A stretch of DNA of 64,000 nt from Bordetella pseudohinzii (lineage in GTDB: Bacteria; Pseudomonadota; Gammaproteobacteria; Burkholderiales; Burkholderiaceae_B): assembly GCF_000657795.2 (NCBI RefSeq), contig NZ_JHEP02000004.1, positions 62,001 through 126,000 of the forward strand, given 5' to 3'. Both the position numbers and the translations under genes were made by a program. The notes below the pieces were generated by a model. It worked only from the letters and a program-made list of their open reading frames with translations, did no database searches and was not told the DNA's origin. Position 1 is the stretch's first letter. Each line of letters begins with the position of its first letter. This document shows, in pieces, positions 1 through 64,000 of the stretch.

Positions 1-313
1 CCTGACCGCCATTTTTGGCATCGGTCGTACGCGCGCCCGCAAGATCTGCGAAGCTGCTGGTGTGCCCGTTACCAAAAAGGTCAAAGATCTGACCGACGCT
101 GAGTTGGAACGCATCCGTGAACACCTGGGTGTGTTCACTGTCGAGGGTGACCTGCGTCGTGAAGTACAGCTCTCGATCAAGCGTTTGATCGACCTGGGAA
201 CCTACCGCGGTATGCGTCATAAGCGCGGTCTGCCCGTGCGCGGCCAGCGCACTCGCACCAACGCCCGCACCCGCAAGGGCCCGCGTCGTGCTGCTGCGTC
301 CCTGAAGAAATAA
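1..313 (+). CDS. rpsM: 30S ribosomal protein S13 (partial, 5' end outside window)
   Basis: This is the C-terminal part of ribosomal protein S13, which sits in the head of the 30S subunit and contacts the P-site tRNA and the 50S bridge. The reading frame is open from base 2 to the TAA at 311-313. The visible protein carries the helix-hairpin segment [20 protein letters not shown], the [16 protein letters not shown] motif and the basic tail typical of S13. The start codon lies upstream of the window. rpsK follows after 15 bases, the usual order of the alpha operon. Confidence 0.97.
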
Positions 314-328
314 TCGAGGATTTAGATT

Positions 329-730
329 ATGGCGAAAGCTTCCACCAGCGGCGCTTCGCGCGTGCGCAAAAAGGTCAAGAAGAACGTCTCGGACGGCATC
401 GCGCACGTTCACGCATCGTTCAACAACACCATCATCACCATCACCGATCGCCAAGGCAATGCCCTGTCCTGGGCGACTTCGGGTGGTGCCGGCTTCAAGG
501 GCTCGCGCAAATCGACCCCGTTCGCCGCTCAGGTCGCCGCCGAAACGGCCGGCCGCGTGGCGATGGAATACGGCATCAAGACCCTCGAAGTCCGCATCAA
601 GGGTCCTGGTCCTGGCCGCGAATCGTCCGTGCGCGCCCTGAATGCGCTGGGTATCAAGATCTCGAGCATTGCCGATATCACGCCCATCCCGCATAACGGC
701 TGCCGTCCGCCGAAGCGTCGTCGTATCTAA
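329..730 (+). CDS. rpsK: 30S ribosomal protein S11
   Basis: Ribosomal protein S11 lines the platform of the 30S subunit near the E-site and helps hold mRNA. The 133-residue product matches the family in length and contains [17 protein letters not shown] near residue 30, the [14 protein letters not shown] segment, and the C-terminal motif [16 protein letters not shown]. The gene lies between rpsM and rpsD with gaps of 15 and 11 bases, so it is surely co-transcribed with them. Nothing unusual is seen. Confidence 0.98.
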
Positions 731-741
731 GGGGAACCTTC

Positions 742-1365
742 ATGGCTCGTTATACTGGTCCCAAGTGCAAACTCTCGCGCCGCGAGGGCACCGATCTGTT
801 CCTGAAGAGCGCCCGCCGCTCGCTGGATTCCAAGTGCAAGCTGGATTCCAAGCCTGGCCAGCATGGCCGCACTTCGGGCGCCCGCACCTCTGACTACGGT
901 CTGCAGCTGCGTGAAAAGCAAAAGCTCAAGCGCATGTACGGCGTGCTGGAAAAGCAATTCCGCAAGTACTTCGCCGAAGCCGAGCGCCGTCGTGGCAACA
1001 CCGGCGAAACGCTGATCCAGCTGCTCGAATCGCGTCTGGACAACGTCGTCTACCGCATGGGTTTCGGTTCGACCCGCGCCGAAGCCCGCCAACTGGTGAG
1101 CCACCGCGCCATCGAACTGAACGGCCACACCGCCGATATCGCTTCGATGCTGGTCAAGGCTGGCGACGTCATCACGGTGCGCGAAAGCGCCAAGAAGCAA
1201 GCCCGCATCCGCGAATCGCTGGATCTGGCTTCGAGCATCGGCATCCCCCAGTGGGTGGAAGTCGATACCAGCAAGATGGCCGGTACGTTCAAGTCGGCTC
1301 CGGATCGCGCTGATGTCGCCCGCGACGTCAACGAATCCATGGTCGTCGAACTGTATTCGCGTTAA
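742..1365 (+). CDS. rpsD: 30S ribosomal protein S4
   Basis: S4 is a primary 16S rRNA-binding protein that nucleates assembly of the 30S body; in many bacteria it also represses its own operon. The 207-residue product has the S4 N-terminal start [20 protein letters not shown], the KQKLKRMYG region, and the S4 RNA-binding domain around residues 95-160 ([20 protein letters not shown]). It follows rpsK by 11 bases, with GGGGAACC just upstream as ribosome-binding site. It is separated from rpoA by a 175-base gap containing two hairpins. Confidence 0.98.
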
Positions 1366-1370
1366 TCGTA

Positions 1371-1437
1371 TCGCGGGCCTTGCGCCCGCGAACGGCGCGT
1401 CCCAGCCCGCCCAGGCCCTTATCGGCCGAGGCGGGCT
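1371..1437 (+). other. Two stem-loops between rpsD and rpoA
   Basis: Two perfect 8-base inverted repeats lie in the 175-base gap between rpsD and rpoA. The first pairs 1371-1378 with 1384-1391 (loop of 5); the second pairs 1404-1411 with 1430-1437. Only a short T run follows the second, so they are poor intrinsic terminators. They may be mRNA processing or stability elements, or an attenuator tuning rpoA against the ribosomal proteins. Function is inferred only. Confidence 0.4.
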
Positions 1438-1540
1438 TTGCGGTGTTCTAAGCCGCTGTTTTACCCCGCTGTCCGCAGCATTTACTTCCATCAGCCTTAT
1501 CGGTGTAACGAGCCGAGGGTATTGAAAAGGAACCCAGTAC

Positions 1541-2527
1541 ATGTCCACTCAAGGTTTTCTGAAGCCGCGTTCCATCGAAGTCGAACCGGTCGGCCCCAAC
1601 CACGCCAAGATCGTGATGGAGCCGTTCGAGCGCGGCTACGGCCACACGCTGGGCAACGCCCTGCGCCGCATCCTGCTGTCTTCGATGACCGGCTACGCGC
1701 CGACCGAAGTGCAGATGACCGGCGTCGTGCATGAATACTCGACCATTCCGGGCGTTCGCGAAGATGTCGTCGACATCCTGCTGAACCTGAAGGGCGTCGT
1801 GTTCAAGCTGCACAACCGCGACGAAGTCACCCTGATCCTGCGCAAGAACGGCGCCGGCCAGGTGCTGGCCAGCGACATCGAATTGCCGCATGACGTCGAG
1901 ATCGTCAATCCCGATCACCCCATCTGCAACCTGACCGATGCCGGCAAGCTGGAGATGCAGATCAAGGTCGAGAAGGGCCGCGGCTATGTGCCGGGCAATG
2001 TGCGCGCGTTGTCGGAAGACCGCACCCACACCATCGGCCGCATCGTCCTGGACGCTTCCTACAGCCCCGTGCGCCGCGTGAGCTATGCCGTTGAAAGCGC
2101 CCGCGTCGAACAGCGTACCGACCTGGACAAGCTGGTGCTGGACATCGAAACCAACGGCGTGATCTCGCCCGAGGAAGCCGTGCGCCAGTCCGCCCGCATC
2201 CTGATGGACCAGATCTCCGTGTTTGCCGCCCTGGAAGGCGCCGGCGACTCGTACGAAGCCCCGGTCCGCGGCACGCCGCAGATCGATCCGGTGCTGCTGC
2301 GTCCGGTCGACGACCTGGAGCTGACCGTGCGTTCGGCCAACTGCCTGAAGGCCGAGAACATCTATTACATCGGCGACCTGATCCAGCGTACCGAGAACGA
2401 GCTGCTCAAGACCCCGAACCTGGGCCGCAAGTCGCTCAACGAAATCAAGGAAGTCCTGGCCGCACGCGGCCTGACCCTGGGCATGAAGCTCGAGAACTGG
2501 CCCCCGCTGGGCCTCGAGCGCCCGTAA
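1541..2527 (+). CDS. rpoA: DNA-directed RNA polymerase subunit alpha
   Basis: The alpha subunit dimerises to nucleate RNA polymerase assembly and contacts UP elements and activators. The 328-residue product has the N-terminal assembly domain ([18 protein letters not shown] at about residues 34-51) and, after a linker near residue 240, the C-terminal domain with [18 protein letters not shown] and the helix-hairpin segment [20 protein letters not shown]. Length and both domains are normal. AAAAGGAA precedes the ATG. It is followed by rplQ after 163 bases, the usual alpha-operon order. Confidence 0.98.
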
Positions 2528-2690
2528 GCCATACGGTGAGCCATGGGCCAGACGGTCCATGGCCGCCCTAGCGGCATCTTCGGATGCCATTTGTCCACCG
2601 GACCGCGGCCCGCCCCATTGAAACGGGCCGATAGAAGAGCCGGCTAACCCGGCGGCGGAAACGCTGTCTTTAGATTCAAAGGAAATCACC

Positions 2691-3086
2691 ATGCGTCACG
2701 GTAACGGCCTGCGCAAGCTCAACCGCACCAGCAGCCATCGTCTCGCCATGTTCCGCAACATGGCCGTTTCGCTGATCACTCACGAAGCGATCAAGACCAC
2801 GCTGCCCAAGGCGAAAGAACTGCGCCGCGTCATCGAACCCCTCATCACCCTGGGCAAGGAACCCACCCTCGCGAACAAGCGTCTGGCTTTTGCCCGTCTG
2901 CGCGATCGCGACGCCGTGGTCAAGCTGTTCGCTGAAATCGGTCCGCGCTACGCGAACCGCAACGGCGGCTACACCCGTGTCCTGAAGATGGGCTTCCGTC
3001 AGGGCGACAACGCTCCCATGGCTTTCATGGAGCTGGTTGACCGTCCGGAAGTGGATGCTTCCGAAGCGGATAGCGCCGCCGAATAA
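2691..3086 (+). CDS. rplQ: 50S ribosomal protein L17
   Basis: L17 is a 50S protein near the peptide exit tunnel and the last gene of the alpha operon. The 131-residue product starts [20 protein letters not shown], a strongly conserved L17 signature, and has the [17 protein letters not shown] segment around residue 42. A good Shine-Dalgarno (AAAGGAAA) precedes the ATG. An intrinsic terminator lies 18 bases past the stop, closing the operon. Confidence 0.98.
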
Positions 3087-3104
3087 GGCAGCGCCATAAG
3101 CGGC

Positions 3105-3136
3105 AAAAGCGGACCTCCGGGTCCGCTTTTGTTTTT
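3105..3136 (+). terminator. Intrinsic terminator after rplQ
   Basis: An 11-base perfect stem (3105-3115 with 3120-3130) with a TCCG loop is followed by GTTTTT. The A-rich 5' arm means it could also stop transcription arriving on the minus strand from the convergent HIT gene. It closes the ribosomal protein/alpha operon. Confidence 0.88.
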
Positions 3137-3141
3137 CCGGC

Positions 3142-3573
3142 TCAGCCCAGCGCCTGGCGCAGCGTGTCCGCGGTCTCGGCAAGCGCTTCGTTGCTGGCCT
3201 GCGGCGGCATGATGAACGTCAGGTCTTGCTGCGCGATGTAGTGCGTGGACGTGATGTCATGCGGATGATGCATGGGCACGATGTGCGCATGCGCGTGGGC
3301 CACATGGATGCCCGTGAAGGTCAGGCCGACGCGGTCCACGGTGTAGAGCCGCTTCATGTGGCGGGCCAGGCGCTGGCCCAGGTTGACGATATGGCCGGCC
3401 AGGTCGGCCGGCATGTCTTCGAAATAGGGATAGTGCTGCTTCGGAATGATCAGCACATGGCCGCGCCTGACCGGATGGATGTCCAGGAAGGCGAAGATGC
3501 GGCTGTCTTCGTGGATGGCGTGCGCGGGGAGTTCATGCCGCGCGATGCGGCAGAACAGGCAGTTGTCCGGCAT
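3142..3573 (-). CDS. HIT family nucleotide hydrolase/transferase-like protein
   Basis: This is a histidine-triad family protein; such enzymes hydrolyse nucleotide conjugates (HINT-like) or dinucleoside polyphosphates. The 143-residue product begins MPDNCLFCRIARHELPAH, with a CxxC, and carries the catalytic triad motif HAHAHIVPMHH at about residues 97-107. I chose the ATG at 3573 because GGAG lies just upstream and the homology begins there; the frame stays open further upstream, but that part looks non-coding. It converges on rplQ and diverges from cutA. The exact substrate cannot be told from sequence. Confidence 0.88.
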   Translation of the reverse strand: MPDNCLFCRIARHELPAHAIHEDSRIFAFLDIHPVRRGHVLIIPKQHYPYFEDMPADLAGHIVNLGQRLARHMKRLYTVDRVGLTFTGIHVAHAHAHIVPMHHPHDITSTHYIAQQDLTFIMPPQASNEALAETADTLRQALG

Positions 3574-3676
3574 TTCCTTGTCTCCTGAGGGCCGCGGCAG
3601 GCGAAAAGCGGCATCCGCGGCCAATCCCATAAAATACCCTGAGTTTCTTGGCGCAGGTCTCAAATGGGGAGGTCGC

Positions 3677-4018
3677 ATGTTGCGCGATGACGACGTTGTG
3701 CTGATCCTCAGCAATGCTCCGGACAGCTTGCTGGCTAAGCGTATCGCGCATGTGCTGGTCGAGGACGGCCTGGCGGCCTGCGTGAACCTTGGACAGCCGG
3801 CGCTGTCTGTCTATCGGTGGAAGGGGGAGGTCGAGGGCGCCGAGGAGATTCCGCTCACGATCAAGACCACCTACGGCATGCATCAGGCCGTGGTGCAGAC
3901 GCTGGCGCGGCTGCATCCCTATGACGTCCCGGAAATCATCGTGATTCCCGTGATCGGGGGCCTGGCCTCCTATCTGGACTGGGTGCGTGAACAGGCCGGC
4001 AACGCCGGATCTGAATAG
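3677..4018 (+). CDS. cutA: Divalent-cation tolerance protein CutA
   Basis: CutA is a small trimeric cytosolic protein linked to copper and divalent metal tolerance in E. coli, though its molecular role is unsettled. The 113-residue product, starting MLRDDDVVLILSNAPDS, has the family features LVEDGLAACVNLGQ, SVYRWKGEVEGAEE, IKTTYGMH and HPYDVPEI. The ATG at 3677 fits the family length and has GGGGAGG upstream; an in-frame extension upstream is not supported. dsbD follows after 12 bases, the same cutA-dsbD pairing as in enterobacteria. Confidence 0.93.
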   Translation: MLRDDDVVLILSNAPDSLLAKRIAHVLVEDGLAACVNLGQPALSVYRWKGEVEGAEEIPLTIKTTYGMHQAVVQTLARLHPYDVPEIIVIPVIGGLASYLDWVREQAGNAGSE

Positions 4019-4030
4019 GCAGAGGATGTT

Positions 4031-5920
4031 ATGCAGGCAGTCGCGATGGATCTGAAACGCAGCGCAATCTGGCGGGTTTTCTGGCTGCTGGCGCTGTGCC
4101 TGCTGGCCGTTGCGGGCGCGCGGGCCACGGCCGGCGAAGCGGATTTCCTGGAGCCCGAGCGGGCCTTCCAGTTGAGCGCGGCCCAGCCCGCGGCCGATTT
4201 GCTCGAACTGCGTTTCAAGGTGGCGCCGGGCTACTACATGTACCGCGAGCGTTTCGAGCTCGCCAGCCAGCCAGAGACGTCCATCAACAGCGGCGCCGCC
4301 GTCTTTCCGACGGGCGAGATCAAATACGATCCCACCTTCGAGAAGGACATGGAGGTCTATCACCAGGACGTGCTGATCCGCGTGCCGCTGGCCTTGGCGG
4401 GACAGCCGGCGCGGCTGCGCGTGACCAGCCAGGGCTGCGCCGACGCCGGCCTGTGCTATCCGCCGATGTCGCATCTGGTGGCGCTCACGCCGCAGGGCGC
4501 GGGCTATGCGATCAAGGTCTCGGCCATCGAGCCGGGGCGGGAGGCCGCGGCGCTCGCGGGCCAGGCCGCTGCCGCGCCGGCCTCCGGCCTGAGCGCCTTG
4601 CTGGGCGCGGGCGATGTCGGCCTGGCTGGCGCCATCGGCGGCCTGGGCATCCTCGGCACGGCCGGCGTGTTCTTCGTATTGGGCCTGCTGCTGGCCTTCA
4701 CGCCCTGCGTGCTGCCCATGATCCCTATCCTGTCGTCCATCATCATCGGCCGCGAGGGGCAGGCCGCGGTCTCGCGCGGGCGCGGGCTGGGCCTGGCCGC
4801 GGCCTATGTGCTGGGTATGTCCGTGGTCTATACGGCCTTGGGCGTGGCCGCCGGCCTGAGCGGCGCGGGCCTGGCCGCCTGGCTGCAGACGCCCTGGGTA
4901 CTCACGCTGTTTGCCATCCTGCTGGCCTTGCTGGCGCTGGCGATGTTCGACGCCTATACGGTGCAGCTTCCCGCGTCCTGGCAGGCTCGCCTGGCGGCGC
5001 GCTCCAATCGCATTCCCGGCGGGCGTTACACCGGCGCCCTGTTGATGGGCGCGATTTCCGCGCTCATCGTCGGGCCCTGCGTGGCCGCGCCGCTGGCGGG
5101 CGCCTTGCTCTATATCTCGCAGACCGGCGATGTGTGGCTCGGCGCCGCCGCGCTGCTGGCCATGGCCTGGGGCATGGGCGTGCCGCTCTTGGCCGTGGGC
5201 GCTTCCTCGGGCGCGTTGTTGCCCAAGACCGGCGCCTGGATGAATGGCGTCAAGCGGCTGTTCGGCATGCTGCTCCTGGCCACTGCCTGGTGGATGCTGA
5301 TACCGGTGTTGCCGGGTTGGGTGCTGATGCTGGGCTGGGCCCTGCTGGCCATGGTGTCGGCCGTCATGTTGCGCGCTTTCGAGGCGCTGCCGGCCGGCGC
5401 CGGGGCGGCGCGCATGTTCGGCAAGGGCCTGGGCCTGCTGCTCGCCCTGGCCGCGCTGGTGTGGATCGTCGGCGCGGCCAGCGGCGGGCGCGATGCGCTG
5501 GCGCCGCTGGGCCATCTCGCGGCGCGCCAGGACAATGCGCCAGCGGGCGCGCATCCGCAGTTCACGCGGGTGCGCACGCTGGCCGAGCTCGATGCCGCCC
5601 TGGCGGCGAGCACGCGGCCGGTGATGCTGGATTTCTATGCGGATTGGTGCGTGTCCTGCCGCGAGATGGAGCGCTTTACCTTTAGCGATCCGGGCGTCGC
5701 GCAACGCATGGCCGGCATGCTGCTGCTGCAGGCCGATGTGACCCAGAACAATGCCGAGGACCGCGCCCTGCTCAAGCGTTTCAAGCTCTTCGGGCCGCCG
5801 GGCATCATGTTTTTCGCGCCGGGCGGGCGTTTGCTGGCGCAGCCGCGCGTGGTGGGTTTCCAGGATGCGGCGCGTTTCTCGGCCTCCTTGGACCAGGCCG
5901 CGGCGTCAGCACAACAGTAA
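4031..5920 (+). CDS. dsbD: Thiol:disulfide interchange protein DsbD
   Basis: DsbD carries electrons from cytoplasmic thioredoxin across the inner membrane to periplasmic DsbC, CcmG-like proteins and others. The 629-residue protein has an N-terminal signal segment (about residues 15-35) and a periplasmic alpha domain with the redox pair C136 and C142. A transmembrane beta domain of about eight helices follows, with the two key cysteines at C226 (FTPCVLPM) and C350 (GPCVAAPL). The C-terminal thioredoxin-like domain has CVSC at 540-543. All redox cysteines are present. AGAGG precedes the ATG at 4031; an internal ATG five codons later is an alternative start. It is co-transcribed with cutA and probably supplies reductant for the cytochrome c maturation genes nearby. 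Confidence 0.95.
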   Translation: MQAVAMDLKRSAIWRVFWLLALCLLAVAGARATAGEADFLEPERAFQLSAAQPAADLLELRFKVAPGYYMYRERFELASQPETSINSGAAVFPTGEIKYDPTFEKDMEVYHQDVLIRVPLALAGQPARLRVTSQGCADAGLCYPPMSHLVALTPQGAGYAIKVSAIEPGREAAALAGQAAAAPASGLSALLGAGDVGLAGAIGGLGILGTAGVFFVLGLLLAFTPCVLPMIPILSSIIIGREGQAAVSRGRGLGLAAAYVLGMSVVYTALGVAAGLSGAGLAAWLQTPWVLTLFAILLALLALAMFDAYTVQLPASWQARLAARSNRIPGGRYTGALLMGAISALIVGPCVAAPLAGALLYISQTGDVWLGAAALLAMAWGMGVPLLAVGASSGALLPKTGAWMNGVKRLFGMLLLATAWWMLIPVLPGWVLMLGWALLAMVSAVMLRAFEALPAGAGAARMFGKGLGLLLALAALVWIVGAASGGRDALAPLGHLAARQDNAPAGAHPQFTRVRTLAELDAALAASTRPVMLDFYADWCVSCREMERFTFSDPGVAQRMAGMLLLQADVTQNNAEDRALLKRFKLFGPPGIMFFAPGGRLLAQPRVVGFQDAARFSASLDQAAASAQQ

Positions 5921-5968
5921 GCAGGAAATCCCGTGGCGGCGCGCGCCGCCTCCCTGCACGCGGGGTAG

Positions 5969-5990
5969 TATGGCGGTTCGGTCCGCCATA
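5969..5990 (+). other. Stem-loop between dsbD and the EamA permease gene
   Basis: A perfect 8-base inverted repeat (5969-5976 with 5983-5990, loop TTCGGT) sits 49 bases past the dsbD stop and just before the likely GTG start of the permease. No T run follows, so it is not a classical terminator. It covers an alternative in-frame ATG at 5970, which argues for the downstream start. Confidence 0.4.
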
Positions 5991-6002
5991 CCCTCATCCG
6001 CC

Positions 6003-6926
6003 GTGAACACCTCCAGCACTCAAGCCACGCCGCTCCCGCCGGGACCGGTGTATGTCCAGCTGTTCTTCGTGATGGCGGCTTGGGGGGTGAACCTGGTGGC
6101 GGTGAAGTATCTGCTGGGCCAGATGGATGTCTATGTCGTGGCGGCGGTGCGCATCGTCGTGGCTTTCACGGCGGTGACGTCCTTCATGCTGCTGCGTTTC
6201 GGGCAGGTGCCGCGCCTGACGCGCGCCCAGCTGGCATGGGTGCTCTCGGCGGGTTTGCTGGTCGTCTATGGACACCAGATCGCGCTGGTGGCGGGCTTGC
6301 GCATGACCTCCGCCGCCAATGCCACGCTCATCATGGCCACCAGCCCCTTGTTCTCGGTCGTGCTGGGCGCGCTGTGCTACCGCGAAAAACTGACGCCGGC
6401 CCGCATCGGGGCGGCCGTGCTGGGCCTGGGTGGGGTGGGACTGGTGGTGGCCGGCAGCGGCGGCCGGCTGGCGCAGGCGGGCCTGGGCGATTTATTGGCC
6501 CTGTTGGCCGTGGTGGTCTTTGTCATTGGCGGCCTGGTCATCCAGCGCGTCTCGCGCGCGCTCGATCCCCTGACCATTCTTTGGTACACCTATCTGGCCG
6601 GAGCGGTGGCGCTTTCCACCCACGCGGCATTGTCGCCGGCAACGTATCGGGCCGCGTCCTGGACAACGGATCCCTGGGCCTGGACCGTGGTGTTCTTTTC
6701 GGCGGTGATCGCCTCGGGAGCCTGCAATCTGCTGTGGAACCGCGGCATCGCGCGCCTGGGCATGAGCCGGGCGGCGATGTTCGTGAACTGGCTGCCCATC
6801 TTCGGGCTGCTGGCCGCCGCGGTCTTCCTGGACGAGCGCATCACCCCCGTGCATCTGGCCGGGCTGGTCTGTGTGCTGTTGGGGACCTGGCTGGGTTTGC
6901 GCCCCGCCAGGCCCGCCGCTGCCTGA
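6003..6926 (+). CDS. EamA/DMT superfamily permease
   Basis: This is an inner-membrane drug/metabolite transporter family protein with two EamA repeats and about ten transmembrane helices. The first repeat covers roughly residues 15-150 (VQLFFVMAAWGVNLVAVKYL, then SAANATLIMATSPLFSVVLG), the second about 160-300 (ending VHLAGLVCVLLGTWLGLRP). The substrate cannot be predicted. The GTG at 6003 gives 307 residues, the usual length; an ATG at 5970 lies inside a hairpin and is less likely. It converges on hemB with only 9 bases between the stop codons. Confidence 0.85.
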   Translation: MNTSSTQATPLPPGPVYVQLFFVMAAWGVNLVAVKYLLGQMDVYVVAAVRIVVAFTAVTSFMLLRFGQVPRLTRAQLAWVLSAGLLVVYGHQIALVAGLRMTSAANATLIMATSPLFSVVLGALCYREKLTPARIGAAVLGLGGVGLVVAGSGGRLAQAGLGDLLALLAVVVFVIGGLVIQRVSRALDPLTILWYTYLAGAVALSTHAALSPATYRAASWTTDPWAWTVVFFSAVIASGACNLLWNRGIARLGMSRAAMFVNWLPIFGLLAAAVFLDERITPVHLAGLVCVLLGTWLGLRPARPAAA

Positions 6927-6935
6927 GGCCGGCTG

Positions 6936-8572
<1,637 letters not shown>

Positions 8573-8604
8573 GGGTCGACTTGGTGGGTGAATGCAAACC
8601 CTAT

Positions 8605-8634
8605 TGTATAATCGCCGGTTTGCAACAGTGGCAA
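8605..8634 (-). promoter_or_regulatory. Candidate sigma-70 promoter of engB-hemB
   Basis: Read on the minus strand, TTGCCA (8634-8629) and TATACA (8610-8605) are separated by 18 bases, placing a start site about 25 bases before the engB GTG. On the plus strand the same stretch contains a perfect TATAAT at 8607-8612, which could be the -10 of the divergent cytochrome c4 gene but lacks a convincing -35. Inferred from consensus only. Confidence 0.4.
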
Positions 8635-8726
8635 CAGTAGTCCCCGCGCGTGGGGGGCGGCTCCCAAGGCTTGAGGAGGGCCGAGGGGCTGGCAAAAAGC
8701 CGCATCCGGCTGCGCGGGCAGGCGTC

Positions 8727-8755
8727 AGGCGCAGTGTGCATGAGCACGCTGCCTG
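8727..8755 (+). other. Stem-loop in the leader of the cytochrome c4 gene
   Basis: Bases 8731-8739 pair with 8744-8752 (9-base stem, one G-T pair, ATGA loop), with a further CAG/CTG flank. It ends 28 bases before the start codon, and no T run follows, so it is a leader hairpin rather than a terminator. A role in mRNA stability is possible but unproven. Confidence 0.35.
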
Positions 8756-8783
8756 AGTTCGACATACGATCGTCGAGGTCTAC

Positions 8784-9488
8784 ATGAAGCGTGTGCTGTC
8801 CCGGATGGTGGTTGCAAGCGGGCTGATGCTCGGTCTGTCCATCACTACTACTATAAGTTTTGCTGCCGGAGGGCCCGCAGGCCCCGCCAAGCCCGATGCG
8901 GCCAAAGGCGCCCAGTTGTTCGATCAAGGCGATCCGTCGCGAGGCATTATTGCCTGTGCGTCCTGTCATGGGGCGGCCGGCAACAGTACCATTCCCGCCA
9001 ATCCCAATCTGGCCGGCCAGCCGCACGAGTATCTGGCCAAGCAGCTGCACGACTTCCAGGTGCAGCCGGGCGCCAAGCTGCCGGTGCGCAAGGGCCCGCA
9101 AGGCGCGCCCACGCCGATGACGGCCATGAGCCAGGCCCTGACGCCGGCCGACATCCAGAACGTCGCCCTGTATCTGGCGCAGCAGCCCCTGAAGGAGCCC
9201 GCCACCGCGGGCTATGAAAAGCTCGTCGAGCATGGCCAGAAACTCTGGCGCGCCGGCGCGGCCGATCGCGGCCTGCCGGCTTGCGCGGCCTGTCACAGCG
9301 CCAACGGCGCGGGGCTGCCCGGGCAGTATCCTCGCTTGTCCGGCCAGTTCCCGGCCTATATCGAGGCGCAGCTCAAGCTGTTTCGCAGCGGCGACCGCGC
9401 CAACAGCCAACCCATGCACGATATCGCCGTGCGCATGAGCGACGACGATATCAAGGCGGTGGCGGACTACGCGGCGGGCTTGCGCTGA
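8784..9488 (+). CDS. Cytochrome c4-like diheme c-type cytochrome
   Basis: This is an exported diheme c-type cytochrome that likely passes electrons from the bc1 complex to a terminal oxidase. The 234-residue protein has a signal peptide (about 1-28, ending near SFAAG) and two heme-binding motifs: CASCH at 58-62 and CAACH at 167-171. It has the two-domain layout of cytochrome c4, with a likely axial-ligand segment PTPMTAMSQALTPADIQ in the first domain and QPMHDIAVRMSDDDIKAVAD in the second. It lies directly upstream of the c-type cytochrome maturation genes resB-ccsA, a functional pairing. Confidence 0.92.
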   Translation: MKRVLSRMVVASGLMLGLSITTTISFAAGGPAGPAKPDAAKGAQLFDQGDPSRGIIACASCHGAAGNSTIPANPNLAGQPHEYLAKQLHDFQVQPGAKLPVRKGPQGAPTPMTAMSQALTPADIQNVALYLAQQPLKEPATAGYEKLVEHGQKLWRAGAADRGLPACAACHSANGAGLPGQYPRLSGQFPAYIEAQLKLFRSGDRANSQPMHDIAVRMSDDDIKAVADYAAGLR

Positions 9489-9589
9489 TTGATTCAACCG
9501 CCGGTTGACGCCGGCGGGCCGGCCCGGGAAACCGGGCGATGCTGTCCAGGAGGGGGGCCGGCGGCTCACCCTCTTTTTGCTATTGATTG

Positions 9590-11671
9590 ATGACTTCCAC
9601 TGTTTCCCGCACCACCCCGCGCAGCCTGCCCCGCGATCTGTTCGAACTCCTGGGCTCGATGCGTTTCGCCATCAGCCTGTTGATGTTCATCTGCGTGGCC
9701 AGCCTGGTGGGCACGGTATTGCCGCAGAACCGGCCGGCCGGCAACTATATCGATCAGTTCGGTCCCTTCTGGTACGAGGTGTTCGATAAGTTTTCCATCT
9801 GGCATGTGTACAACAGCTGGTGGTTTCTGGTCATCATGGGCTTTCTGGTGGTGTCCACCTCGATCTGCCTGATTCGCAATGCCCCCAAAATGCTGCGCGA
9901 CGCCGCGTCGTTTCGCGAGCATGTGCGCGAAAGCAGCTTGCGCGCCTTTCCCGATCGCGTCCAGATGACCTCGGCCGAGAGCCCCCAGGCCGCGCAGGGC
10001 CGGCTGCAGGCCTTGCTACGGCAGCAGGGCTATGCCGTGCGGCAGCGCCAGGACCCGGGCGGGGTGCTGCTGGCGGCCAAAAAAGGCAGCAGCAACCGCC
10101 TTGGCTACATCTGCGCCCATGCCTCGCTCATTATCATCTGCGTCGGCGGCCTGATGGACAGCGAGCTGCCCGTGCGGCTGCAGGTCATGTTCGGCGGCAA
10201 GCAGCCCATCACCGAGAACATGCTGATCGCCGACGTGCCGCCCAGCGGCCGACTGCCCCTGGCCAATCCCAGCTTTCGCGCCAATGTGCTGGTGCCCGAG
10301 GGCGCCGAGCGCAATACCGCCTTGGTCATGGTGGGCGACGGCGTGCTGGTGCAGCCCCTGCCTTTTACGCTCAAACTGAAGAAATTCGACGTCGAGTATT
10401 ACTCCACGGGCATGCCCAGCCGGTTCGCCAGCCATGTCGAAGTCACCGATCCCGATGACGGCCATACCTTCGAGCGCGTGATCGAGGTCAATGAGCCGCT
10501 GCGGTACAAGGGGGTGACGGTCTACCAGTCCAACCTCGATGATGGCGGCAGCAAGGTGACGCTGACCGGCTATCCGCTGCGCGGCGCGGCCGAGCAGACG
10601 TTCTCCGTGCAGGGGACGGTGGGCGAGAGCAATGACCTGAGCGCCAGCGTGGCGGGCCAGCCGACCGAGAGCCTGAAACTCAACATCACGGCCTTGCGGC
10701 CCATCAATGTCGAGGACATCACCAGCGGCGATCCGCAGGCGGGCAAGCAGAGTTTCGGCGAGCATGTCGCGGCCGTGACAGGCAGCGCGGCGGGGCGCAA
10801 GAACGACCATCTGCGCAATCTCGGCCCCACGATCGAGTACCAGCTCGTGGACGCCGCGGGCCAGTCGAACGAATACCGCGTGTACATGCTGCCGGTCGAT
10901 CTCAACGGCCTGCCGGTCATCCTGGCCGGCGTGCGCCAGAATGCCTCGCAGAACTACGCCTATTTGCGCATTCCGGCCGACGCGAACGGCTCGCCGGGCG
11001 AATTCATGAAACTGCGCGCCGCTCTGGCCGATCCGGCCGTGCGGGCCGAAGCCGTCAGGCGCTTCGTGGAGCGCAACCTGCCGCCCGGCGCCGATCGCCA
11101 GGCCCTGACCGGCGCGGCCAGCCGCGGCCTGGACACTTTCGCCTCGGGCGGTCTGCGGGCGCTGTCCGAACTGCTGCAGGCCAGCACCGAGCCGGCGGAC
11201 GTCGAGCGCGCCGCCAGCGTGGTGCTGCGCCTGCTCAACAGCACGCTCTACGACGTGCGCGCCATCATGCGCGAGCGCGAGCATCTGCCCGCCTTGCCCG
11301 AAGCAGGGCCCGAGGCCGAGGCGGCGGCGATGTGGCAGCAGGCGGCGATGGGCGCCTTGTCGGATCTGACGATCTATCCGGCGCCCATCCTGTTGACGCT
11401 CAACGATTTCCACCAGGTTCAGGCCAGCGGTTTCCAGGTGAGCCGCACGCCGGGCAAGAACGCGGTGTATCTGGGCTGCCTGCTGCTCATCGTGGGCATT
11501 TTCGCCATGTTCTATATTCGAGACCGGCGCATCTGGATCTGGATCAAGCCGCAAGGCGCGGGCAGCGAGATCCAGGCGGCGATGACGTCGCAGAAGCGTA
11601 CACTGGACTTTTCCCAGGAATTCGAGCGTTTCCGGGCCGCGCTGACGGACCCGTTCCGAGGTGAACGATGA
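9590..11671 (+). CDS. resB: Cytochrome c biogenesis protein ResB (Ccs1)
   Basis: ResB (Ccs1/CcsB) forms with CcsA the System II cytochrome c synthase, which moves heme to the periplasm and attaches it to apocytochrome. The 693-residue product has N-terminal transmembrane helices (LGSMRFAISLLMFICVASLV near residues 18-37 and a second near 75-95), a third near 175, a large periplasmic domain, and a C-terminal helix (AVYLGCLLLIVGIFAMFYI). I chose the ATG at 9590; a TTG one codon earlier is also in frame. A purine-rich AGGAGGGGGG lies about 33 bases upstream, too far for a normal ribosome-binding site. The stop overlaps the ccsA start. Confidence 0.92.
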   Translation: MTSTVSRTTPRSLPRDLFELLGSMRFAISLLMFICVASLVGTVLPQNRPAGNYIDQFGPFWYEVFDKFSIWHVYNSWWFLVIMGFLVVSTSICLIRNAPKMLRDAASFREHVRESSLRAFPDRVQMTSAESPQAAQGRLQALLRQQGYAVRQRQDPGGVLLAAKKGSSNRLGYICAHASLIIICVGGLMDSELPVRLQVMFGGKQPITENMLIADVPPSGRLPLANPSFRANVLVPEGAERNTALVMVGDGVLVQPLPFTLKLKKFDVEYYSTGMPSRFASHVEVTDPDDGHTFERVIEVNEPLRYKGVTVYQSNLDDGGSKVTLTGYPLRGAAEQTFSVQGTVGESNDLSASVAGQPTESLKLNITALRPINVEDITSGDPQAGKQSFGEHVAAVTGSAAGRKNDHLRNLGPTIEYQLVDAAGQSNEYRVYMLPVDLNGLPVILAGVRQNASQNYAYLRIPADANGSPGEFMKLRAALADPAVRAEAVRRFVERNLPPGADRQALTGAASRGLDTFASGGLRALSELLQASTEPADVERAASVVLRLLNSTLYDVRAIMREREHLPALPEAGPEAEAAAMWQQAAMGALSDLTIYPAPILLTLNDFHQVQASGFQVSRTPGKNAVYLGCLLLIVGIFAMFYIRDRRIWIWIKPQGAGSEIQAAMTSQKRTLDFSQEFERFRAALTDPFRGER

Positions 11672-12996
11672 ATACCTCCACTCGCGGCCAGATGTGGCAC
11701 GGCGGTTTTTCCCAGACCGGCGACCAGCGCAGCGTGCGCGGCCGTCCCGATTGGACCGATGCGGTTTTCTTCCTGCTGCTTGCGGTGGGGGCGGGCTATG
11801 CGCTGACGCGCTTTGGCCAGTCCATGGATTATTACGAGAAGATCATTCTCTGCGGCACCGTGCCTGCCCTGGTCTGGCTGGGCTGGCTGTGGCGGCCGCT
11901 GCGGCGCCTGATGCTGGCCTGCGCGCTGGCCGCCGGCCTGGCCCTCATGCTCTACCAGAACGACCTGGCCCGGGCCGAGCAGGTCTTTTTCCTGAAATAT
12001 CTCTTTTCTTCGCAGTCCGCCATTCTGTGGATGAGCGCGCTTTTCCTGTTGGCCACGGCCTGCTACTGGATAGGCATCGTGAGCCCCACGGCGGCCTGGC
12101 TGGGCACGGCGCTGACCTGGGGCGCGGTGTTCGCCGGCGTGACCGGCCTGTTGGTGCGCTGGCGCGAAGGCCATCTGATGGGGCCGGATCTGGGCCATAT
12201 CCCGGTGAGCAACCTGTACGAGGTCTTCGTGCTGTTCGCGCTCATCACGGCGCTGTTCTATCTCTATTACGAGCGCAAGTACGCCACGCGCGCGCTGGGC
12301 GGCTTTGTGCTGCTGGTGATTTCGTCGGCCATGGTCTTTTTGCTCTGGTATGCGTTCACGCGCGATGCCGGCCAGATCCAGCCCCTGGTGCCCGCCCTGA
12401 AAAGCTGGTGGATGAAACTGCATGTGCCGGCGAACTTCATCGGGTACGGCACTTTTTCGCTGGCCGCCATGGTGGGCTTCGCCTATCTGGTCAAGCAGCA
12501 TGGCGAGACGGCTTCCTGGACCCGGCTGGCGCCGCTGTTCGTGCTGGGCGTGCTGCTGTGCGTCGAGCCGATGGTGTTTCGCACCGAAGGCCTGTCGGCG
12601 ACGTGGATGGTCTACGGCGGCGTGAGCGCGGTGATCGTCGGCGCCATCCTGCTGGCGCGGCGCCGCATCGCGCAGGCGCTGCCCGCGCTGGAAGTGCTCG
12701 ATGACATCATGTATCGCGCCATCGCGATCGGTTTTGCCTTCTTCACGGTGGCCACCGTGCTGGGCGCGCTGTGGGCGGCCGATGCCTGGGGCGCCTATTG
12801 GCAGTGGGATCCCAAGGAGACCTGGGCCCTCATCGTGTGGCTCAATTACGCCGCCTGGCTGCATATGCGGCTGATGAAGGGCTTGCGCGGCACCATGGCG
12901 GCCTATTGGGCGCTGGTGGGCTTGTTGATCACCGGCTTTGCCTTCCTGGGCGTGAATATGTTCCTGTCCGGGCTGCACTCCTACGGCGAGCTGTAG
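11668..12996 (+). CDS. ccsA: Cytochrome c biogenesis protein CcsA (heme-handling subunit)
   Basis: CcsA is the heme-handling membrane subunit of the System II cytochrome c synthase. The 442-residue, many-helix protein carries the WWD-type motif WGAYWQWDPKE at 374-384 and the conserved histidine regions MKLHVPANFIGYGTFSLAA and NYAAWLHMRLMKG. It overlaps resB by 4 bases (ATGA) and ends at a hairpin shared with convergent lysA. With resB and the cytochrome c4 gene it forms a cytochrome c production unit; DsbD nearby may provide reducing power for the apocytochrome. Confidence 0.93.
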   Translation: MNTSTRGQMWHGGFSQTGDQRSVRGRPDWTDAVFFLLLAVGAGYALTRFGQSMDYYEKIILCGTVPALVWLGWLWRPLRRLMLACALAAGLALMLYQNDLARAEQVFFLKYLFSSQSAILWMSALFLLATACYWIGIVSPTAAWLGTALTWGAVFAGVTGLLVRWREGHLMGPDLGHIPVSNLYEVFVLFALITALFYLYYERKYATRALGGFVLLVISSAMVFLLWYAFTRDAGQIQPLVPALKSWWMKLHVPANFIGYGTFSLAAMVGFAYLVKQHGETASWTRLAPLFVLGVLLCVEPMVFRTEGLSATWMVYGGVSAVIVGAILLARRRIAQALPALEVLDDIMYRAIAIGFAFFTVATVLGALWAADAWGAYWQWDPKETWALIVWLNYAAWLHMRLMKGLRGTMAAYWALVGLLITGFAFLGVNMFLSGLHSYGEL

Positions 12997-13011
12997 CCGG
13001 AGGGGGCAAGC

Positions 13012-13035
13012 AAAAGCCCCGCAAGCGGGGCTTTG
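13012..13035 (+). terminator. Bidirectional terminator between ccsA and lysA
   Basis: AAAGCCCC (13013-13020) pairs with GGGGCTTT (13027-13034) around a GCAAGC loop. The stem has A's on one side and T's on the other, so it can act in both directions between the convergent ccsA and lysA genes. Confidence 0.65.
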
Positions 13036-13055
13036 CCGGCAGTCTGGCCCGAGGC

Positions 13056-14345
13056 TCAGGGCAGGGTGGATTCGCCCCTGAGCAGGTCCTCGATGGATTC
13101 GCGCTGGCGCACGATATGGTATTGCTCGCCGTCGACCATGACCTCGGCGGCGCGGGGGCGGGTGTTGTAGTTGCCGGCCATGACCATGCCGTAGGCGCCG
13201 GCCGATTCCAGCGCCAGCACGTCGTCTTGCTCGATGGCCAGGCTGCGCTCCTTGGCCAGCCAGTCGCCGCTTTCGCACACCGGGCCGACCACGTCATAGA
13301 CGCGCGTTTCGGTCTCGCGCGGCACCACCGCGCGCACGCCATGATAGGCCTGGTAGAGCGTGGGACGCAGCAGGTCGTTCATGGCGGCGTCGACCACGGC
13401 GAAGTTGCGCGCCTCGTTGTGCTTGAGGAATTGCACCGTGGTCAACAGGATGCCGGCGTTGCCGACCAGCGAGCGGCCCGGTTCCAGCACCAGGTGCAGA
13501 TGGCCGTAGCCGCGCGCCTGCAGGCGATTGAAGACCTCGTCCAGCAGCGTCTTGGGCGAAGGCGGGACTTCATCCGTGTAGCGGATGCCCAGGCCGCCGC
13601 CCAGGTCCAGGTGCTCGATGGCGATGCCTTGCGCGGCCATGCGGTCGATGAGGTCGAGCAGCTTGTCCAGCGCATCGAAATACGGGCTGACATCGATGAG
13701 CTGCGAGCCGATATGGCAGTCCACGCCGACGACCCGCAGGCCGGGCAGGCTGGCCGCGGTCTGGTAGGCGTGCAGCGCTTCGTCGATCGCGATGCCGAAC
13801 TTGTTTTCCTTCAGGCCGGTGGAAATATAGGGATGGGTCTGCGCGTCGACATCGGGATTGACGCGCAGCGAGACGCGCGCCACCTGGCCCTCGGCCTGGG
13901 CGACCTTGGACAGGCGATGCAGTTCGGCGACGGACTCGACATTGAAGCACTTGACGCCGGCGGCCAGCGCCTCGCGCATTTCCCATGCCTGCTTGCCCAC
14001 GCCCGAGAACACGATCTTGGCCGGGTCGCCGCCCACGGCCAGCACGCGCCTGAGTTCGCCGCCCGACACGATGTCAAAGCCGGCGCCCAGGCGGGCGAAT
14101 TCTTTGAGCACCGCCAGGTTGGAATTGGCCTTCATGCCGTAACAGACCAGCACCGGCCGGTCGCCGATGGCCTGGCGGTAGCTGTCATAGGCGGCATGCA
14201 GGGCGGCGCGCGAATACACGTACAGCGGCGTGCCCAGCTTGGCCGCCAGGATGTCCAGGGCGACGCCTTCGGCGTGCAGCACGCCATGCTTGTAATGGAA
14301 ATACGGATGGCCAGCCAGTTGGGGCTGGGAGGAAGGCGCGGTCAT
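13056..14345 (-). CDS. lysA: Diaminopimelate decarboxylase
   Basis: LysA is a PLP enzyme that decarboxylates meso-diaminopimelate to L-lysine, the last step of lysine synthesis. The 429-residue protein has the PLP-lysine segment VCYGMKANSN near residue 72, HIGSQLIDVSPYF, the glycine loop DLGGGLGIRY, EPGRSLVGNAG and the second-subunit active-site CESGDWLAKER. Length is normal. The start overlaps the lptM stop by 4 bases, an arrangement widely seen in proteobacteria. Confidence 0.96.
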   Translation of the reverse strand: MTAPSSQPQLAGHPYFHYKHGVLHAEGVALDILAAKLGTPLYVYSRAALHAAYDSYRQAIGDRPVLVCYGMKANSNLAVLKEFARLGAGFDIVSGGELRRVLAVGGDPAKIVFSGVGKQAWEMREALAAGVKCFNVESVAELHRLSKVAQAEGQVARVSLRVNPDVDAQTHPYISTGLKENKFGIAIDEALHAYQTAASLPGLRVVGVDCHIGSQLIDVSPYFDALDKLLDLIDRMAAQGIAIEHLDLGGGLGIRYTDEVPPSPKTLLDEVFNRLQARGYGHLHLVLEPGRSLVGNAGILLTTVQFLKHNEARNFAVVDAAMNDLLRPTLYQAYHGVRAVVPRETETRVYDVVGPVCESGDWLAKERSLAIEQDDVLALESAGAYGMVMAGNYNTRPRAAEVMVDGEQYHIVRQRESIEDLLRGESTLP

Positions 14346-14533
14346 GGCAGGGGCGGGCTGGTGGGAATACGGGGTCGGTTTTCGGTTTGCGCGGGGGCTT
14401 GTTTCGCGCCGGAGCTACCCTGCTGATCCGAGGGCGCCGGCAGGTACAGGGGGCCTTTGTAGCCGCAGGCCGCGATCAGACCGGTGGCCGAAAGCGTGGC
14501 TACAATGCGAAAAACCCTGTGGCTGAAGGCCAT
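14342..14533 (-). CDS. lptM: LptM (YifL)-like small lipoprotein
   Basis: LptM is a small outer-membrane lipoprotein that assists maturation of the LptD LPS translocon in E. coli. The 63-residue product has a lipoprotein signal peptide with the lipobox LIAAC at about residues 19-23, followed by the family's hallmark CGYKGPLYLP, then a proline-rich tail. I chose the ATG at 14533 because the signal peptide begins there. It overlaps lysA by 4 bases and is divergent from cyaY, 40 bases away, the same neighbourhood as in other proteobacteria. Confidence 0.85.
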   Translation of the reverse strand: MAFSHRVFRIVATLSATGLIAACGYKGPLYLPAPSDQQGSSGAKQAPAQTENRPRIPTSPPLP

Positions 14534-14573
14534 GTGGGACACTGGTAACTCCGTAATCGTTGCAGGTTGGATT

Positions 14574-14903
14574 ATGACCGAAACCGAATTTCTTGCGTTG
14601 ACCGAACAAGTGCTCGACAGCATCGAGAGCCAGGCCGATGACTGGATGGCCGCGCATGATGTGGATATCGAGGCCAATCGCAGCGGCAACGTCCTGACCC
14701 TGATTTTCGAGGACGACACCCATGTCGTCATCAACAGCCAGGCCGCCATGCAGGAACTCTGGGTGGCGGCCCGTAGCGGCGGCTTTCATTACCGCTTTGA
14801 CGGCCAGCAGTGGCTGGATACGCGCGGCGGCCCCAATCTGGCCGATGCGTTGTCGCAGATCTGCTCGGCGGCCGCCGGCGTGCCCCTGAGCGTCCGCGTC
14901 TAG
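14574..14903 (+). CDS. cyaY: Iron donor protein CyaY (bacterial frataxin)
   Basis: CyaY is a frataxin that binds iron and regulates the IscS-IscU cluster assembly complex. The 109-residue product starts MTETEFLALTEQVLDSIES, an acidic N-terminal helix that binds iron in the family, followed by NVLTLIFEDDTHVVINSQ and QELWVAARSGGFHY, both standard frataxin segments. I chose the ATG at 14574 because homology starts there; the longer frame upstream overlaps the lptM gene. It converges on mrcA with a 24-base gap. Confidence 0.94.
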   Translation: MTETEFLALTEQVLDSIESQADDWMAAHDVDIEANRSGNVLTLIFEDDTHVVINSQAAMQELWVAARSGGFHYRFDGQQWLDTRGGPNLADALSQICSAAAGVPLSVRV

Positions 14904-14927
14904 CGGGGCGCCGGCCCGGGCCTGGCC

Positions 14928-17375
14928 TCAGAAGGGAATATTCTGCGACCAGGGCTGTTGCGAGCTGCTGCCGAAGCTGGGGGCGGTGCGCACATTCTGG
15001 TTGCCGCCGCCCAGGCCGTTCAGGAAGTCGCCCAGGGTATCCTCGCCCGGTTGCGGCAGGCCCAGGCGGGCCACGGCCTGTCCGGGCGGGAACTCCGCGA
15101 AATAGAAGTCACCGTTTTCGGCCAGCAGGCCGTCCGGCCTGGGGCGCTGCTTGCCCTCGGGCACGCCTTTGAGGGTGTCCTGCATGTAATCCAGCCAGAT
15201 CGGCAGCGCCACGCCGCCGCCCGTCTCGCGCGAGCCCAGGGACTTGGGCTGGTCAAAGCCCAGCCAGGCGGTGGCCACCAGATTGGGCGTATAGCCCGAG
15301 AACCAGGCGTCGACCGATTCGTTCGTGGTGCCGGTCTTGCCGGCGACGTCGCCGCGCTTGAGCACGGCGCGCGCGCGCGCCGCGGTGCCGCTGGTGGCGA
15401 CGCCGCGCAGCATGTCATCCATGATCCAGGCGGTGCGCGGATCGATGGCGCGAGCGGCCTCGTCGCCGGCGATCACGGGGCGGGCCTGCATCAGCACCTT
15501 GCCGCTGCTGTCGGTGACGTGGTCGATCAGATAGGGAGTGACGCGGTAGCCGCCGTTGGCGAATACCGAATACGCGCCGGCCAGCTGCAGCGGCGTGACC
15601 GAACCGGCGCCCAGGGCCAGCGGCAGCACCGCGGGCTGGCGCGCCTTATCAAAGCCGAAGCGCGTCAGGTAGTCCTGGGCATATTGCGGGCCGATGGCCT
15701 GCAGGATGCGGATGGACACCATGTTCTTGGACTTGTACAGGCCCTGGCGCATGGTCAGCATGGGCTCGTACTGGTTGCCGTAGTTCTTGGGGTGCCAGGC
15801 CTTGGAGCCGGTCTGGGCGGCCGACAGCTCGAAAGGCTGGTCGGAGATCTGCGTGCCCGGGGTCAGGCCGCGCTCCAGCGAGGCGGCGTAGATGAAGGGC
15901 TTGATGTTCGAACCCGGCTGGCGCCAGGCCTGGGTGACGCGGTTGAAGTTGCCGCGGTAGAAGTCAAAGCCGCCGACCATGGCGCGGATGGCGCCATCCT
16001 GCGGCGAGAGCGCCACGAAGGCCGCCTGCACGGCGGGCATGTTGATGACTTCCCAGCCTTCATCCCCGAGCTTGTGGATATAGACCACGGAGCCGCGCTG
16101 CAGGCGCTGCTCGGCCGCGGCCTTGGGATTCAGGGCGCGGGCCACGACGGCCAGCACCTTTTTGTCGGTGATGGTGATGATCTCGCGCGAGCTGCGCGCC
16201 AGCTTGATTTCGGTCGGCGAGGCCGAGAGCACCACGGCGGTCAGCAGATCGCCGCTGTCGGAGTATTTGTCGAACACGCCGTCCAGGAAGTCATCCAGCG
16301 CCTGCGGATCTTTCTCGGTGCCCGCCGGCAGGTCGAGCTGGTCTTCGGGGCCGGGGTAGGGCGCGCGCCGGGTGTATTCCAGCACGCCGTCGCGCACGGC
16401 GCGGTAGGCCGACTCCTGGTCCTTGGAGGAGACCGTGGTGTAGACGTTGATGCCGCGCGAATAGACGTTGTCCTGGTAGACGCCATAGAGCAGCTGGCGC
16501 GCCAGCTCGGCCACGTATTCGCCGTGGATGGCATAGCCGCCGGCCGGCGTGCCCTCGGCCGACTTCATGATGATGGGCTGGGCCAGCGCGGTCTTGTACT
16601 CGGGCTCGGTCAGGTAGCCCAGCGAGTACATGCGGCCCAGCACATAGCGCTGGCGCAGTTCGGCGCGCGGACGGTTGGAAATCGGGTTGAAGCGTGAGGG
16701 CGCCTTGGGGATGCCCGCCAGCATGGCGGCTTCGGCGGGCGTGACCTGCGACAGCGGCTTGCCAAAGTAGGTGCGCGAGGCCGCGGCAAACCCGTAGGCG
16801 CGATGACCCAGATAGATCTGGTTCATATAGAGCTCGAGGATCTGGTCCTTGGTGAGCTCGGATTCAATCTTGAAGGTGAGCAGCAGTTCGTAGAACTTGC
16901 GCGAATAGGTTTTTTCGGACGACAGATAGAAATTGCGCGCCACCTGCATGGTGATGGTGCTGGCGCCCTGCGTCTTGGACATATTGATGAGGTTGGTCAG
17001 GCCGGCGCGCACCACGCCGGTCCAGTCGATGCCGCCATGCTGATAGAAGCGGTCATCCTCGGCGGCGAGCACCGCCGACTTCATCACATCCGGGATCTCA
17101 TTGAAGCGCAGCACATTGCGGCGTTCCTCGCCGAATTCGCCGATCAGGACCTTGTCGGCGGTGTAGACGCGCAGCGGCACCCGCGGACGGTAGTCGGTCA
17201 TGGCGTGCAGATCCGGCAGGTTGGGCCAGGCCAGCGCCAGCGCCATGCCGGCCAGCACCAGGCCGCACAGGGCCAGGCCGCCGAAAAAAATACCGGTCTT
17301 GACCAGAAACCGCAAAAACATCGAGCCGCCGGGGGCGGGCTGATCCTGCTTGGAAGAATTCGGACGCTTGCTCAT
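14928..17375 (-). CDS. mrcA: Penicillin-binding protein 1A (bifunctional transglycosylase/transpeptidase)
   Basis: PBP1A polymerises lipid II into glycan strands and cross-links the peptides in the periplasm. The 815-residue protein has a cytoplasmic tail, one transmembrane helix (about residues 20-50), a GT51 domain with the catalytic EDDRFYQHGG and GASTITMQVARNFYL motifs, an inserted OB-like region, and a transpeptidase domain. The transpeptidase shows SNIK (SxxK), SKN (SxN) and GKTGTTNES (KTG) motifs, so both activities look intact. The name ponA is also used. It diverges from aroK with 113 bases between them. Confidence 0.95.
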   Translation of the reverse strand: MSKRPNSSKQDQPAPGGSMFLRFLVKTGIFFGGLALCGLVLAGMALALAWPNLPDLHAMTDYRPRVPLRVYTADKVLIGEFGEERRNVLRFNEIPDVMKSAVLAAEDDRFYQHGGIDWTGVVRAGLTNLINMSKTQGASTITMQVARNFYLSSEKTYSRKFYELLLTFKIESELTKDQILELYMNQIYLGHRAYGFAAASRTYFGKPLSQVTPAEAAMLAGIPKAPSRFNPISNRPRAELRQRYVLGRMYSLGYLTEPEYKTALAQPIIMKSAEGTPAGGYAIHGEYVAELARQLLYGVYQDNVYSRGINVYTTVSSKDQESAYRAVRDGVLEYTRRAPYPGPEDQLDLPAGTEKDPQALDDFLDGVFDKYSDSGDLLTAVVLSASPTEIKLARSSREIITITDKKVLAVVARALNPKAAAEQRLQRGSVVYIHKLGDEGWEVINMPAVQAAFVALSPQDGAIRAMVGGFDFYRGNFNRVTQAWRQPGSNIKPFIYAASLERGLTPGTQISDQPFELSAAQTGSKAWHPKNYGNQYEPMLTMRQGLYKSKNMVSIRILQAIGPQYAQDYLTRFGFDKARQPAVLPLALGAGSVTPLQLAGAYSVFANGGYRVTPYLIDHVTDSSGKVLMQARPVIAGDEAARAIDPRTAWIMDDMLRGVATSGTAARARAVLKRGDVAGKTGTTNESVDAWFSGYTPNLVATAWLGFDQPKSLGSRETGGGVALPIWLDYMQDTLKGVPEGKQRPRPDGLLAENGDFYFAEFPPGQAVARLGLPQPGEDTLGDFLNGLGGGNQNVRTAPSFGSSSQQPWSQNIPF

Positions 17376-17488
17376 CGCGGCGATTTTACGGTGATCTCTG
17401 TATGCCTTCCGAGGTCTGATCGGAGGCGATGTAACAAAATAAATCTTTGTGGTAAGCGGGCAACTTGCGGCAATGGGATAATGCCGGC

Positions 17489-18124
17489 ATGAATCTCTCC
17501 GCTAACTTGTGCGCCGGCGCCGACGAAGAGCCGCCTGATCCGGGGGCCGCTCCCGCGGCCGCCGCCGGCGAAAGCATCGAAGCCCTGGCGCAATTGCCGC
17601 ACGATTTGCCGATTTTCCTGGTTGGCATGATGGGGGCGGGCAAGACCACCATCGGGCGCGGCCTGGCGCGGGCGCTGGGCCGTGAGTTTATCGATCTGGA
17701 CCATGAGCTGGAGGCGCGTTGCGGCGTGCGCGTGCCCGTCATTTTCGAGATAGAGGGCGAGGCCGGTTTTCGCAAGCGGGAATCCGCCGCATTGCAAGAG
17801 TGTACTCAACGGCGGGGGATAATTCTCGCCACCGGGGGCGGCGCCGTGCTGGCCGAGGAAAACCGCCGCTTCCTGCGCGAACGCGGCATCGTCATGTATC
17901 TGCGCGCCAGCGTCGACGAACTCTACCGCCGGACCTGCCGCGACCGCAATCGCCCGTTGCTGGCCACCGCCGATCCCCGCGGCACGCTGCGCGACCTGAT
18001 GGTCAAGCGCGAACCGCTCTACCATGAAGTGGCCGACCTGGTGATCGAGACCGGCTCCACGCCCATCGCCACCCTGGTCAAGGCCATCCTGCCCAAGCTG
18101 CAAGCGTACGAGAAAAAGCTATGA
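17489..18124 (+). CDS. aroK: Shikimate kinase
   Basis: Shikimate kinase phosphorylates shikimate at the 3-hydroxyl, step five of chorismate synthesis. The 211-residue protein has the P-loop GMMGAGKT at 46-53, the shikimate-binding DLDHELEARCG region, RKRESAAL, the glycine-rich ATGGGAVL and the lid segment RDRNRPLL. A proline/alanine-rich N-terminal extension of about 35 residues precedes the kinase fold. I chose the ATG at 17489; an earlier in-frame ATG would add 8 residues. It overlaps aroB by 4 bases. Confidence 0.94.
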   Translation: MNLSANLCAGADEEPPDPGAAPAAAAGESIEALAQLPHDLPIFLVGMMGAGKTTIGRGLARALGREFIDLDHELEARCGVRVPVIFEIEGEAGFRKRESAALQECTQRRGIILATGGGAVLAEENRRFLRERGIVMYLRASVDELYRRTCRDRNRPLLATADPRGTLRDLMVKREPLYHEVADLVIETGSTPIATLVKAILPKLQAYEKKL

Positions 18125-19203
18125 ATGTTGTCGAGGTCGATACCCCGGGCGGACGCTATCCCATCCGCATCGCCCCGGGCCGCCTGGATCGCCTGGATGA
18201 AAGCATCCCCGCCGATGCCACGGCCATCGCCATTGTCACCAACCCCACCGTCGCCGCGCTATACGCCGAGCGGGCCGAAGCCGCGCTGGCGCGCACCGGC
18301 CGCAAGGTCCTGCGCATCGAACTGCCCGATGGCGAGGCCTACAAGGACTGGCAGACGCTGAACAAGATCTTCGACGCCCTGCTGGAGCATCGCCTGGACC
18401 GGCGCGCGGTGCTGGTGGCGCTGGGCGGCGGCGTGATCGGCGACATGGCCGGCTTTGCCGCCGCGGTCTATATGCGCGGCATCCGCTTTGTCCAAGTGCC
18501 CACCACGCTGCTGTCCCAGGTCGATTCCTCGGTGGGGGGCAAGACCGCGGTCAACCATCCGCTGGGCAAGAATATGATCGGCGCCTTCTACCAGCCCGTG
18601 GCCGTGGAGATCGACACCGATGTGCTGGCCACGCTGCCGGCGCGCGAAGTCTCGGCCGGCCTGGCCGAGGTGATCAAGTATGGCCTCATCCTCGACGCCG
18701 ATTTCTGGGCCTGGTGCGAAGCGCATGTCGACGCGTTGCGCGCCCTGCGGCCCGAGGCGCTGGCCTATGCCATCCGACGCTCCTGCGAACTGAAAGCGCA
18801 GGTGGTGGGCAAGGACGAGCGCGAGTCCGGCCTGCGCGCCATCCTCAACCTGGGCCACACCTTCGGTCACGCCATCGAGTCTGGCCTGGGCTATGGGCAG
18901 TGGCTGCATGGCGAGGCCGTGGGCTGCGGCCTGGTGCAGGCCGCCGAGCTCTCGGCCGAGGTCGAAGGCTTTGCGCCGGGCGATGTGCAGCGCGTGCGCG
19001 CCCTGGTCCAGGCCATAGGCTGTCCCGTCGCCGCGCCGGACCTGGGTTTCGACCGCTGGATTTCGCTCATGATGGTTGACAAGAAATCCGAAGCAGGTGA
19101 AATACGCTTTGTCTTGATGCCGCGTATCGGACAGGCCGGTATGCGCACGGCGCCGCCATCGGCCATACGCGCGGCGCTGGATCGAACAGTTCAGGCCGGC
19201 TAA
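18121..19203 (+). CDS. aroB: 3-dehydroquinate synthase
   Basis: AroB converts DAHP to 3-dehydroquinate, the second step of the shikimate pathway, with NAD and a divalent metal. The 360-residue protein has [20 protein letters not shown], the cofactor motif [15 protein letters not shown], the [20 protein letters not shown] segment, and the metal ligands in [11 protein letters not shown] and [12 protein letters not shown]. It overlaps aroK by 4 bases and is followed by dgt, so an aroK-aroB-dgt operon is likely. Confidence 0.96.
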
Positions 19204-19229
19204 ACGCAAGGGACGGGACGGTAGTGCAA

Positions 19230-20357
19230 ATGAGTGAATTGGCTTCTTACGCATCCGACCCGGCCCTGACGCGCGGCAGGCAATACGCAGAGCCGGCCGC
19301 GCAAAACCGCAGCGAATTCCAGCGCGACCGCGACCGCATCATCCACTGCAATGCCTTCCGGCGCCTGGAGTACAAGACCCAGGTCTTCGTCAATCACGAA
19401 GGCGATCTGTTCCGCACGCGGCTCACGCACAGCCTGGAGGTGGCCCAGATCGCCCGCACGCTGGCGCGCAGCCTGAGGCTGTCCGAGGATCTCACCGAAG
19501 CCATTTCCCTGGCCCATGATCTGGGGCACACGCCTTTCGGCCATGCCGGCCAGGACGAACTCAATGCCTGCATGCGCGAGCTCGCGCCTTTGGCCGGCGG
19601 CTTCGAACACAACTTGCAGAGCCTGCGCGTGGTCGATGAGCTCGAAGAGCGCTATGCCGAATTCAACGGGCTGAACCTGTGCTTCGAGACCCGCGAAGGC
19701 ATCCTGAAGCATTGCTCGGTGGCGCATGCGCGCCAGCTGGGCGAGGTGGGCGAGCGCTTTCTGTCCCGCACCCAGCCCTCGCTGGAAGCGCAGCTGGCCA
19801 ACCTGGCCGACGAAATCGCCTACAACAACCACGATATCGATGATGGCCTGCGTTCCGGCCTGCTGACGCTGGAGCAGATGGGCGAGGTGGATTTCTTCGC
19901 CCGGCATTATGCCGAGGTGCGCGCCAGCTATCCGGACCTGGCGCCGCGCCGCGCCACGGCCGAGACGGTGCGGCGCATGATCAACACCCTCATCATGGAC
20001 CTGACGGCCAACACCCTGGCCCGCATCCGCGACGCCGCGCCGGCCAGCGCCGATGACGTGCGCCGTGCCCCGCCCTTGGCCGGATTCTCGGAGCCGTTGC
20101 GCCGCGAGGCCGACGCCCTGAAGAAATTCCTGTTCGACAACCTGTACCGCCACTACAAGGTAGTGCGCATGACCGGCAAGGCCAGGCGCATCGTGCGCGA
20201 GCTTTTCGAGGCCTTTCTTGGCGATCCCCGCTTGTTGCCGCCGGACTATCGCCGCGAGGACGAGCGCGGCCAGGCGCGCGCCATCGCCGACTATATCGCC
20301 GGCATGACGGACCGCTACGCCATTGGCGAACACCGGCGGCTTTTCGAGATGGGCTGA
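19230..20357 (+). CDS. dgt: Deoxyguanosinetriphosphate triphosphohydrolase-like protein
   Basis: This HD-domain enzyme family hydrolyses dNTPs to deoxynucleosides and triphosphate, limiting nucleotide pools. The 375-residue product has the early [13 protein letters not shown] segment, the metal-binding histidines in [19 protein letters not shown], the HD pair in [15 protein letters not shown], and [17 protein letters not shown] chose the ATG at 19230; a GTG two codons earlier is also possible. It lies 26 bases after aroB, and a strong terminator begins 78 bases past its stop. Preference among dNTPs cannot be told from sequence. Confidence 0.92.
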
Positions 20358-20367
20358 TGGGGTTTCT

Positions 20368-20381
20368 CCCCCAATTGGGGG
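20368..20381. promoter_or_regulatory. Perfect 14-base palindrome, possible operator
   Basis: CCCCCAATTGGGGG is a perfect palindrome 11 bases after the dgt stop. A TAGTAT -10-like hexamer lies 23 bases further on (20405-20410). It resembles a dimeric regulator site in the dgt-luxR convergent gap. What binds it is unknown. Confidence 0.35.
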
Positions 20382-20434
20382 ATGCGCCCGGCGCGCGTCC
20401 TCTCTAGTATGGCGAAGCACATTCGCCGTGCTTT

Positions 20435-20491
20435 CCCGCCCACTGCGATGCGATCCGGGGCAACCATCGCATCAGAGTGGGCGGGTTTTTT
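20435..20491 (+). terminator. Strong intrinsic terminator after dgt
   Basis: A 10-base outer stem (20435-20444 with 20476-20485) and a 6-base inner stem (20445-20450 with 20465-20470) are followed by TTTTTT. The poly-T orientation shows it acts on plus-strand transcription. A small upstream hairpin (20411-20416 with 20422-20427) lies between it and the palindrome. Confidence 0.85.
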
Positions 20492-20509
20492 CTTGCCGGC
20501 GACGGCGTT

Positions 20510-21583
20510 TCAGTTGGCCGGCATGGGGCTTTGCAGGGCGCTGACAAGACGCATCAGTCCCGACTGGCGCTGAGCGCCGGTCTTTTGCAGCACCGCCTTG
20601 CTCTGCGTGCGCACGGTTTCGACGGAGATGCCCAATTGCCGGGCGGCCTGGGGCAGGGTCGCCCCGGACATGAGGACTTCAAGCAGCCGGTACTCCGCCG
20701 CGCTCAGGCCGAACAGCGACTTCAGCATGCCGCGGGCCGGAGGCGCGGGATTCAGATGGGTATGGATCAGCACCAGGGCCAGACCCTGGCCTTCGCGGCC
20801 GCGGTAGGCCGGCGGGGCGGGCAGGGCCACGACATGGCTGCCATCGGGCAGGCGCAGGCCCTCGGCCACGGCCGGGCCCATGCTGCCGGTGGCCGAACCC
20901 AGCACGCCCGGCCATTGCGCGCTGCGCTCCAGTTGCTTGCCGTGGCGTGAGTACCAGGATTCGCCAGCCAGGTTGGCCATCAGCAGGCGGCCCGACGACG
21001 CGACGCAGAGCAAGGGCGTGCCGAAGGTGTCCAGCGCGGCTTCGCCCAGGCTGGCGCGGCGCTCCAGTTCGCGCAGCCGCAGGCGCAGCTGCAGGGCTTT
21101 CTGCAGATGCGGCACCAGCCGGCCCAGCGCGCGCTCATGCGCATCTTCGAAATGGCCCCGGCCAGGGCTGCGCTGGAAGGCGACGGTCCATTCGATCTCG
21201 GGCTCGCGCAGGGCCTGGGTCAGCATGAGCGAACCGATGTCATGCCGATACAGGAAGTCGTTGTAGAAGGGCGAGCGGCGGATGCCATCGGCGCCGAAGG
21301 CCGGATAGTCGCGCAGGCAGCCGCCTGTGGGCACGGCGCGGGCCGCGCGCATGAAGTCGTCAATGCTGTGGTAATGGCCTTCGTATTCGTCCAGGGTGAC
21401 GGTGGCCAGCCCGGCATTGTCGATCACCAGGATGGCGTCGCTGGCGACATTGCGCGCCAGCACGGCGCAGCGATCCGTATCCACGGCTTGCGCCGCCAGG
21501 GTCAGGGCCTGGCGCCATTGTTCCGTATCGGCAACGCCAGCGTATAAGGCGCTGGCGATGCGTAATTCGTGGTCGGCGTCCAT
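20510..21583 (-). CDS. LuxR-family transcriptional regulator
   Basis: This protein ends in a LuxR/GerE helix-turn-helix: LSAAEYRLLEVLMSGATLPQ, then QLGISVETVRTQ, within the last 65 of 357 residues. The N-terminal 290 residues resemble no domain I can name with confidence; similar proteins often carry a degenerate PAS-like sensor here. No autoinducer-binding domain is apparent. I chose the ATG at 21583 because recognisable regulator sequence begins there; an ATG at 21640 would add 19 residues. No clear Shine-Dalgarno is seen for either. Its target is unknown; the palindrome just downstream of its 3' end is a conceivable site. Confidence 0.8.
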   Translation of the reverse strand: MDADHELRIASALYAGVADTEQWRQALTLAAQAVDTDRCAVLARNVASDAILVIDNAGLATVTLDEYEGHYHSIDDFMRAARAVPTGGCLRDYPAFGADGIRRSPFYNDFLYRHDIGSLMLTQALREPEIEWTVAFQRSPGRGHFEDAHERALGRLVPHLQKALQLRLRLRELERRASLGEAALDTFGTPLLCVASSGRLLMANLAGESWYSRHGKQLERSAQWPGVLGSATGSMGPAVAEGLRLPDGSHVVALPAPPAYRGREGQGLALVLIHTHLNPAPPARGMLKSLFGLSAAEYRLLEVLMSGATLPQAARQLGISVETVRTQSKAVLQKTGAQRQSGLMRLVSALQSPMPAN

Positions 21584-21690
21584 GGTGCAGCATGTGTTTG
21601 AGCGTCGAGGCCGCCAGGCGGCCTCGTCCGCGTCAAACATACCCGATTTCTATTGCAGATGTAACCGGGTTTGTGCCTAGAACGCGCGCG

Positions 21691-22344
21691 TCAGCGATGG
21701 CTGCGATAAGGCTCGTCTTCAGGCACGAAGGTGGCCTCGGCCAGCGCATCGCGCGTCCATTCGCGCATGGCGGGCAGGGCCTGCACCGCGTCCATATAGT
21801 CGCGCACCGGGCCGGAGGCGGCCACGCCATACGTTGTGAAGCGCGAGACCACCGGCGCGTAAAAAGCGTCGGCGATGCTGAAGCGGCCGAACAGGAAAGG
21901 ACCGCCGTGGCCGAACTCGGCCAGCGTGTCCTGCCAGATGGCCTGCACGCGGGAGATATCCTGCTGGGCCGGGCCGATATCGATGCCGGGCAGGCTGGCT
22001 TCGATATTCATGGGCAGCAGCCGGCGCAGATCGCCAAAGCCGCTGTGCATCTGGGCCGCCAGGGAGCGCGCCCTGGCGCGTGCGCGGGCCTGGGCCGGCC
22101 ACATCTCGGGATGGCGTTCGGCGGCGTACTCGCAGATGGCCAGGGAGTCCCAGACGGCGAACTCGCCGTCGAGCAGCACGGGCACCAGGCCGGCCGGCGT
22201 CACGCCGCCCAGCCGTTGGCCGAAGGCTTCGGTGAACAGCCCCAGCTTCTGTTCGCGGAAAGGCACGCCAGCCGCGCGCAGGGCCAGCCAGGCGCGCAAG
22301 GACCAGGAAGAGTAGTTCTTATTGCCTATCAGCAGGGTGTACAT
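21691..22344 (-). CDS. Glutathione S-transferase family protein
   Basis: This is a cytosolic GST-fold protein, probably conjugating glutathione to small electrophiles or acting in stress response. The 217-residue product starts MYTLLIGNKNYSSWSLRAWL, the typical N-terminal thioredoxin-like domain with a serine at the catalytic position (NYSSWS), followed by VPVLLDGEFAVWDSLAICEY, where the cis-Pro and the glutathione-binding D-S occur. A helical C-terminal domain follows. The ATG at 22344 fits the family better than the ATG 7 codons upstream. Confidence 0.85.
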   Translation of the reverse strand: MYTLLIGNKNYSSWSLRAWLALRAAGVPFREQKLGLFTEAFGQRLGGVTPAGLVPVLLDGEFAVWDSLAICEYAAERHPEMWPAQARARARARSLAAQMHSGFGDLRRLLPMNIEASLPGIDIGPAQQDISRVQAIWQDTLAEFGHGGPFLFGRFSIADAFYAPVVSRFTTYGVAASGPVRDYMDAVQALPAMREWTRDALAEATFVPEDEPYRSHR

Positions 22345-22384
22345 GGTATGGATCTCGGCAGCCATCAGGACGCGGGGACCCAGT

Positions 22385-25243
<2,859 letters not shown>

Positions 25244-25392
25244 TCCGCGTCCTTCTTTGCCCGCCTGCGGCAAGCGGGCTGGGTTTAAGCAGTTTCAAAG
25301 GCCAACTTGGTACTATAGCGCGCCGAGCCGTCCAGAGTGATGGCGCCCCTGCGCGCCGCCCGGCGGCCGGCGCATACCTAGACAAGAGATAC

Positions 25393-26577
25393 ATGGCGGA
25401 ACACCCGAAGCTGAAACTGACCTCGTCCGAGCGCCGCGCCAGCGTAGCCCTGGCCGGGCTGTTCGCCTGCCGCATGCTGGGCCTGTTCCTGCTCTTGCCC
25501 GTTTTCGCCGTCGCGGCCCGCGGACTGCCCGGCGGCGATGATCCTGCCCGCGTCGGCCTGGCCCTGGGCATGTACGGCCTGACCCAGGCCATCATGCAGA
25601 TCCCCTTCGGCCTGGCTTCGGACCGCTGGGGGCGCCGTCCCGTGGTGGTCGCCGGCCTGCTTCTCTTTATTGCCGGCAGCGTGGTCTGCGCCCGCGCCGA
25701 CGACGTGTTCTGGATCACCATGGGCCGCGCCATCCAGGGCGCCGGGGCCATTTCCGCCGCCGTGACGGCCTGGCTGGCCGACGCCACGCGCGACGAAGTC
25801 CGCACCCGGGCCATGGCCATGGTCGGCGCCTCCATCGGCCTGTCCTTCGCGCTGTCCCTGGTGCTGGCGCCCGTGCTGGTGGGGTGGTGGGGCCTGCATG
25901 GCCTGTTCTGGACCATCGCCTGCCTGGGCCTGGCCAGCCTGGCCGTGGCCCGCTGGGTGGTGCCCGTGGTGCCGATGACCCAGGCGCGCAGCATGCAGCA
26001 GGCCCGCGCCAGCGAAGTCTTGCGGCATGGCGAACTGCTGCGCCTGAACTTCGGCGTCTTCGTCCTGCACCTGATCCAGGTGGCGCTCTTCGTGGTCGTG
26101 CCCTCGCTGCTGGCCCGCACCGGCGGCCTGGACCTGGGCGCGCTATGGCATGTCTACCTGCCGGTCATCCTGTTGTCCTTCGTCTGCATGGTGCCCGTCA
26201 TCTTCGTGGCCGAAAAACACCGCGCGCACCGCGCGGCCCTGCGCGCCGCCGTGGCCGGGCTGGCCCTGGTCTGCGCCCTGCTGCCCCTGGCCGCCCAGTC
26301 CTTCCTGCCGCTGACCCTTGCCCTGACGGGCTTTTTCGTCGCCTTCAATATTCTGGAGGCCCTGCAGCCCTCGCTGGTCTCGCGCGTGGCGCCGCAGCAA
26401 TACAAAGGCCTGGCCCTGGGTTTCTACAATACGGCCCAGGCCGCGGGCCTGTTTACCGGCGGCGCCCTGGGCGGCTGGCTGGCCGCGCGGACCGGTCCCG
26501 ATGGCGTTTTCCTGGCCGCCGCTGTTTTGTCTCTCTTTTGGCTGGCGGCCGCCTGGGCCATGAAGCCCCTGCGCTGA
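25393..26577 (+). CDS. MFS transporter (12-TM, multidrug/sugar efflux-like)
   Basis: This is a 394-residue major facilitator superfamily permease of the inner membrane with about twelve helices. The loop motif GLASDRWGRRPVVVAG (motif A, at about residues 75-90) and GRAIQGAGAISAAVTAWLAD in helix 4 are clear. The family resembles drug-efflux or arabinose-exporter-like MFS proteins; the substrate cannot be told. It lies between uvrA and ssb, where Bordetella and relatives often carry such a gene. Confidence 0.85.
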   Translation: MAEHPKLKLTSSERRASVALAGLFACRMLGLFLLLPVFAVAARGLPGGDDPARVGLALGMYGLTQAIMQIPFGLASDRWGRRPVVVAGLLLFIAGSVVCARADDVFWITMGRAIQGAGAISAAVTAWLADATRDEVRTRAMAMVGASIGLSFALSLVLAPVLVGWWGLHGLFWTIACLGLASLAVARWVVPVVPMTQARSMQQARASEVLRHGELLRLNFGVFVLHLIQVALFVVVPSLLARTGGLDLGALWHVYLPVILLSFVCMVPVIFVAEKHRAHRAALRAAVAGLALVCALLPLAAQSFLPLTLALTGFFVAFNILEALQPSLVSRVAPQQYKGLALGFYNTAQAAGLFTGGALGGWLAARTGPDGVFLAAAVLSLFWLAAAWAMKPLR

Positions 26578-26683
26578 GGGCGTCTCGGCCGGGCCGCCGG
26601 CCGGCCCCGGCAGGCGCATCATCGTTTGGTCACAGTCCGGCGTAGCGCGGGTTGCCGATATCGTCGATAATGGCGCTTACTTC

Positions 26684-26758
26684 AGGCCTTAAACCGGACT
26701 TTCGGGTCCGTCACCGACGCCGGTCTTCTGCATGAGACCGGCGTGTTTGTTAAGGCCT
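26684..26758 (+). other. Branched inverted-repeat structure upstream of ssb
   Basis: An outer perfect 9-base repeat (26684-26692 with 26750-26758) encloses two hairpins: a small one (26695-26699 with 26706-26710) and a strong 10-base one (26717-26726 with 26735-26744, loop TCTGCATG). Together they can fold as a three-way junction. The inner stem is followed by GTTTGTTAA, a poor terminator tail. It lies 81 bases before the ssb ATG and 106 after the MFS stop. It could be a structured leader, an RNA element or a terminator of the MFS gene. Confidence 0.5.
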
Positions 26759-26839
26759 TCGTCTTGAACAGGTTTTATGTTGGGCGCTGGCGCCGCCGTC
26801 CATAGAGGCGGCGGGCAGATCACAACAGAGGGGCATCGC

Positions 26840-27346
26840 ATGGCATCCGTCAACAAAGTCATTCTCGTCGGCAACCTGGGGCGCGACCCCGAGGTCCGCT
26901 ATAGCCCGGACGGCGCGGCAATCTGCAATCTTTCGCTGGCCACCACCTCCCAATGGAAGGACAAGGCCTCCGGCGAGCGCCGCGAAGAAACCGAATGGCA
27001 TCGCGTCGTCATGTACAACCGCCTGGCCGAAATCGCTGGCGAATACCTCAAGAAAGGCCGCTCGGTCTACATCGAGGGCCGCCTGAAGACCCGCAAGTGG
27101 CAGGACAAGGAAACCGGCGCGGACCGCTACAGCACCGAAATCGTCGCCGACCAGATGCAGATGCTGGGCGGGCGCGATGGCGGCGACGGCGGCAACTACG
27201 GCGGTGGTGGCGGCTATGACGAGGCCCCGCGCCAGCAGCGCGCGCCCGCGCAGCGCCCGGCCCCGGCCCAGCGGCCGGCGCCGGCGGCCCCCGTGGGCGG
27301 CGGCGCGGCCAATCTGGCGGACATGGACGACGATATTCCGTTCTGA
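26840..27346 (+). CDS. ssb: Single-stranded DNA-binding protein
   Basis: SSB coats single-stranded DNA in replication, repair and recombination and recruits partners by its C-terminal tip. The 168-residue protein has an OB fold beginning [20 protein letters not shown], then [20 protein letters not shown] and [21 protein letters not shown] glycine- and proline-rich linker with [12 protein letters not shown] repeats follows, ending in the interaction tip MDDDIPF. The ATG at 26840 is preceded by AGAGGGG and matches the family start; an upstream in-frame ATG at 26777 is unlikely. Confidence 0.97.
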
Positions 27347-27370
27347 TTCTGTTTGTTTTCGATATTCAAG

Positions 27371-27407
27371 GCCCCATGTCGGTTTGCTGGCAAGGGGCTT
27401 TCTATTT
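27371..27407 (+). terminator. Probable intrinsic terminator after ssb
   Basis: GCCCC (27371-27375) pairs with GGGGC (27394-27398), with an 18-base loop that may itself fold, followed by TTTCTATTT. The stem is short, so the call is moderate. It separates ssb from the O-antigen locus. Confidence 0.5.
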
Positions 27408-27427
27408 ATCGAGTAACGCATTTATTT

Positions 27428-27571
27428 TTGACATGGAAACGTCAATCATTTCCATTGAATAGTAAACATATGAAATCGGCGGGTACGAGTTTCGACTGGC
27501 TGTAAATATGCATTTGCGGGCTGGGCGTGAGCGGGGCCTGCCAGCGGACGATGCACGGTTCCGGATAAAAT
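27428..27571 (+). promoter_or_regulatory. AT-rich promoter region of the O-antigen locus
   Basis: The 260 bases before the first O-antigen gene are noticeably more AT-rich than the surroundings. A perfect TTGACA (27428-27433) stands in it, but the hexamer 17 bases on is a poor TCCATT. A second -10-like TAAAAT lies at 27566-27571, 36 bases before the ATG, without a good -35. No JUMPstart/ops element is visible. The main promoter of the locus should be here, but its exact position is not settled. Confidence 0.35.
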
Positions 27572-27607
27572 GGACTGTTTGCTCGTCGCAATTAAGGGTA
27601 TATCTCC

Positions 27608-28585
27608 ATGAAGCTAGACGGTTCAAGAATTCTGGTTATCGGCGGTGCAGGGTTTATCGGCAGTTTCGTTGTCGCGGAGCTTTTGAAGCATCCGGTGGCC
27701 GAGGTTGTCATTTATGACAACTTTGCCCGCGGCAAGCACGGCAACATTGCCGAATACCTCAAGGACCCGCGTTGCCGGCTGTACCCGAATGGCGGAGATA
27801 TCCGTGATATCGACCTGTTGAACGACGCGATGCGTGGCATGGACGGCGTGGTGCACCTGGCGGCGATGTGGCTTCTGCATTGCAAGGATTTTCCGCGCAC
27901 GGCCTTCCACGTCAATATCGAAGGCACGTTCAACGTGCTGGAGGCCTGTGTCAAGAACGACATCAAGCGCCTGGTGTATTCGTCGTCGGCATCGGTCTAT
28001 GGCGATGCGCTCGAAGTGCCCATGACCGAAGAGCATCCCTTCAACAATCGCAATTTCTATGGCGCCAGCAAGATCGCCGGCGAGGCGATGTGCCATGCTT
28101 TCCATGATCGCTATGGCTTGAGTTACGTCGGCTTGCGCTACATGAACGTCTATGGTCCGCACCAGGACCAGACCGCAGCCTATACGGGCGTCATTCCCAT
28201 CATGTTGAACAAGATCGATGCCAACGAGGCGCCGATCATCAACGGCGATGGTACCCAGGCCTACGATTTCATTTATGTCGAGGACGTTGCGCGCTGCAAT
28301 GTACAGGCCCTGGTGTCCGACGCCACGGATCAGTTCTACAACGTGGGCACAGGTGTGCAAACCAGTATCAAGCAGCTGTGCGACACCATTCTCGACCTGA
28401 AGAAGTCGGATCTCAAGGTCGAGTACCGTCCTTATAGTGCCGATGATGCGCGGCGTCTGGTGCAGAACCGTATCGGCTGCCCCAAGAAGGCGACGCGCGA
28501 CCTGGATTTCGTCTACAAGTACGAATTGACCGAAGGGCTGCAGAAGTTGATCGACTGGCGCGTGGCCCATGGAGACGAGGCGTGA
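27608..28585 (+). CDS. NAD-dependent nucleotide-sugar epimerase/dehydratase (extended SDR)
   Basis: This 325-residue protein is an extended short-chain dehydrogenase/reductase of the UDP-glucose 4-epimerase type, acting on a nucleotide sugar in the cytosol. It has the NAD motif GGAGFIGSFVV near residue 12, the active-site serine region YSSSASVYGDALEVP, the catalytic YGASKIAGE (YxxxK) and RYMNVYGPHQDQ. It opens the O-antigen locus and overlaps the following aminotransferase by 4 bases. The pairing suggests it produces or epimerises a keto-sugar that the aminotransferase then aminates. The exact substrate is inferred only. Confidence 0.85.
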   Translation: MKLDGSRILVIGGAGFIGSFVVAELLKHPVAEVVIYDNFARGKHGNIAEYLKDPRCRLYPNGGDIRDIDLLNDAMRGMDGVVHLAAMWLLHCKDFPRTAFHVNIEGTFNVLEACVKNDIKRLVYSSSASVYGDALEVPMTEEHPFNNRNFYGASKIAGEAMCHAFHDRYGLSYVGLRYMNVYGPHQDQTAAYTGVIPIMLNKIDANEAPIINGDGTQAYDFIYVEDVARCNVQALVSDATDQFYNVGTGVQTSIKQLCDTILDLKKSDLKVEYRPYSADDARRLVQNRIGCPKKATRDLDFVYKYELTEGLQKLIDWRVAHGDEA

Positions 28586-29742
28586 GCATCCCATCCGAGA
28601 AGCGGAACATCGCCATTTCCCTGCCGATGACCGGCGAAGAGGAATGGCAGGCGGTTCGCGAGCCCTTGATGAGCGGTTGGCTGACGCAAGGCCCCAAGGT
28701 GGCGGCTTTTGAGAAAGCGTTCGCTCAGCGGCACCAGGTCGATCATGCGCTGGCGGTGACATCTTGCACTACGGGGTTGCACCTGGCGCTGGCAGGCCTG
28801 GGTATCGGGCCGGGAGATGAGGTCATCGTGCCGGCCTTCACCTGGGTGGCGACGGCCAATGCCGTGCTGTACTGCGGCGGTACGCCGGTCTTCGTCGATG
28901 TCAGCCCCGAGACCTTTAATATCGATATTTCGCAGGTGGCGGCCAAGGTGACCGCGCGAACACGCGCGGTCATTGCCGTTCACTTGTTCGGCCTGTGCGC
29001 CGATACCGATGCCCTGCGCGCGGTGCTTCCAGCGTCGGTGACCATCGTCGAGGATGCGGCCTGCGCGGCCGGCGCGGGATTGCGCGGCCGACCGGCCGGC
29101 AGCTTGGGCGATGTCGGCGTGTTCTCTTTCCACCCGCGCAAATCCGTGACGACGGGCGAGGGCGGCATGGTGACCACCAATAATGCCGAGTTGGCCGAAC
29201 GCATGAACCAGATGCGCAACCATGGCGCCAGTATTTCGGAAGAGCAGCGCCACCATGGTCCGCGGCCCTGGATCCTGGCTGACTTCGATTTGATGGGCTT
29301 CAACTACCGCATGACGGACCTGCAGGGCGCCGTCGGTGTGGTGCAGCTCGCCAAGCTGGACACCTTTATCGACGAACGGGCAAATTGGGCGGCTTTCTAC
29401 CGCGAGCAGCTCGCCGACATTGCCTGGCTGCGCCTGCCGCAGGAACCGCAAGACGCGCGCCACGGCTGGCAATCCTTTGTCACCTGGGTGGACCCAGTCA
29501 CCGCGCCCATGCCGCGCAACGATTTGATGCAGCGCTTGCAGGAGCGAGGTATCGCCACGCGTCCCGGCACCCATGCCGTGCACATGCTTGGGTTCTATCG
29601 CGAACGATTCGGCTGCAAGCCCGAGGACTTTCCGGGTGCGCGCGACTGCAATGACTATTCGATGGCCATACCGCTGCACAACCGCATGTCGGAGGAAGAC
29701 TACCGGTATGTGGTGCGTGAACTGCGCGCACTGGCTGCCTAG
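28582..29742 (+). CDS. DegT/DnrJ/EryC1 family sugar aminotransferase
   Basis: This 386-residue PLP enzyme transfers an amino group to a nucleotide keto-sugar. The PLP lysine is in FSFHPRKSVTTGEGGMV, preceded by IVEDAACAAGAGLRG; FTWVATANAVLYCGGTPVFVD is also typical. The GTG start at 28582 overlaps the upstream SDR stop (GTGA), so the two are coupled. In known Bordetella O-antigens the chain end carries 2,3,4-triamino-2,3,4-trideoxy-galacturonamide; a 4-amino step by this pair would fit, but that is inference. A strong terminator-like hairpin begins 32 bases after the stop. Confidence 0.88.
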   Translation: MSIPSEKRNIAISLPMTGEEEWQAVREPLMSGWLTQGPKVAAFEKAFAQRHQVDHALAVTSCTTGLHLALAGLGIGPGDEVIVPAFTWVATANAVLYCGGTPVFVDVSPETFNIDISQVAAKVTARTRAVIAVHLFGLCADTDALRAVLPASVTIVEDAACAAGAGLRGRPAGSLGDVGVFSFHPRKSVTTGEGGMVTTNNAELAERMNQMRNHGASISEEQRHHGPRPWILADFDLMGFNYRMTDLQGAVGVVQLAKLDTFIDERANWAAFYREQLADIAWLRLPQEPQDARHGWQSFVTWVDPVTAPMPRNDLMQRLQERGIATRPGTHAVHMLGFYRERFGCKPEDFPGARDCNDYSMAIPLHNRMSEEDYRYVVRELRALAA

Positions 29743-29774
29743 ATCCGCATTCGCAGCAAAGGCTCGTGCGCGAC

Positions 29775-29818
29775 GGACGCGCCGTTCCACATGGAACGGC
29801 GCCGTCCATTTTCTTTCC
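29775..29818 (+). terminator. Strong intrinsic terminator or attenuator inside the O-antigen locus
   Basis: A perfect 10-base stem (29779-29788 with 29793-29802, loop ACAT) is extended by GGAC/GTCC (29775-29778 with 29804-29807) across one bulged base, then ATTTTCTTT. It starts 32 bases after the aminotransferase stop and ends 28 bases before the next ATG. With no room for a promoter downstream, it may attenuate rather than end transcription. Confidence 0.75.
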
Positions 29819-29846
29819 TGAATGCGCGAACGCGCTGAAAACGACT

Positions 29847-31727
29847 ATGTGTGGTGTTGCAGGTTTGATCCAGCTCGACGGTGTACCGGTTTCTCCGGTG
29901 GCGCTGCAACGCATGACCGACGCCATCGCCCATCGGGGGCCGGATGGCGAAGGGCATTGGATCGAGGGCAACGTGGGCCTGGGGCATCGGCGGCTGGCCA
30001 TCATCGATCTTTCGCCGGCCGGACATCAGCCGATGATGTCGGCGGATTCGCGCTATGTGCTGAGCTACAACGGCGAGATCTACAATTTCAGGGAGCTACG
30101 CGGCGAGCTGCAAGCGCAAGGCTGCCAGTTCCGGTCGCGCACCGACACAGAAGTCCTGCTGCATGCCGTCGCTGCCTGGGGCCTGGACCGGACACTGGCG
30201 CGACTGAATGGCATGTTCGCATTTGCCTTATGGGATCGCCAGGCAAGGCAATTGACGCTGGCACGCGACCGCTACGGCGTCAAACCGCTTTACTATAGCC
30301 TGCAAGGCAATATCCTGGCGTTCGGATCCGAGCAGAAGGCCATTCTTTCAAGGCCGGAGTTCGAACGCAAACTGGACCGCGAGGCCCTGTTCGAGTACTT
30401 CACGTTCCAGAATATCTTCACTGCCCGCACGTTGCTGCAGGATATCCAGCTCCTGCCAGCGGGACACTATGCCTCTATTGATCTGCGCAGCGCATCACCC
30501 GCGCTGAAGCCGGTCCAGTACTGGGATTTCGATTTCAGGGAGCCGGACTGTCAGGGAGACGACGAAGCCTACCGTGAAGAGCTAGGCCGTCTCTTTCACC
30601 AGGCCGTCAACCGACAGCTGGTCACGGACGTCGAGTTGGGCTCCTATCTGAGCGGTGGCATCGACTCCGGTTCGATCACCTCCATCGCGGCCGAGTCCCA
30701 TCCTTATATCAAGACGTTTACCTGCGGCTTTGATATGACATCGGCATCGGGCATAGAGCTCGGTTTCGATGAACGCAGCAAGGCCGAATACATGTCGTAC
30801 TGCTTCAAGACCGAGCACTATGAAATGGTGTTGAAGTCAGGCGATATGGAGCGCGTGCTGCCGCAGCTGGCTTGGCACCTGGAAGAGCCGCGCGTGGGTC
30901 AGAGCTATCCCAACTACTACGCAGCAAAGCTGGCTTCCAAGTTTGTCAAGGTCGTCCTGTCCGGGGCGGGCGGTGACGAGCTGTTCGGCGGCTATCCCTG
31001 GCGGTATTATCGGGCTGTCGTCAACGACGACTTTGAGCACTACATCGACAAGTATTACCAGTTCTGGCAACGGCTTGTGCCCAATACAGCCTTGCGCGGG
31101 ATGTTCGCGCCCATCTGGAAGGACGTCTCGGATGTCTGGACACGCGACATCTTCCGCGATGTGTTCAAGCAGCATGCCGACCAATTGTGCCGTCCGGAAG
31201 ACTACATCAACCACTCGCTTTACTTTGAGGCCAAGACCTTTCTGCACGGCTTGCTGGTTGTCGAGGACAAGCTGAGTATGGCGCACGGCCTGGAGTCGCG
31301 GGTTCCATTCCTGGACAACGATCTTGTGGACTTCGCCATGAGCTGCCCCGTGCGGCTCAAGCTCAATAACCTGGCCGAGGTCGTCAAGATCAACGAGAAC
31401 GAGCCGGGCAGCAAGGTGCATGCCTATTTTGAGCGGAATCGCGATGGCAAGACGATTCTGCGCGATGTCATGCGCAGCCGTTTGCCTAAGGACATCGCGC
31501 GGGCGGAGAAACAGGGTTTCTCGGCCCCCGACTCGAGCTGGTTCAAGGGCGACAGCCTGGAATTCGTCAAGCGCACTCTCATGACCGGAAACTCGCCGCT
31601 ATACGAGTTGATGGATGCCCGGGTGGTGAGGAAATTAGTCGAGGAGCATCTGAGTGGGGCGCGCAATCGCCGCTTGCTCATCTGGTCCCTGTTAAGCGTC
31701 GACGCATGGCTGCGCCAGACGTTCTAA
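29847..31727 (+). CDS. Asparagine synthetase-like glutamine amidotransferase (first copy)
   Basis: This 626-residue protein has an N-terminal class II glutaminase domain (Cys2 nucleophile in MCGVAGLIQLDG, then AIAHRGPDGEG) and a C-terminal ATP-dependent synthetase domain with YLSGGIDSGS and LSGAGGDELFGGY. In O-antigen loci such proteins (WbpS-like) convert a sugar uronic acid to its uronamide using glutamine nitrogen. Both half-sites look intact. I chose the ATG at 29847 because Cys2 must follow the initiator Met. It lies just past a terminator-like hairpin and 35 bases before a formyltransferase gene. It is one of three paralogues in the locus. Confidence 0.9.
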   Translation: MCGVAGLIQLDGVPVSPVALQRMTDAIAHRGPDGEGHWIEGNVGLGHRRLAIIDLSPAGHQPMMSADSRYVLSYNGEIYNFRELRGELQAQGCQFRSRTDTEVLLHAVAAWGLDRTLARLNGMFAFALWDRQARQLTLARDRYGVKPLYYSLQGNILAFGSEQKAILSRPEFERKLDREALFEYFTFQNIFTARTLLQDIQLLPAGHYASIDLRSASPALKPVQYWDFDFREPDCQGDDEAYREELGRLFHQAVNRQLVTDVELGSYLSGGIDSGSITSIAAESHPYIKTFTCGFDMTSASGIELGFDERSKAEYMSYCFKTEHYEMVLKSGDMERVLPQLAWHLEEPRVGQSYPNYYAAKLASKFVKVVLSGAGGDELFGGYPWRYYRAVVNDDFEHYIDKYYQFWQRLVPNTALRGMFAPIWKDVSDVWTRDIFRDVFKQHADQLCRPEDYINHSLYFEAKTFLHGLLVVEDKLSMAHGLESRVPFLDNDLVDFAMSCPVRLKLNNLAEVVKINENEPGSKVHAYFERNRDGKTILRDVMRSRLPKDIARAEKQGFSAPDSSWFKGDSLEFVKRTLMTGNSPLYELMDARVVRKLVEEHLSGARNRRLLIWSLLSVDAWLRQTF

Positions 31728-31762
31728 CGAGCGGTCGATTCATGCACTCCGGAGAAATATGA

Positions 31763-32704
31763 ATGGGACGAATCGCGCTACTCGGAAGCACCGATACCAC
31801 TTTGTCCATCGCCGAGGCAGTCCTGCGCGCCGGCCATGAAGTCACGTGCATTGTGCATGTGGCGCCGGCCTTTTCCATTTCCTATAGCGACAAGCCGGTC
31901 TCCGTGTCGCGCCAGGCTGACGTCCGGGGCTGGTGCGCCAGCCGCGGCATCGCCGCCGTCGAATATGGCGGTGTAGACGCCCTGACCGATTACTTCAAGG
32001 CATCCGTGGCGGATCTTTGCATCGTCGCTGGTTGGTATCACATGGTGCCGCGGCGTTTGCGCGATTGTTTTGCGCAGGGAGCGGTAGGCCTGCACGCGTC
32101 GCGCTTGCCCGAGTTGCGCGGCGGTGCGCCCCTGAACTGGGCCATGCTGGCCGGGTGGAAGGAAACGGCAGTCAGCCTGTTCGTGTTGAGTGACGGCGTG
32201 GACGATGGGCCCTTGTATGGTCAGGAGGCCATACCGATCGGACCGGACGACTACATCGGCGATCTGGTAAAGCACTGCAATGCGGCGAGCGTGCGTTTGA
32301 TCGAGCGCTGCGTCGATGGCATGGTCAACGGAACGCTGGTGCCGCGGACGCAGATCGGCACACCGAGCTATGGTGCCCAGCGCGCGCCGGAGGACGGCCT
32401 GATCGATTGGCACCGACCGGCTGCCGACATCGTCCGTTTGGTGCGGGCTGTCAGCCATCCTTATCCGGGCGCATTCAGCTGGTTTTCGGATCGGCAGGTG
32501 CGGATATGGCGGGCGCGTGTCTACACGGAAGCGGTGCTGTTCGGCGCGCCGGGTCAGGTCTTGTGTCTGCCTCAGGATAGGGTGATCGTGGCCACCGGGG
32601 ATGGCAGCGTGGAGATTCTCGAGGCTGACACGGCTGACGGCGAATGCTTCATGCCTGCCTTGCGGCGCGGATCGCATCGTCGGTTTCATGATCAGGCTCA
32701 ATAG
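31763..32704 (+). CDS. Formyltransferase-fold protein (sugar N-formyltransferase-like)
   Basis: This 313-residue protein resembles methionyl-tRNA formyltransferase and sugar N-formyltransferases, which use 10-formyltetrahydrofolate. Visible motifs are GLHASRLPELRGGAPLNWAM (about residues 109-128) and VLSDGVDDGPLYG with the catalytic Asp. The His is present but the Asn usually two residues earlier is Gly here, a variant that I believe occurs in part of the family. A C-terminal domain follows (RAVSHPYPGAFSWF). It would formylate an amino group on an O-antigen sugar, in keeping with N-formyl groups known on Bordetella O-antigen ends. Confidence 0.8.
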   Translation: MGRIALLGSTDTTLSIAEAVLRAGHEVTCIVHVAPAFSISYSDKPVSVSRQADVRGWCASRGIAAVEYGGVDALTDYFKASVADLCIVAGWYHMVPRRLRDCFAQGAVGLHASRLPELRGGAPLNWAMLAGWKETAVSLFVLSDGVDDGPLYGQEAIPIGPDDYIGDLVKHCNAASVRLIERCVDGMVNGTLVPRTQIGTPSYGAQRAPEDGLIDWHRPAADIVRLVRAVSHPYPGAFSWFSDRQVRIWRARVYTEAVLFGAPGQVLCLPQDRVIVATGDGSVEILEADTADGECFMPALRRGSHRRFHDQAQ

Positions 32705-32718
32705 AACAAGGTCTAGCA

Positions 32719-33483
32719 ATGCAATCGGATCAAGACGAACTTGCCCTGAAGTATCACTACGCGGATTTCACGCGTTCGGCGTATCGCGAGCAGCTGCGTG
32801 CCGCGCGGGCACATTACACCTTCAGGCACTTTCATGATTACAGGGAGGACGAACGCTTTGTGTTGTGGCGCCACGATGTCGACTTTTCGGTCCACGCGGC
32901 CCGCAAGCTGGCCGAGATCGAGGCGCAGGAGAAGGTAAGCAGCACCTTTTTCCTGTTGCCGCATAGTGATTTCTACAATCTGATGGATCGCGTCATCCTG
33001 CGCCAGGTCGAAGGTATCCTGGCCCTGGGCCACCGTCTGGGCCTGCACTTCGATTGTGGCTATTACGGCGTCAAGGCGGTTGACCAGCTGGAGGACCTGC
33101 TGTACTTCGAGGCCCGCCTGCTTGAGCGCCTGTTCGGCCAGGCCATTGATGTATTTTCCTTCCATAATCCAGATGTCTGGATGCTTGAGCAGCGGGATGC
33201 ACGCTACGGCGGCCTGATCAATACGTATTCGGCCTACTTCCGCGACCAAGTGGGTTATTGCTCGGATTCCAATGGGTACTGGCGCCATCGCCGCCTGGCC
33301 GAGGTGCTGGCCAAGGGCGAAGACCATTGCTTGCAGGTGCTGACTCATCCGGCCTGGTGGGTGGACACGCCCATGAGTCCGCGTGAGCGCGTCGAACGCT
33401 GCGTGCGCGGCCGGGCCGAGGCCACGCTGCGCCAGTATGACAATGACCTTGCCGCGTTTGGCCGCAAGAATGTCGGGCGCTAA
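32719..33483 (+). CDS. Polysaccharide deacetylase-like protein (CE4/NodB fold)
   Basis: This 254-residue protein has features of carbohydrate esterase family 4. The RHDVDFSVHAARKL segment near residue 51 matches the metal-binding Asp-Asp-type motif, LGLHFDCGYYG has the histidine position, and LTHPAWWVD near the C-terminus fits a late catalytic His motif. There is no signal peptide, so it probably acts on a cytosolic sugar nucleotide or lipid-linked glycan. Bordetella O-antigen loci carry a CE4-like protein named WbmS; this may be its counterpart, but that is from memory. It is closely followed by a second formyltransferase gene (4-base gap). Confidence 0.75.
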   Translation: MQSDQDELALKYHYADFTRSAYREQLRAARAHYTFRHFHDYREDERFVLWRHDVDFSVHAARKLAEIEAQEKVSSTFFLLPHSDFYNLMDRVILRQVEGILALGHRLGLHFDCGYYGVKAVDQLEDLLYFEARLLERLFGQAIDVFSFHNPDVWMLEQRDARYGGLINTYSAYFRDQVGYCSDSNGYWRHRRLAEVLAKGEDHCLQVLTHPAWWVDTPMSPRERVERCVRGRAEATLRQYDNDLAAFGRKNVGR

Positions 33484-33487
33484 GCAG

Positions 33488-34321
33488 ATGAAGACGGTAT
33501 CGTCCACGCAGCAATCGACGACGCGCCTGGCCTTGTTCGTCGACGGCGGTGGCCTGGCCGACCTGTGGTCCAGGCTGCCGTCGCAGGCCCGGATTTGCGC
33601 CATCGTAGGCGCGGGTATCCGGCCACAGTACTTCGATGCCCTTGCGGGGCGGGCGGCCGAGGCGGCTTGTCCTTTCCTGGTCCAGCCGCGCCGCGACGAT
33701 CCGGGTTACGCGGAGTTCGTGGCGCAATTGGCGCGCACCCGGCCCACCCGTTTGCTGGCGCACTCATATTCCATGATCCTGCGCCCCGAGGTGCTGGAAC
33801 TGGTGGATTACGATGCCTTGAACGTCCATGCCGCTCTCTTGCCGCGCAATCGTGGCCCCAATCCCATCCAATGGGCCATGATCAACGACGAGCCGGCCAG
33901 CGGCGTCAGCCTGCATTATCTCGACGAAGGCCTGGATACCGGGCCGGTGGTGGCCCGCTCGGCGGTGGCCATCGAGGAGGGAGACACCTGGGTTACTTTG
34001 GCGCAGCGCGTGCATGCCGCGACGCAGCAGCTGCTGAATGCCTACCTGCCAGGTATTGTTGCCGGAGGGCTTGCCTGCCACCCGCAGGCCGAAGACGCGG
34101 CGACGCGCAACCCGCGCCTGAACGCGGACTCGCCCAGATTGGATGTGGCGAACATGACGGACAGGCAGATGTTCAATTGGATTCGTGCCCAAGTCCGGCC
34201 ATTGGGCGGCGCCTATGTGGAACGCGGCAACGGCGAGCGGTTGCACGTGCCCGAGTATGTGCCCATGCAGGACATCGCGGTGCTGCGCGGCCGCCTGCGG
34301 GCTTGGTTGGAGCAGGCATGA
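33488..34321 (+). CDS. Second formyltransferase-fold protein
   Basis: This 277-residue protein has the full formyltransferase catalytic set: Asn and His in ALNVHAALLPRNRGPNPIQW and Asp in HYLDEGLDTGPVV. A C-terminal segment (RQMFNWIRAQVRPLGGAYVE) resembles that of sugar N-formyltransferases. I chose the ATG at 33488, 4 bases after the deacetylase stop; the frame is open further upstream, but that is a shadow of the previous gene. Its stop overlaps the WbqC-like start. Unlike the first copy it keeps the usual Asn, so the two copies probably act on different substrates or positions. Confidence 0.82.
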   Translation: MKTVSSTQQSTTRLALFVDGGGLADLWSRLPSQARICAIVGAGIRPQYFDALAGRAAEAACPFLVQPRRDDPGYAEFVAQLARTRPTRLLAHSYSMILRPEVLELVDYDALNVHAALLPRNRGPNPIQWAMINDEPASGVSLHYLDEGLDTGPVVARSAVAIEEGDTWVTLAQRVHAATQQLLNAYLPGIVAGGLACHPQAEDAATRNPRLNADSPRLDVANMTDRQMFNWIRAQVRPLGGAYVERGNGERLHVPEYVPMQDIAVLRGRLRAWLEQA

Positions 34322-35034
34322 TGACGCATCGGATATGCGCGATACATCAACCCAATTTTTTCCCATGGCTGGGCTATTTCGACAAGATCGCGCGCAGCGA
34401 TGTGTTCATCCTGCTGGATGATGTCCAGTACAGTCACGGCAGCTGGACCAATCGCGTGCAGATGCGGATCTCGGGGCAACCCAAATGGGTGACCGCGCCG
34501 GTGGACCGCTCCTATCACGGTGGGCGAGCCATCCGCGATATGCGTTTCAGTCCCATCAATCGTGGATGGCGCGAGAAAGTCAGCCGGGCCATCGCGATGT
34601 CGTATGCGCGCGCGCCGTATTTTCGCGAGGCCTTTCCGCTGGTGGAAGCGATGTTGATGCGCCAGACTGAGAGTTTGTCCGAGTTCAACATCGGGGCAAT
34701 CGTCGAGATCTGCGCCCTCCTAGGGATTCCCCGCGAGAAGCTGTTGATAAGTTCGGATCTCGGTGCGGTGTCGTCCGCCACCGATCTGCTGATCGATCTG
34801 ACGCGGCGCGCGGGGGCGGATGCGTATATGTGCGGTGGGGGGACCTCGGGCTATCAGGAAGATGAAAAGTTCCGCGCGGCGGGTATCGGTCTGATTTACC
34901 AAGGTTTTCGTCACCCGGTGTATCCGCAGCACGGACAGACGGAGTTCAATACCGGCCTTTCCATCGTGGACGCCTTGATGGAGACCGGCGTCCAGGGCAC
35001 AAGATCCCTGCTGGCGGGCGCCGGCCGGGGATAG
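34318..35034 (+). CDS. WbqC family protein
   Basis: The 238-residue product begins MMTHRICAIHQPNFFPWLGY and includes DVFILLDDVQYSHGSWTNRV, CGGGTSGYQEDEKF and the HPVYPQHG segment. These are hallmarks of the WbqC-like family found in polysaccharide loci. The family has been suspected of acyltransferase activity in O-antigen decoration (glycine or similar groups), but I treat that as unproven. The ATG overlaps the formyltransferase stop (ATGA), which indicates coupled translation. Start could be 34318 or the next codon. Confidence 0.85.
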   Translation: MMTHRICAIHQPNFFPWLGYFDKIARSDVFILLDDVQYSHGSWTNRVQMRISGQPKWVTAPVDRSYHGGRAIRDMRFSPINRGWREKVSRAIAMSYARAPYFREAFPLVEAMLMRQTESLSEFNIGAIVEICALLGIPREKLLISSDLGAVSSATDLLIDLTRRAGADAYMCGGGTSGYQEDEKFRAAGIGLIYQGFRHPVYPQHGQTEFNTGLSIVDALMETGVQGTRSLLAGAGRG

Positions 35035-35053
35035 AAGCAATGTCGGAGCTAGA

Positions 35054-36352
35054 GTGAATATCAGGGAAGTCGTTTTCGGCGAATTTTTCAAGCGTCATCC
35101 GAAGGCGATGATGAAGTACGTGCTGGAGCCCTTGCACCGCGCGCGGCGGCGTATCGCCCCGCGGCGGGCGGTGCTGTTCTGTGGGCAGTCCTACTACCAT
35201 GCCTGGTACTTGTCGCGCGAGTTGCGCAGGCTGGGCTGGCAGGCCGATGTGCTGAACTGGGACTTGAATCCCGCTTCGCAGATCTACTACCACGGACACG
35301 ATTTCCACTTCGCCGATGAGAAGTACCAGTCCTTGGAGGCCAAACTCGATTTTTTCTTTGAAGCCATCGACAGGTACGACATCTTCCATTTCGCCAATAT
35401 TGGGGGGCTGTCGTTCGGTTTCCAGTTGAGCGGCTATTTCAAGGAGAATTTCTGGGAGCATTTCGAGATTGACCTGCTCAGGGCGCTGGGAAAGAAGATC
35501 GTCTATTCCAACACAGGCTGTATGGACGGGGTATCCCAGACCTCGTTCTCGCAATGGGGGCCCATATCGCCCTGCGCTTCATGCAACTGGCGCAACCACC
35601 CGGAAGTGTGCAGCGACGAAGGCAATCTCACCTGGGCCAGATTCCGCAATTCCGTGGCGGACTACCAATGCAATATCGGCGGCAACCGCGCGGATTACAA
35701 CGATGATCCCCGTGTCCATGAGGCGCCGGGCTTTTACTGCCTGGACAAGGATCTCTGGCGGCCGGATCTGGAAATACCTGAGGCCTATCGGCTTGAGGAC
35801 AGGCCAGGCGTGGTGCGGCTTTATCATGTGATCGGCAACAAGGACGCCCGCACGGACAAGGAAGGCACGAATATCAAGTCTTCGCATATCTACGTGCCCC
35901 TGATCGAACGGCTCAGGGCCGAAGGCCATGATGTTGAGCACCTGTCTTACCACCATGTGCCGAACAGGGAGATCCGCTTCTACCAGGCGCAGGCCGACAT
36001 CGTGCTGGATATGCTGACCTTTGGTTTTTTCGGAGCCAACGGACGCGAGGCCTTGATGCTGGGCAAGCCGCTGGTCTGTTTCATCCGGCCGGAATGGCTG
36101 GAAAGCATGCGGGTGGAGTTTCCCGAGTATGTCGACGAATTACCCGTGGTGCAGGCCAACCCCGGCAATGTATACCAGGTCGTCAAGCGGCTCATCGAGA
36201 ATCGGGATGAGCGTGAAGAGATCGGACGGCGCAGCCGGGCATTCGCTGTCAAATGGCATTCATCGCATGCCGGCGCGCGGCACTTCGACCGGGTCTATGC
36301 GGGCCTGCTCAGAGGCCGGCGCCTGTTGAGAAAGGAGCCCACGAATGGCTGA
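35054..36352 (+). CDS. Probable glycosyltransferase (GT-B type)
   Basis: This 432-residue protein lacks a close family I can name but looks like a GT-B glycosyltransferase. The N-terminal half has AVLFCGQSYYHAWYLSRELR and DIFHFANIGGLSFG, like the acceptor domain. The C-terminal half has ADIVLDMLTFGFFGANGREA followed by LMLGKPLVCFIRPEW, like the donor-nucleotide domain. A cysteine-rich stretch (PCASCNWRNHPEVC) is unusual. The GTG start at 35054 is preceded by GGAG. It overlaps the first ABC ATPase by 8 bases. Confidence 0.7.
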   Translation: MNIREVVFGEFFKRHPKAMMKYVLEPLHRARRRIAPRRAVLFCGQSYYHAWYLSRELRRLGWQADVLNWDLNPASQIYYHGHDFHFADEKYQSLEAKLDFFFEAIDRYDIFHFANIGGLSFGFQLSGYFKENFWEHFEIDLLRALGKKIVYSNTGCMDGVSQTSFSQWGPISPCASCNWRNHPEVCSDEGNLTWARFRNSVADYQCNIGGNRADYNDDPRVHEAPGFYCLDKDLWRPDLEIPEAYRLEDRPGVVRLYHVIGNKDARTDKEGTNIKSSHIYVPLIERLRAEGHDVEHLSYHHVPNREIRFYQAQADIVLDMLTFGFFGANGREALMLGKPLVCFIRPEWLESMRVEFPEYVDELPVVQANPGNVYQVVKRLIENRDEREEIGRRSRAFAVKWHSSHAGARHFDRVYAGLLRGRRLLRKEPTNG

Positions 36353-37505
36353 TTTGGCATGCCGGCCGCTCGCGCTGGTCTGCGAAGGTGTGGAAAAAGT
36401 CTTTCCGATCGATGGGCAGAGCAATGTGTGGCGCATGCTGCTGGGCCTGCCGCTCAGGGGCAAGACTTTCCATGCCCTGAAAGGCGTGTCGCTATCGGTG
36501 CCGCGCGGCAAGATAGTGGGCATTCTGGGTCATAACGGCGCCGGTAAAAGCACCTTGCTGCGTATTCTTGGCGGCGTCTACAACGCCACCCGCGGCTCTT
36601 TGCATGTCGACGGCCTGGCCTGCGGGCTGTTCGAGCTAGGCGGCATGGGAAACCGGCATCTGACGGGACGGGAGTACGCCCTCCGGTATCTTTCCATCAT
36701 GGGTGTGCCGCGCAAGCGGCAGCAGCCCTATCTGGATGACATCCTGGATTTCTCGGAGCTGGAGGGCAGTTTCGACCAGCGGATTCTGACGTATTCCGCC
36801 GGTATGGCCGCGCGCCTGTATTTCGCGACGGCTACGGCCTTGCAGCACGAGATTTACCTGATCGACGAACTCTTGTCGGTGGGCGATGAGCATTTCCAGG
36901 CCAAGTGCTGGAGCCGCATGCGCAAGTTATTGCTCAACGGCGCCTCCGGCATCTTGGTCACGCATGACTGGGTATCTGTGCTTAGGCTGTGCGAGCAATC
37001 GCATATTCTCAAGCGCGGCCAGCTGGTGGCTTCCGGGCCCAGCGACAAGGTGGTTGTCCAGTATCTGGACATCGACGTTCCGCAGGCGGGACAGGCGCGG
37101 TTCGTCGAAGATCACCCGACGCTGTATCAGGCCGTCAGCGGCGAGGACGCGGAGTTCGTGTTCGAGATTGAATCCTCGATTGATGAACCGGTGGCATTTT
37201 CTTTTTCCGTCGAGACGCTGCGGGTCGGAACCGGCTGGGAGATCCTGCTTATCGAAAGCAATATGCTGGTCGCCACACACGCCGGCCGCCATCAGGTTCG
37301 CGTCAAGATAGACGGTCTGCCGCTGGTCACCGGGCAGTACTCCCTGAACGTTGCATTGAGCCGGCACCGTGCGTCGCTGGACGAGCCGGCACAGGTTCAC
37401 GACTCGCGCAGTTGGACGACGGGTAACGGTTGGGACCTGACCGTGTCCGGGCCCGCGGCCGATGCGGCGGTTCTTCTGCCGGTGGAAATCAAGGTGGCGC
37501 AGTGA
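36345..37505 (+). CDS. Wzt-like ABC transporter ATPase with C-terminal domain (first copy)
   Basis: This 386-residue protein is the ATPase of a polysaccharide ABC exporter. It has Walker A GHNGAGKST (62-70), signature YSAGMAARLYFA, Walker B YLIDELLSVGD with the catalytic Glu, and the H-loop VTHDWVSV, so it should hydrolyse ATP. After about residue 245 a 140-residue beta-rich domain follows, as in Wzt proteins, where it recognises the finished glycan end. It is the first of two adjacent Wzt-type ATPases; only one permease gene follows. It overlaps the second by 4 bases. Confidence 0.85.
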   Translation: MADLACRPLALVCEGVEKVFPIDGQSNVWRMLLGLPLRGKTFHALKGVSLSVPRGKIVGILGHNGAGKSTLLRILGGVYNATRGSLHVDGLACGLFELGGMGNRHLTGREYALRYLSIMGVPRKRQQPYLDDILDFSELEGSFDQRILTYSAGMAARLYFATATALQHEIYLIDELLSVGDEHFQAKCWSRMRKLLLNGASGILVTHDWVSVLRLCEQSHILKRGQLVASGPSDKVVVQYLDIDVPQAGQARFVEDHPTLYQAVSGEDAEFVFEIESSIDEPVAFSFSVETLRVGTGWEILLIESNMLVATHAGRHQVRVKIDGLPLVTGQYSLNVALSRHRASLDEPAQVHDSRSWTTGNGWDLTVSGPAADAAVLLPVEIKVAQ

Positions 37506-38674
37506 CGCTCTATATAAAGGCAAATGAACTGGTCAAGAAGTTCGCCCTGCGCGGCACCGCCGCTGGCGAAGCTTCGGAGAAGGTCGCCGTCGACCATGTC
37601 AGCCTGGAGATCGGTGAAGGCGAACGCATCGGCATCATCGGCCGCAACGGTGCTGGCAAATCCACGCTGCTGCATATGGTGGCGGGATTGTCCACACCGA
37701 GTTCCGGCTCCCTGGAGGTGTCCGGCTCCGTGACGTCCATCATGACGTTGGGCGTGGGACTGCGCGAGCAGGCGACGGGTCGGGAGAACATCTATATCGA
37801 TGGCGAGGTGCAGGGCAAGTCGCGCGAAGAGATCGATGCGGTTGTGGACAAGATCATTGCGTTCGCCGATATCGGTGAGTTCATCGATTATCCCGTCCGG
37901 ACTTATTCGACCGGGATGAAATCGCGGCTGGCCTTTGCCATGATTTCCTGCCTGGAACCGGAGATCCTGATCATTGATGAAGCCCTGTCCGCCGGCGACG
38001 CCAAGTTTTCAGCCAAGGCAACAGAGAAAATCCGCGAAATCTGCGCCAAGGGCCGCATCGTCATCGTCGTGTCGCACTCCATGGGCGCGATACAGGCCAT
38101 CTGCAATCGCTGCATCTGGATGGATGGCGGACGTGTCGTCATGGATGGCACGCCCGCAAACGTCATCGAGAAATATATCGATTCGGTTCGCTCGGAGGAC
38201 GAAGAGCGCCTGCTCCAGCGCTTCAAGGCCCAGGCGCGGGACGTCGAATTGCCGCAGGGCTGGTCGATCCAGGATTTCAGGATGACGCAGGGCGGCGATG
38301 GCGACCGCACGCTCATCGAGGCGGGCGAGCCGGCCTCGCTCCTCGTGGCCCTGCAGACGCCGCGGTACGCCCAGGCAACTGCAGTATCATGCGCGGTCAC
38401 TCGTCTTGACGGCACCTTGATGTGGCGTGCCAGCGTCCCGCCCGCCTGCCAGGATGACCAGGGGCGGATCAAGTTTGAGCTGGACATGGTGCGGGTTGTT
38501 CTCGGCCAGGGCGTATATCGCTTCGATATCGAAATAGATCGCGGCGAGAGCCAGAGTACCGTGCTCTCGAAAATCTTTGAAGTCTATACACAGAACCCGC
38601 CCTCGGGAGGCGTGCCGATGCTTCTTTATCCGCTTCAAATCGAGGCCAAGCCTGTTTTCTTGAATCAAGGGTGA
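37502..38674 (+). CDS. wzt: Wzt-like O-antigen ABC transporter ATPase (second copy)
   Basis: The 390-residue product has Walker A GIIGRNGAGKST (44-55), signature YSTGMKSRLAFA, Walker B EILIIDEALSAGD and H-loop VVSHSMGAI, all intact. TGRENIYIDGEVQGKSREEI is the usual Wzt/TagH-type helical segment. A C-terminal domain of about 150 residues (YRFDIEIDRGESQSTVLSKI within it) fits a glycan-recognition module. The GTG start overlaps the first ATPase (GTGA), and its own stop overlaps the permease start. This copy is closer to the classical Wzt in sequence, as judged by eye. Confidence 0.87.
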   Translation: MTLYIKANELVKKFALRGTAAGEASEKVAVDHVSLEIGEGERIGIIGRNGAGKSTLLHMVAGLSTPSSGSLEVSGSVTSIMTLGVGLREQATGRENIYIDGEVQGKSREEIDAVVDKIIAFADIGEFIDYPVRTYSTGMKSRLAFAMISCLEPEILIIDEALSAGDAKFSAKATEKIREICAKGRIVIVVSHSMGAIQAICNRCIWMDGGRVVMDGTPANVIEKYIDSVRSEDEERLLQRFKAQARDVELPQGWSIQDFRMTQGGDGDRTLIEAGEPASLLVALQTPRYAQATAVSCAVTRLDGTLMWRASVPPACQDDQGRIKFELDMVRVVLGQGVYRFDIEIDRGESQSTVLSKIFEVYTQNPPSGGVPMLLYPLQIEAKPVFLNQG

Positions 38675-39465
38675 ATATCGTGCTTGGTTTTCATAAGCGT
38701 GATCTGCAATTGGCGTGGAATTTCTTCGTCGTCAATCTGCGTGATAAATACCTAGGCTCAGCCCTGGGCATGGTCTGGGCTGTCGTCAATCCCTTGTTCA
38801 TGTTGGGAATATTTACGTTCGTCTTTGGCTTCGTCTACAAATCGAAACTGCCGGGGGCCGACACCACGCTGGCCTATGTCGTCTGGTTGATCAGCGGCTA
38901 TGGCCCTTGGATCGCGATATCGGAGTCGATCACCCTGGCGGCCTCCTCCGTGGTGGCGGCGTCCGGACTGGTCAAGAACCTGGCCTTCAAGTCCGAAATC
39001 CTGCCCATTTCGGCGGCGGCGACGGGCATCGTGCCACTTTGCGTGAGCTTGATATTTCTGGCCATTCTGATGATTGTGGACGGGAATCCGCCGTCCTGGC
39101 ATATCGCCTGGGTGCCGTTGATAGTATTCCTGCAGTTTTTCTTTGTCGCCGCAATCGGTCTCTGGCTGTCCGCAATCACCGTATTCGTAAGGGATATGAC
39201 CTTCGTTATACCTAATGCCTTGGTCATGATTCTTTTCGGAACGCCGATTTTCTATCCCATCGATGTCATGCCGGCGCTTGTCAAAACGGTGTCCCAGTAC
39301 AATCCTTTTTTCATCCTGGCTGAGGGATATCGGCAGCCGCTCATCCACCACCAGAGCCCGGATCCGGGCGGCCTGGCATATCTGATCGTGCTGGCCGGCT
39401 TGCTGTTCTATTTCGGCCTGCGGGCCTTCCGGCGAGTTAAGGGGAATTTCGAAGCCGTTCTGTAG
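38671..39465 (+). CDS. wzm: O-antigen ABC transporter permease Wzm (ABC-2 type)
   Basis: This 264-residue inner-membrane protein is the permease of the polysaccharide ABC exporter, which moves undecaprenyl-linked O-antigen to the periplasm. It has about six helices and the typical DLQLAWNFFVVNLRDKYLGS opening, with LGMVWAVVNPLFMLGIFTFV, and FGTPIFYPIDVMP before the last helices. The GTG start overlaps the ATPase stop (GTGA). Only one permease is seen for two ATPases, so it is either a homodimer served by both ATPases or part of a heteromeric transporter. Confidence 0.88.
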   Translation: MNIVLGFHKRDLQLAWNFFVVNLRDKYLGSALGMVWAVVNPLFMLGIFTFVFGFVYKSKLPGADTTLAYVVWLISGYGPWIAISESITLAASSVVAASGLVKNLAFKSEILPISAAATGIVPLCVSLIFLAILMIVDGNPPSWHIAWVPLIVFLQFFFVAAIGLWLSAITVFVRDMTFVIPNALVMILFGTPIFYPIDVMPALVKTVSQYNPFFILAEGYRQPLIHHQSPDPGGLAYLIVLAGLLFYFGLRAFRRVKGNFEAVL

Positions 39466-39522
39466 CATCCTGGTTTTCGGCCCCGGCCGCATTTGATTCC
39501 AGCAGAAGCCTTGGAGATGAAA

Positions 39523-40518
39523 ATGTTGAGGAAAGTTGTCCGGCGTATCCGCGCCATCCTGAAGGCTCCAGTCCCGGTCGCCGTTGCCCCGACGCTTGCG
39601 CCGGAGCCAGGGCCTGTTGTGGAGCCCGTGCCCGTCGCGAAACCCGCGACGCCGGTGCGTAGGGATCTCTCGGTCGGAGAATATTGGACTGAGCATAATG
39701 TCACCCTGCACCACGCCTTTGCCTCGCCAAAGGAGTCCCTGGATTACTTCTGGTGGCGTTGCGACCAGTACTACCCTTATATCGAACTCATGCCGGTGGC
39801 AGGGCAGGATGGCAAGGTCGTGCTGGATTTCGGCTGCGGACCGGGACATGATCTTGTCGGTTTCGGAACGTACTCCAAACCCGCGAAGCTATACGGCTAC
39901 GAGTTGTCGCCTTCGTCCCTCGACGAGGCGCGTAGCCGCTTGGCTTTGCATGGCATCGATGCCGAACTGATACAGGGGCAGGCGGATGAGCCGGTCTTGC
40001 CGCTGGCCGCCGCCAGTGTGGACTTCATTCACTCAAGCGGTGTGCTGCACCATGTCCCAGATATCGATAGCTGTTTGCGTGAGCTGCATCGCCTGCTTAA
40101 GCCCGACGGCAGCATGCAGGTCATGGTCTACAACCAGGACAGCCTCTGGTATCACCTCTACGTCGCCTATCAATGGCGGCTACAGTGGGGTCGGGATACC
40201 GATGTGAGCCTGCGCCAGGCCTTTGCGCGCAGCACGGACGGCGAAGAATGTCCGATCGCCAATGTCTATCGTCCGCAGGAATTTATCGACATCTGCCGCC
40301 GCAATGGTTTTTCGGCCACGTATCGCGGCGCGGCGATATCGATGCACGAAGCCAACCTGGCTCCGCTGCGTTTTTCCGCCATCCAGAATCGGCAGCTTCC
40401 CGAGGAAAACCGCAAGTTTCTATTGAGCCTCACTTTCGATGAACGGGGCTATCCACTACACAATGGCCATTATGCCGGCATCGATGCCTGCTTTGAGCTG
40501 AAGAAAGCAAATCAATAA
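39523..40518 (+). CDS. SAM-dependent methyltransferase
   Basis: This 331-residue protein has a class I methyltransferase fold: VVLDFGCGPGHDLVGFG (motif I), YGYELSPSSLDEARSRL, the acidic VDFIHSSGVLHHVPDID and LKPDGSMQVMVYN. A proline-rich N-terminal stretch (PVAVAPTLAPEPGPVVEPVP) precedes it. I chose the ATG at 39523, preceded by GGAG; an in-frame ATG at 39517 and a TTG further up exist. In this setting it probably O- or N-methylates a terminal sugar, which would fit methyl groups reported on Bordetella O-antigen ends, but the site is unknown. Confidence 0.85.
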   Translation: MLRKVVRRIRAILKAPVPVAVAPTLAPEPGPVVEPVPVAKPATPVRRDLSVGEYWTEHNVTLHHAFASPKESLDYFWWRCDQYYPYIELMPVAGQDGKVVLDFGCGPGHDLVGFGTYSKPAKLYGYELSPSSLDEARSRLALHGIDAELIQGQADEPVLPLAAASVDFIHSSGVLHHVPDIDSCLRELHRLLKPDGSMQVMVYNQDSLWYHLYVAYQWRLQWGRDTDVSLRQAFARSTDGEECPIANVYRPQEFIDICRRNGFSATYRGAAISMHEANLAPLRFSAIQNRQLPEENRKFLLSLTFDERGYPLHNGHYAGIDACFELKKANQ

Positions 40519-40533
40519 GGATCGAGTGAACCG

Positions 40534-43194
40534 ATGAAGGCGTTCGTGAAAAGGCCCGAGAGATTCCTGCTGGTGTGCTATTTCGATCCGAATGGGATCG
40601 AGACGGTGCTGGACAATATCCAGTATTTGCGTACCTACTCGGATTTCACCATTGATATCTTCAACCTCTTCGGCTCGGTGTCGCCGTTATCCGAAGGCAG
40701 AATGGTGAATCTCGCCGGATATGACGGCATCATTCTTCACAATACGATCTCGTACAACCCCGTCAATCTCGAAGCCATTGATCAGCGTTTTTTGCCGCGC
40801 CTGCGCGACTTCGACGGGGTCAAGGTGATGTTCAAGCAGGATGAACAGTACCGCAGCGGCGCGATCGCCGGCTTCATCGGCAGCCGCCGTTTCGATCTGG
40901 TGTTGAGCTGCATGTGGCCCGAAGAGCGCCACAAAATGTACCCCAAGGACCAGGTCGGGGACGCCGAGTTCATGCAGATGCTCACGGGCTACGTGACCCC
41001 GAAGCTGCTGGCTCGCCAGTCCAAGGCCACGCAGCGCGATATCGATATTTCCTATCGGGGCTCGCTGCAACCGCTGTATTTCGGCCGGCTCGCCTACGAC
41101 AAGCGAACGATCGGCGACGATGTCATCCGGGCGGCGCAGGGCAGGAACCTGAAGCTGGATATCTCCAGCCGCTGGGAAGATCGCTTGATGGGCGATGATT
41201 GGTTCAATTTCCTGGCGCGTTCCAAGATTACGCTGGGTGTGGAATCGGGCGCGAGCATTTTCGACTTTGAGGGCGACGTCGAAGCGCTTTGCCGGCGCCT
41301 GGAGCAAGAGCGGGATCGCTTCGAGAGCGAGCACGAATACTCCGAATGGGTGCTCAAGCAGCTCGAGCCCTATGAGGGAAATGTCTACTACAACCAGATT
41401 TCGCCTCGGCATTTCGAGGCGGGCGCCGCGCGCGCGCTGCAAGTCATGCACGATGGCAGGTACTCGGACATTTTCAAGCCTTGGCAGCACTTCGTGCCGC
41501 TGAATCGCGATCTCTCCAATTTCGACCAGGTTTGTGAGTATGTGTATGACGAGCGCCTGCGTTCCGAGATCGTTGATCGCACTTACGAAGAAATCATTGC
41601 CAATCCGCGCTACTCCATGCAGGCCTTCGTGGCGTCGGTCGATGAGCGGCTTGACCGGTTGTTGCAGGATAGGCCGTGTGCCGGCCGGCCAATATACAAG
41701 GCAGACGGCCCGGCCTGTAAGAACGTCGTGTTGTTGTGCGCACATCGACCCAAAGTCGATCCGCGCGTGGGCTGGATGGCCGATCACGCGCCCGAAGGCA
41801 TGCGCATCCATGTTGTGGGCGTCGACACCAATCTGGCGAGCGCCACGTTCGAAACCCGGCCCAACGGGGCGATCGAGAACGTCATTCCGCGCGTGGATAC
41901 CCGGCGCTGGCGCGAGCTATTCCTGGGCGAGGGCATGGGCGGCGTGGGCATGCAGGCCATGGCCCGGCTGCAGATGCTCTGTGACCGTCCGCCGCGGCAG
42001 CTGGCCGCCATGCTGGGCGGCGATCCGGATTCGCCGCGCGCCGCCGATTGCGCCTGGCTGTGCGCCTATCTGCTCAGGAGCAATGCGGCCCTGATCGATG
42101 CGGTGCTCCAGGCGCGCGGCGTCGATGCCATCATCGTGGCCGATTTCGAGGCTTTGCCCGCTGGAGCCGTCCTCAAGGAGGCCTTGGGCGTTCCGCTCAT
42201 TTTCGACGCGCATGAGTTCTGGCCGACTTCCCTGGGGCCGGCCGCGCAAAGCTGGGAGGTCGAGACATGGCATCGTTTCGAGCGCGATCTGCTGCAAGCA
42301 GTTGATTCCGCCTATTCGGTCTCGCCCGAGCTCGCCAGGCATATGGCGGCTTTCTATGGTCGGCCTTTTGGCGCGGTGCCCAATTGCGAGCCGCTGGCTG
42401 CCGCAATGGCCATGAGGGAGTATCCGGTTCGTGATATCTGCACGTTCCTGTTTCAGGGGAATTTCGCCGAGGGACGCGGCATTGAACAATTGATCAATGC
42501 CTGGCCGCTGACGAATGAAAACGTGCATCTGCAATTGCGCGGACCCGATCGCCCCTTCAAGCGCGAGATGATCGAATTGGCGCGCGCCACCGGCCTGCTG
42601 GATAAACGCATCTTTTTCCCGCCAGCCGTCTCGGAGGATGAACTCGTCCAAGAGGCCGCTAAAGCCGATGTCGGCGTGATTCCGTATGATCCGGCCGTGT
42701 CGGTGAACAACAAGTTCTGCAGCCCCAACAAACTGTCGCAATATATGGCCGCGCAACTGCCCGTCCTGGCCAATAATCTCGTGTTCGTCGGCAGAATCAT
42801 CCGCGAGGCGGGCGTCGGGTCCACCGTCGATTTCACCAATGCGCAGGCCCTGGCCGACAAGGTGAACGAGATCGCCGGCGCGCCGGATGTCCGGGCTCGG
42901 CAAGGCGAGTCAGGGCGCCGATATTTCACGTCGACCTATCATTGGGAGGCGGTCAGCCGGGACTTCTACGCCGATGTGTCCACGCTTATCGGCGATCGGC
43001 CGTCCAAGTCCGGGGGGCGGTTTGAAATGCGCCCGCCCCCGGCGCCGCAGCCGGATGAAGCCAGCCCGGCCAATGTCTTGGCGCCGGTGGGCAAAACGGC
43101 CGTGCTGTATCGTGTGTGGAACCGTTTGCCTCCTGGGATGCAGAATGTCTTGAGGCCCGCGGCGCGGGCCATGTTGAGGCGATTGCGCGGCTGA
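40534..43194 (+). CDS. Two-domain glycosyltransferase, 886 residues
   Basis: This large protein seems to hold two glycosyltransferase units. The first 390 residues resemble CgeB-like/GT-B proteins (DLVLSCMWPEERHKMYPKDQ, SYRGSLQPLYFGRLAYDKR, LARSKITLGVESGASIFDFE). After a linker near 390-405, the rest resembles GT4 proteins: VPLIFDAHEFWPTSL, then FLFQGNFAEGRGIEQLINAW, AKADVGVIPYDPAVSVNNKF and CSPNKLSQYMAAQLPVL. Each half may add one sugar, making the O-antigen linker or repeat. It is the last intact gene of the first block. Confidence 0.8.
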   Translation: MKAFVKRPERFLLVCYFDPNGIETVLDNIQYLRTYSDFTIDIFNLFGSVSPLSEGRMVNLAGYDGIILHNTISYNPVNLEAIDQRFLPRLRDFDGVKVMFKQDEQYRSGAIAGFIGSRRFDLVLSCMWPEERHKMYPKDQVGDAEFMQMLTGYVTPKLLARQSKATQRDIDISYRGSLQPLYFGRLAYDKRTIGDDVIRAAQGRNLKLDISSRWEDRLMGDDWFNFLARSKITLGVESGASIFDFEGDVEALCRRLEQERDRFESEHEYSEWVLKQLEPYEGNVYYNQISPRHFEAGAARALQVMHDGRYSDIFKPWQHFVPLNRDLSNFDQVCEYVYDERLRSEIVDRTYEEIIANPRYSMQAFVASVDERLDRLLQDRPCAGRPIYKADGPACKNVVLLCAHRPKVDPRVGWMADHAPEGMRIHVVGVDTNLASATFETRPNGAIENVIPRVDTRRWRELFLGEGMGGVGMQAMARLQMLCDRPPRQLAAMLGGDPDSPRAADCAWLCAYLLRSNAALIDAVLQARGVDAIIVADFEALPAGAVLKEALGVPLIFDAHEFWPTSLGPAAQSWEVETWHRFERDLLQAVDSAYSVSPELARHMAAFYGRPFGAVPNCEPLAAAMAMREYPVRDICTFLFQGNFAEGRGIEQLINAWPLTNENVHLQLRGPDRPFKREMIELARATGLLDKRIFFPPAVSEDELVQEAAKADVGVIPYDPAVSVNNKFCSPNKLSQYMAAQLPVLANNLVFVGRIIREAGVGSTVDFTNAQALADKVNEIAGAPDVRARQGESGRRYFTSTYHWEAVSRDFYADVSTLIGDRPSKSGGRFEMRPPPAPQPDEASPANVLAPVGKTAVLYRVWNRLPPGMQNVLRPAARAMLRRLRG

Positions 43195-43237
43195 TTCGAT
43201 GAGCGTGCAAGAGCCGTTAGAAAGAAAGAGGGGGCGC

Positions 43238-43567
43238 ATGAACATTTTTGCGCGTATCGACGAAATCGATGTGGAGGACGAGGTGTCCTGGGAAGGGACG
43301 TATCTTCCTGACCCTGGATATGGATTGGGCCGCGGATTTTGTCCTCGCGGATACCATCGATCTGCTGGCCGGTCTCCCCGCCATATGGTTCGTGACGCAT
43401 TCGACCCCCCTGCTGGACTGCTTGCGCGCCGAGCCCGGCGCCGAACTCGGGATACATCCGAATTCAACCCGCTGCTGTTCACGGCCTTGGCGGCCGGCGA
43501 CGCCGCAGTGTTCGTCAACGGCTGGGATAGCAGCCTGGGCATGGTGATCAGGCCCTTCTCGATGTGA
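43238..43567 (+). pseudogene. Decayed CE4 (WbmS-like) polysaccharide deacetylase
   Basis: An ATG at 43238 behind AGAGGGGG opens a coding stretch (MNIFARIDEIDVEDEVSWEG) that breaks off after about 20 codons. The continuation is in another frame: RIFLTLDMDWAADFVLADTI, then AIWFVTHSTPLLDCLRAEPG and AELGIHPN. A third piece, EFNPLLFTALAAGDAAVF, resumes in the first frame, as if one T were lost at about 43460. The Asp-x-Asp and H-x-x-x motifs fit a CE4 deacetylase, and the C-terminal half is missing. Two frameshifts plus truncation make this a pseudogene rather than a sequencing slip, though errors are not excluded. The rest of the 552-base gap (43195-43746) holds only a weak hairpin and a promoter-like region. 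Confidence 0.75.
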
Positions 43568-43588
43568 GCCGCCAAATAGCGGTTTTTC
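43567..43588 (+). terminator. Weak intrinsic terminator after the first O-antigen block
   Basis: Bases 43567-43572 can pair with 43579-43584 (one G-T pair, 6-base loop CAAATA), followed by TTT within a TTTTT run. The stem is short. It lies at the end of the pseudogene and before the second block, where a boundary is expected. Confidence 0.4.
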
Positions 43589-43746
43589 GTTCAGTAGGAA
43601 TGAATTGGAATTTTTTCGAATAATGCAAATCGGCCATCCCGGGTGGGGTGATTTCCCGGCCAGCCCCTTGGTACACTGACGCCTGCGACTGTGCGCTCAA
43701 GCAGAATCGGTACGCCGCTTACTACTCCATCCATGTAAAAGAAAAT

Positions 43747-45663
43747 ATGTGCGGAATTTTTGGTGCAATCTGGCGTGAGAATCGACCGGCAGGTCTGATC
43801 GAAAAGCATCTACAGCTCGGCGTGGAGCGGCAGCGCCACCGGGGACCGGACGGTCATGGCCTGTGGATACACCCGGGCGGCCGTTTGGGCTTGGCGCATG
43901 TCCGACTGTCTATTATCGACCTGAATACCGGCGCGCAGCCCATGCGCGGCGCCTCGGGCAATGTCATCACGTACAACGGCGAGGTTTACAACTACATTGA
44001 GCTGCGCAGGGAGATCGGTGAAGAGCTGTTTGAAACGACTTCCGACACCGAAGTCATCCTGCGCGCCTATGAAAAATGGGGGCCGGATTGTGTTCAGAAG
44101 CTGGAAGGCATGTTTGCCTTCGCGATCTGGGATGAGAAGCGCGGCCAGCTTTTTGTTGCGCGCGACCGTTTCGGCATCAAGCCTTTCTATTACGCGGTCA
44201 GCCAGGGTGGTTTCTACTTTGCTTCCGAGATCAAGGGCCTGACGCCCTTCTTGCCGGAGGTCAAGACCGATGTCAACGCGCTGCACGATTATTTTGCCTT
44301 CCAGTTCTGTCTGGGCGAGAAGACGCTGTTCGATGGTGTGCGGCAACTGAAGCCGGCTCATTGCGGCTATGTGGACCCCAGCCTTGGGCTGCAGCAGCGG
44401 CAGTACTGGGAGGTGCATTACAACCTGGATTGGGACCATACCGAGCGCTACTTCGTCGAACAGGTGCGCGAGTGTCTGCGTGATTCGGTCACCTTGCACA
44501 TGCGCAGCGACGTTGAAGTGGGCGCCTATATCAGCGGCGGCGTGGATTCCAGCCTGGTCGCGGCGATGGCCAGGCAGGAGCGCAAGGGCGAGCGGTTCCA
44601 GGGCTTTACCGGCAAATTCTCGTTCAGCGAATCCTTTGACGAGTCGCGCTATGCGCAGGTTCTGGCTGATGAGCATGATATTCAACTGCACCAGGTCGAT
44701 ATCTCGGAGAACGATTTCGTCGACGACATCAGCAAGGTGATCTATCACCTGGACCAGCCCGTCGCCGGTCCCGGATCTTTCCCGCAGTATGAGGTGTCGC
44801 GGCTGGCCAAGAACCATGTCAAGGTCGTGCTGGGCGGGCAGGGCAGCGACGAGATGTTCGGCGGGTATGCCCGATACCTGATTGCCTATTGGGAGCAATG
44901 CATCAAGGGCGCGCTGGACGGCACGATGCACAATGGCAATTACATCGTGACCTACGAGTCCATCATTCCCAACCTGCGGACGCTGCGCAATTACAAGCCC
45001 TTGATCCAGGAGTTCATGGCCGAGGGTATCTTCGATACCCGGGACAAGCGCTACTACCGCCTGATCAATCGCTCGAACACCTTCGGGAATGTGGTCAATT
45101 GGGATATGTTCGCCAACAAGGCTTCTTCCTTTGACGATTTCAAGGAAATCTTCTGGGGCAAGAACGTCGGCCAGGAATCGTATTTCGATTCGATCACGCA
45201 CTTCGATTTCAAGACGCTGCTGCCCGCCCTGCTGCAAGTGGAAGACAGGATGAGCATGGCGCATGGCATCGAGTCGCGCGTGCCTTTCCTGGATCACAAG
45301 CTCATCGAGCTGGTGGCCACCGTGCCTGCCAACATTAAGTTCCAGAACGGCGAACTCAAGCGCCTGCTGCGGCTGGCTTTCCAGGATACCTTGCCGCAGG
45401 CGATTCGCGAGCGCAAGGACAAGATGGGATTCCCGGTCCCCCTGCAGGTGTGGATGAAGCAGGGCGGCAAGGCGCGCGAGTTCATCCTTGATACCTTCCG
45501 TGGCGCGAACGCGCGCACGCGCGAGTATCTTGCGCCGGGTTTCGATATCGAGACGATGATGCAGCAAGAGGGTTTGTTCAGCCGCAATATCTGGGCATTC
45601 CTGAGCCTTGAACTGTGGCAGCAACAGTTCCACGACGTACATCAACAGACATTGAGCATTTGA
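43747..45663 (+). CDS. Asparagine synthetase-like glutamine amidotransferase (second copy)
   Basis: This 638-residue protein has Cys2 in MCGIFGAIWRENRPAG, RQRHRGPDGHG, the ATP loop YISGGVDSSLVAAM and the LGGQGSDEMFGGYARYL segment. Like the other two copies it should amidate a uronic acid of the O-antigen, forming a uronamide. I chose the ATG at 43747 because the glutaminase needs Cys2. It is the first gene of a block with three SDR genes and lies 9 bases before the first of them, so the epimerised uronic acid is a plausible substrate. By position it may correspond to wbmI of B. bronchiseptica. Confidence 0.9.
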   Translation: MCGIFGAIWRENRPAGLIEKHLQLGVERQRHRGPDGHGLWIHPGGRLGLAHVRLSIIDLNTGAQPMRGASGNVITYNGEVYNYIELRREIGEELFETTSDTEVILRAYEKWGPDCVQKLEGMFAFAIWDEKRGQLFVARDRFGIKPFYYAVSQGGFYFASEIKGLTPFLPEVKTDVNALHDYFAFQFCLGEKTLFDGVRQLKPAHCGYVDPSLGLQQRQYWEVHYNLDWDHTERYFVEQVRECLRDSVTLHMRSDVEVGAYISGGVDSSLVAAMARQERKGERFQGFTGKFSFSESFDESRYAQVLADEHDIQLHQVDISENDFVDDISKVIYHLDQPVAGPGSFPQYEVSRLAKNHVKVVLGGQGSDEMFGGYARYLIAYWEQCIKGALDGTMHNGNYIVTYESIIPNLRTLRNYKPLIQEFMAEGIFDTRDKRYYRLINRSNTFGNVVNWDMFANKASSFDDFKEIFWGKNVGQESYFDSITHFDFKTLLPALLQVEDRMSMAHGIESRVPFLDHKLIELVATVPANIKFQNGELKRLLRLAFQDTLPQAIRERKDKMGFPVPLQVWMKQGGKAREFILDTFRGANARTREYLAPGFDIETMMQQEGLFSRNIWAFLSLELWQQQFHDVHQQTLSI

Positions 45664-45672
45664 GGCTGAGCC

Positions 45673-46614
45673 ATGAAGAAGATCTTTATCACCGGTATTT
45701 GCGGCCAGATCGGGTCGCATATTGCCGAACTCCTGCTGGAACGCGGCGACCAGGTCGTGGGCATCGACAACTTCGCCACCGGGCGCCGCGAGCACCTGAA
45801 AGACCACCCGAACCTGACGTTCGTCGAGGGCACGATCGCCGACCACGCCCTGGTCAACAAGCTGATCAGCGACCTCAAGCCCGACGCCGTCGTGCATACG
45901 GCGGCTTCCTATAAGGATCCGGACGACTGGTACAACGACACGCTGACCAACTGCGTCGGCGGCTCCAACGTCGTTCAGGCTGCCAAGAAGAACAACGTCG
46001 GGCGTTTTGTCTACTTCCAGACCGCGCTGTGCTACGGTGTCAAGCCCATCCAGCAGCCGGTCCGTCTGGATCATCCGCGCAATCCGGCCAATAGCAGCTA
46101 TGCCATTTCCAAGTCGGCCAATGAAGACTACCTGGAGTATTCGGGGCTGGATTTCGTCACTTTCCGCCTGGCCAATGTCGTGGGCCCGCGCAATGTGTCG
46201 GGTCCGCTGCCGATCTTCTTCCAGCGCCTGTCCGAAGGCAAGCGCTGCTTTGTGACCAAGGCCCGCCGCGACTTCGTGTTCGTCAAGGACCTGGCGCGCG
46301 CCACCGTCAAGGCGATCGATGGCGTGGGCCATGGGGCTTATCACTTTTCGTCGGGCACCGATGTGGCCATCAAGGAGCTCTACGACGCCGTGGTCGAGGC
46401 CATGCAGTTGCCTGCCTATCCGGAACCCGAGATCCGCGAACTGGGACCGGACGACGCGCCTTCCATCCTGCTCGACCCGTCCCGCACGGTCCAGGATTTC
46501 GGCAAGATCGAATTCACGCCCTTGAAGGAAACCGTGGCGGCCGCCGTTGCCTATTTCCGTGAGTACGGCGTGTCGGGGGGCTATACCCACCTGAAGATCA
46601 ACGAGAACAAATAA
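45673..46614 (+). CDS. wbmH: NAD-dependent nucleotide-sugar epimerase (WbmH-like SDR)
   Basis: This 313-residue extended SDR has an NAD motif GICGQIGSHIAELL near residue 8, and the catalytic region FQTALCYG with SSYAISKSANED (YxxxK). It is a close paralogue of the next gene (shared DNFATGRRE/DNFATGKRE, AASYKDP/AAAYKDP and FQTALCYG segments). In B. bronchiseptica three consecutive SDRs, WbmF, WbmG and WbmH, are needed for O-antigen and probably epimerise UDP-diacetamido-uronic acids at C4 and C5. I assign letters by order and length, so the symbol is tentative. Confidence 0.82.
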   Translation: MKKIFITGICGQIGSHIAELLLERGDQVVGIDNFATGRREHLKDHPNLTFVEGTIADHALVNKLISDLKPDAVVHTAASYKDPDDWYNDTLTNCVGGSNVVQAAKKNNVGRFVYFQTALCYGVKPIQQPVRLDHPRNPANSSYAISKSANEDYLEYSGLDFVTFRLANVVGPRNVSGPLPIFFQRLSEGKRCFVTKARRDFVFVKDLARATVKAIDGVGHGAYHFSSGTDVAIKELYDAVVEAMQLPAYPEPEIRELGPDDAPSILLDPSRTVQDFGKIEFTPLKETVAAAVAYFREYGVSGGYTHLKINENK

Positions 46615-46619
46615 TCACC

Positions 46620-47552
46620 ATGCGTATCCTCATCACTGGCGGCGCCGGCTGCCTGGGTTCCAATCTGATCGAGCACTGGCTGCCCAAAGGCCACGAGATT
46701 CTGGTCCTCGACAACTTCGCCACGGGTAAGCGCGAGGTGTTGCCGCCGGTGGCGGGGCTGACAGTGGTCGAAGGCTCGGTGGCCGACGCTACTTTGGTGG
46801 ATCGCGTCTTTGACGAGTTCCAACCCTCGCATGTGGTGCACAGCGCCGCTGCGTACAAAGATCCATCGGACTGGGCGGAAGATGCCGCCACCAATGTGCG
46901 TGGTTCCATCAATGTGGCCAAGGCGGCCTCGCGGCTGGGGGTCAAGCGCTTGCTGAATTTCCAGACGGCCCTGTGCTATGGACGCCCGAAGCAAGTTCCC
47001 ATCCCGGCTGATCATCCCACCGCGCCTTTCACCAGCTATGGGATTTCCAAGACGGCAGGCGAGGCCTATCTGTTCATGGGCGATGTCCCGGTCGTGTCGC
47101 TGCGCCTGGCAAACATCACGGGGCCGCGCCTGGCGATCGGTCCGATTCCGACGTTTTATAAGCGTCTGAAGGCGGGCCAGAAGTGCTTTTGCAGCGATAC
47201 GGTGCGCGATTTCCTGGATATGTCGGATTTCCTGAGCATCGCGGAGCTGGCGTTGGAGGATGGACGTCCCACCGGCGTGTTCAATGTGTCCACCGGCGAG
47301 GGGCATTCGATCAAGGAAGTGTTTGATGTAGTCCTGGACTATGTCGGCGCCACCCTGGCCGAACCGGTGCCGGTGGTGCCGGCCGGCGCCGACGACGTCC
47401 AGAGCGTCGTGCTGGATCCGCGCGTCACGGAGCAGGCTTTCGGTTGGAGGGCCGCCGTGAATTTCAAAGACACCATCACGGGCCAGTTGGCCTGGTACGA
47501 CAAGTATGGCGTGACGGACATCTTCAGCCATCTTTCCGCGCCCAAAGCCTGA
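46620..47552 (+). CDS. wbmG: NAD-dependent nucleotide-sugar epimerase (WbmG-like SDR)
   Basis: This 310-residue extended SDR has GGAGCLGSNLIEHWL near residue 7, FQTALCYGRPKQVPIPADHP, and the catalytic TSYGISKTAGEAY. RLANITGPRLAIGPIP follows the pattern of the previous gene, and the two probably arose by tandem duplication. In B. bronchiseptica the WbmG homologue is thought to be a C4 epimerase of a diaminouronic acid nucleotide; the assignment here is by position. It starts 5 bases after the previous stop. Confidence 0.82.
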   Translation: MRILITGGAGCLGSNLIEHWLPKGHEILVLDNFATGKREVLPPVAGLTVVEGSVADATLVDRVFDEFQPSHVVHSAAAYKDPSDWAEDAATNVRGSINVAKAASRLGVKRLLNFQTALCYGRPKQVPIPADHPTAPFTSYGISKTAGEAYLFMGDVPVVSLRLANITGPRLAIGPIPTFYKRLKAGQKCFCSDTVRDFLDMSDFLSIAELALEDGRPTGVFNVSTGEGHSIKEVFDVVLDYVGATLAEPVPVVPAGADDVQSVVLDPRVTEQAFGWRAAVNFKDTITGQLAWYDKYGVTDIFSHLSAPKA

Positions 47553-47574
47553 TTCAAGAGAATCCGTTTCAAAT

Positions 47575-48633
47575 ATGAATGCTTCCAAACTCGCCAAATC
47601 GAACGTTCTGGTCGTCGGTGGCGCCGGCTTTGTCGGCAGCAATCTGGTCAAGCGCCTGCTGGAACTGGACGCCAATCTTGTCCATGTGGTTGACAACCTG
47701 TTGTCCGCCGAGCGCATCAATGTGCCTGATCATCCGGCCGTGCGTTTCAGCCAGGCTTCGATCACGGACGATGCGCTGCTGGCCTCGCTGCAGGATGAAT
47801 ACGACTACGTCTTCCACCTGTCGACCTACCATGGTAACCAGAGTTCGATCCATGATCCGTTGGCCGATCATGAAAACAACACGCTGACGACGCTGAAGCT
47901 GTATGAGCGCATCAAAGGCTTCAAGCGTCTGAAGAAAGTGGTTTATTCGGCCGCGGGCTGCTCCATTGCGGAAAAGACTTTCGGCGATGCTACGGCCACC
48001 GAAGAGACCGATATTGTCTCGCTGCACAACAACGACAGCCCGTATTCGATGTCGAAGATCTTCGGCGAGTTCTATTCGGTCTATTACCACAAGCAGCACC
48101 AGTTGCCGACCGTGCGAGCGCGGTTCCAGAACGTCTATGGGCCGGGTGAGATCCTCGGTGCTGGTGAGTGGCGTGGCACGCCGGCTACGGTGTGGCGCAA
48201 TGTCACGCCTACCTTTGTCTACAAGTCGCTCAAGGGTTTGCCCCTGCCGCTGGAAAACGGCGGCGTTGCCACACGTGATTTTATTTTCGTCACCGACGTG
48301 GCCAATGGCCTGATCGCGTGCGCGGCGGACGGCACGCCCGGCGGCGTCTACAACATTGCCAGCGGCAAGGAAACCAGCATTGCCGACCTGGCGGCCAAGA
48401 TCAATGCGCTGACCGGGAACTCGACCGAACTGGATCGCCTGCCCAAGCGTCCCTGGGACAATTCGGGCAAGCGTTTCGGCAGCCCGGAAAAGGCCAAGCG
48501 TGAGCTGGGTTTCGAGGCCTCGGTGGATATCGACACCGGCCTGGAACGCACGGTCGCCTGGACACGTGACAACCTGGATCTGATCGAGAAGACCATGGCC
48601 AAGCACGCTTCCAAGCTGGCCGCTCTGGGCTGA
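47575..48633 (+). CDS. wbmF: NAD-dependent nucleotide-sugar epimerase (WbmF-like SDR)
   Basis: This 352-residue extended SDR has GGAGFVGSNLVKRLLELD near residue 14, the active-site serine region VYSAAGCSIAEKTFGD, the catalytic SPYSMSKIFGEFY and RFQNVYGPGEILGAGEWRG. It is longer and less similar than the two SDRs before it, so it is likely a separate enzyme in the same pathway. Position and length match WbmF of B. bronchiseptica, whose exact step I recall only roughly. It converges on the third amidotransferase gene, 32 bases apart. Confidence 0.82.
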   Translation: MNASKLAKSNVLVVGGAGFVGSNLVKRLLELDANLVHVVDNLLSAERINVPDHPAVRFSQASITDDALLASLQDEYDYVFHLSTYHGNQSSIHDPLADHENNTLTTLKLYERIKGFKRLKKVVYSAAGCSIAEKTFGDATATEETDIVSLHNNDSPYSMSKIFGEFYSVYYHKQHQLPTVRARFQNVYGPGEILGAGEWRGTPATVWRNVTPTFVYKSLKGLPLPLENGGVATRDFIFVTDVANGLIACAADGTPGGVYNIASGKETSIADLAAKINALTGNSTELDRLPKRPWDNSGKRFGSPEKAKRELGFEASVDIDTGLERTVAWTRDNLDLIEKTMAKHASKLAALG

Positions 48634-48665
48634 ACGTCCGGAACTGCCGTGCCGGTCCGGGCCGA

Positions 48666-50540
48666 TCAGGCCTGGACCGCGCCGCAGGACATCCAGCGAG
48701 AGAAGTTCACCCAGCGCCAAACCTGCCAGGTGTAGGGCCTTGCGCCTTGCATCATGGCGTCGAACTCGCGCAAGACCTGTTCGCGGTCGATGAAGGCGAC
48801 CTCTGGCCCGGCGACGATCCACTGCCGCAGTTCAGGGGCCAACGCCCGCAGCCAGGCCTGTTCGGGCGTGGCGAAGCCGATCTTGTCCTGGCGCTCCAGA
48901 ATGGCCTGGGGGACGATGCCGCGCAGGCCTTCGCGCAGCAGCGTCTTGGTTTGCCCCCGCGCGGATACCAGGAACTGTTCCGGCAGGGACAGGAGGAAGT
49001 CCGCCAGGTCGGGCGTCAGGAAGGGCACGCGGCTTTCGATGCTGAAGCGCATGGCGTTGCGGTCGCCGTGCCGCAGCAAGGCGCCCAGGCCGTCGCCAGC
49101 CAAGGCACGCGCCTGGGCTTGCATCAGGCGCCGGCCGCGCGCGCCCTGGCGCTGGGCCGGCAGCGGAGGGCGGGCCTGGACGCCGGCTTCGGCCAGCAGC
49201 TGGCCGCGAAGCCAGGCGGGCCAGCGTGCGGCGCGCCGCCGCAGCGCTTCGCGTCCCCATTTACCGGACACGCTGGCCAGGCTTTGCGCCAGCAGGCGCA
49301 AGGGATGGCGTCCCAGGCGGGCCTGTTGGCCCGCATAGGCCAGCGCCCGCAGGGGATGGCCGCTTTCGAGCAGGCTGCTGAGCCTTTCGACGGGATAGCC
49401 GCTGTAGCCGGCCAGCAGTTCGTCGGCGCCCTGGCCTTCGAGGGTGACCACGATGCCGTGTTCGCGCGCCAACTGGAAGACGCGGTACTGCGCATAGATG
49501 CTGGTGCTGCCGAAGGGCTCGCCCTGGGCCGCGATGAGCTCGTCCAGGTCGCGTTCGAGGTCGGCCGTGTCGACGCGCACTTCGTGGGCCTGGGCACCGC
49601 AGTGCCGGTTGACCAGTTGCGCCCATTTTGCTTCGGACTGCGGGCCTTCGGCAATATAGCTGAAGGTATGCAGCGGCATGTCGGGCTCGAGGTGGCGCAT
49701 CGCGCAGGTGATCGACGCCGAATCCAGTCCGCCGGACAGCGCCGCGCCAATCGGGACGTCGCTGCGCAGGTGCAGGCGGACGCTGTCGAGAAAGCGCTCG
49801 CGGAATTCGGCCGCGGCGTCCGCGAAGCTGCCACGCCATGTGGCGGCCGTGCGCGGCGTCCACCAGCGCGCGGGTTGGACGCCATCCTGTGCGTGATAGC
49901 GGATCAGGCAGCCCGGTTCGATTTGCGAGATGCCCTGGATAAAAGTGCGCTCGTCGCAGTCGTAACGGCCGTATGACAGATAGTCGCAGGCGCGCTGCCA
50001 GTCCAGGCGGCGCAGGCTGGGATCGAGGGCGCGCAAGGGGGCGATTTCGGAGCCGAACAGCAGCCGCCGCCCGTCCAGGCTGTAGTAGAGCGGCTTGATG
50101 CCGAAGGCGTCGCGGGCCAGTGTCAGACTGTCGTTGCGCGCGTCGTGCAACGCGAAGGCGAACATGCCTGTGAAACGGCGCAGGGCGGCTTGCTGCCATT
50201 GCCGCCAGGCGGCCAGCAGGACCTCGGTGTCCGTGTCGGTGCTGAAGCTGTGGCCCAGCCCGAGCAACTCCTGGCGCAGTTCGCGATAGTTATAGATTTC
50301 GCCATTGAAGACCACGCTGAGCGGTCCGCGGATCATGGGCTGATGACCGGCGGCGCTCAGGTCGATGATGGCAAGCCGGGTGTGGCCGAACCGCAGGTGG
50401 CCGGACGCGGTGGGTATTGTCGCGGTGCCGATATCGTCGGGACCCCGGTGCCGGATGAGCGGCAACGCGCGCGCCAGCGCGTCTTCGGCATCGCCGCGGG
50501 CTTGAGCATCGAATTGCCAGCTGCCAAGGATTCCACACAT
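48666..50540 (-). CDS. Asparagine synthetase-like glutamine amidotransferase (third copy)
   Basis: This 624-residue protein, on the minus strand, has Cys2 in MCGILGSWQFDAQARG, RHRGPDDIGTA, the ATP loop AALSGGLDSASIT and LEGQGADELLAGYSGYP. It is the most divergent of the three copies and is isolated: convergent with wbmF and divergent from the glycosyltransferase gene at 50638. I chose the ATG at 50540 because Cys2 follows it. It may act on a different uronic acid, perhaps the core or the linker. By position it may correspond to wbmC. Confidence 0.88.
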   Translation of the reverse strand: MCGILGSWQFDAQARGDAEDALARALPLIRHRGPDDIGTATIPTASGHLRFGHTRLAIIDLSAAGHQPMIRGPLSVVFNGEIYNYRELRQELLGLGHSFSTDTDTEVLLAAWRQWQQAALRRFTGMFAFALHDARNDSLTLARDAFGIKPLYYSLDGRRLLFGSEIAPLRALDPSLRRLDWQRACDYLSYGRYDCDERTFIQGISQIEPGCLIRYHAQDGVQPARWWTPRTAATWRGSFADAAAEFRERFLDSVRLHLRSDVPIGAALSGGLDSASITCAMRHLEPDMPLHTFSYIAEGPQSEAKWAQLVNRHCGAQAHEVRVDTADLERDLDELIAAQGEPFGSTSIYAQYRVFQLAREHGIVVTLEGQGADELLAGYSGYPVERLSSLLESGHPLRALAYAGQQARLGRHPLRLLAQSLASVSGKWGREALRRRAARWPAWLRGQLLAEAGVQARPPLPAQRQGARGRRLMQAQARALAGDGLGALLRHGDRNAMRFSIESRVPFLTPDLADFLLSLPEQFLVSARGQTKTLLREGLRGIVPQAILERQDKIGFATPEQAWLRALAPELRQWIVAGPEVAFIDREQVLREFDAMMQGARPYTWQVWRWVNFSRWMSCGAVQA

Positions 50541-50637
50541 TTGTAATCGGGTTGCCAGGCGGTTCAGGGAGGGGCACGGGCCCGCAGCGCCCGATGGTAT
50601 CATGGCATCGAATGCCGTCGTCCCCCCTCACGCCGCG

Positions 50638-51699
50638 ATGAGAATTGCCTATTTGACGTTTGAGATTCCGGGCGACCGGTCCGGCGTGGCCAAGAAAATC
50701 GCCACGCAGGCCGATATTTGGCGGCGTCACGGCCATTGTGTCCGGCATTTTGTGCTGGACCGTGCCGGGAGCGCCGATTGGCCGGACGTCAGCTGTATCC
50801 TGCGCAGTGGGGCGCGCCCGCCGATATTGGCCGCGGCGCTGTCGGGCCGGTCGATCCGGCAGGCCTTGTCCCAATGGCGGCCCGATATTGTCTATCTGCG
50901 CCAGATACTGTGGTGGCCGGGGGCGGTCAGCGCTATCGGTGTTGCGCCGATGGTCATCGAGTACAACTCGATCGCTCGCAATGAATACCGGCGCAGCGCG
51001 CCGATCAAGTATCTGATTGAATGCATGAGCCGCAGGCGGTTTCCGCGCGCGGCCTCGGGCTTGGTCGCCGTGACCCAGGAACTGGCCGATGATGTGCCGG
51101 TCGTCGGCCATGCGCTGCGCACGGTGATCAGCAATGGCTATGATTTCGACCGCGTGGAGCCGCGCAGGCCGCCGTCCAATCAACGGGCGCAGCTGCTGCT
51201 GGTCGGCTCGCCCGGGCAGGATTGGCATGGCGTGGACAAGGTGGTGCGCTTGGCGGCCCTGCTGCCGGAATTTGATTTCCATGTGGTGGTGCCGGGCCAG
51301 GCGCAGCAAGGCCCGGCCAATATGCGTTTCCATGGCGGGTTGTATGGGGAGGAGCTGGCGCGGCGTTATGCGCAGACCGATGTGGCCCTGGGCACCCTGG
51401 CCTTGCATCGCAAGGGGATGCGGCAAGCCGCGCCCTTGAAGACGCGGGAGTATCTGGCTTATGGCCTGCCCGTCATCGCCGGCTATGAAGACGCCGACCT
51501 GCGGGGCGCGCCCTATTGGCTGGACATAGGCAACACGGAAAACAATGTAGAAGGCGCGGTGCAGGCCGTGAGGGATTTCGTGCGGCGGTGGCAAGGCCGG
51601 AGCCTGGATCGCGCCGATGCGCGGCGCCGCCTGGATTACGCGGTCAAGGAGGCCGAGAGGCTGGCTTTTTTTGAGCAGGTGCGCCGGCATGTCCACTAA
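50638..51699 (+). CDS. Glycosyltransferase, GT4-like
   Basis: This 353-residue protein has a GT-B shape. The N-terminal MRIAYLTFEIPGDRSGVAKK and PDIVYLRQILWWPGAVSAIG are followed by the sugar-nucleotide domain with LLLVGSPGQDWHGVDKVVRL, VALGTLALHRKGMRQAAPLK and TREYLAYGLPVIAGYEDADL. The ATG at 50638 (MRIAYL) is the best start by homology; an ATG at 50602 is in frame. It overlaps the next gene by 11 bases. It probably adds a sugar of the O-antigen or its linker; by position it may be wbmB. A divergent promoter with the third amidotransferase lies in the 97 bases upstream. Confidence 0.82.
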   Translation: MRIAYLTFEIPGDRSGVAKKIATQADIWRRHGHCVRHFVLDRAGSADWPDVSCILRSGARPPILAAALSGRSIRQALSQWRPDIVYLRQILWWPGAVSAIGVAPMVIEYNSIARNEYRRSAPIKYLIECMSRRRFPRAASGLVAVTQELADDVPVVGHALRTVISNGYDFDRVEPRRPPSNQRAQLLLVGSPGQDWHGVDKVVRLAALLPEFDFHVVVPGQAQQGPANMRFHGGLYGEELARRYAQTDVALGTLALHRKGMRQAAPLKTREYLAYGLPVIAGYEDADLRGAPYWLDIGNTENNVEGAVQAVRDFVRRWQGRSLDRADARRRLDYAVKEAERLAFFEQVRRHVH

Positions 51700-52909
51700 A
51701 AAGCGCATCGCGCTGATCACCAACGGCTATCCGGACGCGGGCGCACGCGAGCGCAGCTTCATCCTGCCGGAGCTCAAGGCATTGGTGGCCTATGGCCACG
51801 AGGTGACGCTCATGCCGCTGCGGCCCTTGCGGCAGGCGGATCCGGCGCTGCCGGCTCAGGTGCATGTCGAGCAAGGGTTGGCGCGCTTGCACCGGCCATG
51901 GCAGCTGCCCTTGACCTTCGCCCACGCGCTGGGGAGCCGACAGTTCTGGGCCGAGGCCCGGCGTTGCATGCGGCATGGGCGCCCGACCCATTGGCTGCAC
52001 TTCCTCAAGGAAAGCCTGCGGGCCAGCGCGGTGCTGCGCATGGCCGGGCGCTTGCAGCAGTTCGACATCATCTACACCTACTGGTTCAAGGGCGAGGCGA
52101 CGGGAGCCGGCCTGCTGCGGCAAGCGAAGCCGATGCGCGTCACGCGCGCTCATGGCTACGATCTTTATGAAGAGCGTGCGAACAACCAGGGCTACATCCC
52201 TTACCGTCCCTTGACCCTGCCGCGGATGGACCTTGTGGTCTTGTTGTCGGAAGAGGCGCGTGCCTATCTGGAGGCGCGGTATCCGGGCGTCTGCCCGACG
52301 ACCGTTGCGCTACCCCTGGGCGTTGAGAGCGGCATCCGCGTGAATCCGGCGCCGCCGGCCGGCGAGGTCCAGCTGGTGTCCTGTTCCTATCCGGCGGCGG
52401 TCAAGCGACTGGATCTCATTGCCGAAGTGGCCGCCGCCTTGGCGCGCCGCCTGCCGCAAGTCCAGGTGCGCTGGACCCACTATGGCGCGACGCGCGCGCA
52501 GGCGGCGCTGCCGGCGGCGGTTGCCGCGCCGGAAAATCTGGCAATGGTGTTCGCCGGCGAGACGGACAATGAGGCCATTCGCCGCCACTATGCGCAGACG
52601 CCGGTGAGTTTTTTTCTGAATATGAGCCTATCCGAAGGCCAGCCCGTGTCCATCATGGAGGCCATGGCTTTCGGCATTCCGGTGGTCGCCACCGCGGTCG
52701 GCGGGGTGCCGGAAATGCTGGCGCACGGCGGCGGGCTGAGCGTGCCGCCGCAGCCGGACGCGGGCGAGGTGGCGCAGCGCATGGCGCAGCTGCTGGACGA
52801 TGGCCGCGCCTATGCGGCCATGCGCCAGGCCGCCCAAGACACGCAGCGGCGCTTTTTCAATACGGCGCTCAACCATCGCAGCCTGGCCGAGCTGCTGGCT
52901 TCGCTCTAG
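51689..52909 (+). CDS. Glycosyltransferase, GT4 family
   Basis: This 406-residue protein has a standard GT4 layout: MSTKKRIALITNGYPDAGAR, ELKALVAYGHEVTLMPLRPL, AHGYDLYEERANNQGYIPYR, then the donor domain with NMSLSEGQPVSIMEAMAFGI (the E-x7-E motif) and GVPEMLAHGGG. It begins 11 bases before the previous stop, so the two are coupled, and ends 12 bases from the convergent wlbL stop. It is a likely O-antigen or core transferase; by position it may be wbmA. Confidence 0.85.
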   Translation: MSTKKRIALITNGYPDAGARERSFILPELKALVAYGHEVTLMPLRPLRQADPALPAQVHVEQGLARLHRPWQLPLTFAHALGSRQFWAEARRCMRHGRPTHWLHFLKESLRASAVLRMAGRLQQFDIIYTYWFKGEATGAGLLRQAKPMRVTRAHGYDLYEERANNQGYIPYRPLTLPRMDLVVLLSEEARAYLEARYPGVCPTTVALPLGVESGIRVNPAPPAGEVQLVSCSYPAAVKRLDLIAEVAAALARRLPQVQVRWTHYGATRAQAALPAAVAAPENLAMVFAGETDNEAIRRHYAQTPVSFFLNMSLSEGQPVSIMEAMAFGIPVVATAVGGVPEMLAHGGGLSVPPQPDAGEVAQRMAQLLDDGRAYAAMRQAAQDTQRRFFNTALNHRSLAELLASL

Positions 52910-52920
52910 CCGGGCCCGCC

Positions 52921-54807
52921 TCACGCGGGGGCGCCGACGCAGCTGTTTTCCACCGGCGCGTATTCGCGCACGATCTGGCGCAGCAGCGTCACGATTTCGT
53001 GCACGTCGCCAGTCTGCAGAGCGCGGTCCAGCATGCGCAGCTGGCTCATCAGTGTCTCGTAGGGGATGTTGTATTCCGTGGCGCGCATGATGCGCGGGTG
53101 CAGGGTCTCTTGCGAGTTGTCGCCGATCAGCAGCTCTTCGTAGAGTTTTTCGCCGGGACGCAGGCCGGTGATGCGGATTTCGATATCGCCGTCGGGCTGT
53201 TCGGGGTTCTTGATGGTCAGGCCGTAGATGCGGATCATGCGTTCGGCCAGGTCCCGGATGCGCACTGGCTCGCCCATGTCGAGCACGAAGACCGAGCCGG
53301 ATTCGCCCATGGCGCCGGCTTGCAGCACCAGCTGGGCGGCCTCGGGGATGGTCATGAAATAGCGGGTGATCTCGGGGTGGGTCAGGGTGATGGGGCCGCC
53401 GTCGAGGATCTGGCGCCGAAAGAGCGGCACCACGCTGCCTGAGCTGCCCAGCACGTTGCCGAAGCGGACCATGGAGAAGCGGGTGTGGTGCTGCACCTGG
53501 GCGTGGGCCTGGAGCACCAGTTCGGCCAGGCGCTTGGAAGCCCCCATGACATTGGTGGGGCGCACTGCCTTGTCGGTGGAGATGAGCACGAAGTCCTGTA
53601 CGCCGGCCTGGATGGCGGTCTCGGCGATGCTGAGGGTGCCATAGGCATTGGTGCGTATGCCTTCGCCGACGTTCTGTTCGACGATGGGCACGTGCTTGTA
53701 GGCGGCCGCGTGATAGATGGTCTGCACGCCGTGCCGGCGCAATTGGGCCAGGCAGTGGTGAGCGTCGCGCACGGAGCCCAGCACGCCGACGATATCGATG
53801 CCGGGGTAGCGCAGGCGCAGGTCCTGTTCAATGGTGTAGAGCGCAGGTTCGGAGATTTCGAGCAGGACCAGTTTTCTGGGCTTGAGGGCCAGGATCTGGC
53901 GGCAGAGTTCGGAGCCTATCGAGCCGCCCGCGCCGGTGACCATGACGCTGCGTCCGGTGACGCATTGGCCGAGCAGTGCGCCGATCGGGGCCACGGGATC
54001 GCGGCCCAGGAGATCTTCGACCTGCACGTCGCGCAGCCGCACGCCGTTGGCCGGGTCGATGAGTTCGCGCATGCTGGGAACCAGGCGGATGCGCAGCCGG
54101 TAGGGCTCGGCGGCTTCGACGATGGCGCGGATCTGTGGCGGGGTGGCCGAGGGGATGGCGATGAGCAGCTGCCGCACGTTGTGGCGGTCGATCAGGCGCG
54201 AGAGCTGGTTGGGGTGATAGACGCGCAGGCCGGCCACCACCAGGCGGTGCTTGCGGCGATCGTCGTCAAGCATGGCGACCGGGCGGTAGTAGGGGCCGGC
54301 CCGCAGCGCAGCCGCCAGCTGGGAGCCGGCGCCGCCGGCGCCGTAGATCAGGACCGGGATGCGGGGGTCGGCCATGTGGTGGTCGGCCGGGAACAGCAGC
54401 TTGCGCGCGCATAGGCGCACGCCTATCAGGCCGACCAGCGCCAGCGCGGCGTAGATGATGAGCACGCCGCGCGACAGCGTGGACAACTGCAGGAAGGTAT
54501 TGCTCGCGGTGACGACCATCACCGAGACGATGATGCCCCCCAGGATGGCCGCGACCACCCGTTCGCTCATGTAGCGCAGGATGTAGAAGTAGACGCCAAA
54601 GGCGGCCAGCGCGGCGATGCCGCCCGCACAGGCCACCAGCGACAGCAGAAGATACTGCCGGGTGACGAAGAACAGCTCGAAGCGCAGCCACAGGGCGCAA
54701 TGGAAGGCGAGCAGCAGGATCACCGCGTCGAGCACGACGGCAAGCAGTTGCTTGACGGGCCGTGGCAGATCGACGAACAGGCGCCGGATGGGATACGGAA
54801 GAATCAT
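52921..54807 (-). CDS. wlbL: WbpM-type UDP-N-acetylglucosamine 4,6-dehydratase
   Basis: WlbL is a membrane-bound 4,6-dehydratase that makes the 4-keto-6-deoxy sugar behind FucNAc-type residues in LPS. The 628-residue protein has four N-terminal helices (about residues 20-140), a first Rossmann-like region (YGAGGAGSQLAAALRAG), and a catalytic SDR domain with VTGAGGSIGSELCRQI and ISTDKAVRPTNVMGASKRLA, where Asp-Lys and the Met-x3-Lys replace the usual Tyr-x3-Lys. These are features of the WbpM family. I chose the ATG at 54807; an ATG 12 codons earlier is also open. It is the last gene of the wlb operon and converges on the wbm locus. Confidence 0.92.
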   Translation of the reverse strand: MILPYPIRRLFVDLPRPVKQLLAVVLDAVILLLAFHCALWLRFELFFVTRQYLLLSLVACAGGIAALAAFGVYFYILRYMSERVVAAILGGIIVSVMVVTASNTFLQLSTLSRGVLIIYAALALVGLIGVRLCARKLLFPADHHMADPRIPVLIYGAGGAGSQLAAALRAGPYYRPVAMLDDDRRKHRLVVAGLRVYHPNQLSRLIDRHNVRQLLIAIPSATPPQIRAIVEAAEPYRLRIRLVPSMRELIDPANGVRLRDVQVEDLLGRDPVAPIGALLGQCVTGRSVMVTGAGGSIGSELCRQILALKPRKLVLLEISEPALYTIEQDLRLRYPGIDIVGVLGSVRDAHHCLAQLRRHGVQTIYHAAAYKHVPIVEQNVGEGIRTNAYGTLSIAETAIQAGVQDFVLISTDKAVRPTNVMGASKRLAELVLQAHAQVQHHTRFSMVRFGNVLGSSGSVVPLFRRQILDGGPITLTHPEITRYFMTIPEAAQLVLQAGAMGESGSVFVLDMGEPVRIRDLAERMIRIYGLTIKNPEQPDGDIEIRITGLRPGEKLYEELLIGDNSQETLHPRIMRATEYNIPYETLMSQLRMLDRALQTGDVHEIVTLLRQIVREYAPVENSCVGAPA

Positions 54808-54955
54808 CAGGGGGGCGGACCAAAAGGGGCGGTGATGCGGCAATTTTAGCGACTGCTCAGGGGGATAGGCGGCTGGGGCCGGTCCGGGCGCCAGGAAAGT
54901 CTGTCCGGTGCGGCCTGGCGTCTTCCGAGATGCCCGCCGGCGGCCGCGGCCTGCC

Positions 54956-55660
54956 TCATGCGAAACCGATGCAGACGCCCAGGAAAAGCAGCGGCGCCAG
55001 GATGCCGACGGCGATGAGTCGGCCGTTCAGCATGGCCTGGATGGCATGGTGGACGTCGCCAGCCGGACGGGCGTCGACGATGCTGGCGATGCGCGGCTCC
55101 AGGACAAAAGTGAGTAGGACGGTTGCCACACCGTTGACCATGCCGGAGAGTTGGGAAATCGTGCTGCGGTAGTCGTGAAAGACCAGCGCGAAGTAGTAGG
55201 CAAGCAGCACGCCCAGGCAATAGCAGAGAAAGACCGCCGCGGCCAGCAGGGTGATGCGGCGCGCGGGCACGGGGTGGCGCTGCATGAGCTGTGCGCGCAC
55301 TTCGGCCAGGCCCAGGGCGGGCTGGCCCGCGCGCTGGCGCACGAAATTGGCCAGCAGGGCGATCCAGCGGTCGCGCAGGCTCCAGCCTAGCAGCGACAGC
55401 AGGGTGGCGCCCAGCAGCGCGCCCAGGCCCATGCTGATGTATTGCCGGGTGGGAATCTGCTTGTCGATCAGAAAGCCCAGCAGCGGCATGAGGGCCAGGT
55501 AGAAGAAGCGCGTGACCGTGATGGTCGCGTTCTGGATGGCGTAGCCGGTCACGGGCCTGCCGGCCAGGCGGCCGGCCACGCGCGCGTAGTAGCTGAGGTA
55601 TTCGAGCAGGTGAATGATGGAATAGCTTGCGATCACCAGCCAGGCGAGCAGAGGCATCAT
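54956..55660 (-). CDS. Amj-like membrane protein (possible lipid-linked substrate flippase)
   Basis: This 234-residue protein has about six hydrophobic helices. Its opening, with SYSIIHLLEYLSYYARVAG, then GYAIQNATITVTRFFYLALM, recalls the Amj (YdaH) family, some members of which flip lipid II in place of MurJ. No wzx homologue is seen in the window, so it could flip the wlb trisaccharide intermediate; this is inference. It overlaps wlbH by 4 bases, as the operon does between most genes. A gap of 148 bases to wlbL follows with no gene. The pertussis wlb locus has genes of unknown function at this place. Confidence 0.7.
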   Translation of the reverse strand: MMPLLAWLVIASYSIIHLLEYLSYYARVAGRLAGRPVTGYAIQNATITVTRFFYLALMPLLGFLIDKQIPTRQYISMGLGALLGATLLSLLGWSLRDRWIALLANFVRQRAGQPALGLAEVRAQLMQRHPVPARRITLLAAAVFLCYCLGVLLAYYFALVFHDYRSTISQLSGMVNGVATVLLTFVLEPRIASIVDARPAGDVHHAIQAMLNGRLIAVGILAPLLFLGVCIGFA

Positions 55661-56796
55661 GAGCGGATCTTGGACAGGGCGCGGTCATAGACGCCGAGCA
55701 TGGCGTCCAGGCTGAGGTTCCAAGTGTAGCGGTCCAGCACGCGCTGGCGTCCGGCTTGCCCCAGGGCCTGGCGGCGGGCAGGGTCCAGCAGCAGTTCGGT
55801 CAGCCGCCGGGAGGCGGCCAGGTCGTCCTCGCGGGGGACGACAAAGCCGGTCTGGCCGTCGGCCACGATTTCCGCCGGGCCATCGGCGTCGGATACCAGG
55901 ACGGGCAGGCCGCAGGCGCTGGCCTCCAGGATGGCCACGCCGAAGCTGTCCATGCGGCTGAGGGCCACGTAGACATCGAAGCCGCGCAAGACCTCGGGCA
56001 CCGAATCATGGGGAATCTTGCCCATGAAGCGGGTCGAATCGGCGATGTCCAGCCTGGCGGCGAGGGCTTCGAGCGCGGCGCGCAGGCTGCCGTCGCCATA
56101 GATATGCAGCTCCAGCCTGGCCGCCAGCGCCGGATGGGTGGTCCGGAGCAGGGCGCGGGAGCGCGCATAGGTCTTGAGCAGGATGTCGATACCGTAGTGC
56201 GTCTCCAGGGCCTTGACCGTGCCGATGACGAGCGGGCCGTTCGCGGCCCGGGCGCCGGCCGGCGAGAAGGCCGATTCGTCGATGCCAAAGGGCGTGATAT
56301 TGATCATGCCGCGGGTCAGCTTGGACATCTCGCGGCTCATGGCCTGGCTGGTGGCGCACAGCACGGTCGCGGCGTTGAGGTTGCGCTGCAGCAGGCGGCG
56401 GTGCCAGCTGCTGGCGCGCGGGAATTCATAGATGTCGCTGCCCCAGGCGGAGAGCACCATGGGGCGGCAGCCGGCGCGCCGGGCCAGCAGGCCATAGCCG
56501 GTGGCATAGTGCGCATTGGTCAGGTCGGGCTGGATGCGCCGCACCAGGCGGCGCAGCGCGCCGGTGGCCAGCGCGTAGCCCAATGGCCTGCCCCAAGGCA
56601 GACGGTGCAGGCGCACGCGCGGATCGTAGGCGCCTTCGGGGAAGGCCTCAAGCGCCGCCAGGTGGACGTCCAGGCCGCGTTGCGCGAGTCCGTTGGCCCA
56701 GCGGATGGTGTGGATGCTCTGGCCCGGGGCCAGCAGGAGAATGCAGATCGGCGAGGTGCCGGCCGAGGTGGCGCCGGTGGTACTGCGGGGCAACAC
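55657..56796 (-). CDS. wlbH: Glycosyltransferase WlbH
   Basis: WlbH is one of the transferases adding the LPS trisaccharide of Bordetella. The 379-residue GT4 protein has ICILLLAPGQSIHTIRWANG at the start, LVIGTVKALETHYGIDILLK in the donor domain, and MDSFGVAILEASACGLPVLV with the E-x-type motif, followed by DADGPAEIVADGQTGFVV. Order within the operon supports the name, though the sugar it adds cannot be told here. A 150-base gap separates it from wlbG and holds no gene; it contains an AT-rich palindrome (TTATTTCAATAA) without a clear role. Confidence 0.85.
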   Translation of the reverse strand: MLPRSTTGATSAGTSPICILLLAPGQSIHTIRWANGLAQRGLDVHLAALEAFPEGAYDPRVRLHRLPWGRPLGYALATGALRRLVRRIQPDLTNAHYATGYGLLARRAGCRPMVLSAWGSDIYEFPRASSWHRRLLQRNLNAATVLCATSQAMSREMSKLTRGMINITPFGIDESAFSPAGARAANGPLVIGTVKALETHYGIDILLKTYARSRALLRTTHPALAARLELHIYGDGSLRAALEALAARLDIADSTRFMGKIPHDSVPEVLRGFDVYVALSRMDSFGVAILEASACGLPVLVSDADGPAEIVADGQTGFVVPREDDLAASRRLTELLLDPARRQALGQAGRQRVLDRYTWNLSLDAMLGVYDRALSKIRS

Positions 56797-56946
56797 GGTG
56801 GATCTTCCATCGGGCGGCGAATAGCCGGCCGCCCGCGATGCTGTAAAACGCGATCAGGCTATTGATGACCGTGCAGCGAAATTAACACAGGCAAGGCTTG
56901 CGGCCGCCTGCCGGTCAGTGGCCCTTATTTCAATAAATGACGGCGT

Positions 56947-57540
56947 TTAGCGGCCGATGCTGCAGATAGTGCGCAGGATGATGGCGATATCGCCGAAAAA
57001 GGACTGCTCCTGGACATAGGCTGCTTGGAGTCGGAGTTTTTCCGGAAGAATGGTTTCCCGGTACATTTTTTCCGGGTCTTGGGCCTTTCCGAGCAATTCG
57101 TTTTCGTTTCGAAAATGAATGGAGGCAGGGTCGGTGATGCCGGGCCGCACGGACAGCACGAGGCCGGCCACGTCGGACGGATACAAGGCCACATAGCGCG
57201 GCACTTCGGGGCGGGGGCCGACGAGGCTCATATTGCCCTGGAAGACATCGATCAGCTGGACCAGTTCATCGAGCTTCCAGCGCCGGATCAGCGCGCCGAC
57301 GCGGGTGATGCGCGCGTCGGCGCCGATGGTGATCTGGCTGGCCTGGGCGGACTGCCGCTGCGTCATGCTGCGCAGCTTGTGGATGCGGAAGGGCTTGCCG
57401 TGGCGTCCGATGCGCTCCTGGCGGAAGAACACCGGCCCCGGGCTGTCCAGCTTGATGGCGATGGCCACCAGCAGGAGCAGCGGCGAGAGCAGCAGCAGCC
57501 CCAGGGCGGAACAGATCAGGTCGAATGCCCGCTTGATCAT
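56947..57540 (-). CDS. wlbG: Initiating sugar-phosphate transferase WlbG (PglC/WbaP type)
   Basis: WlbG belongs to the bacterial sugar transferase family, which moves a sugar-1-phosphate to undecaprenyl phosphate to start glycan synthesis. The 197-residue protein has one N-terminal membrane helix ([20 protein letters not shown]), then [26 protein letters not shown], and [19 protein letters not shown] near the end. The KxD-E type catalytic motif lies around [20 protein letters not shown] and PRPEVPRY. It overlaps wlbF by 4 bases. It is the only initiating transferase visible in the window, so the trisaccharide likely begins here. Confidence 0.9.
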
Positions 57541-58724
57541 TGCGCGAGCAGTTCACGCACCGTGCGTATCACTTTGTCCACCTGCGCCTGGCTCATGCGC
57601 GAGTACAGCGGCAAGCTCACCATGGTTTCGAAGGCGGCCTGGGAGTGCGGGAACATGCCGGGGGTGAGCTGGTAGCGGTCGCGCCAATAGGGCTGCAGGT
57701 GCAGCGGCACGTAGTGCACGCTGCACCCTATGCCGTTCTCGGTCATGCGCACGATGAAATCGTCGCGCCGCAGCGGCGCCTGCGGCTGCAGGCGGATGAC
57801 GTAGAGATGCCAGGCATGTTCGTCGTCGCCGCGATGGGGGCGGCTTTGCACGCCCGGGGTGCGGCCGGGACAGGGGGGCAGGACCAGGGGCAGGTCCGCG
57901 AAAGCCTGGTCATAGGCCGCGGCGATGGCGGCGCGGCGGTCGCGCATGGCCTGGACGCGGCGCAGCTGCACGCGGCCCATGGCCGCGGCCGTGTCGGTCA
58001 GGTTGTATTTGAAGCCGGGCGCCACGATTTCGTAGTACCAGGCGGGCTTGTTGGACGTGAAGCGGTCGAAGGCGTCGCGGTCTATGCCATGCAGGCGCAT
58101 GACGCGGCAACGCTTGGCCAGCGCCGGGTCGCGCGTGACCACCATGCCGCCTTCGCCGGTGGCCAGCGTCTTGGTGGCATAGAAGCTGTAGACGGTGAGG
58201 TCGCTTTGCAGCGCGCCGATGCGCACGCCCTGCCAGCTAGCGGGCAGGGCGTGGGCGGCGTCTTCGATGACGCGCAGGCCGTGGCGGCGCGCGATGTCCA
58301 GGATGCTGTCCATGTCGCAGGACAGCCCGCCATAGTGGACCGGAATGATGGCCTTGGTGCGTGGAGTGATGGCGCGCTCGATGGCCGCCGGCGAGATGCA
58401 CAGCGTGGCCGGGTCGATGTCGGCCAGGACGGGTTCGGCGCCCAGATAGCGCGCCACCTCGGCGCTGGCGGTGAAGGTGTGCGTGGTGGTTATGACTTCG
58501 TCGCCGGGCCCCACGCCTATCGCTTCCAGCGCCAGGTGCAGCCCGGCGGTGGCGGAGTTGACGGCGATGGCCTGCAGGTCATCGCCCAGGTAGGCGGCGA
58601 ACTCCTGCTCGAAGGCCTTCGCGTTGGGGCCGGTGGTGAGCCAGCCCGAACGCATGGCGTCGGCCACGACCTGGATCTCTTCCTCGCCGATATCGGGCAG
58701 CGCAAAGGGTATGAAGTCGCTCAT
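57537..58724 (-). CDS. wlbF: Sugar aminotransferase WlbF (DegT family)
   Basis: WlbF is a PLP aminotransferase expected to add the 4-amino group to the 4-keto-6-deoxy sugar made by WlbL, giving the FucNAc4N-type residue of the trisaccharide. The 395-residue protein has [20 protein letters not shown], the [15 protein letters not shown] aspartate region, and the PLP lysine in [21 protein letters not shown] chose the ATG at 58724 because homology begins [20 protein letters not shown]; the frame stays open upstream inside wlbE without homology. It starts 4 bases after wlbE ends. Confidence 0.88.
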
Positions 58725-58728
58725 GGGT

Positions 58729-59982
58729 TCAGTGCTCGGTAGGGGCCGGCCGCGCAAGCACGGCGTCGATGAATTGCCGCGCCAGAACGGGATAGTCGTG
58801 ATGGTCGAGGACGTATTGGCGGCCGCGCGCGCCCATCTGGCCGCGCTCGGCCGGCGGAGTATCGCGCAGCTGCAGGATGGCCTGGGCCAGGGCTTGCGGA
58901 TCTTCGGCGGGCACCGAGAGGCCGCAGGCTGCCTCGCGCACGATGTCATTGCCGCTTTCGATCGCCTGGATCACGGGGCTTGCGGCCAGCATGTAGTCGA
59001 ACAACTTATTGGGGCTGACGCCGAACGCGAACAGCGGACTGCGCCGCAGGCCGATATAGGCCGCGTCGACGTGCGTCATCACGGCCTGCACGGCCGGGCG
59101 CGGCACCGGGTCGGCGAAGACCACGCGGTCCAGGCCCAGTTCGCGGGCCTGGGCCCGCAGGGCCGCTTTGTCCGGCCCGCTGCCCAGCAGCACCAGGCCG
59201 ACTGGCGCCTGGCGCAGCCGCGCCATGGCTTGCAGCAGCATGTCCAGGGCGTTGGCGTGACCATGAGTACCCGCATAGAGCACGACGAAATCGCAGCGTT
59301 CGCGCAGGGCCTCGATCTGGGCGCGGACGCGCTGGTAATCGGGGTTGTCGAAGTCGGGGGCGCTGTACTCGGCCACGGGCACGCCATTGGGGACGTGGGC
59401 ATAGCGCGCCGGATCGAGTCCGCGGCCCTGCATATAGGGCAGGGCGCAGGGCAGCATGGAAACGGTGAGGTCGGCGTGCTTGTAGGCGTAGTCCTCGGCG
59501 TATTGCATGCTGGCGATCATCGGGTGCCAGGCGCCAAAGCCGCCCAACAGCCGGGGGGTCAGCGGCCAAAGATCGTGGACCTCGAAGACCAGCCGGGCGC
59601 GGGCGCGGCGCGCCAGGCGCGCCGCGGGCAGCACGTCATAGGGGTGCGTGGACGAGGCGATGACGATGTCGGGCCGCCAATTGCCCAGATCGTCGCTCAG
59701 GCGGTACAGGCGCGCGCTGAACTGCAGCATGTTGAGCAGGCGTTTGGCGCCATTGCCCTGGTAGGGCAGCGTGTCATACCAGAGGTATTCGATGCCTTCC
59801 ATCGGCTCGCGCGTGAGCCGTCCGCGCGCTGGCGGCTGGTGGGCGCGGATATGCGATACCGTGGCCGCCGCGATCTTGACCTCATGTCCTGCCGCCACCC
59901 ATTGCCGCCCGAAGTAGTAGGGGCGGAATTCCATGCCGTAGCGCGGCGAACCGGCATAGTGGTTGATCAGCAGGATGCGCAT
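58729..59982 (-). CDS. wlbE: Glycosyltransferase WlbE
   Basis: WlbE is a 417-residue GT4-type transferase of the Bordetella LPS trisaccharide. It has [20 protein letters not shown] at the start, [40 protein letters not shown] in the donor domain, and [20 protein letters not shown], a motif common in this subfamily, ahead of [16 protein letters not shown]. It is a cytosolic or membrane-associated enzyme. Operon order gives the name; the donor is probably UDP-Man2NAc3NAcA or the 4-amino-fucose derivative. It begins 15 bases after wlbD ends. Confidence 0.85.
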
Positions 59983-59997
59983 GATGGACAGCCCTGG

Positions 59998-61080
59998 TCA
60001 GGCCAGGGTGTCGGCGATCTTGCTCGCGGCCTGTCCGTCGCCGTAGGGTTGGACTTCCCGGGGCGTCTCGTCGAGCGCGCGCCGGGCGGCTTGCACGATG
60101 TCCTGCTCGCTGACGGGCGGGGCCAGGCGGTTCCAGCCCGCCTCGACCAGTTCGGTCCATTCGGTTTCGTCGCGCAGCGTCACGCAGGGCACGCGGTGAA
60201 AGAAAGCTTCTTTCTGCACGCCGCCGGAGTCCGTGGTGATCAGCGCGGCGTATTTTTCGAGCTGGACCATGTCGAGGTAGCCAACCGGCTCGATCAGGCG
60301 CACGCGGGCCGCCAGCGTGTCCAGCAGGCCCAGGCGCTGGAGGATGCCGCGGGTGCGCGGATGCAGCGGCCAGATCACCGGACGCTCGGCCGATAGCGTC
60401 ATCAGCGCGTTGACGATGACGTTCAGGCGCTGGGGATCATCGGTGTTCTCGGCGCGATGGATGGTGGCCAGGATATAGCCGCCGGCGGTCAGGCCGAGGC
60501 GGGCCAGCACGCCGCCATCCTGGGTCACGCGGCGCCCGTGGTGCAGCGCCACGTCAAACATGACATCGCCCACCTGCACCACGCTGTCGCCTTGGATGCC
60601 TTCGGCGGCCAGGTGCCGGGTGGCGCTGTCGGTGGGCGTGAAGAGCCAGCGCGAGACGCGGTCGGTGAGGATGCGGTTGATTTCCTCGGGCATGCGCATA
60701 TTGAAGGAGCGCAGGCCCGCTTCCACATGGGCGACCGGGATGTGCAGCTTGGCCGCGGCCAGCGCGCCGGCCAAGGTGGAATTGGTATCGCCGTAGACCA
60801 GCACGATGTCGGGCTGCTCTTCCTGCATGACGCGCTCCAGCGCGATCAGCATGCGTCCGGTCATGTCGCCATGGCCGCCGCCGTGGATATCGAGGTGGTG
60901 CTTGGGCGGCTGCATGCCCAATTCCTCGAAAAAGACATCCGACATATTGGCGTCGAAATGCTGGCCGGTGTGGACCACCACTTCATCGAGGCCCGGGTGG
61001 GCGGCGATGGCCGCCGATACCACGCTGGCCTTGATGAACTGGGGCCTGGCCCCCAGCACGGTGAGGATCTTCTTGCTCAT
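59998..61080 (-). CDS. wlbD: UDP-GlcNAc3NAcA 2-epimerase WlbD
   Basis: WlbD is a non-hydrolysing UDP-sugar 2-epimerase that turns UDP-GlcNAc3NAcA into UDP-Man2NAc3NAcA. The 360-residue protein, of the WecB type, has TVLGARPQFIKASVVSAAIA near the start, TGQHFDANMSDVFFEELGMQ, VYGDTNSTLAGALAAAKLHI with HVEAGLRSFNMRMPEEINR, and ATIHRAENTDDPQRLNVIV, plus the TDSGGVQKEAFFHRVPCVTL segment. The start overlaps the wlbC stop by 4 bases. This is the fourth enzyme of a pathway worked out for WbpA/B/E/D/I and the Bordetella Wlb proteins. Confidence 0.93.
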   Translation of the reverse strand: MSKKILTVLGARPQFIKASVVSAAIAAHPGLDEVVVHTGQHFDANMSDVFFEELGMQPPKHHLDIHGGGHGDMTGRMLIALERVMQEEQPDIVLVYGDTNSTLAGALAAAKLHIPVAHVEAGLRSFNMRMPEEINRILTDRVSRWLFTPTDSATRHLAAEGIQGDSVVQVGDVMFDVALHHGRRVTQDGGVLARLGLTAGGYILATIHRAENTDDPQRLNVIVNALMTLSAERPVIWPLHPRTRGILQRLGLLDTLAARVRLIEPVGYLDMVQLEKYAALITTDSGGVQKEAFFHRVPCVTLRDETEWTELVEAGWNRLAPPVSEQDIVQAARRALDETPREVQPYGDGQAASKIADTLA

Positions 61081-62171
61081 TGGAGTGCTTGCTTGAGGGC
61101 GGCCACGATCTGGTCCTGGGTCGCCGCGTCAAGATCCGGGTGCATGGGCAGGCTCATGACCGTGGCGGCCAAGGCGTCCGACACCGGCGTGTCGCCGGCC
61201 GCGAAATGGGCATAGGCGGGCTGGGCATGGATGGGGCGCGGGTAGTGCACCGCCGTCGGGATGCCGGCGTCCTTGAGCTTGGCGATGACCTGTTCGCGAT
61301 TGGGCACCATGACGGTGAACTGGGCCCAGACGCTGTCGCGGTCCGGGCGCACGGTCACCGTGCGGGCGCCCGCCGGCAGGTCGGCCAGCAGCTCCTGGTA
61401 GCGCGCGCCGATGCGCAGGCGCTCTTGGACTTCCCAGTCAAAGCGTTCCAGCTTGCCCAGCACGACGGCGCATTGCAGCGTGTCCATGCGGCCGCCCACG
61501 CCGATGCGGGTGTGATAGTAGCGGCCGGACTGGCCGTGCACGCGGATTTCGCGCATGGCCTGGGCCAGCGCGTCGTCATTGGTGAACAGCGCCCCGCCGT
61601 CGCCATAGCAGCCCAGGGGCTTGCTGGGGAAGAAGCTGGTGCAGCCGATGGTCGACAGATTGCAGCTCTTCTTACCCTTATAGGTGGCGCCAAAGCTTTG
61701 CGCGGCGTCCTCGATCACCGGGATGCCATGCTTGTCGGCAATGGCGTTGACCTCGTCCATGTCGCCGCACTGGCCGTAGAGCGACACGGGGATGATGGCC
61801 TTGGTTCGCGGCGTGATGCGCGCTTCGATATCGGCCGCCTTGATGTTGCAGGTGTCCGGTTCGACATCGACGAAGACCGGCACGGCGCCCAGCAGCGCGA
61901 TGACTTCGGCGGTGGCAACGAAGGTGAAGGAGGTGGTGATCACTTCATCGCCGGCTTTCACGCCCAGCGACATCAGGGCGATGAGCAGCGCTTCGGTGCC
62001 GGACGCGACGGTGATGCAGTGCTTGGCTCCGGTGTAGGCCGACAGCGCCGTCTCCAGTTCCTTGACTTCGGGGCCCATGATGTATTGCCCGTGGTCGAGG
62101 ACTTGCTGGATGCGCGTATTGATCGGATCGCGCAGGGCCTGGTATTGCTTCTTCAGGTCGATGAATTGCAT
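61077..62171 (-). CDS. wlbC: UDP-GlcNAc3-keto-A 3-aminotransferase WlbC
   Basis: WlbC is the PLP aminotransferase (WbpE-like) that adds the 3-amino group to the 3-keto product of WlbA. The 364-residue protein has MQFIDLKKQYQALRDPINTR, TVASGTEALLIALMSLGVKA, VIEDAAQSFGATYKGKKSCN, and the PLP lysine in TSFFPSKPLGCYGDGGALFT, all typical of the DegT family. It lies 7 bases after wlbB and overlaps wlbD by 4 bases, within the operon. The product feeds both the trisaccharide and, after epimerisation, the O-antigen. Confidence 0.93.
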   Translation of the reverse strand: MQFIDLKKQYQALRDPINTRIQQVLDHGQYIMGPEVKELETALSAYTGAKHCITVASGTEALLIALMSLGVKAGDEVITTSFTFVATAEVIALLGAVPVFVDVEPDTCNIKAADIEARITPRTKAIIPVSLYGQCGDMDEVNAIADKHGIPVIEDAAQSFGATYKGKKSCNLSTIGCTSFFPSKPLGCYGDGGALFTNDDALAQAMREIRVHGQSGRYYHTRIGVGGRMDTLQCAVVLGKLERFDWEVQERLRIGARYQELLADLPAGARTVTVRPDRDSVWAQFTVMVPNREQVIAKLKDAGIPTAVHYPRPIHAQPAYAHFAAGDTPVSDALAATVMSLPMHPDLDAATQDQIVAALKQALQ

Positions 62172-62178
62172 AGCTGAC

Positions 62179-62748
62179 TCAAGCCAATTGGCAGATGCCG
62201 TTTTTGAGGAGGTAGCGGTCGCCGGTGTGCGGGCAGGTGGTTTCGCCGTCGCCGGTCAGGGGCAGGTCGAGCTGTTCGCCGTGGCGGCTCATCCAGCCGA
62301 TCTGCCGGGCGGGCACGCCCACCATGAGCGCGAAGTCGGGGACGTCCTTGTTGACCACCGCGCCGGCGCCGATGAAGGCATAGCGGCCGATGGTGGCGCC
62401 GCAGACGATGGTGCAATTCGCGCCCAGCGTGGCGCCCTGCTTGACCAGGGTGTCGCGGTATTCGTTCTTGCGTTCGATGGCCGCGCGCGGGTTGTAGACG
62501 TTGGTGAACACCATGCTCGGGCCGCAGAAGACGTCGTCTTCGATGAAGACGTTGTCGTAGACCGAGACGTTGTTCTGGATCTTGACGCGGTTGCCTATGC
62601 GCACGCGGTTGCCCACGAAGACGTTCTGGCCGAGCGAGCAGTTGTCGCCGATCTCGGCGCCGCCGCAGACATGGACCCAATGCCAGACGCGGGTACCTGG
62701 GCCGATGCGGGCGCCCTCGTCGACGATTGCGCTGGAATGAATGCTCAT
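62179..62748 (-). CDS. wlbB: UDP-GlcNAc3NA 3-N-acetyltransferase WlbB
   Basis: WlbB is a left-handed beta-helix acetyltransferase (WbpD-like) that N-acetylates the 3-amino sugar made by WlbC. The 189-residue protein starts [20 protein letters not shown] and shows hexapeptide repeats ([40 protein letters not shown]) and the catalytic histidine-free tail region [21 protein letters not shown] chose the ATG at 62748 because the longer frame upstream is a shadow of wlbA. It starts 8 bases after the wlbA stop. Confidence 0.92.
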
Positions 62749-62756
62749 CGCGGGCC

Positions 62757-63803
62757 TCAGTCCAGGGGCAGGGGAACGCGCACGCCGTCGCGCGCCGAAC
62801 GGTACATGGCGGTCAGCAGCGCCAGCGATTGCAGGCCTTCGCGCCCGTCGGTTTCTGGCTCGCATTCGCCGCGCAGGGTGCGGATGACGTTGTCGTAGTA
62901 GAGCGGATGGCCGAAACCGTAGACCGAGGTGGTCTCGTAGCTGGCTTCGCGCACCTTGTCGTCGTCCGGATGCGGTTCGGCGAATTTCCATTCGTCGATG
63001 CGATTGACCGCCACGCCGCCGACCCGGGCCGTGCCTTTCTCGCCCAGGATGGTGATGGAGCCTTCGAGATTCTGGGGATAGGTCAGCATCGTGACGTTGA
63101 TGGAGCCCATGGCGCCATGGCGCCAGCGCAGGGCGGCCACGCCCGTGTCCTCGGCCTCGATGCGGCGGGCCAGGGTGGCGGTGTAGGAATAAACGCTCTC
63201 GACCGGGCCGATGAGCCAGTCCAGCAGGTCCACGTAGTGGCTGGCCTGGTTCATGAAGGCGCCGCCGTCCCATTCCCATTTGCCGCGCCAGCGCGCCGCG
63301 TCGTAGTACTCCTGCGGACGGGTCCAGAACACATTGACCGTCACCATGTAGATGCGGCCGAAGCGGTTTTCCTGGACGGCGCGCTTGAGCAATTGCAGGG
63401 TGGCGTTGCGGCGGTTCTGCTTGACCACGAAGAGGCGGACGCCGGCGTCGTCGCAGGCCTTGACCATGCGCTTGCCGTCTTCCCAGCGGGTGGCCATGGG
63501 CTTTTCGCTCACGACGTGGCGGCCAGCCTGGGCGACTTCGATCGCCTGCCAGGGGTGCAGGCCGGAGGGCGTGGCGAGGATGACGGCATCGGCGGTGCTG
63601 TTGGCCAGCAGTTCCGTGAGCGAGGCATAGGGCTTGGCGCCCGTTGCGTCGGCGGCTGCCTTCAGGGCTGCCGGATCGATGTCGCACACTTCCACCAGTT
63701 CGGCGCGATCATTGTGTTGGGCGATGGCGGCGATGTGGTTCTTGGAAATTCGCCCACAGCCTACTAAGGCAAAACGGATTTTGCGATCGGAAATAGGGGT
63801 CAT
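62757..63803 (-). CDS. wlbA: UDP-GlcNAcA 3-dehydrogenase WlbA
   Basis: WlbA is an NAD-dependent Gfo/Idh/MocA-family oxidase that converts UDP-GlcNAcA to its 3-keto form, the first committed step toward the diaminouronic acid. The 348-residue protein has [40 protein letters not shown] with the catalytic EKP motif, and [20 protein letters not shown] in the C-terminal domain with a conserved histidine. It opens the wlb operon. The UDP-GlcNAc 6-dehydrogenase that would supply its substrate is not in the window. Confidence 0.94.
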
Positions 63804-63885
63804 TTTTGTGCGAGTTGGCGCGCGTTGATTGTTGTAGGTTTAATCCGGCGCATCATTGCTGAGATATTGCACGGAATAGCGCTGA

Positions 63886-63915
63886 ATATTACCGTGAATC
63901 CAGCGATTGTCCCAA
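63886..63915 (-). promoter_or_regulatory. Candidate promoter of the wlb operon
   Basis: Read on the minus strand, TTGGGA (63915-63910) and TAATAT (63891-63886) are separated by 18 bases, which would start transcription about 76 bases before the wlbA ATG. Both hexamers match the sigma-70 consensus at four of six places. The remaining bases to the end of the window (63916-64000) hold no gene I can support. Confidence 0.4.
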
Positions 63916-64000
63916 GGATTGAGGCCTTTTTCCTACGAATGGGCCCGCCGTGGAAAGGCGAATGTTGCGCAAGTGATATCAATATCGCGCGCGATCGAAG

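Follow-up and report, generated by a model that had tools for sequence, protein, structure and literature searches.

It is an open question in O-antigen export how a symmetric pump grips a single chain through just one of two cap domains. A locus of Bordetella pseudohinzii raises this question at the level of gene content: what would two different Wzt-type ABC ATPases, here termed A1 and A2, do beside a single Wzm permease? The window analysed here is a stretch of 64,000 nucleotides from contig NZ_JHEP02000004.1, and its relevant features are collected in Table 1. A1, A2 and Wzm are probably the components of a pump that moves long sugar chains of the cell surface through the inner membrane, and because all three genes recur together in distantly related bacteria, A1 and A2 probably operate as a fixed, asymmetric pair.

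Architecture of the locus

The initial annotation described two adjacent, overlapping ABC ATPase genes with intact motifs followed by one ABC-2 permease, and coordinates, reading frames, motifs and Pfam matches bear this out, with ABC_tran on both A1 and A2 and ABC2_membrane (PF01061) on Wzm. The A1/A2 and A2/Wzm overlaps are of 4 nt each (GTGA in both cases). The mechanical open reading frame of A2 begins upstream at 37430, and we took the GTG at 37502 as its start. The C-terminal domain of about 140-150 residues that had been assigned to each ATPase corresponds to tails of about 139 (A1) and 155 (A2) residues as we cut them. Wzm adjoins the ATPases within a polysaccharide locus in which the neighbours are sugar enzymes, a gene content that suggests O-antigen as the substrate. 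No Rfam match above that database's cut-offs was found within the window.

Table 1. Coordinates, strand and principal characteristics of the trio and neighbouring cassette genes in the window
Feature	Position	Strand	Remarks
Asparagine-synthase-like amidotransferase	29850..31727	+	
Polysaccharide-deacetylase-like protein	32719..33483	+	Cassette member; relative in 13/16 loci
WbqC-family protein	34321..35034	+	Cassette member; relative in 14/16 external loci
432-aa protein, sub-threshold GT-B glycosyltransferase	35054..36352	+	Overlaps A1 start by 8 nt
A1, Wzt-type ABC ATPase, 386 aa	36345..37505	+	NBD residues ~40-242; Wzt_C-like tail ~248-386
A2, second Wzt-type ABC ATPase, 390 aa	37502..38674	+	GTG start; Q-loop Thr82; diverged Wzt_C-like tail; PPxGGxPM-type motif close to end
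Wzm, single ABC-2 permease, 264 aa	38671..39465	+	GTG start
SAM methyltransferase	39493..40518	+	Directly after Wzm; candidate capping enzyme
Glycosyltransferase, 886 aa	40534..43194	+	Two GT-like halves
Second asparagine-synthase-like amidotransferase	43747..45663	+	

The permease constitutes a subfamily of its own: it scores 434.7 bits, whereas the best other match reaches 155.8 bits in the 300 genomes searched from the order and 158.2 bits in a further genus. A second permease that pairs with the first ATPase had been named at the outset as the case that would speak against a shared Wzm; it was sought in the own genome and in nine A1 genomes, and none was found. In the own genome there is one Wzm-like match at E<=1e-20. 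Ten other genes there match ABC-2; an ABC ATPase is encoded in the surrounding stretch for 8 of them, and 2 lie directly after such a gene. At E<=1e-8 the Wzm-like match is single in 8 of the 9 A1 genomes searched, the ninth having an extra ordinary one.

Recurrence of the trio

The order A1-A2-Wzm is found in all 16 external loci that were selected with A1 alone, and a locus found later with the A1 tail only (L086) has it too. Including the window, two Wzt genes are present in 18/18 A1 loci, and A1 without A2 was seen in none of the 17 external loci, all selected with A1. Five further matches, L028-L032 (25-45% identity, weak), belong to unrelated ABC ATPases and do not enter the locus count. 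In 15/16 loci A2 has an in-frame start no more than 20 nt upstream of the A1 end and no later than directly after it; in L021 the two genes are separated by 1.5 kb. Among the 29 best-scoring ordinary Wzm loci, 20 were opened and each has exactly one Wzt. The 16 loci, L086 and these one-Wzt controls together rule out chance adjacency of the three genes.

Taxa with the trio include Trinickia (among them T. mobilis), Dechloromonas (D. hankyongensis, L020) and Legionella, and a possible presence outside Proteobacteria is indicated by a single 4.9-kb binned contig (L022). A widespread system was not seen in the genome sets of the order, genus, phylum and another family. The A1 tail profile, which recovers 9/9 known carriers when all candidates are scored, found a carrier in at least 1 of 300 genomes for the order and in at least 1 of 398 for the phylum, namely the window's own in both, and in at least 2 of 398 for another family, one being, by coordinates, the Trinickia already known; these counts are lower bounds because at most 10-13 candidates were scored per genome, and the genome sets, that of the genus included, overlap, so that their counts are not additive. 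The search of other Bordetella that the initial annotation had proposed returned the A1 tail from the window's own genome and from none of the others (1 of 15 genomes).

Two intact but divergent ATPases

Both A1 and A2 contain a Wzt-type NBD with Walker A and B motifs, a YSxGM signature and an H-loop. A comparison of their orthologues, window included, with ordinary Wzts showed that: 1) the Walker A lysine (K68 in A1, K53 in A2), the signature residues (S151-G153, S136-G138), the Walker B pair (D174-E175, D159-E160), the D-loop aspartate (D181, D166) and the H-loop histidine (H207, H192) are invariant in 18/18 orthologues of each. 2) The Q-loop position is in opposite fixed states, Glu in 18/18 A1 and Thr in 18/18 A2. 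3) Relative to 27 ordinary Wzts, A1 keeps the Q-loop Glu97 and has Gly102 in place of Phe and Tyr111 in place of Asn, and A2 has Thr82 in place of Glu and Thr137 in place of Ser, all of these changes being fixed, as scored first in 17/17 and then in 18/18 orthologues. 4) A Tyr and an Arg present in 25/27 and 23/27 ordinary Wzts fall in a gap in 17/17 A1 and are changed or missing in most A2, in a region of weak alignment where some A2 sequences had been truncated by the choice of start; by our own reading they equate with the gate-helix Tyr and Arg of the Wzt NBD described in PMC6379404.

A dead ATPase is thus ruled out by the invariance of the motifs in A1 and A2. Heterodimeric ABC transporters frequently, though not universally, have one degenerate ATP site; here such a site is absent, both proteins keeping the Walker A Lys, Walker B Asp-Glu, signature Ser-Gly and His throughout. 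The Thr in the A2 Q-loop does not establish that the site is weak, because Glu is likewise absent at this position from TarH and TagH.

The two NBDs are just 35% identical over 199 residues. In a quick tree that carried long-branch warnings A1 and A2 each formed one clade (SH-aLRT 100 and 99), the A1 clade being partly trivial, given that the loci were picked with A1, and the A2 clade being free of such selection. With separate clades on long branches in this quick tree, a recent tandem duplication is ruled out, and on the sequence evidence both A1 and A2 represent old lineages. The A1 and A2 trees have 10 of 15 splits in common, and distances correlate at 0.80-0.89 among the A1 NBD, A1 tail, A2 NBD and Wzm, mostly reflecting shared history.

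The branch of A1 in the quick tree is very long (2.4), the stretch after its Q-loop has been rebuilt at Gly102 and Tyr111, and here its gene directly follows a glycosyltransferase-like gene. All this would suit an accessory role in which one of the ATPases, likelier A1, is no transport motor and instead checks or ends the chain and couples the synthase genes to the exporter. Such a role is quite improbable, since 18/18 A1 retain the Walker A Lys, Walker B Asp-Glu, signature and His unchanged, as would be expected of a functional ATPase within an NBD dimer.

The C-terminal tails

By profile comparison the A1 tail is a conserved Wzt_C-like domain that resembles cap-binding domains in sequence. 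In searches against solved structures the Wzt cap domains rank as its top three matches (5hno, 8dky and 6o14, E about 0.002). The Wzt_C model matches 12/17 A1 proteins at E<=0.1 (best 4.1e-6), the window copy at 0.00057 lying under the Pfam cut-off, and the profile of 26 ordinary tails is matched with an E of 3.9e-8 over 76 columns, the last third not being reached. A1 has 16 invariant tail columns versus 7 in A2, and W298, N335, W357 and N361 are invariant in it. The A2 tail matches the profile of ordinary tails (E 1e-9, probability 96.5), matches solved cap domains weakly (E 0.6-0.75), and is hit by Wzt_C in 1/17 cases. Its last segment is shorter than that of any of the 24 ordinary tails compared in 13/18 A2 and inside the ordinary range in 5/18, three of 27 controls having been dropped as cut or overlong.

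HMMER aligns W357 of A1 with the lid Trp of the Aquifex protein; MAFFT places it some columns off, and the profile match of the A1 tail to ordinary tails ends before it. As a marker of cap reading this Trp is weak: it is missing from 11 of the 24 ordinary tails, and its absence is therefore no proof of a non-reader. Taken together, the tails look more like one reader and one non-reader than like two readers. The proposal of the initial annotation that the two C-terminal domains read different chain ends thus finds no support, the A1 tail being conserved and Wzt_C-like and the A2 tail less conserved and mostly shorter.

Counting against a pair, the co-occurrence of A1 and A2 would also fit two ATPases that take turns on one permease. 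Wzm2 might carry either two A1 or two A2, these alternative homodimers sharing the permease and exporting chains with different ends or under different conditions: the catalytic motifs are complete in both ATPases, profile comparison finds both tails Wzt_C-like, and more than one end group could be made by the several genes for glycosyltransferases, formyltransferases and amidotransferases. However, interchangeable motors should at times have been lost singly, and the 17 external loci contain no A1 without A2; the gene overlap suggests equal production, and the A2 tail is the less conserved one by its count of invariant columns. We consider alternative homodimers unlikely.

Relationship to known systems

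The best solved relative of A1 and A2 by profile is WzmWzt of Aquifex aeolicus (PDB 8dku and others), a capped O-antigen exporter with the same NBD motifs, a cap domain and one Wzm. Its Wzt comes from one gene, and PMC9445017 describes a transporter with identical Wzts that is asymmetric in conformation only, the cap-domain dimer resting on one NBD at a time, with either able to serve; here, in contrast, there are two diverged Wzts with opposite Q-loop changes. The wall teichoic acid exporters TarGH/TagGH have related NBDs, and share the Q-loop without Glu with A2, the matched chains aligning over the NBD only. They have one ATPase gene and occur in Gram-positive hosts. Two different ATPase genes, EcfA and EcfA', do pair in one transporter in the ECF systems, which are importers with an unrelated membrane part. 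Among the papers listed in searches of the open PMC literature, from which subscription journals are mostly missing, no title or abstract opening named a heterodimeric Wzt.

Two wzt genes with one wzm are already in print for the Burkholderia type B/B2 O-antigen loci, reported for type B without a mechanism in the part of the source consulted (PMC3541218), and this reduces the novelty of the arrangement. In our searches another genus, GC-rich and Burkholderia-like, has two Wzts per Wzm in 6/30 loci, which may differ from those loci; hence one Wzt per Wzm is usual, not universal. These pairs differ from A1/A2 in that the gene order is Wzt-Wzm and the additional Wzt is the divergent one, both NBDs score as ordinary, and the two Wzts are sister groups with 46-50% identity. 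Judged by these relationships, the arrangement is a duplication separate from A1/A2. The Wzm-side copy has no lid Trp (5 Cys and 1 His among 6), the divergent copy keeps it in 6/6, and so do the two nearest ordinary rows.

These milder pairs indicate that extra Wzt copies arise, and one ATPase of the trio could be such a redundant copy, of no special function, added to an otherwise ordinary Wzm-Wzt transporter. We disfavour this explanation as highly improbable, given the low identity of the two NBDs and the fact that A1 and A2 are both strongly constrained and always found together.

A predicted exporter with a heterodimeric motor

We propose, with a probability of about 0.7, that A1, A2 and Wzm form an O-antigen exporter of the composition Wzm2-A1-A2, in which an obligate ATPase heterodimer would act on a Wzm homodimer and A1 would read the chain end. 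Of the heterodimer put forward in the initial annotation, what stands is that strict co-occurrence, gene overlap, the one permease and the fixed complementary changes make it the best-supported reading; the pairing of A1 with A2 itself is deduced from sequence. In the proposed mechanism A1 and A2 would pair, and both composite ATP sites would hydrolyse. The A1 tail would bind the chemically marked non-reducing end of the chain, the mark perhaps being a methyl group from the enzyme encoded directly after Wzm, with the A2 tail as the dimer partner of the A1 tail. Driven by ATP cycles, the lipid-linked chain would next pass through the Wzm channel. Asymmetry would here be encoded by a pair of different genes, as against the two identical Wzts of Aquifex. 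A natural pair of a reader-like and a less conserved tail, combined with opposite Q-loop residues, would also make each half mutable alone, which is impossible in a homodimer.

A broader and more tentative reading, which we hold as possible rather than probable, is that the asymmetry which a homodimeric Wzt displays only in its motion was fixed genetically at least twice, in the ancient A1/A2 and in the later duplication of the Burkholderia-like genus. In both cases one subunit would read the cap and the other would not. On this reading the channel of the A1/A2 polysaccharide exporter would be a homodimer and its motor an obligate heterodimer, and the system would have spread, together with a set of sugar genes, among betaproteobacteria, gammaproteobacteria and perhaps Nitrospirota.

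Conserved sugar enzymes beside the trio

The conserved sugar enzymes of the cassette may make a common end group. A relative of the 432-aa protein lies upstream of A1 in 15/16 external loci, not always adjacent to it. The deacetylase-like protein itself has no Pfam match, and an orthologue of it matches under the cut-off. The methyltransferase has a match in 9/16 loci, 8 of them weak and one away from Wzm. The 886-aa glycosyltransferase has relatives of its N-terminal half in 13/16 loci and of its C-terminal half in 2/16. A relative of either amidotransferase is present in 15/16 loci, a joint count, as the two cross-match.

Conservation and spread of the A1-A2-Wzm trio

The initial annotation's placing of two Wzt-type ABC ATPase genes (A1 and A2) before one ABC-2 permease gene (Wzm) was borne out, both in the coordinates (see table) and in the 4-nt overlaps between A1 and A2 and between A2 and Wzm, with two ABC_tran matches and one ABC2_membrane match. 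One scan of genome contigs with A1 as query gave 21 loci, five of which (L028-L032) were set aside as unrelated ABC ATPases. In all 16 remaining loci (L012-L027), which were selected by A1, this gene is followed by A2 and Wzm; their hosts, many of them metagenome bins, are Cupriavidus, Trinickia, a member of the Methylococcaceae, Accumulibacter, Polaromonas, Dechloromonas, four Legionella, Sedimenticola, two further betaproteobacterial bins and a Nitrospirae bin, whose phylum is unsure because its contig (L022) is only 4.9 kb long. A 17th external locus (L086), recovered with the A1-tail profile alone, carries the same trio, which is thus present in 18 of 18 loci including the window. In 15 of the 16 loci A2 has an in-frame start no earlier than 20 nt before the end of A1 and no later than directly after it, the exception being L021, with about 1.5 kb between the two genes. 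In this locus, from Legionella septentrionalis, a 288-aa ORF (9242-10108, minus strand) with a weak DUF2207 match lies between A1 and A2. The trio is real, kept where it is found, rare, and patchy in its spread.

The annotation had both ATPases share one permease, and a second permease pairing with A1 was looked for. The window's genome has 11 listed ABC-2 matches, Wzm among these, and no orphan was found among the other ten: eight come with an ABC ATPase within the stretch retrieved, and two (L004 and L005) sit immediately after the long frames of L009 and L008, which carry an ATPase. Eight of nine A1 genomes have a single Wzm-like match (E≤1e-8), the remaining one having an extra ordinary one.

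Features of the trio and its surroundings in the window
Feature	Window coordinates	Strand	Remarks
A1	36345-37505		ABC ATPase, ABC_tran match
A2	37502-38674		GTG start; ABC ATPase, ABC_tran match
Wzm	38671-39465		GTG start; permease, ABC2_membrane match
Asparagine-synthase-like amidotransferase	29850-31727		
Asparagine-synthase-like amidotransferase	43747-45663		
Asparagine-synthase-like amidotransferase	48669-50603		
Three consecutive dehydrogenase/epimerase-type genes	45673-48633		
Sugar locus	48669-61080	mostly -	two + ORFs at 50602-52909

Divergence of the two ATPases

A1 and A2 each formed one clade (SH-aLRT 100 and 99) in a quick tree, with long-branch warnings, of nucleotide-binding domains that also took in three solved relatives and 27 ordinary Wzts. 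The A1, A2 and Wzm trees have 9-10 of 15 splits in common pairwise, and their conflicts at support of at least 95 fall among the Accumulibacter, Dechloromonas and Polaromonas rows. Relative to the ordinary consensus, A1 keeps the Q-loop Glu97 but replaces Phe by Gly102 and Asn by Tyr111, and A2 keeps Asn96 but replaces the Q-loop Glu by Thr82 and the signature Ser by Thr137, all of this in 18 of 18 loci including L086. Neither ATPase varies at the catalytic residues checked (18/18 each). Since TarH and TagH likewise lack Glu at the Q-loop position, A2 need not be inactive on account of its Thr.

The A1 tail has 16 invariant columns (mean column identity 49%) and its first matches are the solved Wzt cap domains 5hno, 8dky and 6o14; the A2 tail has seven (40%) and matches solved Wzt cap domains only at E 0.6-0.75. 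In profile-profile comparisons with 26 ordinary tails the A1 tail aligned at 3.9e-8 over 76 columns, ending before the last third, and the A2 tail at 1e-9 over 112 columns (both single-comparison values); A1 against A2 gave a probability of 63. Passages of the Aquifex study (PMC9445017) place the trap loop and lid Trp between the conserved GxY and the last strand. This segment, as aligned, spans 29-36 residues in A1, 23-27 in A2 (<26 in 13 of 18) and 26-32 in 24 ordinary tails. The invariant Trp357 of A1 coincides with the Aquifex lid Trp in the HMMER alignment, the MAFFT placing being not exactly there; the last 75 residues of A2 are devoid of Trp in 15 of 18 and in the other three carry one in a different position, immediately following the conserved GxY.

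The same passages describe a cap-domain dimer seated on one NBD, with the chain bound by one cap site, and the view that either half could serve (PMC9445017). A1 and A2 would be a version in which such one-sided asymmetry is fixed: the two presumably pair, and A1 would read the chain end. The trio is best interpreted as a capped O-antigen exporter in heterodimeric form.

One-Wzt and two-Wzt loci elsewhere

A Wzm profile run over 300 genomes of the order matched 125 at E≤1e-20, the window's Wzm scoring 434.7 bits against 155.8 for the next best. Among the 29 best-scoring ordinary Wzms, 27 have one ATPase within 1.5 kb and two have none in range; 20 of the 29, taken as control loci with 13.5-17 kb around each, all contain exactly one Wzt. 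Counter to these controls, a second, Burkholderia-like genus (g131; Wzm match in 39 of 65 genomes) has two Wzts at six of the 30 places examined out of 41 Wzm-matched ones, with one at 22 and none in range at two. These six (L133-L138) combine Wzt-Wzm with a divergently transcribed second full Wzt, and the 16 kb retrieved around them contain no second Wzm; in one of the six genomes (G870) a further Wzm is present on another contig. Because the two copies are sister clades, 46-50% identical, and both score as ordinary Wzts, this pair is separate from, and later than, A1/A2. The lid Trp is absent from the Wzm-side copy (five Cys, one His) and kept in all six divergent copies. By gene order these are likely the published Burkholderia O-antigen loci (type B, B2 and one variant locus) with two wzt and one wzm, for which the passages concerned give no mechanism (PMC3541218).

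The sugar-gene cassette and its surroundings

Relatives of the window's neighbouring genes recur in the 16 external loci, two of which (L022 and L014) are truncated by contig ends: the 432-aa glycosyltransferase-like gene and an amidotransferase in 15 each, WbqC in 14, the deacetylase-like gene and the N-terminal half of the large glycosyltransferase in 13 each, the methyltransferase in nine (eight weak), and the two formyltransferases in only four and three. L086 also has the deacetylase-like, WbqC, 432-aa, amidotransferase and glycosyltransferase genes, with a weak methyltransferase match. From this recurrence we infer that a shared end or linker structure travels together with the exporter. 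Five of these genes, namely WbqC, the 432-aa and deacetylase-like genes, the first formyltransferase and the N-terminal half of the glycosyltransferase, have no relative at E≤1e-10 in any of the 20 control loci; two controls have an amidotransferase and one has the methyltransferase.

The cluster at window 27000-49000 has a G+C of about 0.57-0.63 against about 0.65-0.70 in most of the flanks, whose outermost 2-3 kb are lower than the rest; being poorer in G+C, it suggests acquired DNA, as expected of an O-antigen island. The three amidotransferases suggest several amide-bearing sugars. The dehydrogenase/epimerase-type genes each have relatives in only two or three of the 16 external loci. The sugar locus at 48669-61080, with a sugar transferase, DegT aminotransferase, UDP-GlcNAc 2-epimerase, glycosyltransferases and Polysacc_synt_2 dehydratase, resembles the Bordetella wlb locus.
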